Source: Panorpa germanica
Lineage: Eukaryota; Arthropoda; Insecta; Mecoptera; Panorpidae
Assembly: GCA_963678705.1 (NCBI GenBank)
Contig: CAVMBN010000096.1
Coordinates: 62,001-126,000, forward strand
Length of the DNA: 64,000 nucleotides
Direction of reading: 5' to 3'
Shown: positions 1 through 64,000 of the stretch, one piece after another
Layout: the number at the start of each line of letters is the position of its first letter
How positions within the stretch are numbered: the first letter of the stretch is position 1
Notes under the pieces: model-generated
Database searches by the model: none
Told to the model about the DNA's origin: nothing
The model's input: only the letters and a program-made list of their open reading frames with translations
Made by a program: the position numbers and the translations under genes

Positions 1-3000
1 ATTATTATTAACTTTTATATTTTTTATACTTGCAGATGTACCAACTGTGTCTTTTTTACACAAAAATAGAAATAATGGAACTAAAAAAAAAAAATTTTAA
101 AATATTAATACATTTCTGTTACTTTAAAATAGCTTAAGAGTGGGTGTTAACGTGACATTTTTTACAAAAAAATACATTTTTACATACAATTATATGGTTA
201 AAAGTTATTAAATAGTTTTTTTCTTATTATAACATGCACATTTGTTCACACAAGTGCTGCTATATATAATATGAAATTAAAATTATTATTAACTTTTATA
301 TTTTTTGAACTTGCAGTTGTACCAACTGTGTTTCTTTTACACAAAAATTGTAGTGATAAAACTAAAAAAATAAAAATTTTAAAATATTAATACATTTCTG
401 TTACTTTAAAATACATTTAGATTGTGTCGTAAAGTGAAATTCAATACAAAAAAATAAGTTTTTACATACAAATATATGGTTAAAAGTTATAAAATTTTGT
501 TTTATTTTATCATGCACATTTGTATACACAAGTGCTGCTATATATAATATGAAATTAAAATTAATATTAACATTTATATTTTTTGTACTTGCAGTTGTAC
601 CAACTGTGTCTCTTTTACTCAAAAATAGTATTGATGGAACTCAAAAAATAAAATTTTTAAAATAATAACACATTTCTGTTACTTTAGAATAGCTTAAAAG
701 TGGGTGATAACGTGACATTCTATACAAAAAAATACATTTTTACATACAATTATATGGTTAAAAGTTATTAAATAGTTTTTTTTTTATTATAACATGCACA
801 TTTGTTCACACAAGTGCTGCTATATATAATATGAAATTAAAATTATTATTAACTTTTATATTTTTTATACTTGTAGTTGTACCAACTGTGTCTTTGTTAC
901 TCAAAAATAGTAATGATGGAACTAAAAAAATAAAAATTTTAAAATATTAATACATGTCTGTTACTTTAAAATAGCTTAAGAGTGGGTGTTAACGTGACAT
1001 TCTTTACAAAAAAATACATTTTTACATACAATTATGTGGTTAAAAGTTATTAAATAGTTTTTTTCTTATTATAACATGCACATTTGTTTACACAAGTGCT
1101 GCTATATATAATATGAAATTAAAATTAATAATAACTTTTATATTTTTTGAACTTGCAGTTGTACTAACTGTGTCTCTTTTACACAAAAATTGTAGTGATG
1201 GAACTAAAACAATAAAATTTTTAAAATATTAATACAATTCTGTTACTTTAAAATACATTTAGATTGTGTGGTAAAGTGAAATTCAATACAAAAAAATAAA
1301 TTTTTACATACAAATATATGGTTAAAAGTTATAAAATTTTGTTTTATTTTATCATGCACATTTGTATACACAAGTGCTGCTATATATAATATGAAATTAA
1401 AATTATTATTAACATTTATATTTTTTGTACTTCCAGTTGTACCAACTGTGTCTCTTTTACTCAAAAATAGTATGATGGAACTAAAAAAATAAAATTTTTA
1501 AAATAATAACACATTTCTGTTACTTTAAAATAGCTTAAGAGTGGGTGATAACGAGACATTCAATACAAAAAAATACTTTTTTAAATACAATTATATGGTT
1601 AAAAGTTATTAAATAGTTTTTTTTTATTATAACATGCACATTTGTTCACGCAAGTGCTGCAATATATAATATGAAATTAAAATTATTATTAACTTTTTTT
1701 TTTTAATACTTGCAGTTGTACCAACTGTGTCTTTTTTTACTTAAAAGTAGTAATGATGGAACTAAAAAAATAAAAATTTTAAAATATTAATACATTTCTG
1801 TTACTTTAAAATAGCTTAAGAGTGGGTGTTAACGTGACATTCTTTACAAAAAAATACATTTTTACATACAATTATATGGTTAAAAGTTATTAAATAGTTT
1901 TTTTTTTATTATAACATGCACATTGGTTCACACAAGTGCTGCTATATATAATATGAAATTAAAATTAATAATAACTTTTCCATTTTTTGAACTTGCAGTT
2001 GTACTAACTGTCTCTTTTACACAAAAATTGTAGTGATGGAAATAAAAAAAAAAAAATTTTAAAATATTAATACATTTCTGTTAATTTTTAAATACATTTA
2101 GATTGTGTGGTAAAGTGAAATTCAATACAAAAAAAAATATTTTATATACAAATATATTATTAAAAGTTATAAAATTTTTGTTTTATTTTATCATGCACAT
2201 TTGTATACACAAGTGCTGCTATATATAATATGAAATTAAAATTATTATTAACTTTTATATTTTTTGTACTTGCAGTTGTACAAACTGTGTCTTTTTTACC
2301 CAAAAATAGTAATGATGGAACTAAAAAAATAAAATTTTTAAAATAAAAACACATTTCTGTTACTTTAAAATAGCTTAAGAGTGGGTGATAACGTGACATT
2401 CTATACAAAAAAATACATTTTTAAATACAATTATATGGTTAAAAGTTATTAAATAGTTTTTTTTTATTATAACTTGCACATTTGTTTACCCAAGTGCTGC
2501 TATATATAATATGAAATTAAAATTAATAATAACATTTATATTTTTTGAACTTGCAGTTGTACTAACTGTGTCTCTTTTACACAAAAATTGTAGTGATGGA
2601 ACTAAAAAAATTAAAATTTTAAAATAATAATACATTTCTGTTACTTTAAAATACATTTAGATTGTGTGGTAAAGTGAAATTCAATACAAAAAAATAAATT
2701 TTTACATACAATTATATGGTTAAAAGTTATTAAATAGTTTTTTTCTTATTATAACATGCACATTTGTTCACACAAGTGCTGCTATATATAATATGAAATT
2801 AAAATTAATAATAACTTTTATATTTTTTGAACTTGCAGTTGTACTAACTGTGTCTCTTTTACACAAAAATTGTAGTGATGGAACTAAAAAAATAAAAATT
2901 TTAAAATATTAATACATTTCTGTTACTTTAAAATACATTTAGATTGTGTGGTAAAGTGAAATTCAATACAAAAAAATAAATTTTTACATACAAATATATG

Positions 3001-5578
3001 GTTAAAAGTTATAAAATTTTGTTTTATTTTATCATGCACATTTGTATACACAAGTGCTGCTATATATAATATGAAATTAAAATTATTATTAACTTTTATA
3101 TTTTTTGTATTTGCAGTTGTACCAACTGTGTCTCTTTTACTCAAAAATAGTAATGATGGAACTAAAAAGATAAAAATTTTGAAATAATAACACATTTCTG
3201 TTACTTTAAAATAGCTTAGGAGTGGGTGATAACGTGACATTCTATAAAAAAAAAATACATTTTTACATACAATTATATGGTTAAAAGTTATTAAATAGTT
3301 TTTATTTTATTATAACATGCACATTTGTTCACACAAGTGCTGCTATATATAAAATGAAATTAAAATTAATAATAACTTTTATATTTTTTGAACTTGCAGT
3401 TGTACTAACTGTGTCTCTTTTACACAAAAATTGTAGTGATGGAACTAAAAAAACAGAAATTTTAAATAATAATACATTTCTGTTACTTTAATATACATTT
3501 AGATTGTGTGGTAAAGTGAAATTCAATACAAAAAAATAAATTTTTACATACAAATATATTGTTAAAAGTTATAAAATTTTGTTTTATTCTATCATGCACA
3601 TTTGTTTACACAAGTGCTGCTATATATAATATGAAATTAAAATTATTATTAACTTTTATATTTTTTGTACTTGCAGTTGTACCAACTGTGTCTCTTTTAT
3701 TCAAAAATAGTAATGATGAAACTAAAAAAATAAATTTTTTAAAATAATAACACATTTCTGTTACTTTAAAATAGCTTAAGAGTGGGTGATAACGTGACAT
3801 TCTGTACAAAAAAATACATTTTTACATACAATTATATGGTTAAAAGTAATTAAATAGTTTTTTTTTATTATAACATGCACATTTGTTCACACAAGTGCTG
3901 CTTATATAATATGAAATTAAAATTATTATAAACTTTTATATTTTTTATACTTGCAGATGTACCAACTGTGTCTTTTTTACACAAAAATAGTAATGATGGA
4001 ACTAAAAAAATAAAAATTTTAAAACATTAATACATTTCTGTTACTTTAAAATAGCTTAAGAGTGGGTGTTAACGTGACATTTTTTACAAGAAAATACATT
4101 TTTACATACAATTATATGGTTGAAAGTTAATAAATAGTTTTTTTTTATTATAACATGCACATTTGTTTACACAAGTGCTACTATATATAATGTGAAATTA
4201 AAATTAATAAAAACATTTATATTTTTTGAACTTGCAGTTGTACTAACTGTGTCTCTTTTACACAAAAATTGTAGTGATGGAACTAAAAAACTAAAAATTT
4301 TAAAATATTAATACATTTCTGTTACTTCAAAATTGCTTAAGAGTGGGTGATAACGTGACATTTTATACAAAAAAATACATTTTTACATACAATTATATGG
4401 TTAAAAGTTATTAAATAGTTTTTTTCTTATTATAACATGCACATTTGTTCACACAAGTGCTGCTATATATGAAATTAAAATTTTTATTAACTTTTATATT
4501 TTTTATGCTTGTAGTTGTACCAACTGTGTCTTTTTTACTCAAAAGTAGTAATGATGGAACTAAAAAAATAAAAATTTTAAAATAATAACACATTTGTGTT
4601 ACTTTAAAATAGCTTAAGAGTGGGTGATAACGTGACATTCTATACAAAAAAATACATTTTTACATACAATTATATGATTAAAAGTTATTAAATAGTTTTT
4701 TTTTATTATAACATGCACATTTGTTTACACAAGTGCTGCTCATATAATATGAAATTAAAATTATTATTAACTTTTATATTTTTTAAACTTGCAGATGTAC
4801 CAACTGTGTCTTTTTTACACAAAAATAGTAATGATGGAACTAAAAAAATAAAATTTTTAAAATATTAATACATTTCTGTTACTTTAAAATAGCTTAAGAG
4901 TGGGTGTTAACGTGACATTTTTTACAAAAAAATACATTTTTACATACAATTATATGGTTGAAAGTTATTAAATAGTTTTTTTTTAATATAACATGCACAT
5001 TTGTTTACACAAGTGCTGCTATATATAATGTGAAATTAAAATTAATAAAAACATTTATATTTTTTGAACTTGCAGTTGCTGTAACTGTGTCTCTTTTACA
5101 CAAAAAATGTAGTGATGGATCTAAAAAAATAAAAATTTTAAAATATAAATACATTTCTGTTACTTTAAAATTGCTTAAGAGTGGGTGATAACGTGACATT
5201 CTATACAAAAAAATACATTTTTAAATACAATTATATGGTTAAAAGTTATTAAATAGTTTTTTTTATTATAACATGCACATTTGTTAACACAAGTGCTGCT
5301 ATATATAATATGAAATTAAAGTTATTATTAACTTTTATATCTTTTATACTTGCAGTTGTACCAACTGTGTCTTTGTTACTCAAAAATAGTTATGATTAAA
5401 CTAAAAAAATAAAAATTTTAAAATATTAATACATTTCTGTTACTTTCAAATAGCTTAAGAGTGGGTGTTAACGTGACATGCTTTACAAAAAAATACATTT
5501 TTACATACAATTATATGGTTAAAAGTTATTAAATAGTTTTTTCTTATTATAACATGCACATTTGTTCACACAAGTGCT
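1..5578. repeat. Satellite array, left irregular part (~280-bp monomers)
   Basis: About 20 tandem monomers. Landmarks such as CAAGTGCTGC recur at 251, 529, 811, 1093 and 1371, so spacing alternates between about 278 and 282 bp. One monomer type carries GATTGTGTGGTAAAGTGAAA and GTATACACAAG; the other carries AGCTTAAGAGTGGGTG and TTAAATAGTTTTT. Variation is mostly substitutions and length changes in T and A runs. No clear multi-kilobase unit is visible here, unlike the stretch to the right. No host gene is seen. A 38-39-codon plus-strand ORF recurs in monomers, for example 271-390, and is discussed as a finding rather than called as a gene. Confidence 0.95.
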
Positions 5579-8500
5579 GCTATATATAATATGAAATTAA
5601 AATTAATAATAACTTTTACATTTTTTGAACTTGCAGTTGTACTAACTGTGTCTCTTTTACACAAAAATTGTAGTGATGGAACTAAAAAAATAAAATTTTT
5701 AAAATATTAATACATTTCTGTTACTTTAAAATACATTTAGATTGTGTGGTAAAGTAAAATTCAATACAAAAAAATAAATTTTCACATACAAATATATGGT
5801 TTAAAGTTATAAAATTTTGTTTTATTTTATCATGCACATTTGTATACACAAGTGCTGCTATATATAATATGAAATTAAAATTATTATTAACTTTTATATT
5901 TTTTGTATTTGCAGTTGTACCAACTGTGTCTCTTTTACTCAAAAATAGTAATGATGGAACTAAAAAAATAAAAATTTTAAAATAATAACACATTTCTGTT
6001 ACTTTAAAATAGCTTAAGAGTGAGTGATAACGTGACATTCTATAAAAAAAAATACAATTTAACATACAATTATATGGTTAAAAGTTATTAAATAGTTTTT
6101 ATTTTATTATAACATGCACATTTGTTCACACAAGTGCTGCTATATATAAAATGAAATTAAAATTAATAATAACTTTTATATTTTTTGAACTTGCAGTTGT
6201 ACTAACTGTGTCTCTTTTACACAAAAATTGTAGTGATGGAACTAAAAAAACAGAAATTTTAAATATTAATACATTTCTGTTACTTTAAAATACATTTAGA
6301 TTGTGTGGTAAAGTGAAATTCAATACAAAAAAATAAATTTTTACATACAAATATATGGTTAAAAGTTATAAAATTTTGTTTTATTCTTTCATGCACATTT
6401 GTATACACAAGTGCTGCTATATATAATATGAAATTAAAATTATTATTAACTTTTATATTTTTTGTACTTGCAGTAGTACCAACTGTGTCTCTTTTTTTCA
6501 AAAATAGTAATGATAAAACTTAAAAAAATTAAATTTTTAAAATAATAACACATTTCTGTTACTTTAAAATAGCTTAAGAGTGGGTGATAACGTGACATTC
6601 TGTACAAAAAAATACATTTTTACATACAATTATATGGTTAAAAGTTATTAAATAGTTTTTTTTTTATTATAACTTGCACATTTGTTCACACAAGTGCTGC
6701 TATATATAATATGAAATTAAAATTAATAATAACATTTATATTTTTTGAACTTGCAGTTGTACTAACTGTGTCTCTTTTACACAAAAATTGTAGTGATGGA
6801 ACTAAAAAAATAAAAATTTTAAAATATTAATACATTTCTGTTACTTTAAAATACATTTAGATTGTGTGGTATAGTGAAATTCAATACAAAAAAATAAATT
6901 TTTACATACAAATATATGGTTAAAAGTTATAAAATTTTGTTTTATTTTATCATGCACATTTGTATACACAAGTGCTGCTATATATAATATGAAATTAAAA
7001 TTATTATTACCTTTTATATTTTTTGTACTTGCAGTTGTACAAACTGTGTCTTTTCTACCCAAAAATAGTAATGATGGAACTAAAAAAATAAAATTTTTGA
7101 AATAATCACATTTCTGTTACTTTAAAATAGCTTAAGAGTGGGTGATAACGTGACATTCTATACAAAAAAATACATTTTTACATACAATTATATGGTTAAA
7201 AGTTATTAAATAGTTTTTTTATATTATAACATGCACATATGTTCACACAAGTGCTACTATATATAATATAAATTTAAAATTATTATTAACTTTTATATTT
7301 TTTATGCTTGCAGTTGTACCAACTGTGTCTTTTTTACTCAAAAGTAGTAATGATAGAACTAAAAAAATAAAAATTTTAAAATAATAACACATTTGTGTTA
7401 CTTTAAAATAGCTTAAGAGTGGGTGATAACGTGACATTCTATACAAAAAAATACATTTTCACATACAATTATATGGTTAAAAGTTATTAAATAGTTTTTT
7501 TTTATTATAACATGCACATTTGTTCACACAAGTGCTGCTTATATAATATAAAATTAAAATTATTATTAACTTTTATATTTTTTATACTTGCAGATGTACC
7601 AACTGTGTCTTTTTTACACAAAAATAGTAATGATGGAACTAAAAAAATAAAAATTTTAAAATATTAATACATTTCTGTTACTTTAAAATAGCTTAAGAGT
7701 GGGTGTTAACGTGACATATTTTACAAGAAAATACATTTTTACATACAATTATATGGTTTAAAGTTAATAAATAGTTTTTTTTTTTTATAACATGCACATT
7801 TGTTTACACAAGTGCTACTATATATAATGTGAAATTAAAATTAATAAAAACATTTATATTTTTTGAACTTGCAGTTGTACTAACTGTGTCTCTTTTACAC
7901 AAAAATTGTAGTGATGGAACTAAAAAAATAAAAATTTAAAATATTAATACATTTCTGGTACTTCAAAATTGCTTAAGAGTGGGTGATAACGTGACATTTT
8001 ATACAAAAAAATACATTTTTAAATACATTTATATGGTTAAAAGTTATTAAATAGTTTTTTTTATTATAACATGCACATTTGTTAACACAAGTGCTGCTAT
8101 ATATAATATGAAATTAAAATTATTATTAACTTTTATATTTTTTATACTTGCAGTTGTACCAACTGTGTCTTTGTTACTCAAAAATAGTAATGGATGAACT
8201 AAAAAAATAAAAATTTTAAAATATTAATACATTTCTGTTACTTTCAAATAGCTTAAGAGTGGGTGTTAACGTGACATTCTTTACAAAAAAATACATTTTT
8301 ACATACAATTATATGGTTAAAAGTTATTAAATAGTTTTTCTCTTATTATAACATGCACATTTGTTCACACAAGTGCTGCTATATATAATATGAAATTAAA
8401 ATTAATAATAACTTTTATATTTTTTGAACTTGCAGTTGTACTAACTGTGTTTCTTTTACACAAAAATTGTAGTGATAAAACTAAAAAAATAAAAAATTTA

Positions 8501-9216
8501 AAATATTAATACATTTCTGTTACTTTAAAATACATTTAGATTGTGTGGTAAAGTGAAATTCAATACAAAAAAATAAATTTTTACATACAAATATATGGTT
8601 AAAAGTTATAAAATTTTGTTTTATTTTATCATGCACATTTGTATACACAAGTGCTGCTATATATAATATGAAATTAAAATTATTATTAACTTTTATATTT
8701 TTTGTATTTGCAGTTGTACCAACTGTATCTCTTTTACTCAAAAATAGTAATGATGGAACTAAAAAAATAAAATTTTTAAAACAATAACACATTTCTGTAA
8801 CTTTAAAATAGCTTAAGAGTGGGTGATAGCGTGACATTCTATACAAAAAAATACATTTTTACATACAATTATATGGTTAAAAGTTATTAAATAGTTTTTT
8901 TTTTATTATAACATGCACATTTGTTCACACAAGTGCTGCTATATATAATATGAAATTAATTATTATTAACTTTTATATTTTTTATACTTGCAGTTGTACC
9001 AACTGTGTCTTTGTTACTCAAAAATAGTAATAGATGAACTAAAAAAATAAAAATTTTAAAATATTAATACATTTCTGTTACTTTTAAATAGCTTAAGAGT
9101 GGGTGTTAACGTGACATGCTTTACAAAAAAATACATTTTTACATACAATTATATGGTTAAAAGTTATTAAATAGTTTTTTCTTATTATAACATGCACATT
9201 TGTTCACACAAGTGCT
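5579..9216. repeat. Higher-order satellite unit 1 (13 monomers, 3638 bp)
   Basis: Monomer variants occur here in a fixed order that recurs 3638 bp later. For example, the variant block at 5721-6065 reappears at 9359-9703, and that at 6280-6501 at 9918-10139. 3638 bp equals 13 monomers of about 279.8 bp. The boundary is drawn at the GCTAT step so that it matches the retroelement insertion point. It is the least identical of the four left units; for instance, one repeat ORF encodes CEN where later units have CKN. Confidence 0.85.
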
Positions 9217-12200
9217 GCTATATATAATATGAAATTAAAATTAATAATAACTTTTACATTTTTTGAACTTGCAGTTGTACTAACTGTGTCTCTTTTACAC
9301 AAAAATTGTAGTGATGGAACTAAAAAAATAAATTTTTTAAAATATTAATACATTTCTGTTACTTTAAAATACATTTAGATTGTGTGGTAAAGTAAAATTC
9401 AATACAAAAAAATAAATTTTTACATACAAATATATGGTTTAAAGTTATAAAATTTTGTTTTATTTTATCATGCACATTTGTATACACAAGTGCTGCTATA
9501 TATAATATGAAATTAAAATTATTATTAACTTTTATATTTTTTGTATTTGCAGTTGTACCAACTGTGTCTCTTTTACTCAAAAATAGTAATGATGGAACTA
9601 AAAAAATAAAAATTTTAAAATAATAACACATTTCTGTTACTTTAAAATAGCTTAAGAGTGAGTGATAACGTGACATTCTATAAAAAAAAATACAATTTAA
9701 CATACAATTATATGGTTAAAAGTTATTAAATAGTTTTTATTTTATTATAACATGCACATTTGTTCACACAAGTGCTGCTATATATAAAATGAAATTAAAA
9801 TTAATAATAACTTTTATATTTTTTGAACTTGCAGTTGTACTAACTGTGTCTCTTTTACACAAAAATTGTAGTGATGGAACTAAAAAAACAGAAATTTTAA
9901 ATATTAATACATTTCTGTTACTTTAAAATACATTTAGATTGTGTGGTAAAGTGAAATTCAATACAAAAAAATAAATTTTTACATACAAATATATGGTTAA
10001 AAGTTATAAAATTTTGTTTTATTCTTTCATGCACATTTGTATACACAAGTGCTGCTATATATAATATGAAATTAAAATTATTATTAACTTTTATATTTTT
10101 TGTACTTGCAGTAGTACCAACTGTGTCTCTTTTTTTCAAAAATAGTAATGATAAAACTTAAAAAAATTAAATTTTTAAAATAATAACACATTTCTGTTAC
10201 TTTAAAATAGCTTAAGAGTGGGTGATAACGTGACATTCTGTACAAAAAAATACATTTTTACATACAATTATATGGTTAAAAGTTATTAAATAGTTTTTTT
10301 TTTATTATAACTTGCACATTTGTTCACACAAGTGCTGCTATATATAATATGAAATTAAAATTAATAATAACATTTATATTTTTTGAACTTGCAGTTGTAC
10401 TAACTGTGTCTCTTTTACACAAAAATTGTAGTGATGGAACTAAAAAAATAAAAATTTTAAAATATTAATACATTTCTGTTACTTTAAAATACATTTAGAT
10501 TGTGTGGTATAGTGAAATTCAATACAAAAAAATAAATTTTTACATACAAATATATGGTTAAAAGTTATAAAATTTTGTTTTATTTTATCATGCACATTTG
10601 TATACACAAGTGCTGCTATATATAATATGAAATTAAAATTATTATTAACTTTTATATTTTTTGTACTTGCAGTTGTACAAACTGTGTCTTTTCTACCCAA
10701 AAATAGTAATGATGGAACTAAAAAAATAAAATTTTTGAAATAATCACATTTCTGTTACTTTAAAATAGCTTAAGAGTGGGTGATAACGTGACATTCTATA
10801 CAAAAAAATACATTTTTACATACAATTATATGGTTAAAAGTTATTAAATAGTTTTTTTATATTATAACATGCACATTTGTTCACACAAGTGCTGCTATAT
10901 ATAATATAAATTTAAAATTATTATTAACTTTTATATTTTTTATGCTTGCAGTTGTACCAACTGTGTCTTTTTTACTCAAAAGTAGTAATGATAGAACTAA
11001 AAAAATAAAAATTTTAAAATAATAACACATTTGTGTTACTTTAAAATAGCTTAAGAGTGGGTGATAACGTGACATTCTATACAAAAAAATACATTTTCAC
11101 ATACAATTATATGGTTAAAAGTTATTAAATAGTTTTTTTTTATTATAACATGCACATTTGTTCACACAAGTGCTGCTTATATAATATGAAATTAAAATTA
11201 TTATTAACTTTTATATTTTTTATACTTGCAGATGTACCAACTGTGTCTTTTTTACACAAAAATAGTAATGATGGAACTAAAAAAATAAAAATTTTAAAAT
11301 ATTAATACATTTCTGTTACTTTAAAATAGCTTAAGAGTGGGTGTTAACGTGACATATTTTACAAGAAAATACATTTTTACATACAATTATATGGTTGAAA
11401 GTTAATAAATAGTTTTTTTTTATTATAACATGCACATTTGTTTACACAAGTGCTACTATATATAATGTGAAATTAAAATTAATAAAAACATTTATATTTT
11501 TTGAACTTGCAGTTGTACTAACTGTGTCTCTTTTACACAAAAATTGTAGTGATGGAACTAAAAAAATAAAAATTTAAAATATTAATACATTTCTGGTACT
11601 TCAAAATTGCTTAAGAGTGGGTGATAACGTGACATTTTATACAAAAAAATACATTTTTAAATACAATTATATGGTTAAAAGTTATTAAATAGTTTTTTTT
11701 ATTATAACATGCACATTTGTTAACACAAGTGCTGCTATATATAATATGAAATTAAAATTATTATTAACTTTTATATTTTTTATACTTGCAGTTGTACCAA
11801 CTGTGTTTCTTTTACACAAAAATTGTAGTGATGGAACTAAAAAAATAAAAAATTTAAAATATTAATACATTTCTGTTACTTTAAAATACATTTAGATTGT
11901 GTGGTAAAGTGAAATTCAATACAAAAAAATAAATTTTTACATACAAATATATGGTTAAAAGTTATAAAATTTTGTTTTATTTTATCATGCACATTTGTAT
12001 ACACAAGTGCTGCTATATATAATATGAAATTAAAATTATTATTAACTTTTATATTTTTTGTATTTGCAGTTGTACCAACTGTGTCTCTTTTACTCAAAAA
12101 TAGTAATGATGGAACTAAAAAAATAAAATTTTTAAAACAATAACACATTTCTGTAACTTTAAAATAGCTTAAGAGTGGGTGATAGCGTGACATTCTATAC

Positions 12201-12573
12201 AAAAAAATACATTTTTACATACAATTATATGGTTAAAAGTTATTAAATAGTTTTTTTTTTATTATAACATGCACATTTGTTCACACAAGTGCTGCTATAT
12301 ATAATATAAAATTAATTATTATTAACATATATATTTTTTATACTTGCAGTTGTACCAACTGTGTCTTTGTTACTCAAAAATAGTAATGGATGAACTAAAA
12401 AAATAAAAATTTTAAAATATTAATACATTTCTGTTACTTTCAAATAGCTTAAGAGTGGGTGTTAACGTGACATTCTATACAAAAAAATACATTTTTACAT
12501 ACAATTATATGGTTAAAAGTTATTAAATAGTTTTTTTCTTATTATAACATGCACATTTGTTCACACAAGTGCT
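9217..12573. repeat. Higher-order satellite unit 2 (12 monomers, 3357 bp)
   Basis: This has the same variant order as the unit to its left but one monomer fewer. Markers at 9359, 9918, 10479 and 10881 recur at 12716, 13275, 13836 and 14238, each 3357 bp on. The missing monomer lies between the 10881 and 11876 markers, where unit 1 has a longer interval (7243 to 8520). It is also the first part of the 21,975-bp duplicated block and recurs at 31192-34548. Confidence 0.85.
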
Positions 12574-15500
12574 GCTATATATAATATGAAATTAAAATTA
12601 ATAATAACTTTTACATTTTTTGAACTTGCAGTTGTACTAACTGTGTCTCTTTTACACAAAAATTGTAGTGATGGAACTAAAAAAATAAAATTTTTAAAAT
12701 ATTAATACATTTCTGTTACTTTAAAATACATTTAGATTGTGTGGTAAAGTAAAATTCAATACAAAAAAATAAATTTTTACATACAAATATATGGTTTAAA
12801 GTTATAAAATTTTGTTTTATTTTATCATGCACATTTGTATACACAAGTGCTGCTATATATAATATGAAATTAAAATTATTATTAACTTTTATATTTTTTG
12901 TATTTGCAGTTGTACCAACTGTGTCTCTTTTACTCAAAAATAGTAATGATGGAACTAAAAAAATAAAAATTTTAAAATAATAACACATTTCTGTTACTTT
13001 AAAATAGCTTAAGAGTGAGTGATAACGTGACATTCTATAAAAAAAAATACAATTTAACATACAATTATATGGTTAAAAGTTATTAAATAGTTTTTATTTT
13101 ATTATAACATGCACATTTGTTCACACAAGTGCTGCTATATATAAAATGAAATTAAAATTAATAATAACTTTTATATTTTTTGAACTTGCAGTTGTACTAA
13201 CTGTGTCTCTTTTACACAAAAATTGTAGTGATGGAACTAAAAAAACAGAAATTTTAAATATTAATACATTTCTGTTACTTTAAAATACATTTAGATTGTG
13301 TGGTAAAGTGAAATTCAATACAAAAAAATAAATTTTTACATACAAATATATGGTTAAAAGTTATAAAATTTTGATTTATTCTTTCATGCACATTTGTATA
13401 CACAAGTGCTGCTATATATAATATGAAATTAAAATTATTATTAACTTTTATATTTTTTGTACTTGCAGTAGTACCAACTGTGTCTCTTTTTTTCAAAAAT
13501 AGTAATGATAAAACTTAAAAAAATTAAATTTTTAAAATAATAACACATTTCTGTTACTTTAAAATAGCTTAAGAGTGGGTGATAACGTGACATTCTGTAC
13601 AAAAAAATACATTTTTACATACAATTATATGGTTAAAAGTTATTAAATAGTTTTTTTTTTATTATAACTTGCACATTTGTTCACACAAGTGCTGCTATAT
13701 ATAATATGAAATTAAAATTAATAATAACATTTATATTTTTTGAACTTGCAGTTGTACTAACTGTGTCTCTTTTACACAAAAATTGTAGTGATGGAACTAA
13801 AAAAATAAAAATTTTAAAATATTAATACATTTCTGTTACTTTAAAATACATTTAGATTGTGTGGTATAGTGAAATTCAATACAAAAAAATAAATTTTTAC
13901 ATACAAATATATGGTTAAAAGTTATAAAATTTTGTTTTATTTTATCATGCACATTTGTATACACAAGTGCTGCTATATATAATATGAAATTAAAATTATT
14001 ATTAACTTTTATATTTTTTGTACTTGCAGTTGTACAAACTGTGTCTTTTCTACCCAAAAATAGTAATGATGGAACTAAAAAAATAAAATTTTTGAAATAA
14101 TCACATTTCTGTTACTTTAAAATAGCTTAAGAGTGGGTGATAACGTGACATTCTATACAAAAAAATACATTTTTACATACAATTATATGGTTAAAAGTTA
14201 TTAAATAGTTTTTTTATATTATAACATGCACATTTGTTCACACAAGTGCTGCTATATATAATATAAATTTAAAATTATTATTAACTTTTATATTTTTTAT
14301 GCTTGCAGTTGTACCAACTGTGTCTTTTTTACTCAAAAGTAGTAATGATAGAACTAAAAAAATAAAAATTTTAAAATAATAACACATTTGTGTTACTTTA
14401 AAATAGCTTAAGAGTGGGTGATAACGTGACATTCTATACAAAAAAATACATTTTCACATACAATTATATGGTTAAAAGTTATTAAATAGTTTTTTTTTAT
14501 TATAACATGCACATTTGTTCACACAAGTGCTGCTTATATAATATGAAATTAAAATTATTATTAACTTTTATATTTTTTATACTTGCAGATGTACCAACTG
14601 TGTCTTTTTTACACAAAAATAGTAATGATGGAACTAAAAAAATAAAAATTTTAAAATATTAATACATTTCTGTTACTTTAAAATAGCTTAAGAGTGGGTG
14701 TTAACGTGACATATTTTACAAGAAAATACATTTTTACATACAATTATATGGTTGAAAGTTAATAAATAGTTTTTTTTTATTATAACATGCACATTTGTTT
14801 ACACAAGTGCTACTATATATAATGTGAAATTAAAATTAATAAAAACATTTATATTTTTTGAACTTGCAGTTGTACTAACTGTGTCTCTTTTACACAAAAA
14901 TTGTAGTGATGGAACTAAAAAAATAAAAATTTAAAATATTAATACATTTCTGGTACTTCAAAATTGCTTAAGAGTGGGTGATAACGTGACATTTTATACA
15001 AAAAAATACATTTTTAAATACAATTATATGGTTAAAAGTTATTAAATAGTTTTTTTTATTATAACATGCACATTTGTTAACACAAGTGCTGCTATATATA
15101 ATATGAAATTAAAATTATTATTACCTTTTATATTTTTTATACTTGCAGTTGTACCAACTGTGTCTTTGTTACTCAAAAATAGTAATGGATAAACTAAAAA
15201 AATAAAAATTTTAAAATATAAATACATTTCTGTTACTTTCAAATAGCTTAAGAGTGGGTGTTAACGTGACATTCTTTATAAAAAAATACATTTTTACATA
15301 CAATTATATGGTTAAAAGTTATTAAATAGTTTTTCTCTTATTATAACATGCACATTTGTTCACACAAGTGCTGCTATATATAATATGAAATTAAAATTAA
15401 TAATAACTTTTATATTTTTTGAACTTGCAGTTGTACTAACTGTGTTTCTTTTACACAAAAATTGTAGTGATGGAACTAAAAAAATAAAAAATTTAAAATA

Positions 15501-16771
15501 TTAATACATTTCTGTTACTTTAAAATACATTTAGATTGTGTGGTAAAGTGAAATTCAATACAAAAAAATAAATTTTTACATACAAATATATGGTTAAAAG
15601 TTATAAAATTTTGTTTTATTTTATCATGCACATTTGTATACACAAGTGCTGCTATATATAATATGAAATTAAAATTATTATTAACTTTTATATTTTTTGT
15701 ATTTGCAGTTGTACCAACTGTGTCTCTTTTACTCAAAAATAGTAATGATAGAACTAAAAAAATAAAATTTTTAAAACAATAACACATTTCTGTAACTTTA
15801 AAATAGCTTAAGAGTGGGTGATAGCGTGACATTCTATACAAAAAAATACATTTTTACATACAATTATATGGTTAAAAGTTATTAAATAGTTTTTTTTTTA
15901 TTATAACATGCACATTTGTTCACACAAGTGCTGCTATATATAATATGAAATTAATTATTATTAACTTTTATATTTTTTATACTTGCAGTTGTACCAACTG
16001 TGTCTTTGTTACTCAAAAATAGTAATGGATGAACTAAAAAAATAAAAATTTTAAAATATTAATACATTTCTGTTACTTTCAAATAGCTTAAGAGTGGGTG
16101 TTAACGTGACATTCTATACAAAAAAATACATTTTTACATACAATTATATGGTTAAAAGTTATTAAATAGTTTTTTTCTTATTATAACATGCACATTTGTT
16201 CACACAAGTGCTGCTATATATAATATGAAATTAAAATTAATAATAACTTTTACATTTTTTGAACTTGCAGTTGTACTAACTGTGTCTCTTTTACACAAAA
16301 ATTGTAGTGATGGAACTAAAAAAATAAAATTTTTAAAATATTAATACATTTCTGTTACTTTAAAATACATTTAGATTGTGTGGTAAAGTGAAATTCAATA
16401 CAAAAAAATAAATTTTTACATACAAATATATGGTTAAAAGTTATAAAATTTTGTTTTATTTTATCATGCACATTTGTATACACAAGTGCTGCTATATATA
16501 ATATGAAATTAAAATTATTATTAACTTTTATATTTTTTGTATTTGCAGTTGTACCAACTGTGTCTCTTTTACTCAAAAATAGTAATGATGGAACTAAAAA
16601 AATAAAAATTTTAAAATAATAACACATTTCTGTTACTTTAAAATAGCTTAAGAGTGAGTGATAACGTGACATTCTATAAAAAAAAATACAATTTAACATA
16701 CAATTATATGGTTAAAAGTTATTAAATAGTTTTTTCTTATTATAACATGCACATTTGTTCACACAAGTGCT
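12574..16771. repeat. Higher-order satellite unit 3 (15 monomers, 4198 bp)
   Basis: Markers recur 4198 bp later: 12716 to 16914, 13275 to 17473, 13836 to 18034. The unit is longer than its neighbours because of an extra 559-bp dimer at its right end. Position 13373 carries a private change (GATTTATT for GTTTTATT) shared only with the duplicate copy near 35348. Confidence 0.85.
16213..16771. repeat. Extra 559-bp dimer inside higher-order unit 3
   Basis: This two-monomer block is followed directly by a close relative at 16772-17330, with matching landmarks 559 bp apart (16355 and 16914). Its left part carries the GTGAAATTC and GGTTAAAAG variants typical of the 15515-type monomer, while its right part matches the 16914-type monomer. 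It therefore reads as a chimera formed by unequal exchange between non-equivalent monomers. The same chimera is present in the duplicated block at 38188-38746. Confidence 0.75.
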
Positions 16772-19700
16772 GCTATATATAATATGAAATTAAAATTAAT
16801 AATAACTTTTACATTTTTTGAACTTGCAGTTGTACTAACTGTGTCTCTTTTACACAAAAATTGTAGTGATGGAACTAAAAAAATAAAATTTTTAAAATAT
16901 TAATACATTTCTGTTACTTTAAAATACATTTAGATTGTGTGGTAAAGTAAAATTCAATACAAAAAAATAAATTTTTACATACAAATATATGGTTTAAAGT
17001 TATAAAATTTTGTTTTATTTTATCATGCACATTTGTATACACAAGTGCTGCTATATATAATATGAAATTAAAATTATTATTAACTTTTATATTTTTTGTA
17101 TTTGCAGTTGTACCAACTGTGTCTCTTTTACTCAAAAATAGTAATGATGGAACTAAAAAAATAAAAATTTTAAAATAATAACACATTTCTGTTACTTTAA
17201 AATAGCTTAAGAGTGAGTGATAACGTGACATTCTATAAAAAAAAATACAATTTAACATACAATTATATGGTTAAAAGTTATTAAATAGTTTTTATTTTAT
17301 TATAACATGCACATTTGTTCACACAAGTGCTGCTATATATAAAATGAAATTAAAATTAATAATAACTTTTATATTTTTTGAACTTGCAGTTGTACTAACT
17401 GTGTCTCTTTTACACAAAAATTGTAGTGATGGAACTAAAAAAACAGAAATTTTAAATATTAATACATTTCTGTTACTTTAAAATACATTTAGATTGTGTG
17501 GTAAAGTGAAATTCAATACAAAAAAATAAATTTTTACATACAAATATATGGTTAAAAGTTATAAAATTTTGTTTTATTCTTTCATGCACATTTGTATACA
17601 CAAGTGCTGCTATATATAATATGAAATTAAAATTATTATTAACTTTTATATTTTTTGTACTTGCAGTAGTACCAACTGTGTCTCTTTTTTTCAAAAATAG
17701 TAATGATAAAACTTAAAAAAATTAAATTTTTAAAATAATAACACATTTCTGTTACTTTAAAATAGCTTAAGAGTGGGTGATAACGTGACATTCTGTACAA
17801 AAAAATACATTTTTACATACAATTATATGGTTAAAAGTTATTAAATAGTTTTTTTTTTATTATAACTTGCACATTTGTTCACACAAGTGCTGCTATATAT
17901 AATATGAAATTAAAATTAATAATAACATTTATATTTTTTGAACTTGCAGTTGTACTAACTGTGTCTCTTTTACACAAAAATTGTAGTGATGGAACTAAAA
18001 AAATAAAAATTTTAAAATATTAATACATTTCTGTTACTTTAAAATACATTTAGATTGTGTGGTATAGTGAAATTCAATACAAAAAAATAAATTTTTACAT
18101 ACAAATATATGGTTAAAAGTTATAAAATTTTGTTTTATTTTATCATGCACATTTGTATACACAAGTGCTGCTATATATAATATGAAATTAAAATTATTAT
18201 TAACTTTTATATTTTTTGTACTTGCAGTTGTACAAACTGTGTCTTTTCTACCCAAAAATAGTAATGATGGAACTAAAAAAATAAAATTTTTGAAATAATC
18301 ACATTTCTGTTACTTTAAAATAGCTTAAGAGTGGGTGATAACGTGACATTCTATACAAAAAAATACATTTTTACATACAATTATATGGTTAAAAGTTATT
18401 AAATAGTTTTTTTATATTATAACATGCACATTTGTTCACACAAGTGCTGCTATATATAATATAAATTTAAAATTATTATTAACTTTTATATTTTTTATGC
18501 TTGCAGTTGTACCAACTGTGTCTTTTTTACTCAAAAGTAGTAATGATAGAACTAAAAAAATAAAAATTTTAAAATAATAACACATTTGTGTTACTTTAAA
18601 ATAGCTTAAGAGTGGGTGATAACGTGACATTCTATACAAAAAAATACATTTTTACATACAATTATATGGTTAAAAGTTATTAAATAGTTTTTTTTTATTA
18701 TAACATGCACATTTGTTCACACAAGTGCTGCTTATATAATATGAAATTAAAATTATTATTAACTTTTATATTTTTTATACTTGCAGATGTACCAACTGTG
18801 TCTTTTTTACACAAAAATAGTAATGATGGAACTAAAAAAATAAAAATTTTAAAATATTAATACATTTCTGTTACTTTAAAATAGCTTAAGAGTGGGTGTT
18901 AACGTGACATATTTTACAAGAAAATACATTTTTACATACAATTATATGGTTGAAAGTTAATAAATAGTTTTTTTTTTTTATAACATGCACATTTGTTTAC
19001 ACAAGTGCTACTATATATAATGTGAAATTAAAATTAATAAAAACATTTATATTTTTTGAACTTGCAGTTGTACTAACTGTGTCTCTTTTACACAAAAATT
19101 GTAGTGATGGAACTAAAAAAATAAAAATTTAAAATATTAATACATTTCTGGTACTTCAAAATTGCTTAAGAGTGGGTGATAACGTGACATTTTATACAAA
19201 AAAATACATTTTTAAATACATTTATATGGTTAAAAGTTATTAAATAGTTTTTTTTATTATAACATGCACATTTGTTAACACAAGTGCTGCTATATATAAT
19301 ATGAAATTAAAATTATTATTAACTTTTATATTTTTTATACTTGCAGTTGTACCAACTGTGTCTTTGTTACTCAAAAATAGTAATGGATGAACTAAAAAAA
19401 TAAAAATTTTATAATATTAATACATTTCTGTTACTTTCAAATAGCTTAAGAGTGGGTGTTAACGTGACATTCTTTACAAAAAAATACATTTTTACATACA
19501 ATTATATGGTTAAAAGTTATTAAATAGTTTTTCTCTTATTATAACATGCACATTTGTTCACACAAGTGCTGCTATATATAATATGAAATTAAAATTAATA
19601 ATAACTTTTATATTTTTTGAACTTGCAGTTGTACTAACTGTGTTTCTTTTACACAAAAATTGTAGTGATAAAACTAAAAAATAAAAAATTTAAAATATTT

Positions 19701-20408
19701 ATACATTTCTGTTACTTTAAAATACATTTAGATTGTGTGGTAAAGTGAAATTCAATACAAAAAAATAAATTTTTACATACAAATATATGGTTAAAAGTTA
19801 TAAAATTTTGTTTTATTTTATCATGCACATTTGTATACACAAGTGCTGCTATATATAATATGAAATTAAAATTATTATTAACTTTTATATTTTTTGTATT
19901 TGCAGTTGTACCAACTGTATCTCTTTTACTCAAAAATAGTAATGATGGAACTAAAAAAATAAAATTTTTAAAACAATAACACATTTCTGTAATTTTAAAA
20001 TAGCTTAAGAGTGGGTGATAGCGTGACATTCTATACAAAAAAATACATTTTTACATACAATTATATGGTTAAAAGTTATTAAATAGTTTTTTTTTTATTA
20101 TAACATGCACATTTGTTCACACAAGTGCTGCTATATATAATATGAAATTAATTATTATTAACTTTTATATTTTTTATACTTGCAGTTGTACCAACTGTGT
20201 CTTTGTTACTCAAAAATAGTAATGGATGAACTAAAAAAATAAAAATTTTAAAATATTAATACATTTCTGTTACTTTTAAATAGCTTAAGAGTGGGTGTTA
20301 ACGTGACATGCTTTACAAAAAAATACATTTTTACATACAATTATATGGTTAAAAGTTATTAAATAGTTTTTTCTTATTATAACATGCACATTTGTTCACA
20401 CAAGTGCT
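16772..20408. repeat. Higher-order satellite unit 4 (13 monomers, 3637 bp)
   Basis: This 13-monomer unit has the usual marker order (16914, 17473, 18034, 18436, 19712). It ends exactly where the retroelement has inserted. The last monomer before the insertion shares the rare variant GTGACATGCTTTAC with the monomer before 9217, so the insertion lies at the homologous boundary of the repeat unit. Confidence 0.85.
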
Positions 20409-20413
20409 GCTAT
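20409..20413. repeat. Target-site duplication GCTAT, left, insertion 1
   Basis: GCTAT directly precedes the LTR and is repeated directly after the far LTR at 31192-31196. Removing the element and one copy restores the normal satellite reading ...GTGCTGCTATATATAAT. A 5-bp duplication fits BEL/Pao-type integration. Confidence 0.92.
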
Positions 20414-20753
20414 TGTTTGGGTTTGGGTGTCTTTTTCTATACATTTAAGTTAAACACCCAATTTATAATATTGAATAATTTTGCTGATGTTTCGTAATAA
20501 AAATCATTGGTAATTAACAACAATTAATTGTATTAATTTAATATAATTAATTAAACCTTTATTGAAATAATACTAATGCGACAAAATGAACATGCTTTAT
20601 TAAGCTAATAAAAATGAATGAATAACTGAAAACAAATGATTCTAATTAATGATTTTACAATTTTAAAAGGTTACTAAGATAATAAATAAATTTGACAATA
20701 AAGAAATTTATAAATATTTAATAGAAGGTAAATGTTTATTTGTTTCTTTAACA
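20414..20753 (-). repeat. LTR (3' LTR of unit 1), 340 bp
   Basis: Starts TGTTTGGG and ends TTAACA on the plus strand, so it has TG...CA ends. In element sense (minus) it carries AATAAA polyadenylation-type hexamers at 20596-20601 and 20558-20563. An inverted repeat TTGGGTGT/ACACCCAA lies near the downstream end, able to form a hairpin in R or U5. A polypurine tract abuts its upstream side. It appears identical to the other five full LTRs. Confidence 0.93.
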
Positions 20754-20765
20754 TACTCCCCCCGT
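20754..20765 (-). promoter_or_regulatory. Polypurine tract
   Basis: On the minus strand this reads ACGGGGGGAGTA immediately before the 3' LTR. It is the expected primer for plus-strand DNA synthesis. A short inverted repeat (TTGATG...CATCAA) sits just upstream of it. Confidence 0.85.
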
Positions 20766-20835
20766 TGATGTATCGGCAGGTGCATCAATATTGTCTAAGG
20801 GTAGTAAGGCAAATTTTATTACGGCTCTAGTAGTT

Positions 20836-21090
20836 TCACCATATTGTGTGTTTTAATACTGCTACTCGTGCTTGTGAATCTGTGCCTGGTAATGATTTTA
20901 TTATTTGTCCTAATGCCCATTGGGTTGGTGGCATATTGTCTTCATTAATTAAGACCAGAGATCCTATTTTAATGTCTGGACTAGTAGTTGTCTTCCATTT
21001 GCTTCTTTGTTGGCAGTGATTGATATAATCAGATGACAATCTTTTCCAGTAATGTTGGATACAATCTTGTATATGAGAGAATCGTTGCAT
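20836..21090 (-). pseudogene. Integrase C-terminal fragment (DUF5641-like)
   Basis: An 84-residue frame with the pattern of the BEL/Pao integrase C-terminal region: QHYWKRLSSDY, QQRSKW, then GSLVLINEDNMPPTQWALG and PGTDSQARVAVLKH. The family usually continues into a few more conserved residues, but here a stop follows. The first ATG shown is not a real start. Upstream, at 21091-21306, related sequence continues in other frames with stops, including a match to the usual PGYLIIGR stretch. This is a decayed part of the pol reading frame and not an independent gene. Confidence 0.85.
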
Positions 21091-21306
21091 TTTATTTAAA
21101 TTAACTGGAGGTTGCGCTGCTGGTGTGATACTAGTAATGAGGCGACCGATAATTAAGTATCCAGGGGTGATAGGATTTAATTAGTTAGGGTCAGAGGACA
21201 TAGCATATAATGATCGGGAATTTAAGATTGCTTTTACTTTTGTCAAAAGAGTATATAAATCTTTATAAGAAAGATAACTGTTCATTAGAACTTTTTTTTC
21301 AAATGA

Positions 21307-21684
21307 CTAAGTAGATTTTACATTCGTTTCCCACAGCCTACCAAAATGTGGAGGTCTGAGTTGTATGAATTTCCAAGTAATGGATAATTCAGAAGCAGAA
21401 ACTGCAAGTTTAGAAGTCTTTGACTCATTAGCAAGAAATTTTGCTAAAATATTGTTAGTTCCCACAAAGTTAGTTCCATTATCGGAGTATATAGTGTAAG
21501 GATTTCCACAGCGAAATATAAACCGATTAAGTGCTGCGAGGAAACATTGAGTCAATTCCGTAACAAATTCAAAATGAATTGCTTTAGTAGTAAAGTATAT
21601 ATATAAAAAAAATGTAAGCTGCTTTAATGAAAGCTCCTTAAAAGTCCTTACCGATTTTTAAATATTATCGGACCGGCATAATTA
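21307..21684 (-). pseudogene. Integrase catalytic core fragment, broken
   Basis: Integrase inserts retroelement DNA into the host genome. The 82-residue piece at 21307-21555 shows the second catalytic Asp in YSDNGTNFVG and the region of the catalytic Glu in PPHFGRLWE. Homology extends upstream to about 21684, but in other frames with a stop. There the normal DYAGP motif reads NYAGP, so the first catalytic Asp is Asn. The N-terminal HHCC zinc domain is absent: the core begins within about 15 bp of the end of the RNase H frame. It cannot encode a working integrase. Confidence 0.88.
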
Positions 21685-21696
21685 ATATTATATTAA

Positions 21697-24318
21697 TTAA
21701 GGTTTACATTTAAAAGGCCACAAATCCGAAGATTGTTTAAACCAGAAAAGGCATGACCAACACCATAAATAATTATTTATGACTTGGTTAGCAATTGTAC
21801 CATAGGAAATATAATCAGCAGGGTTACTGTCTTTAGGTATGTGACTCCATTGAAACGGGTCATTCATAATTGATTGTATTTCAGAGATACGATTAGCTAT
21901 AAATACCTTTAAAGTATGTGGTGAAAGTTTTAACCAAGATAATACTATTGTCGAATCAGACCAAAGTATAACTTTATTAATCTTGATAGGTAGAGTGCTT
22001 ATTAATTTTTGAGTAATTTTACTCAATATTAAAGCTGAGCATAACTCTGAACAAGGAATGCTAAGTATTTTTAGTGGTGCAACCTTAGATATAGAATGTA
22101 CTAACGATAATTGTGAATCGCCTTGAATGTTAAAAGATTTAAAATATACGCAGGCGCCATAAGCCTCTTCTGAGGCATCACAAAAATCATGTAACTCTAT
22201 ATTAATGCAGTCTAAGATTATAACTTTCCTAAGTATTGAAAAGTTATTTAATTCTGGTAAATTTTGTATTAATGTTAACCAAAATTTAATCAAAATTTGT
22301 GGTAATTCATCATCCCAATTCAATTTATGTAACCATAATGTTTGAATCATAATTTTAAATGGAATGATGCAAGGTGATAGTAATCCTAATGGATTAAATA
22401 TTTTGGGAATAAATAACAAAATATTGCGTTTAGCATATTTATTAGGTGGCTTTAAAGTAATATTATACTTAAAGGTGTCGGATTCAGAATCCCATTTTAC
22501 CCCAAGGGTCTTGACATTTTCCGATTCATTAGAATCGATTATAAAATGTTTATCCGAGTTAGTACCTTTGATACCTGATAATAATATGTGTGAATTTGAT
22601 ATCCAATTTCTTAATTTAAAACCAGTGCTGTACAAAATTAGATTATTTTTATGACAGCGTTCAGCAATTTGCTTCAGGTTTGGATTATTGAAATGTGGAT
22701 ATTCTAGTTTGATGTGTTTAGGAATCACAAAGTTTGAAATATTTATTTCAGAGTGTGGTATTTTATTAGTTATTTTGTCCATAACTAGACAATTAAACTG
22801 TGTAGTTAAAGAATGTATATTTACATTTATTTTAGAAGTGACATTTGTAGATGCATTGCCAATTCCAGATATAACTACACTAGTATTCATTAAGTTATTA
22901 CTTAATTTATGAGCTAAATGTTTAGTTATATAACTGGTTTGACTTCCATTATCAAGTAATGCCCTTGCTATAACCGATTTACCTTTATCATCAATGTCTT
23001 CAACTAATGCTGTTGAATGCAAAGTTTGATTAGCATTTAGAGTTTGAGATGTGAAAGTATCACTAGAGGTGGGTGAAATAGCTAAATCATTTTGAGGTGG
23101 TTTAGAGGTCGAAGGAGATAAATGCAACAAAGTATGATGCATCTTTTCACATACATTACATGAGTATTTTGAAGTGCATTTTTTAGTAAGGTGACCTTTT
23201 CTCATACAGTTCAAACATAAATTATGTTTTCTGGCTTGTTTAATACGTGAACTTACTGTCCAATTAGAAAATATCTTGCATTGGTCGACTGGGTGATTGC
23301 CATTACAAAAATAGCATTTATTATTCTGAGAAACTATTACAGATTTCTGAGACTTGGGTTTCGCACTAACTTTTAAATATTCACTTTGCTCATCAATTTC
23401 ATGGGCGCGTTTCAACATGCTTGATAGAAGTGAATCAATAGTTAGAAAATCACTTTTAGGGCTTTGAGACAAATGCCATTGAGCTTTAGTGGAAGAATCT
23501 AACTTTTTGAAAATTAAAGCAGTAGTATATTGATCCCAACGTTTTTCAGATAAATGAGGAATACTATTTTCCAAAGACTTTACATATTTTCTAATGAGGG
23601 ATGCTGTGGTTCTCAAGTTATCACTACATTCTAAATTTAAATTAGGGATATTTAAAAATGAATTAATGTGATCAGAAATTCTTTGCTTTGTACTGTCGTA
23701 CATTTCAAGCAAAAGTTCCCAGCATAAATTGTAGTTTTTGCCATCAATTTTTTCGTGTAATATGTTATCAAGTGCTTCACCCTTTAAATAACTTCTAAGC
23801 AAATGAAGCTTTTTGAGATTAGAAAAATTAACTTGACTGTGAATCAAGCTTATATAATTTGATTTAAAGGCATTCCAACTTGCAATATCACCGTAGAAAG
23901 TAGGTACAGAAGTATGAGGTTTTTCAATATTGTTATTAGTATGATTGCATGAATTACTTATATTTAGAGATGATTCCGGTTCAGGATCAGGAAGTATTTC
24001 ATTTACTACGGACTCTATATCTACATATTTATTGTAAAGATCAGCACGTATATCATTTATTCTTTTTATTTCAGAATCGTTATCAATATTTAATTCCAGT
24101 AATGAAGTGCAAGTTTCTTGTAATTCATCAAACAGAGGAAAACATATTTTTTTAAAACATCTTATTTTATAAATATTATAAGTAGAAGGATCATCTACAT
24201 TTATTTTATCAATTAATTTGATATGAATATCTAAAGTAGATTGAATGCAATGCAATTTAGCATTTAGTTTTCTTAATACTGCCATGATGATAATAAATAT
24301 TATTGAATATTTAATCAA
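21697..24318 (-). pseudogene. Gag-protease-RNase H polyprotein, RT core deleted (unit 1)
   Basis: This is an uninterrupted 873-codon frame. Translation probably starts at the ATG at 24285 (residue 12, MAVLRKLNAKL), as in related Gags. Order of parts: DUF1759-like Gag at about 20-300 (SVPTFYGDIASWNAF, then LKGEAL); zinc knuckles at 335-347, 368-381 and 387-399; retropepsin-like protease with DNGSQTS at 456-462, where the usual motif is DSG or DTG; RT C-terminal region at about 566-700 (GFKLRNWISN, FNPLGLLSPC); RNase H with the four acidic residues D714, E758, D788 and D835. The RT fingers and palm, including the YVDD-type site, are missing between about 548 and 566. The deletion is in frame. 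Gag may still be made; the enzyme part is not functional as RT. Confidence 0.9.
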
Positions 24319-24338
24319 AACAGTAAATAATTTATGTA

Positions 24339-24833
24339 TATACCTAACAACTTTGTGGGGTTGCGGTATAGATGATTAAAAATATACGTATAAAATCAAC
24401 TTTGTGGGGTTGACGTATATTTAGATTAATGTATATACCTATGAAATCAACTTTGTGGGGTTGAGGTATAAATTAAATATAGTATATACCTATAAAATCA
24501 ACTCTATGAGGTTGAGGTATAAGTGATTAAACATATACGTATGAAATCAACTCTATGAGGTTGACGTATATTTAAATTAATGTATGTATATACCTATTAA
24601 ATCAACTCTATGAGGTTGAGGTATAAATGATTAAACATATACGTATGAAATCAACTCTATGAGGTTGACGTATATTTAAATTAATGTATGTATATACCTA
24701 TTAAATCAACTCTATGAGGTTGAGGTATAAATGATTAAACATATACGTATGAAATCAACTCTATGAGGTTGACGTATATTTAAATTAATGTATGTATATA
24801 CCTATTAAATCAACTCTATGAGGTTGAGGTATA
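24339..24833 (-). repeat. Array of ten hairpin units in the retroelement leader (unit 1)
   Basis: Ten inverted-repeat units of about 37 bp. Each has outer arms TATACCT/AGGTATA or TATACGT/ACGTATA and an inner CAAC/GTTG stem. The order of the variable base pair is C, G, C, C, G, C, G, C, G, C. The later units are dimers repeating every 104 bp (24589, 24693, 24797). The array lies just upstream of the Gag start in element sense. The first unit has one mismatch in its outer arm. Both arms change together between the two unit types, as in conserved RNA structure. Confidence 0.88.
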
Positions 24834-25084
24834 AGTGACCATTTCTATGAGAACGAATGTAAAATATAATATTAAAAGCAATTATAAATAAGATGCAAAT
24901 GGGGTTATTAATTATTTATCGGTAACATCAAAACTAGATCATATATGCAGTATTTTTATGCTCCAGATAATCAATTCCCAGCTATGTTGTAGTGTAATAT
25001 GCAGAATTTCAATATTTTACCTCATAATCAATTTTCGAAGATGGTGTGGATTCATTTTGTTCAATTCACAATAGCTGTTCAAAA
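24834..25084 (-). other. Leader spacer with no recognised content (unit 1)
   Basis: About 250 bp between the hairpin array and the minisatellite, inside the untranslated leader of the element. There is no long ORF or known motif. Two similar pieces, GATAATCAATT and CATAATCAATT, about 60 bp apart are the only internal similarity I noted. The same spacer recurs in the other three units. Confidence 0.6.
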
Positions 25085-25479
25085 ATGGTTGGTTGACAAC
25101 ATCCGTTGCTCAATGGAACAATGGTTGGTTGACGACATCCGTTGCTATAAGCACCAATGGTTGGTTGATAACATCCGTTGCTCAATGGAACAATGGTTGG
25201 TTGACGACATCCGTTGCTATAAGCACCAATGGTTGGTTGATAACATCCGTTGCTCAATGGAACAATGGTTGGTTGACGACATCCGTTGCTATAAGCACCA
25301 ATGGTTGGTTGATAACATCCGTTGCTCAATGGAACAATGGTTGGTTGACGACATCCGTTGCTATAAGCACCAATGGTTGTTTTATGACATCCGTTGTTAT
25401 ATGCAACAATAGTTGCTTGACGACATCCGTTGTTATAAGGACCAAATGGTTAATTTACGATATCCGGCTCGAAGGACCA
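25085..25479 (-). repeat. 36-bp minisatellite ending in the primer binding site (unit 1)
   Basis: Ten 36-bp units (25085-25444) are followed by a 34-bp terminal unit (25446-25479) that contains the primer binding site. Two unit types alternate as a 72-bp dimer for eight units. Units 9 and 10 are more diverged. In element sense each unit starts with a sequence resembling the PBS, such as TGGTGCTTATAGCAACGGAT and TGTTCCATTGAGCAACGGAT. Because 36 is divisible by three, open frames of 87-140 codons run through on both strands; these are not taken as genes. Confidence 0.9.
25462..25479 (-). promoter_or_regulatory. Primer binding site, tRNA-Tyr-like (unit 1)
   Basis: In element sense TGGTCCTTCGAGCCGGAT begins one base after the LTR-like end. 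Its complement, ATCCGGCTCGAAGGACCA, agrees with the conserved 3' end of animal tRNA-Tyr including CCA, as I know it. It would prime minus-strand DNA synthesis. Confidence 0.85.
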
Positions 25480-25480
25480 A

Positions 25481-25599
25481 TGTTTGGGTTTGGGTGTCTT
25501 TTTCTATACATTTAAGTTAAACACCCAATTTATAATATTGAATAATTTTGCTGATGTTTCGTAATAAAAATCATGTAACTCTATATTAATGCATTAACA
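25481..25599 (-). repeat. Hybrid mini-LTR, 119 bp (unit 1)
   Basis: On the plus strand, 25481-25574 equals the first 94 bp of the LTR. Then 25575-25593 (19 bp) equals internal coding sequence at 22191-22209, and 25594-25599 (TTAACA) equals the LTR end. The switch into coding sequence falls at a shared 9-bp AAAAATCAT. A polypurine tract follows directly at 25600-25611, so it looks like the remnant of a drastically deleted element or a template-switch product. Confidence 0.88.
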
Positions 25600-25631
25600 T
25601 ACTCCCCCCGTGGTTCCGGCTCGAAGGACCA
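25600..25631 (-). promoter_or_regulatory. Fused polypurine tract and second primer binding site (unit 1)
   Basis: 25600-25611 is the same 12-bp polypurine tract found before the 3' LTR. It runs straight into 25612-25631, a second tRNA-Tyr-like primer site abutting the full LTR after one base. Here the base before TCCGG is T rather than the A seen at 25463, closer to some tRNA-Tyr genes. No coding sequence separates the two signals. Confidence 0.85.
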
Positions 25632-25632
25632 A

Positions 25633-25972
25633 TGTTTGGGTTTGGGTGTCTTTTTCTATACATTTAAGTTAAACACCCAATTTATAATATTGAATAATTT
25701 TGCTGATGTTTCGTAATAAAAATCATTGGTAATTAACAACAATTAATTGTATTAATTTAATATAATTAATTAAACCTTTATTGAAATAATACTAATGCGA
25801 CAAAATGAACATGCTTTATTAAGCTAATAAAAATGAATGAATAACTGAAAACAAATGATTCTAATTAATGATTTTACAATTTTAAAAGGTTACTAAGATA
25901 ATAAATAAATTTGACAATAAAGAAATTTATAAATATTTAATAGAAGGTAAATGTTTATTTGTTTCTTTAACA
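25633..25972 (-). repeat. Central shared LTR, insertion 1
   Basis: Full 340-bp LTR with TG...CA ends, flanked on both sides by internal sequence and without GCTAT. It serves as the 5' LTR of unit 1 and the 3' LTR of unit 2. The lack of a target duplication here shows the two units did not insert separately. Confidence 0.92.
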
Positions 25973-25984
25973 TACTCCCCCCGT
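25973..25984 (-). promoter_or_regulatory. Polypurine tract (unit 2)
   Basis: Copy of the ACGGGGGGAGTA tract (minus strand) abutting the central LTR. Confidence 0.83.
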
Positions 25985-26054
25985 TGATGTATCGGCAGGT
26001 GCATCAATATTGTCTAAGGGTAGTAAGGCAAATTTTATTACGGCTCTAGTAGTT

Positions 26055-26309
26055 TCACCATATTGTGTGTTTTAATACTGCTACTCGTGCTTGTGAATCT
26101 GTGCCTGGTAATGATTTTATTATTTGTCCTAATGCCCATTGGGTTGGTGGCATATTGTCTTCATTAATTAAGACCAGAGATCCTATTTTAATGTCTGGAC
26201 TAGTAGTTGTCTTCCATTTGCTTCTTTGTTGGCAGTGATTGATATAATCAGATGACAATCTTTTCCAGTAATGTTGGATACAATCTTGTATATGAGAGAA
26301 TCGTTGCAT
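26055..26309 (-). pseudogene. Integrase C-terminal fragment (unit 2)
   Basis: Same 84-codon DUF5641-like fragment as at 20836-21090, with the same residues and the same stop, 5219 bp further right. Confidence 0.85.
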
Positions 26310-26525
26310 TTTATTTAAATTAACTGGAGGTTGCGCTGCTGGTGTGATACTAGTAATGAGGCGACCGATAATTAAGTATCCAGGGGTGATAGGATTTAAT
26401 TAGTTAGGGTCAGAGGACATAGCATATAATGATCGGGAATTTAAGATTGCTTTTACTTTTGTCAAAAGAGTATATAAATCTTTATAAGAAAGATAACTGT
26501 TCATTAGAACTTTTTTTTCAAATGA

Positions 26526-26903
26526 CTAAGTAGATTTTACATTCGTTTCCCACAGCCTACCAAAATGTGGAGGTCTGAGTTGTATGAATTTCCAAGTAAT
26601 GGATAATTCAGAAGCAGAAACTGCAAGTTTAGAAGTCTTTGACTCATTAGCAAGAAATTTTGCTAAAATATTGTTAGTTCCCACAAAGTTAGTTCCATTA
26701 TCGGAGTATATAGTGTAAGGATTTCCACAGCGAAATATAAACCGATTAAGTGCTGCGAGGAAACATTGAGTCAATTCCGTAACAAATTCAAAATGAATTG
26801 CTTTAGTAGTAAAGTATATATATAAAAAAAATGTAAGCTGCTTTAATGAAAGCTCCTTAAAAGTCCTTACCGATTTTTAAATATTATCGGACCGGCATAA
26901 TTA
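26526..26903 (-). pseudogene. Integrase core fragment, broken (unit 2)
   Basis: Copy of the broken integrase core: SDNGTNF and the GRLWE region are present, the upstream motif is NYAGP, and the zinc domain is absent. It shares the same lesions as unit 1, so these predate the doubling of the element. Confidence 0.87.
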
Positions 26904-26915
26904 ATATTATATTAA

Positions 26916-29537
26916 TTAAGGTTTACATTTAAAAGGCCACAAATCCGAAGATTGTTTAAACCAGAAAAGGCATGACCAACACCATAAATAATTATTTATG
27001 ACTTGGTTAGCAATTGTACCATAGGAAATATAATCAGCAGGGTTACTGTCTTTAGGTATGTGACTCCATTGAAACGGGTCATTCATAATTGATTGTATTT
27101 CAGAGATACGATTAGCTATAAATACCTTTAAAGTATGTGGTGAAAGTTTTAACCAAGATAATACTATTGTCGAATCAGACCAAAGTATAACTTTATTAAT
27201 CTTGATAGGTAGAGTGCTTATTAATTTTTGAGTAATTTTACTCAATATTAAAGCTGAGCATAACTCTGAACAAGGAATGCTAAGTATTTTTAGTGGTGCA
27301 ACCTTAGATATAGAATGTACTAACGATAATTGTGAATCGCCTTGAATGTTAAAAGATTTAAAATATACGCAGGCGCCATAAGCCTCTTCTGAGGCATCAC
27401 AAAAATCATGTAACTCTATATTAATGCAGTCTAAGATTATAACTTTCCTAAGTATTGAAAAGTTATTTAATTCTGGTAAATTTTGTATTAATGTTAACCA
27501 AAATTTAATCAAAATTTGTGGTAATTCATCATCCCAATTCAATTTATGTAACCATAATGTTTGAATCATAATTTTAAATGGAATGATGCAAGGTGATAGT
27601 AATCCTAATGGATTAAATATTTTGGGAATAAATAACAAAATATTGCGTTTAGCATATTTATTAGGTGGCTTTAAAGTAATATTATACTTAAAGGTGTCGG
27701 ATTCAGAATCCCATTTTACCCCAAGGGTCTTGACATTTTCCGATTCATTAGAATCGATTATAAAATGTTTATCCGAGTTAGTACCTTTGATACCTGATAA
27801 TAATATGTGTGAATTTGATATCCAATTTCTTAATTTAAAACCAGTGCTGTACAAAATTAGATTATTTTTATGACAGCGTTCAGCAATTTGCTTCAGGTTT
27901 GGATTATTGAAATGTGGATATTCTAGTTTGATGTGTTTAGGAATCACAAAGTTTGAAATATTTATTTCAGAGTGTGGTATTTTATTAGTTATTTTGTCCA
28001 TAACTAGACAATTAAACTGTGTAGTTAAAGAATGTATATTTACATTTATTTTAGAAGTGACATTTGTAGATGCATTGCCAATTCCAGATATAACTACACT
28101 AGTATTCATTAAGTTATTACTTAATTTATGAGCTAAATGTTTAGTTATATAACTGGTTTGACTTCCATTATCAAGTAATGCCCTTGCTATAACCGATTTA
28201 CCTTTATCATCAATGTCTTCAACTAATGCTGTTGAATGCAAAGTTTGATTAGCATTTAGAGTTTGAGATGTGAAAGTATCACTAGAGGTGGGTGAAATAG
28301 CTAAATCATTTTGAGGTGGTTTAGAGGTCGAAGGAGATAAATGCAACAAAGTATGATGCATCTTTTCACATACATTACATGAGTATTTTGAAGTGCATTT
28401 TTTAGTAAGGTGACCTTTTCTCATACAGTTCAAACATAAATTATGTTTTCTGGCTTGTTTAATACGTGAACTTACTGTCCAATTAGAAAATATCTTGCAT
28501 TGGTCGACTGGGTGATTGCCATTACAAAAATAGCATTTATTATTCTGAGAAACTATTACAGATTTCTGAGACTTGGGTTTCGCACTAACTTTTAAATATT
28601 CACTTTGCTCATCAATTTCATGGGCGCGTTTCAACATGCTTGATAGAAGTGAATCAATAGTTAGAAAATCACTTTTAGGGCTTTGAGACAAATGCCATTG
28701 AGCTTTAGTGGAAGAATCTAACTTTTTGAAAATTAAAGCAGTAGTATATTGATCCCAACGTTTTTCAGATAAATGAGGAATACTATTTTCCAAAGACTTT
28801 ACATATTTTCTAATGAGGGATGCTGTGGTTCTCAAGTTATCACTACATTCTAAATTTAAATTAGGGATATTTAAAAATGAATTAATGTGATCAGAAATTC
28901 TTTGCTTTGTACTGTCGTACATTTCAAGCAAAAGTTCCCAGCATAAATTGTAGTTTTTGCCATCAATTTTTTCGTGTAATATGTTATCAAGTGCTTCACC
29001 CTTTAAATAACTTCTAAGCAAATGAAGCTTTTTGAGATTAGAAAAATTAACTTGACTGTGAATCAAGCTTATATAATTTGATTTAAAGGCATTCCAACTT
29101 GCAATATCACCGTAGAAAGTAGGTACAGAAGTATGAGGTTTTTCAATATTGTTATTAGTATGATTGCATGAATTACTTATATTTAGAGATGATTCCGGTT
29201 CAGGATCAGGAAGTATTTCATTTACTACGGACTCTATATCTACATATTTATTGTAAAGATCAGCACGTATATCATTTATTCTTTTTATTTCAGAATCGTT
29301 ATCAATATTTAATTCCAGTAATGAAGTGCAAGTTTCTTGTAATTCATCAAACAGAGGAAAACATATTTTTTTAAAACATCTTATTTTATAAATATTATAA
29401 GTAGAAGGATCATCTACATTTATTTTATCAATTAATTTGATATGAATATCTAAAGTAGATTGAATGCAATGCAATTTAGCATTTAGTTTTCTTAATACTG
29501 CCATGATGATAATAAATATTATTGAATATTTAATCAA
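26916..29537 (-). pseudogene. Gag-protease-RNase H polyprotein, RT core deleted (unit 2)
   Basis: The 873-codon frame has the same protein sequence as the copy at 21697-24318, including the in-frame loss of the RT palm and the DNGSQ protease motif. Likely Gag start is the ATG at 29504. The doubling is therefore recent relative to the mutation rate, or is maintained by gene conversion. Confidence 0.9.
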
Positions 29538-29557
29538 AACAGTAAATAATTTATGTA

Positions 29558-30052
29558 TATACCTAACAACTTTGTGGGGTTGCGGTATAGATGATTAAAA
29601 ATATACGTATAAAATCAACTTTGTGGGGTTGACGTATATTTAGATTAATGTATATACCTATGAAATCAACTTTGTGGGGTTGAGGTATAAATTAAATATA
29701 GTATATACCTATAAAATCAACTCTATGAGGTTGAGGTATAAGTGATTAAACATATACGTATGAAATCAACTCTATGAGGTTGACGTATATTTAAATTAAT
29801 GTATGTATATACCTATTAAATCAACTCTATGAGGTTGAGGTATAAATGATTAAACATATACGTATGAAATCAACTCTATGAGGTTGACGTATATTTAAAT
29901 TAATGTATGTATATACCTATTAAATCAACTCTATGAGGTTGAGGTATAAATGATTAAACATATACGTATGAAATCAACTCTATGAGGTTGACGTATATTT
30001 AAATTAATGTATGTATATACCTATTAAATCAACTCTATGAGGTTGAGGTATA
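29558..30052 (-). repeat. Ten-hairpin leader array (unit 2)
   Basis: Same ten alternating TATACCT and TATACGT hairpins in the same order as in unit 1. No unit has been gained or lost, although short tandem arrays usually change copy number quickly. Confidence 0.87.
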
Positions 30053-30303
30053 AGTGACCATTTCTATGAGAACGAATGTAAAATATAATATTAAAAGCAA
30101 TTATAAATAAGATGCAAATGGGGTTATTAATTATTTATCGGTAACATCAAAACTAGATCATATATGCAGTATTTTTATGCTCCAGATAATCAATTCCCAG
30201 CTATGTTGTAGTGTAATATGCAGAATTTCAATATTTTACCTCATAATCAATTTTCGAAGATGGTGTGGATTCATTTTGTTCAATTCACAATAGCTGTTCA
30301 AAA
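30053..30303 (-). other. Leader spacer with no recognised content (unit 2)
   Basis: Copy of the 250-bp spacer between the hairpin array and the minisatellite. Nothing recognisable. Confidence 0.55.
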
Positions 30304-30698
30304 ATGGTTGGTTGACAACATCCGTTGCTCAATGGAACAATGGTTGGTTGACGACATCCGTTGCTATAAGCACCAATGGTTGGTTGATAACATCCGTTGC
30401 TCAATGGAACAATGGTTGGTTGACGACATCCGTTGCTATAAGCACCAATGGTTGGTTGATAACATCCGTTGCTCAATGGAACAATGGTTGGTTGACGACA
30501 TCCGTTGCTATAAGCACCAATGGTTGGTTGATAACATCCGTTGCTCAATGGAACAATGGTTGGTTGACGACATCCGTTGCTATAAGCACCAATGGTTGTT
30601 TTATGACATCCGTTGTTATATGCAACAATAGTTGCTTGACGACATCCGTTGTTATAAGGACCAAATGGTTAATTTACGATATCCGGCTCGAAGGACCA
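30304..30698 (-). repeat. 36-bp PBS-like minisatellite (unit 2)
   Basis: Same eleven-unit array as in unit 1 with the same unit order. It ends in the primer site at 30681-30698. Confidence 0.88.
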
Positions 30699-30699
30699 A

Positions 30700-30818
30700 T
30701 GTTTGGGTTTGGGTGTCTTTTTCTATACATTTAAGTTAAACACCCAATTTATAATATTGAATAATTTTGCTGATGTTTCGTAATAAAAATCATGTAACTC
30801 TATATTAATGCATTAACA
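30700..30818 (-). repeat. Hybrid mini-LTR (unit 2)
   Basis: Same 94 + 19 + 6 bp chimera as at 25481-25599. Its presence at the outer end of the composite shows it belongs to the repeating unit and is not a scar of the doubling. Confidence 0.87.
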
Positions 30819-30850
30819 TACTCCCCCCGTGGTTCCGGCTCGAAGGACCA
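30819..30850 (-). promoter_or_regulatory. Fused polypurine tract and second primer site (unit 2)
   Basis: Polypurine tract (30819-30830) directly joined to the tRNA-Tyr-like primer site (30831-30850), one base from the outer LTR. This primer site abuts the true 5' LTR and is probably the one used. Confidence 0.85.
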
Positions 30851-30851
30851 A

Positions 30852-31191
30852 TGTTTGGGTTTGGGTGTCTTTTTCTATACATTTAAGTTAAACACCCAAT
30901 TTATAATATTGAATAATTTTGCTGATGTTTCGTAATAAAAATCATTGGTAATTAACAACAATTAATTGTATTAATTTAATATAATTAATTAAACCTTTAT
31001 TGAAATAATACTAATGCGACAAAATGAACATGCTTTATTAAGCTAATAAAAATGAATGAATAACTGAAAACAAATGATTCTAATTAATGATTTTACAATT
31101 TTAAAAGGTTACTAAGATAATAAATAAATTTGACAATAAAGAAATTTATAAATATTTAATAGAAGGTAAATGTTTATTTGTTTCTTTAACA
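30852..31191 (-). repeat. 5' LTR of composite, insertion 1
   Basis: Full 340-bp LTR. It ends TTAACA at 31191 and is followed at once by GCTAT and normal satellite. Confidence 0.93.
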
Positions 31192-31196
31192 GCTAT
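31192..31196. repeat. Target-site duplication GCTAT, right, insertion 1
   Basis: Exact match to 20409-20413. It continues into ATATAATATG, the normal satellite sequence after this pentamer. Confidence 0.92.
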
Positions 31197-34100
31197 ATAT
31201 AATATGAAATTAAAATTAATAATAACTTTTACATTTTTTGAACTTGCAGTTGTACTAACTGTGTCTCTTTTACACAAAAATTGTAGTGATGGAACTAAAA
31301 AAATAAATTTTTTAAAATATTAATACATTTCTGTTACTTTAAAATACATTTAGATTGTGTGGTAAAGTAAAATTCAATACAAAAAAATAAATTTTTACAT
31401 ACAAATATATGGTTTAAAGTTATAAAATTTTGTTTTATTTTATCATGCACATTTGTATACACAAGTGCTGCTATATATAATATGAAATTAAAATTATTAT
31501 TAACTTTTATATTTTTTGTATTTGCAGTTGTACCAACTGTGTCTCTTTTACTCAAAAATAGTAATGATGGAACTAAAAAAATAAAAATTTTAAAATAATA
31601 ACACATTTCTGTTACTTTAAAATAGCTTAAGAGTGAGTGATAACGTGACATTCTATAAAAAAAAATACAATTTAACATACAATTATATGGTTAAAAGTTA
31701 TTAAATAGTTTTTATTTTATTATAACATGCACATTTGTTCACACAAGTGCTGCTATATATAAAATGAAATTAAAATTAATAATAACTTTTATATTTTTTG
31801 AACTTGCAGTTGTACTAACTGTGTCTCTTTTACACAAAAATTGTAGTGATGGAACTAAAAAAACAGAAATTTTAAATATTAATACATTTCTGTTACTTTA
31901 AAATACATTTAGATTGTGTGGTAAAGTGAAATTCAATACAAAAAAATAAATTTTTACATACAAATATATGGTTAAAAGTTATAAAATTTTGTTTTATTCT
32001 TTCATGCACATTTGTATACACAAGTGCTGCTATATATAATATGAAATTAAAATTATTATTAACTTTTATATTTTTTGTACTTGCAGTAGTACCAACTGTG
32101 TCTCTTTTTTTCAAAAATAGTAATGATAAAACTTAAAAAAATTAAATTTTTAAAATAATAACACATTTCTGTTACTTTAAAATAGCTTAAGAGTGGGTGA
32201 TAACGTGACATTCTGTACAAAAAAATACATTTTTACATACAATTATATGGTTAAAAGTTATTAAATAGTTTTTTTTTTATTATAACTTGCACATTTGTTC
32301 ACACAAGTGCTGCTATATATAATATGAAATTAAAATTAATAATAACATTTATATTTTTTGAACTTGCAGTTGTACTAACTGTGTCTCTTTTACACAAAAA
32401 TTGTAGTGATGGAACTAAAAAAATAAAAATTTTAAAATATTAATACATTTCTGTTACTTTAAAATACATTTAGATTGTGTGGTATAGTGAAATTCAATAC
32501 AAAAAAATAAATTTTTACATACAAATATATGGTTAAAAGTTATAAAATTTTGTTTTATTTTATCATGCACATTTGTATACACAAGTGCTGCTATATATAA
32601 TATGAAATTAAAATTATTATTAACTTTTATATTTTTTGTACTTGCAGTTGTACAAACTGTGTCTTTTCTACCCAAAAATAGTAATGATGGAACTAAAAAA
32701 ATAAAATTTTTGAAATAATCACATTTCTGTTACTTTAAAATAGCTTAAGAGTGGGTGATAACGTGACATTCTATACAAAAAAATACATTTTTACATACAA
32801 TTATATGGTTAAAAGTTATTAAATAGTTTTTTTATATTATAACATGCACATTTGTTCACACAAGTGCTGCTATATATAATATAAATTTAAAATTATTATT
32901 AACTTTTATATTTTTTATGCTTGCAGTTGTACCAACTGTGTCTTTTTTACTCAAAAGTAGTAATGATAGAACTAAAAAAATAAAAATTTTAAAATAATAA
33001 CACATTTGTGTTACTTTAAAATAGCTTAAGAGTGGGTGATAACGTGACATTCTATACAAAAAAATACATTTTCACATACAATTATATGGTTAAAAGTTAT
33101 TAAATAGTTTTTTTTTATTATAACATGCACATTTGTTCACACAAGTGCTGCTTATATAATATGAAATTAAAATTATTATTAACTTTTATATTTTTTATAC
33201 TTGCAGATGTACCAACTGTGTCTTTTTTACACAAAAATAGTAATGATGGAACTAAAAAAATAAAAATTTTAAAATATTAATACATTTCTGTTACTTTAAA
33301 ATAGCTTAAGAGTGGGTGTTAACGTGACATATTTTACAAGAAAATACATTTTTACATACAATTATATGGTTGAAAGTTAATAAATAGTTTTTTTTTATTA
33401 TAACATGCACATTTGTTTACACAAGTGCTACTATATATAATGTGAAATTAAAATTAATAAAAACATTTATATTTTTTGAACTTGCAGTTGTACTAACTGT
33501 GTCTCTTTTACACAAAAATTGTAGTGATGGAACTAAAAAAATAAAAATTTAAAATATTAATACATTTCTGGTACTTCAAAATTGCTTAAGAGTGGGTGAT
33601 AACGTGACATTTTATACAAAAAAATACATTTTTAAATACAATTATATGGTTAAAAGTTATTAAATAGTTTTTTTTATTATAACATGCACATTTGTTAACA
33701 CAAGTGCTGCTATATATAATATGAAATTAAAATTATTATTAACTTTTATATTTTTTATACTTGCAGTTGTACCAACTGTGTTTCTTTTACACAAAAATTG
33801 TAGTGATGGAACTAAAAAAATAAAAAATTTAAAATATTAATACATTTCTGTTACTTTAAAATACATTTAGATTGTGTGGTAAAGTGAAATTCAATACAAA
33901 AAAATAAATTTTTACATACAAATATATGGTTAAAAGTTATAAAATTTTGTTTTATTTTATCATGCACATTTGTATACACAAGTGCTGCTATATATAATAT
34001 GAAATTAAAATTATTATTAACTTTTATATTTTTTGTATTTGCAGTTGTACCAACTGTGTCTCTTTTACTCAAAAATAGTAATGATGGAACTAAAAAAATA

Positions 34101-37100
34101 AAATTTTTAAAACAATAACACATTTCTGTAACTTTAAAATAGCTTAAGAGTGGGTGATAGCGTGACATTCTATACAAAAAAATACATTTTTACATACAAT
34201 TATATGGTTAAAAGTTATTAAATAGTTTTTTTTTTATTATAACATGCACATTTGTTCACACAAGTGCTGCTATATATAATATGAAATTAATTATTATTAA
34301 CATATATATTTTTTATACTTGCAGTTGTACCAACTGTGTCTTTGTTACTCAAAAATAGTAATGGATGAACTAAAAAAATAAAAATTTTAAAATATTAATA
34401 CATTTCTGTTACTTTCAAATAGCTTAAGAGTGGGTGTTAACGTGACATTCTATACAAAAAAATACATTTTTACATACAATTATATGGTTAAAAGTTATTA
34501 AATAGTTTTTTTCTTATTATAACATGCACATTTGTTCACACAAGTGCTGCTATATATAATATGAAATTAAAATTAATAATAACTTTTACATTTTTTGAAC
34601 TTGCAGTTGTACTAACTGTGTCTCTTTTACACAAAAATTGTAGTGATGGAACTAAAAAAATAAAATTTTTAAAATATTAATACATTTCTGTTACTTTAAA
34701 ATACATTTAGATTGTGTGGTAAAGTAAAATTCAATACAAAAAAATAAATTTTTACATACAAATATATGGTTTAAAGTTATAAAATTTTGTTTTATTTTAT
34801 CATGCACATTTGTATACACAAGTGCTGCTATATATAATATGAAATTAAAATTATTATTAACTTTTATATTTTTTGTATTTGCAGTTGTACCAACTGTGTC
34901 TCTTTTACTCAAAAATAGTAATGATGGAACTAAAAAAATAAAAATTTTAAAATAATAACACATTTCTGTTACTTTAAAATAGCTTAAGAGTGAGTGATAA
35001 CGTGACATTCTATAAAAAAAAATACAATTTAACATACAATTATATGGTTAAAAGTTATTAAATAGTTTTTATTTTATTATAACATGCACATTTGTTCACA
35101 CAAGTGCTGCTATATATAAAATGAAATTAAAATTAATAATAACTTTTATATTTTTTGAACTTGCAGTTGTACTAACTGTGTCTCTTTTACACAAAAATTG
35201 TAGTGATGGAACTAAAAAAACAGAAATTTTAAATATTAATACATTTCTGTTACTTTAAAATACATTTAGATTGTGTGGTAAAGTGAAATTCAATACAAAA
35301 AAATAAATTTTTACATACAAATATATGGTTAAAAGTTATAAAATTTTGATTTATTCTTTCATGCACATTTGTATACACAAGTGCTGCTATATATAATATG
35401 AAATTAAAATTATTATTAACTTTTATATTTTTTGTACTTGCAGTAGTACCAACTGTGTCTCTTTTTTTCAAAAATAGTAATGATAAAACTTAAAAAAATT
35501 AAATTTTTAAAATAATAACACATTTCTGTTACTTTAAAATAGCTTAAGAGTGGGTGATAACGTGACATTCTGTACAAAAAAATACATTTTTACATACAAT
35601 TATATGGTTAAAAGTTATTAAATAGTTTTTTTTTTATTATAACTTGCACATTTGTTCACACAAGTGCTGCTATATATAATATGAAATTAAAATTAATAAT
35701 AACATTTATATTTTTTGAACTTGCAGTTGTACTAACTGTGTCTCTTTTACACAAAAATTGTAGTGATGGAACTAAAAAAATAAAAATTTTAAAATATTAA
35801 TACATTTCTGTTACTTTAAAATACATTTAGATTGTGTGGTATAGTGAAATTCAATACAAAAAAATAAATTTTTACATACAAATATATGGTTAAAAGTTAT
35901 AAAATTTTGTTTTATTTTATCATGCACATTTGTATACACAAGTGCTGCTATATATAATATGAAATTAAAATTATTATTAACTTTTATATTTTTTGTACTT
36001 GCAGTTGTACAAACTGTGTCTTTTCTACCCAAAAATAGTAATGATGGAACTAAAAAAATAAAATTTTTGAAATAATCACATTTCTGTTACTTTAAAATAG
36101 CTTAAGAGTGGGTGATAACGTGACATTCTATACAAAAAAATACATTTTTACATACAATTATATGGTTAAAAGTTATTAAATAGTTTTTTTATATTATAAC
36201 ATGCACATTTGTTCACACAAGTGCTGCTATATATAATATAAATTTAAAATTATTATTAACTTTTATATTTTTTATGCTTGCAGTTGTACCAACTGTGTCT
36301 TTTTTACTCAAAAGTAGTAATGATAGAACTAAAAAAATAAAAATTTTAAAATAATAACACATTTGTGTTACTTTAAAATAGCTTAAGAGTGGGTGATAAC
36401 GTGACATTCTATACAAAAAAATACATTTTCACATACAATTATATGGTTAAAAGTTATTAAATAGTTTTTTTTTATTATAACATGCACATTTGTTCACACA
36501 AGTGCTGCTTATATAATATGAAATTAAAATTATTATTAACTTTTATATTTTTTATACTTGCAGATGTACCAACTGTGTCTTTTTTACACAAAAATAGTAA
36601 TGATGGAACTAAAAAAATAAAAATTTTAAAATATTAATACATTTCTGTTACTTTAAAATAGCTTAAGAGTGGGTGTTAACGTGACATATTTTACAAGAAA
36701 ATACATTTTTACATACAATTATATGGTTGAAAGTTAATAAATAGTTTTTTTTTATTATAACATGCACATTTGTTTACACAAGTGCTACTATATATAATGT
36801 GAAATTAAAATTAATAAAAACATTTATATTTTTTGAACTTGCAGTTGTACTAACTGTGTCTCTTTTACACAAAAATTGTAGTGATGGAACTAAAAAAATA
36901 AAAATTTAAAATATTAATACATTTCTGGTACTTCAAAATTGCTTAAGAGTGGGTGATAACGTGACATTTTATACAAAAAAATACATTTTTAAATACAATT
37001 ATATGGTTAAAAGTTATTAAATAGTTTTTTTTATTATAACATGCACATTTGTTAACACAAGTGCTGCTATATATAATATGAAATTAAAATTATTATTACC

Positions 37101-40100
37101 TTTTATATTTTTTATACTTGCAGTTGTACCAACTGTGTCTTTGTTACTCAAAAATAGTAATGGATAAACTAAAAAAATAAAAATTTTAAAATATAAATAC
37201 ATTTCTGTTACTTTCAAATAGCTTAAGAGTGGGTGTTAACGTGACATTCTTTATAAAAAAATACATTTTTACATACAATTATATGGTTAAAAGTTATTAA
37301 ATAGTTTTTCTCTTATTATAACATGCACATTTGTTCACACAAGTGCTGCTATATATAATATGAAATTAAAATTAATAATAACTTTTATATTTTTTGAACT
37401 TGCAGTTGTACTAACTGTGTTTCTTTTACACAAAAATTGTAGTGATGGAACTAAAAAAATAAAAAATTTAAAATATTAATACATTTCTGTTACTTTAAAA
37501 TACATTTAGATTGTGTGGTAAAGTGAAATTCAATACAAAAAAATAAATTTTTACATACAAATATATGGTTAAAAGTTATAAAATTTTGTTTTATTTTATC
37601 ATGCACATTTGTATACACAAGTGCTGCTATATATAATATGAAATTAAAATTATTATTAACTTTTATATTTTTTGTATTTGCAGTTGTACCAACTGTGTCT
37701 CTTTTACTCAAAAATAGTAATGATAGAACTAAAAAAATAAAATTTTTAAAACAATAACACATTTCTGTAACTTTAAAATAGCTTAAGAGTGGGTGATAGC
37801 GTGACATTCTATACAAAAAAATACATTTTTACATACAATTATATGGTTAAAAGTTATTAAATAGTTTTTTTTTTATTATAACATGCACATTTGTTCACAC
37901 AAGTGCTGCTATATATAATATGAAATTAATTATTATTAACTTTTATATTTTTTATACTTGCAGTTGTACCAACTGTGTCTTTGTTACTCAAAAATAGTAA
38001 TGGATGAACTAAAAAAATAAAAATTTTAAAATATTAATACATTTCTGTTACTTTCAAATAGCTTAAGAGTGGGTGTTAACGTGACATTCTATACAAAAAA
38101 ATACATTTTTACATACAATTATATGGTTAAAAGTTATTAAATAGTTTTTTTCTTATTATAACATGCACATTTGTTCACACAAGTGCTGCTATATATAATA
38201 TGAAATTAAAATTAATAATAACTTTTACATTTTTTGAACTTGCAGTTGTACTAACTGTGTCTCTTTTACACAAAAATTGTAGTGATGGAACTAAAAAAAT
38301 AAAATTTTTAAAATATTAATACATTTCTGTTACTTTAAAATACATTTAGATTGTGTGGTAAAGTGAAATTCAATACAAAAAAATAAATTTTTACATACAA
38401 ATATATGGTTAAAAGTTATAAAATTTTGTTTTATTTTATCATGCACATTTGTATACACAAGTGCTGCTATATATAATATGAAATTAAAATTATTATTAAC
38501 TTTTATATTTTTTGTATTTGCAGTTGTACCAACTGTGTCTCTTTTACTCAAAAATAGTAATGATGGAACTAAAAAAATAAAAATTTTAAAATAATAACAC
38601 ATTTCTGTTACTTTAAAATAGCTTAAGAGTGAGTGATAACGTGACATTCTATAAAAAAAAATACAATTTAACATACAATTATATGGTTAAAAGTTATTAA
38701 ATAGTTTTTTCTTATTATAACATGCACATTTGTTCACACAAGTGCTGCTATATATAATATGAAATTAAAATTAATAATAACTTTTACATTTTTTGAACTT
38801 GCAGTTGTACTAACTGTGTCTCTTTTACACAAAAATTGTAGTGATGGAACTAAAAAAATAAAATTTTTAAAATATTAATACATTTCTGTTACTTTAAAAT
38901 ACATTTAGATTGTGTGGTAAAGTAAAATTCAATACAAAAAAATAAATTTTTACATACAAATATATGGTTTAAAGTTATAAAATTTTGTTTTATTTTATCA
39001 TGCACATTTGTATACACAAGTGCTGCTATATATAATATGAAATTAAAATTATTATTAACTTTTATATTTTTTGTATTTGCAGTTGTACCAACTGTGTCTC
39101 TTTTACTCAAAAATAGTAATGATGGAACTAAAAAAATAAAAATTTTAAAATAATAACACATTTCTGTTACTTTAAAATAGCTTAAGAGTGAGTGATAACG
39201 TGACATTCTATAAAAAAAAATACAATTTAACATACAATTATATGGTTAAAAGTTATTAAATAGTTTTTATTTTATTATAACATGCACATTTGTTCACACA
39301 AGTGCTGCTATATATAAAATGAAATTAAAATTAATAATAACTTTTATATTTTTTGAACTTGCAGTTGTACTAACTGTGTCTCTTTTACACAAAAATTGTA
39401 GTGATGGAACTAAAAAAACAGAAATTTTAAATATTAATACATTTCTGTTACTTTAAAATACATTTAGATTGTGTGGTAAAGTGAAATTCAATACAAAAAA
39501 ATAAATTTTTACATACAAATATATGGTTAAAAGTTATAAAATTTTGTTTTATTCTTTCATGCACATTTGTATACACAAGTGCTGCTATATATAATATGAA
39601 ATTAAAATTATTATTAACTTTTATATTTTTTGTACTTGCAGTAGTACCAACTGTGTCTCTTTTTTTCAAAAATAGTAATGATAAAACTTAAAAAAATTAA
39701 ATTTTTAAAATAATAACACATTTCTGTTACTTTAAAATAGCTTAAGAGTGGGTGATAACGTGACATTCTGTACAAAAAAATACATTTTTACATACAATTA
39801 TATGGTTAAAAGTTATTAAATAGTTTTTTTTTTATTATAACTTGCACATTTGTTCACACAAGTGCTGCTATATATAATATGAAATTAAAATTAATAATAA
39901 CATTTATATTTTTTGAACTTGCAGTTGTACTAACTGTGTCTCTTTTACACAAAAATTGTAGTGATGGAACTAAAAAAATAAAAATTTTAAAATATTAATA
40001 CATTTCTGTTACTTTAAAATACATTTAGATTGTGTGGTATAGTGAAATTCAATACAAAAAAATAAATTTTTACATACAAATATATGGTTAAAAGTTATAA

Positions 40101-42383
40101 AATTTTGTTTTATTTTATCATGCACATTTGTATACACAAGTGCTGCTATATATAATATGAAATTAAAATTATTATTAACTTTTATATTTTTTGTACTTGC
40201 AGTTGTACAAACTGTGTCTTTTCTACCCAAAAATAGTAATGATGGAACTAAAAAAATAAAATTTTTGAAATAATCACATTTCTGTTACTTTAAAATAGCT
40301 TAAGAGTGGGTGATAACGTGACATTCTATACAAAAAAATACATTTTTACATACAATTATATGGTTAAAAGTTATTAAATAGTTTTTTTATATTATAACAT
40401 GCACATTTGTTCACACAAGTGCTGCTATATATAATATAAATTTAAAATTATTATTAACTTTTATATTTTTTATGCTTGCAGTTGTACCAACTGTGTCTTT
40501 TTTACTCAAAAGTAGTAATGATAGAACTAAAAAAATAAAAATTTTAAAATAATAACACATTTGTGTTACTTTAAAATAGCTTAAGAGTGGGTGATAACGT
40601 GACATTCTATACAAAAAAATACATTTTTACATACAATTATATGGTTAAAAGTTATTAAATAGTTTTTTTTTATTATAACATGCACATTTGTTCACACAAG
40701 TGCTGCTTATATAATATGAAATTAAAATTATTATTAACTTTTATATTTTTTATACTTGCAGATGTACCAACTGTGTCTTTTTTACACAAAAATAGTAATG
40801 ATGGAACTAAAAAAATAAAAATTTTAAAATATTAATACATTTCTGTTACTTTAAAATAGCTTAAGAGTGGGTGTTAACGTGACATATTTTACAAGAAAAT
40901 ACATTTTTACATACAATTATATGGTTGAAAGTTAATAAATAGTTTTTTTTTTTTATAACATGCACATTTGTTTACACAAGTGCTACTATATATAATGTGA
41001 AATTAAAATTAATAAAAACATTTATATTTTTTGAACTTGCAGTTGTACTAACTGTGTCTCTTTTACACAAAAATTGTAGTGATGGAACTAAAAAAATAAA
41101 AATTTAAAATATTAATACATTTCTGGTACTTCAAAATTGCTTAAGAGTGGGTGATAACGTGACATTTTATACAAAAAAATACATTTTTAAATACATTTAT
41201 ATGGTTAAAAGTTATTAAATAGTTTTTTTTATTATAACATGCACATTTGTTAACACAAGTGCTGCTATATATAATATGAAATTAAAATTATTATTAACTT
41301 TTATATTTTTTATACTTGCAGTTGTACCAACTGTGTCTTTGTTACTCAAAAATAGTAATGGATGAACTAAAAAAATAAAAATTTTATAATATTAATACAT
41401 TTCTGTTACTTTCAAATAGCTTAAGAGTGGGTGTTAACGTGACATTCTTTACAAAAAAATACATTTTTACATACAATTATATGGTTAAAAGTTATTAAAT
41501 AGTTTTTCTCTTATTATAACATGCACATTTGTTCACACAAGTGCTGCTATATATAATATGAAATTAAAATTAATAATAACTTTTATATTTTTTGAACTTG
41601 CAGTTGTACTAACTGTGTTTCTTTTACACAAAAATTGTAGTGATAAAACTAAAAAATAAAAAATTTAAAATATTTATACATTTCTGTTACTTTAAAATAC
41701 ATTTAGATTGTGTGGTAAAGTGAAATTCAATACAAAAAAATAAATTTTTACATACAAATATATGGTTAAAAGTTATAAAATTTTGTTTTATTTTATCATG
41801 CACATTTGTATACACAAGTGCTGCTATATATAATATGAAATTAAAATTATTATTAACTTTTATATTTTTTGTATTTGCAGTTGTACCAACTGTATCTCTT
41901 TTACTCAAAAATAGTAATGATGGAACTAAAAAAATAAAATTTTTAAAACAATAACACATTTCTGTAATTTTAAAATAGCTTAAGAGTGGGTGATAGCGTG
42001 ACATTCTATACAAAAAAATACATTTTTACATACAATTATATGGTTAAAAGTTATTAAATAGTTTTTTTTTTATTATAACATGCACATTTGTTCACACAAG
42101 TGCTGCTATATATAATATGAAATTAATTATTATTAACTTTTATATTTTTTATACTTGCAGTTGTACCAACTGTGTCTTTGTTACTCAAAAATAGTAATGG
42201 ATGAACTAAAAAAATAAAAATTTTAAAATATTAATACATTTCTGTTACTTTTAAATAGCTTAAGAGTGGGTGTTAACGTGACATGCTTTACAAAAAAATA
42301 CATTTTTACATACAATTATATGGTTAAAAGTTATTAAATAGTTTTTTCTTATTATAACATGCACATTTGTTCACACAAGTGCT

Positions 42384-42388
42384 GCTAT
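42384..42388. repeat. Target-site duplication GCTAT, left, insertion 2
   Basis: Same pentamer and same surrounding monomer variant as insertion 1, as expected if the insertion was copied with its flanks and did not occur a second time. Confidence 0.9.
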
Positions 42389-42728
42389 TGTTTGGGTTTG
42401 GGTGTCTTTTTCTATACATTTAAGTTAAACACCCAATTTATAATATTGAATAATTTTGCTGATGTTTCGTAATAAAAATCATTGGTAATTAACAACAATT
42501 AATTGTATTAATTTAATATAATTAATTAAACCTTTATTGAAATAATACTAATGCGACAAAATGAACATGCTTTATTAAGCTAATAAAAATGAATGAATAA
42601 CTGAAAACAAATGATTCTAATTAATGATTTTACAATTTTAAAAGGTTACTAAGATAATAAATAAATTTGACAATAAAGAAATTTATAAATATTTAATAGA
42701 AGGTAAATGTTTATTTGTTTCTTTAACA
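42389..42728 (-). repeat. LTR (3' end of unit 3)
   Basis: Full 340-bp LTR, TG...CA, next to GCTAT on its left and the polypurine tract (42729-42740) on its right. Confidence 0.92.
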
Positions 42729-42740
42729 TACTCCCCCCGT
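42729..42740 (-). promoter_or_regulatory. Polypurine tract (unit 3)
   Basis: ACGGGGGGAGTA on the minus strand, abutting the LTR. Confidence 0.83.
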
Positions 42741-42810
42741 TGATGTATCGGCAGGTGCATCAATATTGTCTAAGGGTAGTAAGGCAAATTTTATTACGGC
42801 TCTAGTAGTT

Positions 42811-43065
42811 TCACCATATTGTGTGTTTTAATACTGCTACTCGTGCTTGTGAATCTGTGCCTGGTAATGATTTTATTATTTGTCCTAATGCCCATTGGGT
42901 TGGTGGCATATTGTCTTCATTAATTAAGACCAGAGATCCTATTTTAATGTCTGGACTAGTAGTTGTCTTCCATTTGCTTCTTTGTTGGCAGTGATTGATA
43001 TAATCAGATGACAATCTTTTCCAGTAATGTTGGATACAATCTTGTATATGAGAGAATCGTTGCAT
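42811..43065 (-). pseudogene. Integrase C-terminal fragment (unit 3)
   Basis: Same DUF5641-like fragment as at 20836-21090, with the same protein sequence and truncation. Confidence 0.85.
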
Positions 43066-43281
43066 TTTATTTAAATTAACTGGAGGTTGCGCTGCTGGTG
43101 TGATACTAGTAATGAGGCGACCGATAATTAAGTATCCAGGGGTGATAGGATTTAATTAGTTAGGGTCAGAGGACATAGCATATAATGATCGGGAATTTAA
43201 GATTGCTTTTACTTTTGTCAAAAGAGTATATAAATCTTTATAAGAAAGATAACTGTTCATTAGAACTTTTTTTTCAAATGA

Positions 43282-43659
43282 CTAAGTAGATTTTACATTC
43301 GTTTCCCACAGCCTACCAAAATGTGGAGGTCTGAGTTGTATGAATTTCCAAGTAATGGATAATTCAGAAGCAGAAACTGCAAGTTTAGAAGTCTTTGACT
43401 CATTAGCAAGAAATTTTGCTAAAATATTGTTAGTTCCCACAAAGTTAGTTCCATTATCGGAGTATATAGTGTAAGGATTTCCACAGCGAAATATAAACCG
43501 ATTAAGTGCTGCGAGGAAACATTGAGTCAATTCCGTAACAAATTCAAAATGAATTGCTTTAGTAGTAAAGTATATATATAAAAAAAATGTAAGCTGCTTT
43601 AATGAAAGCTCCTTAAAAGTCCTTACCGATTTTTAAATATTATCGGACCGGCATAATTA
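43282..43659 (-). pseudogene. Integrase core fragment, broken (unit 3)
   Basis: Copy of the broken core at 21307-21684 with SDNGTNF and NYAGP and the same frameshift region. No N-terminal zinc domain. Confidence 0.87.
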
Positions 43660-43671
43660 ATATTATATTAA

Positions 43672-46293
43672 TTAAGGTTTACATTTAAAAGGCCACAAAT
43701 CCGAAGATTGTTTAAACCAGAAAAGGCATGACCAACACCATAAATAATTATTTATGACTTGGTTAGCAATTGTACCATAGGAAATATAATCAGCAGGGTT
43801 ACTGTCTTTAGGTATGTGACTCCATTGAAACGGGTCATTCATAATTGATTGTATTTCAGAGATACGATTAGCTATAAATACCTTTAAAGTATGTGGTGAA
43901 AGTTTTAACCAAGATAATACTATTGTCGAATCAGACCAAAGTATAACTTTATTAATCTTGATAGGTAGAGTGCTTATTAATTTTTGAGTAATTTTACTCA
44001 ATATTAAAGCTGAGCATAACTCTGAACAAGGAATGCTAAGTATTTTTAGTGGTGCAACCTTAGATATAGAATGTACTAACGATAATTGTGAATCGCCTTG
44101 AATGTTAAAAGATTTAAAATATACGCAGGCGCCATAAGCCTCTTCTGAGGCATCACAAAAATCATGTAACTCTATATTAATGCAGTCTAAGATTATAACT
44201 TTCCTAAGTATTGAAAAGTTATTTAATTCTGGTAAATTTTGTATTAATGTTAACCAAAATTTAATCAAAATTTGTGGTAATTCATCATCCCAATTCAATT
44301 TATGTAACCATAATGTTTGAATCATAATTTTAAATGGAATGATGCAAGGTGATAGTAATCCTAATGGATTAAATATTTTGGGAATAAATAACAAAATATT
44401 GCGTTTAGCATATTTATTAGGTGGCTTTAAAGTAATATTATACTTAAAGGTGTCGGATTCAGAATCCCATTTTACCCCAAGGGTCTTGACATTTTCCGAT
44501 TCATTAGAATCGATTATAAAATGTTTATCCGAGTTAGTACCTTTGATACCTGATAATAATATGTGTGAATTTGATATCCAATTTCTTAATTTAAAACCAG
44601 TGCTGTACAAAATTAGATTATTTTTATGACAGCGTTCAGCAATTTGCTTCAGGTTTGGATTATTGAAATGTGGATATTCTAGTTTGATGTGTTTAGGAAT
44701 CACAAAGTTTGAAATATTTATTTCAGAGTGTGGTATTTTATTAGTTATTTTGTCCATAACTAGACAATTAAACTGTGTAGTTAAAGAATGTATATTTACA
44801 TTTATTTTAGAAGTGACATTTGTAGATGCATTGCCAATTCCAGATATAACTACACTAGTATTCATTAAGTTATTACTTAATTTATGAGCTAAATGTTTAG
44901 TTATATAACTGGTTTGACTTCCATTATCAAGTAATGCCCTTGCTATAACCGATTTACCTTTATCATCAATGTCTTCAACTAATGCTGTTGAATGCAAAGT
45001 TTGATTAGCATTTAGAGTTTGAGATGTGAAAGTATCACTAGAGGTGGGTGAAATAGCTAAATCATTTTGAGGTGGTTTAGAGGTCGAAGGAGATAAATGC
45101 AACAAAGTATGATGCATCTTTTCACATACATTACATGAGTATTTTGAAGTGCATTTTTTAGTAAGGTGACCTTTTCTCATACAGTTCAAACATAAATTAT
45201 GTTTTCTGGCTTGTTTAATACGTGAACTTACTGTCCAATTAGAAAATATCTTGCATTGGTCGACTGGGTGATTGCCATTACAAAAATAGCATTTATTATT
45301 CTGAGAAACTATTACAGATTTCTGAGACTTGGGTTTCGCACTAACTTTTAAATATTCACTTTGCTCATCAATTTCATGGGCGCGTTTCAACATGCTTGAT
45401 AGAAGTGAATCAATAGTTAGAAAATCACTTTTAGGGCTTTGAGACAAATGCCATTGAGCTTTAGTGGAAGAATCTAACTTTTTGAAAATTAAAGCAGTAG
45501 TATATTGATCCCAACGTTTTTCAGATAAATGAGGAATACTATTTTCCAAAGACTTTACATATTTTCTAATGAGGGATGCTGTGGTTCTCAAGTTATCACT
45601 ACATTCTAAATTTAAATTAGGGATATTTAAAAATGAATTAATGTGATCAGAAATTCTTTGCTTTGTACTGTCGTACATTTCAAGCAAAAGTTCCCAGCAT
45701 AAATTGTAGTTTTTGCCATCAATTTTTTCGTGTAATATGTTATCAAGTGCTTCACCCTTTAAATAACTTCTAAGCAAATGAAGCTTTTTGAGATTAGAAA
45801 AATTAACTTGACTGTGAATCAAGCTTATATAATTTGATTTAAAGGCATTCCAACTTGCAATATCACCGTAGAAAGTAGGTACAGAAGTATGAGGTTTTTC
45901 AATATTGTTATTAGTATGATTGCATGAATTACTTATATTTAGAGATGATTCCGGTTCAGGATCAGGAAGTATTTCATTTACTACGGACTCTATATCTACA
46001 TATTTATTGTAAAGATCAGCACGTATATCATTTATTCTTTTTATTTCAGAATCGTTATCAATATTTAATTCCAGTAATGAAGTGCAAGTTTCTTGTAATT
46101 CATCAAACAGAGGAAAACATATTTTTTTAAAACATCTTATTTTATAAATATTATAAGTAGAAGGATCATCTACATTTATTTTATCAATTAATTTGATATG
46201 AATATCTAAAGTAGATTGAATGCAATGCAATTTAGCATTTAGTTTTCTTAATACTGCCATGATGATAATAAATATTATTGAATATTTAATCAA
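43672..46293 (-). pseudogene. Gag-protease-RNase H polyprotein, RT core deleted (unit 3)
   Basis: Third copy of the 873-codon frame with the same protein as units 1, 2 and 4. The zinc knuckles, DNGSQ protease motif and RNase H acidic residues are intact; the RT palm is missing. Likely Gag start is the ATG at 46260. Confidence 0.9.
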
Positions 46294-46313
46294 AACAGTA
46301 AATAATTTATGTA

Positions 46314-46808
46314 TATACCTAACAACTTTGTGGGGTTGCGGTATAGATGATTAAAAATATACGTATAAAATCAACTTTGTGGGGTTGACGTATATTTAGA
46401 TTAATGTATATACCTATGAAATCAACTTTGTGGGGTTGAGGTATAAATTAAATATAGTATATACCTATAAAATCAACTCTATGAGGTTGAGGTATAAGTG
46501 ATTAAACATATACGTATGAAATCAACTCTATGAGGTTGACGTATATTTAAATTAATGTATGTATATACCTATTAAATCAACTCTATGAGGTTGAGGTATA
46601 AATGATTAAACATATACGTATGAAATCAACTCTATGAGGTTGACGTATATTTAAATTAATGTATGTATATACCTATTAAATCAACTCTATGAGGTTGAGG
46701 TATAAATGATTAAACATATACGTATGAAATCAACTCTATGAGGTTGACGTATATTTAAATTAATGTATGTATATACCTATTAAATCAACTCTATGAGGTT
46801 GAGGTATA
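46314..46808 (-). repeat. Ten-hairpin leader array (unit 3)
   Basis: Same ten units and the same order of C-G and G-C stem types as at 24339-24833. Confidence 0.87.
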
Positions 46809-47059
46809 AGTGACCATTTCTATGAGAACGAATGTAAAATATAATATTAAAAGCAATTATAAATAAGATGCAAATGGGGTTATTAATTATTTATCGGTAA
46901 CATCAAAACTAGATCATATATGCAGTATTTTTATGCTCCAGATAATCAATTCCCAGCTATGTTGTAGTGTAATATGCAGAATTTCAATATTTTACCTCAT
47001 AATCAATTTTCGAAGATGGTGTGGATTCATTTTGTTCAATTCACAATAGCTGTTCAAAA
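46809..47059 (-). other. Leader spacer with no recognised content (unit 3)
   Basis: Copy of the 250-bp leader spacer. Nothing recognisable. Confidence 0.55.
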
Positions 47060-47454
47060 ATGGTTGGTTGACAACATCCGTTGCTCAATGGAACAATGGT
47101 TGGTTGACGACATCCGTTGCTATAAGCACCAATGGTTGGTTGATAACATCCGTTGCTCAATGGAACAATGGTTGGTTGACGACATCCGTTGCTATAAGCA
47201 CCAATGGTTGGTTGATAACATCCGTTGCTCAATGGAACAATGGTTGGTTGACGACATCCGTTGCTATAAGCACCAATGGTTGGTTGATAACATCCGTTGC
47301 TCAATGGAACAATGGTTGGTTGACGACATCCGTTGCTATAAGCACCAATGGTTGTTTTATGACATCCGTTGTTATATGCAACAATAGTTGCTTGACGACA
47401 TCCGTTGTTATAAGGACCAAATGGTTAATTTACGATATCCGGCTCGAAGGACCA
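47060..47454 (-). repeat. 36-bp PBS-like minisatellite (unit 3)
   Basis: Eleven-unit array as in unit 1, with the tRNA-Tyr-like primer site at 47437-47454 as its last unit. Confidence 0.88.
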
Positions 47455-47455
47455 A

Positions 47456-47574
47456 TGTTTGGGTTTGGGTGTCTTTTTCTATACATTTAAGTTAAACACC
47501 CAATTTATAATATTGAATAATTTTGCTGATGTTTCGTAATAAAAATCATGTAACTCTATATTAATGCATTAACA
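47456..47574 (-). repeat. Hybrid mini-LTR (unit 3)
   Basis: Same LTR / coding filler / LTR-end chimera as at 25481-25599. Confidence 0.87.
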
Positions 47575-47606
47575 TACTCCCCCCGTGGTTCCGGCTCGAA
47601 GGACCA
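47575..47606 (-). promoter_or_regulatory. Fused polypurine tract and second primer site (unit 3)
   Basis: Polypurine tract (47575-47586) joined to the primer site (47587-47606), one base from the central LTR. Confidence 0.84.
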
Positions 47607-47607
47607 A

Positions 47608-47947
47608 TGTTTGGGTTTGGGTGTCTTTTTCTATACATTTAAGTTAAACACCCAATTTATAATATTGAATAATTTTGCTGATGTTTCGTAATAAAAATCA
47701 TTGGTAATTAACAACAATTAATTGTATTAATTTAATATAATTAATTAAACCTTTATTGAAATAATACTAATGCGACAAAATGAACATGCTTTATTAAGCT
47801 AATAAAAATGAATGAATAACTGAAAACAAATGATTCTAATTAATGATTTTACAATTTTAAAAGGTTACTAAGATAATAAATAAATTTGACAATAAAGAAA
47901 TTTATAAATATTTAATAGAAGGTAAATGTTTATTTGTTTCTTTAACA
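47608..47947 (-). repeat. Central shared LTR, insertion 2
   Basis: Full 340-bp LTR between units 3 and 4, without a flanking GCTAT. Followed by a polypurine tract at 47948-47959. Confidence 0.92.
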
Positions 47948-47959
47948 TACTCCCCCCGT
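47948..47959 (-). promoter_or_regulatory. Polypurine tract (unit 4)
   Basis: ACGGGGGGAGTA on the minus strand, abutting the central LTR. Confidence 0.83.
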
Positions 47960-48029
47960 TGATGTATCGGCAGGTGCATCAATATTGTCTAAGGGTAGTA
48001 AGGCAAATTTTATTACGGCTCTAGTAGTT

Positions 48030-48284
48030 TCACCATATTGTGTGTTTTAATACTGCTACTCGTGCTTGTGAATCTGTGCCTGGTAATGATTTTATTATTT
48101 GTCCTAATGCCCATTGGGTTGGTGGCATATTGTCTTCATTAATTAAGACCAGAGATCCTATTTTAATGTCTGGACTAGTAGTTGTCTTCCATTTGCTTCT
48201 TTGTTGGCAGTGATTGATATAATCAGATGACAATCTTTTCCAGTAATGTTGGATACAATCTTGTATATGAGAGAATCGTTGCAT
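48030..48284 (-). pseudogene. Integrase C-terminal fragment (unit 4)
   Basis: Fourth copy of the DUF5641-like fragment, with the same protein sequence as at 20836-21090. Confidence 0.85.
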
Positions 48285-48500
48285 TTTATTTAAATTAACT
48301 GGAGGTTGCGCTGCTGGTGTGATACTAGTAATGAGGCGACCGATAATTAAGTATCCAGGGGTGATAGGATTTAATTAGTTAGGGTCAGAGGACATAGCAT
48401 ATAATGATCGGGAATTTAAGATTGCTTTTACTTTTGTCAAAAGAGTATATAAATCTTTATAAGAAAGATAACTGTTCATTAGAACTTTTTTTTCAAATGA

Positions 48501-48878
48501 CTAAGTAGATTTTACATTCGTTTCCCACAGCCTACCAAAATGTGGAGGTCTGAGTTGTATGAATTTCCAAGTAATGGATAATTCAGAAGCAGAAACTGCA
48601 AGTTTAGAAGTCTTTGACTCATTAGCAAGAAATTTTGCTAAAATATTGTTAGTTCCCACAAAGTTAGTTCCATTATCGGAGTATATAGTGTAAGGATTTC
48701 CACAGCGAAATATAAACCGATTAAGTGCTGCGAGGAAACATTGAGTCAATTCCGTAACAAATTCAAAATGAATTGCTTTAGTAGTAAAGTATATATATAA
48801 AAAAAATGTAAGCTGCTTTAATGAAAGCTCCTTAAAAGTCCTTACCGATTTTTAAATATTATCGGACCGGCATAATTA
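48501..48878 (-). pseudogene. Integrase core fragment, broken (unit 4)
   Basis: Fourth copy of the broken integrase core with the same lesions as at 21307-21684. Confidence 0.87.
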
Positions 48879-48890
48879 ATATTATATTAA

Positions 48891-51512
48891 TTAAGGTTTA
48901 CATTTAAAAGGCCACAAATCCGAAGATTGTTTAAACCAGAAAAGGCATGACCAACACCATAAATAATTATTTATGACTTGGTTAGCAATTGTACCATAGG
49001 AAATATAATCAGCAGGGTTACTGTCTTTAGGTATGTGACTCCATTGAAACGGGTCATTCATAATTGATTGTATTTCAGAGATACGATTAGCTATAAATAC
49101 CTTTAAAGTATGTGGTGAAAGTTTTAACCAAGATAATACTATTGTCGAATCAGACCAAAGTATAACTTTATTAATCTTGATAGGTAGAGTGCTTATTAAT
49201 TTTTGAGTAATTTTACTCAATATTAAAGCTGAGCATAACTCTGAACAAGGAATGCTAAGTATTTTTAGTGGTGCAACCTTAGATATAGAATGTACTAACG
49301 ATAATTGTGAATCGCCTTGAATGTTAAAAGATTTAAAATATACGCAGGCGCCATAAGCCTCTTCTGAGGCATCACAAAAATCATGTAACTCTATATTAAT
49401 GCAGTCTAAGATTATAACTTTCCTAAGTATTGAAAAGTTATTTAATTCTGGTAAATTTTGTATTAATGTTAACCAAAATTTAATCAAAATTTGTGGTAAT
49501 TCATCATCCCAATTCAATTTATGTAACCATAATGTTTGAATCATAATTTTAAATGGAATGATGCAAGGTGATAGTAATCCTAATGGATTAAATATTTTGG
49601 GAATAAATAACAAAATATTGCGTTTAGCATATTTATTAGGTGGCTTTAAAGTAATATTATACTTAAAGGTGTCGGATTCAGAATCCCATTTTACCCCAAG
49701 GGTCTTGACATTTTCCGATTCATTAGAATCGATTATAAAATGTTTATCCGAGTTAGTACCTTTGATACCTGATAATAATATGTGTGAATTTGATATCCAA
49801 TTTCTTAATTTAAAACCAGTGCTGTACAAAATTAGATTATTTTTATGACAGCGTTCAGCAATTTGCTTCAGGTTTGGATTATTGAAATGTGGATATTCTA
49901 GTTTGATGTGTTTAGGAATCACAAAGTTTGAAATATTTATTTCAGAGTGTGGTATTTTATTAGTTATTTTGTCCATAACTAGACAATTAAACTGTGTAGT
50001 TAAAGAATGTATATTTACATTTATTTTAGAAGTGACATTTGTAGATGCATTGCCAATTCCAGATATAACTACACTAGTATTCATTAAGTTATTACTTAAT
50101 TTATGAGCTAAATGTTTAGTTATATAACTGGTTTGACTTCCATTATCAAGTAATGCCCTTGCTATAACCGATTTACCTTTATCATCAATGTCTTCAACTA
50201 ATGCTGTTGAATGCAAAGTTTGATTAGCATTTAGAGTTTGAGATGTGAAAGTATCACTAGAGGTGGGTGAAATAGCTAAATCATTTTGAGGTGGTTTAGA
50301 GGTCGAAGGAGATAAATGCAACAAAGTATGATGCATCTTTTCACATACATTACATGAGTATTTTGAAGTGCATTTTTTAGTAAGGTGACCTTTTCTCATA
50401 CAGTTCAAACATAAATTATGTTTTCTGGCTTGTTTAATACGTGAACTTACTGTCCAATTAGAAAATATCTTGCATTGGTCGACTGGGTGATTGCCATTAC
50501 AAAAATAGCATTTATTATTCTGAGAAACTATTACAGATTTCTGAGACTTGGGTTTCGCACTAACTTTTAAATATTCACTTTGCTCATCAATTTCATGGGC
50601 GCGTTTCAACATGCTTGATAGAAGTGAATCAATAGTTAGAAAATCACTTTTAGGGCTTTGAGACAAATGCCATTGAGCTTTAGTGGAAGAATCTAACTTT
50701 TTGAAAATTAAAGCAGTAGTATATTGATCCCAACGTTTTTCAGATAAATGAGGAATACTATTTTCCAAAGACTTTACATATTTTCTAATGAGGGATGCTG
50801 TGGTTCTCAAGTTATCACTACATTCTAAATTTAAATTAGGGATATTTAAAAATGAATTAATGTGATCAGAAATTCTTTGCTTTGTACTGTCGTACATTTC
50901 AAGCAAAAGTTCCCAGCATAAATTGTAGTTTTTGCCATCAATTTTTTCGTGTAATATGTTATCAAGTGCTTCACCCTTTAAATAACTTCTAAGCAAATGA
51001 AGCTTTTTGAGATTAGAAAAATTAACTTGACTGTGAATCAAGCTTATATAATTTGATTTAAAGGCATTCCAACTTGCAATATCACCGTAGAAAGTAGGTA
51101 CAGAAGTATGAGGTTTTTCAATATTGTTATTAGTATGATTGCATGAATTACTTATATTTAGAGATGATTCCGGTTCAGGATCAGGAAGTATTTCATTTAC
51201 TACGGACTCTATATCTACATATTTATTGTAAAGATCAGCACGTATATCATTTATTCTTTTTATTTCAGAATCGTTATCAATATTTAATTCCAGTAATGAA
51301 GTGCAAGTTTCTTGTAATTCATCAAACAGAGGAAAACATATTTTTTTAAAACATCTTATTTTATAAATATTATAAGTAGAAGGATCATCTACATTTATTT
51401 TATCAATTAATTTGATATGAATATCTAAAGTAGATTGAATGCAATGCAATTTAGCATTTAGTTTTCTTAATACTGCCATGATGATAATAAATATTATTGA
51501 ATATTTAATCAA
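48891..51512 (-). pseudogene. Gag-protease-RNase H polyprotein, RT core deleted (unit 4)
   Basis: Fourth copy of the 873-codon frame, with the same protein as the other three. Likely Gag start is the ATG at 51479. Its leader in element sense is the closest complete one to the outer 5' LTR of insertion 2, so this copy would be first on a full-length transcript. Confidence 0.9.
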
Positions 51513-51532
51513 AACAGTAAATAATTTATGTA

Positions 51533-52027
51533 TATACCTAACAACTTTGTGGGGTTGCGGTATAGATGATTAAAAATATACGTATAAAATCAACTTTGTG
51601 GGGTTGACGTATATTTAGATTAATGTATATACCTATGAAATCAACTTTGTGGGGTTGAGGTATAAATTAAATATAGTATATACCTATAAAATCAACTCTA
51701 TGAGGTTGAGGTATAAGTGATTAAACATATACGTATGAAATCAACTCTATGAGGTTGACGTATATTTAAATTAATGTATGTATATACCTATTAAATCAAC
51801 TCTATGAGGTTGAGGTATAAATGATTAAACATATACGTATGAAATCAACTCTATGAGGTTGACGTATATTTAAATTAATGTATGTATATACCTATTAAAT
51901 CAACTCTATGAGGTTGAGGTATAAATGATTAAACATATACGTATGAAATCAACTCTATGAGGTTGACGTATATTTAAATTAATGTATGTATATACCTATT
52001 AAATCAACTCTATGAGGTTGAGGTATA
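51533..52027 (-). repeat. Ten-hairpin leader array (unit 4)
   Basis: Same ten-hairpin array as at 24339-24833. Confidence 0.87.
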
Positions 52028-52278
52028 AGTGACCATTTCTATGAGAACGAATGTAAAATATAATATTAAAAGCAATTATAAATAAGATGCAAATGGGGTT
52101 ATTAATTATTTATCGGTAACATCAAAACTAGATCATATATGCAGTATTTTTATGCTCCAGATAATCAATTCCCAGCTATGTTGTAGTGTAATATGCAGAA
52201 TTTCAATATTTTACCTCATAATCAATTTTCGAAGATGGTGTGGATTCATTTTGTTCAATTCACAATAGCTGTTCAAAA
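52028..52278 (-). other. Leader spacer with no recognised content (unit 4)
   Basis: Copy of the 250-bp leader spacer. Nothing recognisable. Confidence 0.55.
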
Positions 52279-52673
52279 ATGGTTGGTTGACAACATCCGT
52301 TGCTCAATGGAACAATGGTTGGTTGACGACATCCGTTGCTATAAGCACCAATGGTTGGTTGATAACATCCGTTGCTCAATGGAACAATGGTTGGTTGACG
52401 ACATCCGTTGCTATAAGCACCAATGGTTGGTTGATAACATCCGTTGCTCAATGGAACAATGGTTGGTTGACGACATCCGTTGCTATAAGCACCAATGGTT
52501 GGTTGATAACATCCGTTGCTCAATGGAACAATGGTTGGTTGACGACATCCGTTGCTATAAGCACCAATGGTTGTTTTATGACATCCGTTGTTATATGCAA
52601 CAATAGTTGCTTGACGACATCCGTTGTTATAAGGACCAAATGGTTAATTTACGATATCCGGCTCGAAGGACCA
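52279..52673 (-). repeat. 36-bp PBS-like minisatellite (unit 4)
   Basis: Eleven-unit array with the primer site at 52656-52673 as its last unit. Confidence 0.88.
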
Positions 52674-52674
52674 A

Positions 52675-52793
52675 TGTTTGGGTTTGGGTGTCTTTTTCTA
52701 TACATTTAAGTTAAACACCCAATTTATAATATTGAATAATTTTGCTGATGTTTCGTAATAAAAATCATGTAACTCTATATTAATGCATTAACA
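52675..52793 (-). repeat. Hybrid mini-LTR (unit 4)
   Basis: Same chimera as at 25481-25599. Confidence 0.87.
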
Positions 52794-52825
52794 TACTCCC
52801 CCCGTGGTTCCGGCTCGAAGGACCA
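52794..52825 (-). promoter_or_regulatory. Fused polypurine tract and second primer site (unit 4)
   Basis: Polypurine tract (52794-52805) joined to the primer site (52806-52825), one base from the outer 5' LTR of insertion 2. Confidence 0.84.
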
Positions 52826-52826
52826 A

Positions 52827-53166
52827 TGTTTGGGTTTGGGTGTCTTTTTCTATACATTTAAGTTAAACACCCAATTTATAATATTGAATAATTTTGCTGA
52901 TGTTTCGTAATAAAAATCATTGGTAATTAACAACAATTAATTGTATTAATTTAATATAATTAATTAAACCTTTATTGAAATAATACTAATGCGACAAAAT
53001 GAACATGCTTTATTAAGCTAATAAAAATGAATGAATAACTGAAAACAAATGATTCTAATTAATGATTTTACAATTTTAAAAGGTTACTAAGATAATAAAT
53101 AAATTTGACAATAAAGAAATTTATAAATATTTAATAGAAGGTAAATGTTTATTTGTTTCTTTAACA
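52827..53166 (-). repeat. 5' LTR of composite, insertion 2
   Basis: Full 340-bp LTR ending TTAACA at 53166, followed by GCTAT and satellite. Confidence 0.92.
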
Positions 53167-53171
53167 GCTAT
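53167..53171. repeat. Target-site duplication GCTAT, right, insertion 2
   Basis: Exact match to 42384-42388. This is probably the original right flank of the insertion, since the satellite beyond it is not part of the duplicated block. Confidence 0.9.
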
Positions 53172-54426
53172 ATATAATATGAAATTAAAATTAATAATAA
53201 CTTTTACATTTTTTGAACTTGCAGTTGTACTAACTGTGTCTCTTTTACACAAAAATTGTAGTGATGGAACTAAAAAAATAAATTTTTTAAAATATTAATA
53301 CATTTCTGTTACTTTAAAATACATTTAGATTGTGTGGTAAAGTAAAATTCAATACAAAAAAATAAATTTTTACATACAAATATATGGTTTAAAGTTATAA
53401 AATTTTGTTTTATTTTATCATGCACATTTGTATACACAAGTGCTGCTATATATAATATGAAATTAAAATTATTATTAACTTTTATATTTTTTGTATTTGC
53501 AGTTGTACCAACTGTGTCTCTTTTACTCAAAAATAGTAATGATGGAACTAAAAAAATAAAAATTTTAAAATAATAACACATTTCTGTTACTTTAAAATAG
53601 CTTAAGAGTGAGTGATAACGTGACATTCTATAAAAAAAAATACAATTTAACATACAATTATATGGTTAAAAGTTATTAAATAGTTTTTATTTTATTATAA
53701 CATGCACATTTGTTCACACAAGTGCTGCTATATATAAAATGAAATTAAAATTAATAATAACTTTTATATTTTTTGAACTTGCAGTTGTACTAACTGTGTC
53801 TCTTTTACACAAAAATTGTAGTGATGTAACTAAAAAAACAGAAATTTTAAATATTAATACATTTCTGTTACTTTAAAATACATTTAGATTGTGTGGTAAA
53901 GTGAAATTCAATACAAAAAAATAAATTTTTACATACAAATATATGGTTAAAAGTTATAAAATTTTGTTTTATTCTATAATGCACATTTGTAAACACAAGT
54001 GCTGCTATATATAATAAGAAATTAAAGTTATTATTAACTTTTATATTTTTTGTACTTGCAGTTGTACGAACTGTCTCTTTTATTTAAAAATAGTAATGAT
54101 GAAACTAAAAAAATAAAATTTTTAAAATAATAACACATTTCTGTTACTTTAAAATATCTTGAGAGTAGGTGATAACGTGACATTCTGTACAAAAAAATAC
54201 ATTTTTACATACAATTATATGGTTAAAAGTTATTAAATAGTTTTTTTTTTTATTATAAATTGCACATTTGTTCACACAAGTGCTGCTATATATAATATGA
54301 AATTAAAATTATTAATAACATTTATATTTTTTGAACGTGCAGTTGTACTAACTGTGTCTCTTTTACACAAAAATTGTAGTGATGGAACTAAAAAAATAAA
54401 TATTTTAAAATATTAATACATTTCTG

Positions 54427-57227
54427 TTACTTTAAAATACATTTAGATTGTGTGGTAAAGTGAAATTCAATACAAAAAAATAAATTTTTACATACAAATA
54501 TATGGTTAAAAGTTATAAAATTTTGTTTTATTTTACCATGCACATTTGTATACACAAGTGCTGCGATATATAATATGAAATTAAAATTATTATTAACTTT
54601 TATATTTTTTGTACTTGCAGTTGTACAAACTGTGTCTTTTTTACCCAAAAATAGTATTAATGGAATTAAAAAAATAAAATTTTTGAAATAATAACACATT
54701 TCTGTTACTTTAAAATAGCTTAAGAGTGGGTGATAACGTGACATTCTATACAAAAAAATACATTTTTACATACAATTATATGGTTAAAATTTATTAAATA
54801 GTTTTTTTTTTATTATAACATGCACATTTGTTTACACAAGTGCTGCTATATATAATATGAAATTAAAATTATTATTAACTTTTATATTTTTTGTACTTGC
54901 AGTTGTACAAACTGTGTCTTTTTTACCCAAAAATAGTAATAATGAAACTAAAAAAATAAAAATTTTGAAATAATAACACATTTCTGTTACTTTAAAATAG
55001 CTTAAGAGTGGGTGATAACGTGACATTCTATACAAAAAAATACATTTTTACATACAATAATATGGTTAAAAGTTATTAAATAGTTTTTTTCTTATTATAA
55101 CATGCACATTTGTTCACACAAGTGCTGCTATATATAATATGAAATTAAAATTATTATTAACTTTTATATTTTTTATACTTGTAGTTGTACCAACTGTGTC
55201 TTTTTTCTTTAAAAGTAGTAATGATGGAACTAAAAAAATAAAAACTTTAAAATATTATTACATTTCTGTTACTTTAAAATAGCTTAAGAGTGGGTGATAA
55301 CGTGACATTCTGTACAAAAAAATACATTTTTACATACAATTATATGGTTAAATGTTATTAAATAGTTTTTTTTTTATTATAACATGCACATTTGTTCACA
55401 CAAGTGCTGCAATATATAATATGAAATTAAAATTAATAAAAACCTTTATATTTTTTGAACTTGCAGTTGTACTAACTGTGTCTCTTTTACACAAAAATTG
55501 TAGTGATGGAACTAAAAAAATGAAAATTTTAAAATATTAATACATTTCTGTTACTTTAAAATTGCTTAAGAGTGGGTGATAACGTGACATTCTATACAAA
55601 AAAATACATTTTTACATACAATTATATGGTTAAAAGTTATTAAATAGTTTTTTTCTTATTATAACATGCACATTTGTTTACACAAGTGCTGCTACATATA
55701 ATATGAAATTTAAATTAATAATAACTTTTATATTTTTTGAACTTGCAGTTGTACTAACTGTGTTTTTTTTACACAAAAATTGTAGTGATGGAACTAAAAA
55801 ATGAAAAATTTTAAAATATTAATACATTTCTGTTACTTTAAAAAACATTTAGATTGTGTGGTAAAGTGAAATTCAATACAAAAAAATAAATTTTTACATA
55901 CAAATATATGGTTAAAAGTTATAAAATTTTGTTTTATTTTATCATGAACATTTGTATACACAAGTGCTGCTATATATAATATGAAATTAAAATTATTATT
56001 AACATTTATATTTTTTGTACTTGCAGTTGTACCAACTGTGTCTCTTTTACTCAAAAATAGTAAAGATGGAACTAAAAAAATTAAATTTTTACAATAATAA
56101 CACATTTCTGTTACTTTAAAATAGCTTAACTGTGGGTGATAACATGACATTCTATAAGAAAAATACATTTTTACATACAATTACATGGTTAAAAGTTATT
56201 AAATATTTTTTTTTATTATAACATGCACATTTGTTCACACAAGTGCTGCAATATATAATATGAAATTAAAATTATTAACTTTTTTTTTTTTAATACTTGC
56301 AGTTGTACCAACTGTGTCTTTTTTTACTCAAAAGTAGTAATGATGAAACTAAAAAAATAAAATTTTTAAAATATTAATACATTTCTGTTACTTTAAAATA
56401 GCTTAAGAGTTGGTGTTAACGTGACATTCTTTACAAAAAAATACATTTTTACATACAATTATAAGTTAAAAGTTATTAAATAGTTTTTTTCTTATTATAA
56501 CATGCACATTTGTTCACACAAGTGCTGCTATATATAATATAAAATTAAAATTAATAATAACTTTTATATTTTTTGAACTTGCTGTTGTACTAACTGTGTC
56601 TCTTTTACACAAAAATTGTAGTGATGGAACTAAAAAAATATAATTTTTAAAATATTAATACATTTCTGTTACTTTAAAATACATTTAGATTGTGTGGTAA
56701 AGTGAAATTCAATACAAAAAAATAAATTTTTACATACAAATATATGGTTAAAAGTTATAAAATTTTGTTTTATTCTATCATGCACATTTGTAAACACAAG
56801 TGCTGCTATATATAATAAGAAATTAAAGTTATTATTAACTTTTATATTTTTTGTACTTGCAGTTGTACGAACTGTCTCTTTTATTTAAAAATAGTAATGA
56901 TGAAACTAAAAAAATAAAATTTTTAAAATAATAACACATTTCTGTTACTTTAAAATATCTTAAGAGTGGGTGATAACGTGACATTCTGTACAAAAAAATA
57001 CATTTTTACATACAATTATATGGTTAAAAGTTATTAAATAGTTTTTTTTTTTATTATAAATTGCACATTTGTTCACACAAGTGCTGCTATATATAATATG
57101 AAATTAAAATTATTAATAACATTTATATTTTTTGAACGTGCAGTTGTACTAACTGTGTCTCTTTTACACAAAAATTGTAGTGATGGAACTAAAAAAATAA
57201 AAATTTTAAAATATTAATACATTTCTG
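54427..57227. repeat. Right higher-order unit 1 (10 monomers, 2801 bp)
   Basis: Bounded by the recurring marker block at 54427 and 57228. A second marker also moves by 2801 bp (54832 to 57633). Confidence 0.75.
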
Positions 57228-60200
57228 TTACTTTAAAATACATTTAGATTGTGTGGTAAAGTGAAATTCAATACAAAAAAATAAATTTTTACATACAAAT
57301 ATATGATTAAAAGTTATAAAATTTTGTTTTATTTTACCATGCACATTTGTATACACAAGTGCTGCTATATATAATATGAAATTAAAATTATTATTAACTT
57401 TTATATTTTTTGTACTTGCAGTTGTACAAACTGTGTCTTTTTTACCCAAAAATAGTATTAATGGAATTAAAAAAATAAAATTTTTGAAATAATAACACAT
57501 TTCTGTTACTTTAAAATAGCTTAAGAGTGGGTGATAACGTGACATTCTATACAAAAAAATACATTTTTACATACAATTATATGGTTAAAATTTATTAAAT
57601 AGTTTTTTTTTTATTATAACATGCACATTTGTTTACACAAGTGCTGCTATATATAATATGAAATTAAAATTATTATTAACTTTTATATTTTTTGTACTTG
57701 CAGTTGTACAAACTGTGTCTTTTTTACCCAAAAATAGTAATAATGAAACTAAAAAAATAAAAATTTTGAAATAATAACACATTTCTGTTACTTTAAAATA
57801 GCTTAAGAGTGGGTGATAACGTGACATTCTATACAAAAAAATACATTTTTACATACAATAATATGGTTAAAAGTTATTAAATAGTTTTTTTTTTATTATA
57901 ACATACACATTTGTTTACACAAGTGCTGCTATATATAATATGAAATTAAAATTATTATTAATTTTTATATTTTTTATACTTGTAGTTGTACCAACTGTGT
58001 CTTTTTTACTTAAAAGTAGTAATGATGGAACTAAAAAAATAAAAACTTTAAAATATTATTACATTTCTGTTACTTTAAAATAGCTTAAGAGTGGGTGATA
58101 ACGTGACATTCTGTACAAAAAAATACATTTTTACATACAATTATATGGTTAAAAGTTATTAAATAGTTTTTTTTTTTTATTATAACATGCACATTTGTTC
58201 ACACAAGTGCTGCAATATATAATATGAAATTAAAATTAATAAAAACCTTTATATTTTTTGAACTTGCAGTTGTACTAACTGTGTCTCTTTTACACAAAAA
58301 TTGTAGTGATGGAACTAAAAAAATGAAAATTTTAAAATATTAATACATTTCTGTTACTTTAAAGTTGCTTAAGAGTAGGTGATAACGTGACATTCTATAC
58401 AAAAAAATACATTTTTACATACAATTATATGGTTAAAAGTTATTAAATAGTTTTTTTCTTATTATAACATGCACATTTGTTTACACAAGTGCTGCTACAT
58501 ATAATATGAAATTAAAATTAATAATAACTTTTATATTTTTTGAACTTGCAGTTGTACTAACTGTGTTTTTTTTACACAAAAATTGTAGTGATGGAACTAA
58601 AAAATTAAAAATTTTAAAATATTAATACATTTCTGTTACTTTAAAAAACATTTAGATTGTGTGGTAAAGTGAAATTCAATACAAAAAAATAAATTTTTAC
58701 ATACAAATATATGGTTAAAAGTTATAAAATTTTGTTTTATTTTATCATGCACATTTGTATCCACAAGTGCTGCTATTTATAATATGAAATTAAAATTATT
58801 ATTAACATTTATATTTTTTGTACTTGCAGTTGTACCAACTGTGTCTCTTTTACTCAAAAATAGTAAAGATGGAACTAAAAAAATTAAATTTTTTAAATAA
58901 TAACACATTTCTGTTACATTAAAATAGCTTAACTGTGGGTGATAACATGACATTCTATAAAAAAAATACATTTTTACATACAATTATATGGTTAAAAGTT
59001 ATTAAATATTTTTTTTTTTATTATAACATGCACATTTGTTCACACAAGTGCTGCAATATATAATATGAAATTAAAATTATTAACTTTTTTTTTTTTAATA
59101 CTTGCAGTTGTACCAACTGTGTCTTTTTTTACTCAAAAGTAGTAATGATGAAACTAAAAAAATAAAATTTTTAAAATATTAATACATTTCTGTTACTTTA
59201 AAATAGCTTAAGAGTTGGTGTTAACGTGACATTCTTTACAAAAAAATACATTTTTACATATAATTATAAGTTAAAAGTTATTAAATAGTTTTTTTCTTAT
59301 TATAACATGCACATTTGTTCACACAAGTGCTGCTATATATAATATGAAATTAAAATTAATAATAACTTTTATATTTTTTGAACTTGCTGTTGTACTAACT
59401 GTGTCTCTTTTACACAAAAATTGTAGTGATGGAACTAAAAAAATATAATTTTTAAAATATTAATACATTTCTGTTACTTTAAAATACATTTAGATTGTGT
59501 GGTAAAGTAAAATTCAATACAAAAAAATAAATTTTTACATACAAATATATAGTTAAAAGTTATAAAATTTTGTTTTATTTTATCATGCACATTTGTATAC
59601 ACAAGTGCTGCTATATATAATATGAAATTAAAATTATTATTAACATTTATATTTTTTGAACTTGCAGTTGTACCAACTGTTTTTCTTTTACTCAAAAATA
59701 GTAATGATGAAACTAAAAAAATAAAATTTTTAAAATAATAACACATTTCTGTTACTTTAAAATAGCTTAAGAGTGGGTGATAACGTGACATTCTATACAA
59801 AAAAATACATTTTTACATACAATTATATTGTTAAAAGTTATTAAATAGTTTTTTTTTTATTATAACATGCACATTTGTTCACACAAGTGCTGCTATATAT
59901 AAAATGAAATTAAAATTATTAATAACTTTTATATTTTTTGAACTTGCAGTTGTACTAACTGTGTCTCTTTTACACAAAAATTGTAGTGATGTAACTAAAA
60001 AAACAGAAATTTTAAATATTAATACATTTCTGTTACTTTAAAATACATTTAGATTGTGTGGTAAAGTGAAATTCAATACAAAAAAATAAATTTTTACATA
60101 CAAATATATGGTTAAAAGTTATAAAATTTTGTTTTATTCTATCATGCACATTTGTAAACACAAGTGCTGCTATATGTAATAAGAAATTAAAGTTATTATT

Positions 60201-60591
60201 AACTTTTATATTTTTTGTACTTGCAGTTGTACGAACTGTCTCTTTTATTTAAAAATAGTAATGATGAAACTAAAAAAATAAAATTTTTAAAATAATAACA
60301 CATTTCTGTTACTTTAAAATATCTTAAGAGTGGGTGATAACGTGACATTCTGTACAAAAAAATACATTTTTACATACAATTATATGGTTAAAAGTTATTA
60401 AATAGTTTTTTTTTTTATTATAAATTGCACATTTGTTCACACAAGTGCTGCTATATATAATATGAAATTAAAATTATTAATAACATTTATATTTTTTGAA
60501 CGTGCAGTTGTACTAACTGTGTCTCTTTTACACAAAAATTGTAGTGATGGAACTAAAAAAATAAAAATTTTAAAATATTAATACATTTCTG
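57228..60591. repeat. Right higher-order unit 2 (12 monomers, 3364 bp)
   Basis: From marker 57228 to the next at 60592. It is about two monomers longer than the unit to its left, within an otherwise similar variant order. Confidence 0.72.
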
Positions 60592-63500
60592 TTACTTTAA
60601 AATACAATTAGATTGTGTGGTAAAGTGAAATTCAATACAAAAAAATAAATTTTTACATACAAATATATGGTTAAATGTTATAAAATTTTGTTTTATTTTA
60701 CCATGCACATTTGTATACACAAGTGCTGCTATATATAATATGAAATTAAAATTATTATTAACTTTTATATTTTTTGTACTTGCAGTTGTACAAACTGTGT
60801 CTTTTTTACCCAAAAATAGTATTAATGGAATTAAAAATATAAAATTTTTGAAATAATAACACATTTCTGTTACTTTAAAATAGCTTAAGAGTGGGTGATA
60901 ACGTGACATTCTATACAAAAAAATACATTTTTACATACAATTATATGGTTAAAATTTATTAAATAGTTTTTTTTTTATTATAACATGCACATTTGTTTAC
61001 ACAAGTGCTGCTATATATAATATGAAATTAAAATTATTATTAACTTTTATATTTTTTGTACTTGCAGTTGTACAAACTGTGTCTTTTTTACCCAAAAATA
61101 GTAATAATGAAACTAAAAAAATAAAAATTTAGAAATAATAACACATTTCTGTTACTTTAAAATAGCTTAAGAGTGGGTGATAACGTGACATTCTATACAA
61201 AAAAATACATTTTTACATACAATTATATGGTTAAAAGTTATTAAATAGTTTTTTTTTTTATTATAACATGCACATTTGTTCACACAAGTGCTGCAATATA
61301 TAATATGAAATTAAAATTAATAAAAACCTTTATATTTTTTGAACTTGCAGTTGTACTAACTGTGTCTCTTTTACACAAAAATTGTAGTGATGGAACTAAA
61401 AAAATGAAAATTTTAAAATATTAATACATTTCTGTTACTTTAAAATTGCTTAAGAGTGGGTGATAACGTGACATTCTATACAAAAAAATACATTTTTACA
61501 TACAATTATATGGTTAAAAGTTATTAAATAGTTTTTTTCTTATTATAACATGCACATTTGTTTACACAAGTGCTGCTACATATAATATGAAATTAAAATT
61601 AATAATAACTTTTATATTTTTTGAACTTGCAGTTGTACTAACTGTGTTTTTTTTACACAAAAATTGTAGTGATGGAACTAAAAAATTAAAAATTTTAAAA
61701 TATTAATACATTTCTGTTACTTTAAAAAACATTTAGATTGTGTGGTAAAGTGAAATTCAATACAAAAAAATAAGTTTTTACATACAAATATATGGTTAAA
61801 AGTTATAAAATTTTGTTTTATTTTATCATGCACATTTGTATACACAAGTGCTGCTATTTATAATATGAAATTAAAATTATTATTAACATTTATATTTTTT
61901 GTACTTGCAGTTGTACCAACTGTGTCTCTTTTACTCAAAAATAGTAAAGATGGAACTAAAAAAATTAAATTTTTAAAATAATAACACATTTCTGTTACTT
62001 TAAAATAGCTTAACTGTGGGTGATAACATGACATTCTATAAAAAAAATACATTTTTACATACAATTATATAGTTAAAAGTTATTAAATATTTTTTTTTTT
62101 ATTATAACATGCACATTTGTTCACACAAGTGCTGCAATATATAATATGAAATTAAAATTATTAACTTTTTTTTTTTTAATACTTGCAGTTGTACCAACTG
62201 TGTCTTTTTTTACTCAAAAGTAGTAATGATGAAACTAAAAAAATAAAATTTTTAAAATATTAATACATTTCTGTTACTTTAAAATAGCTTAAGAGTTGGT
62301 GTTAACGTGACATTCTTTACAAAAAAATACATTTTTACATATAATTATAAGTTAAAAGTTATTAAATAGTTTTTTTCTTATTATAACATGCACATTTGTT
62401 CACACAAGTGCTGCTATATATAATATGAAATTAAAATTAATAATAACTTTTATATTTTTTGAACTTGCTGTTGTACTAACTGTGTCTCTTTTACACAAAA
62501 ATTGTAGTGATGGAACTAAAAAAATATAATTTTTAAAATATTAATACATTTCTGTTACTTTAAAATACATTTAGATTGTGTGGTAAAGTAAAATTCAATA
62601 CAAAAAAATAAATTTTTACATACAAATATATAGTTAAAAGTTATAAAATTTTGTTTTATTTTATCATGCACATTTGTATACACAAGTGCTGCTATATATA
62701 ATATGAAATTAAAATTATTATTAACATTTATATTTTTTGAACTTGCAGTTGTACCAACTGTTTTTCTTTTACTCAAAAATAGTAATGATGAAACTAAAAA
62801 AATAAAATTTTTAAAATAATAACACATTTCTGTTACTTTAAAATAGCTTAAGAGTGGGTGATAACGTGACATTCTATACAAAAAAATACATTTTTACATA
62901 CAATTATATTGTTAAAAGTTATTAAATAGTTTTTTTTTTATTATAACATGCACATTTGTTCACACAAGTGCTGCTATATATAAAATGAAATTAAAATTAT
63001 TAATAACTTTTATATTTTTTGAACTTGCAGTTGTACTAACTGTGTCTCTTTTACACAAAAATTGTAGTGATGTAACTAAAAAAACAAAAATTTTAAATAT
63101 TAATACATTTCTGTTACTTTAAAATACATTTAGATTGTGTGGTAAAGTGAAATTCAATACAAAAAAATAAATTTTTACATACAAATATATGGTTAAAAGT
63201 TATAAAATTTTGTTTTATTCTATCATGCACATTTGTAAACACAAGTGCTGCTATATGTAATAAGAAATTAAAGTTATTATTAACTTTTATATTTTTTGTA
63301 CTTGCAGTTGTACGAACTGTCTCTTTTATTTAAAAATAGTAATGATGAAACTAAAAAAATAAAATTTTTAAAATAATAACACATTTCTGTTACTTTAAAA
63401 TATCTTAAGAGTGGGTGATAACGTGACATTCTGTACAAAAAAATACATTTTTACATACAATTATATGGTTAAAAGTTATTAAATAGTTTTTTTTTTTATT

Positions 63501-63672
63501 ATAAATTGCACATTTGTTCACACAAGTGCTGCTATATATAATATGAAATTAAAATTATTAATAACATTTATATTTTTTGAACGTGCAGTTGTACTAACTG
63601 TGTCTCTTTTACACAAAAATTGTAGTGATGGAACTAAAAAAATAAAAATTTTAAAATATTAATACATTTCTG
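60592..63672. repeat. Right higher-order unit 3 (11 monomers, 3081 bp)
   Basis: From marker 60592 to 63673. Two other markers also move by 3081 bp (58777 to 61858 and 59474 to 62555), so the 11-monomer period covers more than one unit. Confidence 0.75.
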
Positions 63673-64000
63673 TTACTTTAAAATACATTTAGATTGTGTG
63701 GTAAAGTGAAATTCAATACAAAAAAATAAATTTTTACATACAAATATATGGTTAAAAGTTATAAAATTTTGTTTTATTTTACCATGCACATTTGTATACA
63801 CAAGTGCTGCTATATATAATATGAAATTAAAATTATTATTAACTTTTATATTTTTTGTACTTGCAGTTGTACAAACTGTGTCTTTTTTACCCAAAAATAG
63901 TATTAATGGAATTAAAAAAATAAAATTTTTGAAATAATAACACATTTCTGTTACTTTAAAATAGCTTAAGAGTGGGTGATAACGTGACATTCTATACAAA

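Follow-up and report, generated by a model that had tools for sequence, protein, structure and literature searches.

A leader minisatellite in a defective BEL/Pao retrotransposon of Panorpa germanica was probably founded by the element's own primer binding site

Minisatellites in the untranslated regions and leaders of LTR retrotransposons are described as frequent in the available parts of earlier reports (PMC7168160; PMC3286476), and some of those in untranslated regions act as insulators or enhancers (PMC7168160, PMC5408687). In Tirant, the leader repeat is present in two to six copies in the portion of the report at hand (PMC5408687). Like the element studied here, gypsy, copia, ZAM, and Tirant are LTR elements with leader minisatellites; however, their units are described in the accessible sections as protein-binding or host-captured, and not as copies of the primer binding site (PBS) (PMC7168160, PMC5408687). 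Non-autonomous LTR elements with internal tandem repeats have been reported in Culex, and cqgypsy_1 has an unusual PBS region. In the part of the report available, this region consists of two whole tRNA copies placed head to head at the PBS, and not of a tandem PBS array (PMC3286476). The tandem arrays of Cassandra form the same LTR-internal-LTR-internal-LTR composites as those seen here, but they are plant TRIM elements, without a PBS-derived minisatellite in the accessible part of their description (PMC7215508). Another close system is Achilles, a BEL/Pao element of the olive fly, which is alike in its 18-nt tRNA-Tyr PBS, its long 5' UTR containing both direct and indirect repeats, its zinc-finger motifs, and its fragments near satellite. 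It differs in that the same partial text does not state that its repeats are derived from the PBS (PMC4580426).

A first-pass annotation of the present locus had held that no LTR element with a tandem PBS-like leader was described. A literature search of partial coverage found no leader repeat founded on an element's own PBS; as a type of leader, however, the array is less isolated than was claimed, since leader minisatellites are described as frequent and Achilles is comparable in the sections of the reports available. Within the literature searched, the PBS origin of the unit appears to be the sole unreported feature.

In this study, we analyzed a 64,000-nucleotide stretch of Panorpa germanica DNA, referred to as the window. 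The features are listed in Table 1. Each of the two islands in the satellite is made up of two internal regions and three 340-bp LTRs, which are identical to one another, and a 5,559-bp stretch recurs without change 5,219 bp away. The sequence GCTAT on both sides of the composite element is a 5-bp target duplication. When the flanks were joined without the element, they were the same as the uninterrupted satellite at 9072-9371, with 100% identity over 300 bases for islands 1 and 2. The composite therefore sits in the satellite like one insertion. Satellite and island together form two tandem repeats of 21,975 bp (9217-31191 and 31192-53166) with a single difference, at 12308, which reflects either a very recent duplication or an assembly doubling. 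The first-pass annotation had counted the array at four places. TRF found it at all four, but because identical islands lie in near-identical 21,975-bp repeats, these are duplicates of one sequence and count as one observation (n=1). An Rfam scan of 20300-31400 gave no match up to E 1, and a PDB sequence search gave no match up to E 0.1.

Table 1. Coordinates of the features in the window (strand refers to the element sense where given).
Feature	Position	Strand	Description
280-bp satellite	1-20413, 31192-42388, 53167-64000		Rest of the window outside the two islands
Island 1	20414..31191	-	BEL/Pao composite of the form LTR-internal-LTR-internal-LTR; element sense runs from right to left; 5-bp duplication GCTAT on both sides
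Island 2	42389..53166	-	Identical to island 1, 0 differences over 10,778 bp
Intact 340-bp LTR	25633..25972	-	Other starts 20414, 30852, 42389, 47608, 52827
PBS1	25615..25631	-	Exact 17-bp tRNA-Tyr-type primer site, adjoins intact LTR; also 30834, 47590, 52809
Polypurine tract	25600..25611	-	Directly upstream (element sense) of truncated LTR
Truncated LTR	25481..25599	-	94-bp LTR 3' end (25481-25574), 28-bp stretch (25566-25593), and LTR start TGTTAA
PBS2 unit	25445..25479	-	35 bp; PBS2 is the 18 nt at 25462-25479
Ten 36-bp PBS-like units, copy 1	25085..25444	-	TRF and alignment to PBS
Array with PBS2, copy 2	30304..30698	-	TRF
Array with PBS2, copy 3	47060..47454	-	TRF
Array with PBS2, copy 4	52279..52673	-	TRF
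Second leader array	29567..30057	-	49/104 bp, hairpin-forming units; also 24348-24838, 46323-46813, 51542-52032
892-aa open frame	26916..29594	-	Gag (DUF1759), zinc knuckles, weak protease hits, Peptidase_A17

The 280-bp unit of the satellite carries a frame of 38-39 codons with a signal-peptide-like start in 77 of 110 split-out copies. In the 67 copies kept of the 110, variation was 0.042 at codon position 3, compared with 0.088 and 0.083 at the other two. Since position 3 is the least variable, this short frame does not look protein-coding.

Judged by its sequence, the host of the array is a defective, non-autonomous BEL/Pao LTR retrotransposon. The hallmarks of an LTR element are present, namely 340-bp TGTT...AACA LTRs, a PBS, a polypurine tract (PPT), and GCTAT on either side, and the six full LTRs are identical, all ending CCCAAACA. 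The third zinc motif of Pao type, C-X2-4-C-X3-4-HH-X3-4-H in the available portion of its description (PMC4580426), was found by eye in Gag as CNVCEKMHHTLLH. In Pfam, the 892-aa frame matched Peptidase_A17 (E 1e-43) and DUF1759 (E 5.3e-28), together with two protease matches that were both under the curated cut-offs. The Pfam scan of this frame returned no reverse transcriptase family, and the region downstream of it is broken into short frames, one of which presumably resembles an integrase core. The lack of a reverse transcriptase hit and the split downstream region indicate a defective, non-autonomous copy. Protein scans for relatives of the element gave 8 pattern stretches in viral contigs and 29 in prokaryotic genome contigs, with 0 confirmed in either, and no match among plasmids and phages; the records in these collections are viral, bacterial, and archaeal and have little bearing on insects.

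In element sense, the 5' end runs from the intact LTR through PBS1, the polypurine tract, the truncated LTR, and PBS2 to the array. The first-pass annotation had named PBS2 only and overlooked PBS1 beside the intact LTR. The two sites have 17 nt in common and diverge beyond. We take the PBS to be of the tRNA-Tyr type, in agreement with the Achilles description. The 28-bp stretch within the truncated LTR is identical to pol at 27401-27428. At 25594-25632 and 30813-30851, PBS1 runs almost directly into the polypurine tract, followed by an LTR that lacks U3 and carries a pol-derived filler; it looks as though an element stripped of everything from PBS to PPT had been fused to a fuller one. The exact 17-bp PBS was also found in 1 stretch in viral contigs and in 67 in prokaryotic genome contigs; the surroundings were above 50% G+C in 65 of these 68 matches, and one match (L011) lies inside a 364-aa open frame. 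In a contig filed under a sponge symbiont, the exact 17-bp tRNA-Tyr-type PBS (L034, 1111-1127) follows an LTR-like TGTTACA. This LTR-like context is possibly host retroelement DNA.

We then consider the array itself. TRF reported a 36-bp array at 25080-25466 with 10.7 copies, and also a 72-bp dimer form with 5.1 copies and 95% matches at all four places. The ten 36-bp units fall into five kinds, with 1, 1, 4, 3, and 1 copies. Kinds A and B alternate, and the 72-bp A/B pair has been amplified to four copies, with odd units at the PBS edge. The unit that contains the PBS is the last unit of the array and is in register with it; measured between successive TGGs, it comprises the PBS and about 17 bp of leader. 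Its place in the array had been recognized in the first-pass annotation, which gave its length as 34 bp; the unit measures 35 bp. The RNA of the array showed no structure beyond that of shuffles (z -0.06, with 45 of 100 shuffles folding equally well).

The leader also holds a second array. Its nine full units have the stems CCT/AGG (5 units) or CGT/ACG (4 units), so that the change is matched on both sides. Its RNA folded more favorably than shuffled sequences did (z -2.65), with 1 of 100 shuffles equally good. The 104-bp dimer of this array may stem from a single event.

The likeness of the 36-bp units to the PBS was examined by alignment and by several controls. With one 2-base gap, the five kinds matched the PBS at 15, 12, 15, 15, and 15 of 18 positions. 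The match of about 15 of 18 claimed in the first-pass annotation thus holds for nine of the ten units, but the tenth reaches only 12. Two gap columns aside, all columns invariant across the array (12 of 12) are identical to the PBS, and in five of the six variable PBS-like columns the PBS base is present in some unit. When this column test was repeated with shuffled PBSs, in which TGG was kept and the gap was placed freely, 0 of 20,000 were as good (best shuffle 15, compared with 17). Likewise, the in-register score averaged over kinds was equaled by 0 of 20,000 shuffled PBSs with TGG kept, and p ranged from 0.00005 to 0.0028 for the single kinds. Among 72 rotations and strands, register 0 in element sense scored best (8.3 vs 3.3).

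The similarity extends beyond the PBS. The 16-bp flank alone, as a mean over kinds, was matched as well by 3 of 20,000 shuffles, and by 9, 6, 1, 232, and 20 of 20,000 for the individual kinds. A different control set the PBS of the window against the equivalent primer sites of 24 T5 phage tRNAs; 25 are annotated, and one flagged as a pseudogene was left out. The PBS of the window ranked first of 25, with a score of 8.3 and the next at 3.7. Free local alignment was weaker: by dinucleotide shuffles, two kinds gave p of about 0.0005 to 0.001 and the worst kind gave 0.1; the values for B units are unusable here, the B units being split in two. Since the units of the array share descent, tests over several kinds are not mutually independent. 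Over all ten units, identity to the PBS unit was 147/180 in the PBS core and 112/160 in the flank, and this slightly better match of the core could also be produced by selection. The case for PBS origin is carried by the register and column tests.

These results agree with the earlier claim that the array consists of degenerate copies of a PBS-containing segment, as the register, column, flank, and tRNA-set controls all point the same way. The comparison of units and PBS with shuffled controls, by which that claim was to be checked, gave 0 of 20,000 in both the in-register and the column tests. The units share the register, the PBS core, and the flank of the PBS unit, and were amplified as dimers.

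Taken together, it is likely that the PBS with the first 16-17 bp of the leader founded the array, which grew by slippage or unequal exchange and by amplification of a 72-bp pair, and which is now a passive leader minisatellite. A segment of about 35 bp, made up of the PBS and the first 16-17 bp of the BEL/Pao leader, would have been tandemly duplicated by slippage or unequal exchange, the first duplication having occurred either at the DNA level or in the course of reverse transcription. The inner copies would then have stopped serving as primer site and gained two bases and point changes, presumably under neutrality. Diverged inner copies would have formed the A/B pair, and this 72-bp pair would have been amplified to four copies. 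The outermost PBS would have stayed exact because it is rewritten from the tRNA whenever the element is reverse transcribed. Its exactness fits the rule by which 18 nt of the primer tRNA are copied during plus-strand strong-stop synthesis.

The LTR end with the PBS start (CAAACATTGG) resembles the end of a unit with the start of the next (CAACCATTGG). This likeness could have guided the first misalignment over about 35 bp, or it could instead be a result of the duplication itself. The unit adjoining the PBS does not clearly stand out as the youngest: the match is 15/18 in four of the five kinds alike, so that no gradient shows the direction. This counts against the account given here, as do the single independent sequence, the one unit that matches at only 12/18, the slightly better match of the core, and the tRNA pairing of four kinds described below. 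The first-pass annotation had also suggested slippage during primer removal or strand transfer as a possible cause. A special tie to these steps was not borne out, as the A/B dimers look like the products of ordinary unequal exchange or slippage and the LTRs carry no trace of internal priming.

As it stands in this copy, the array is most probably a passive minisatellite of the leader. The main alternative candidate is regulatory protein binding, with the array serving as an insulator or enhancer as in the leaders of gypsy, copia, and ZAM, and with the PBS likeness reflecting origin only. Leader tandem repeats of Drosophila elements are described with such functions in the accessible part of one report (PMC7168160). 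We regard this reading as unlikely for the present array; it can hold together with the PBS as founder.

The direction of descent could also be reversed. A unit of a leader minisatellite would then have paired by chance with tRNA-Tyr, been recruited as the PBS, and been rewritten to an exact copy by reverse transcription. Such rewriting would yield an exact 18-nt PBS within an array-like unit, as observed. However, this order requires the unit to have resembled the tRNA by chance to a degree reached by 0 of 20,000 shuffles, and none of the 24 other tRNAs, those of T5, comes near. As a chance resemblance of this kind is unlikely, the PBS is the probable founder, and we find an array that preceded its PBS somewhat harder still to accept than a regulatory repeat.

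We also considered whether the units act on tRNA-Tyr as weak docking or priming sites. The ten weak PBS copies would then form a multi-site docking array or a set of reserve primer sites, which, if true, would concentrate tRNA around the exact PBS or keep priming going when the outer PBS is damaged. In four of the five kinds, the duplex with the tRNA 3' end reached -17.4 to -18.3 kcal/mol, compared with shuffled means of -8.5 to -9.8; each of these four outdid 98 to 100% of its 500 shuffles, and 0 of 24 T5 tRNAs paired as well with them. However, the fifth kind reached -6.9 kcal/mol, no better than shuffles, with 4 of 24 T5 tRNAs doing as well, and the PBS itself pairs at -37.1 kcal/mol. Within the PBS, it is the first 8 bases that pair with the 3' end of the tRNA; only one unit matches them in full, and the others match 2 to 4 of them. 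Moreover, PBS-like columns were kept no better than the flank (variable columns 6/20 and 5/16; Fisher p 1), and this equal variability leaves no pairing constraint visible.

Under the standard scheme, new LTRs arising from priming at an inner unit would include the PBS and the units upstream of that unit, so that both LTRs should be extended by upstream units, whereas the six full LTRs end at the same base. A comparison of the PBS and the five kinds with the LTR found no PBS or unit sequence there beyond shuffles (46 to 189 of 200 shuffles as good). Internal priming was set aside for lack of a trace in the LTRs. As the LTRs are copies of each other, the lacking trace speaks for the last one or two cycles and not for the family. 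These results make active priming by the units very improbable, and we give equally little credence to a multi-site docking array or reserve sites.

Finally, that an AT-rich repeat resembles the PBS by chance is scarcely credible: taken singly, the units have local scores of only moderate rarity, and p is about 0.1 for one kind, but the register, column, flank, and tRNA-set controls, with 0 of 20,000 shuffles in two tests, speak against it.

The origin of leader minisatellites in LTR elements is often unclear. Here, a probable founder can be named, and it is the primer site. Each cycle presumably renews the working PBS from the tRNA but not the inner copies, so that such arrays could record past primer sites. 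PBS-derived arrays could therefore help to date tRNA switches in retroelements.
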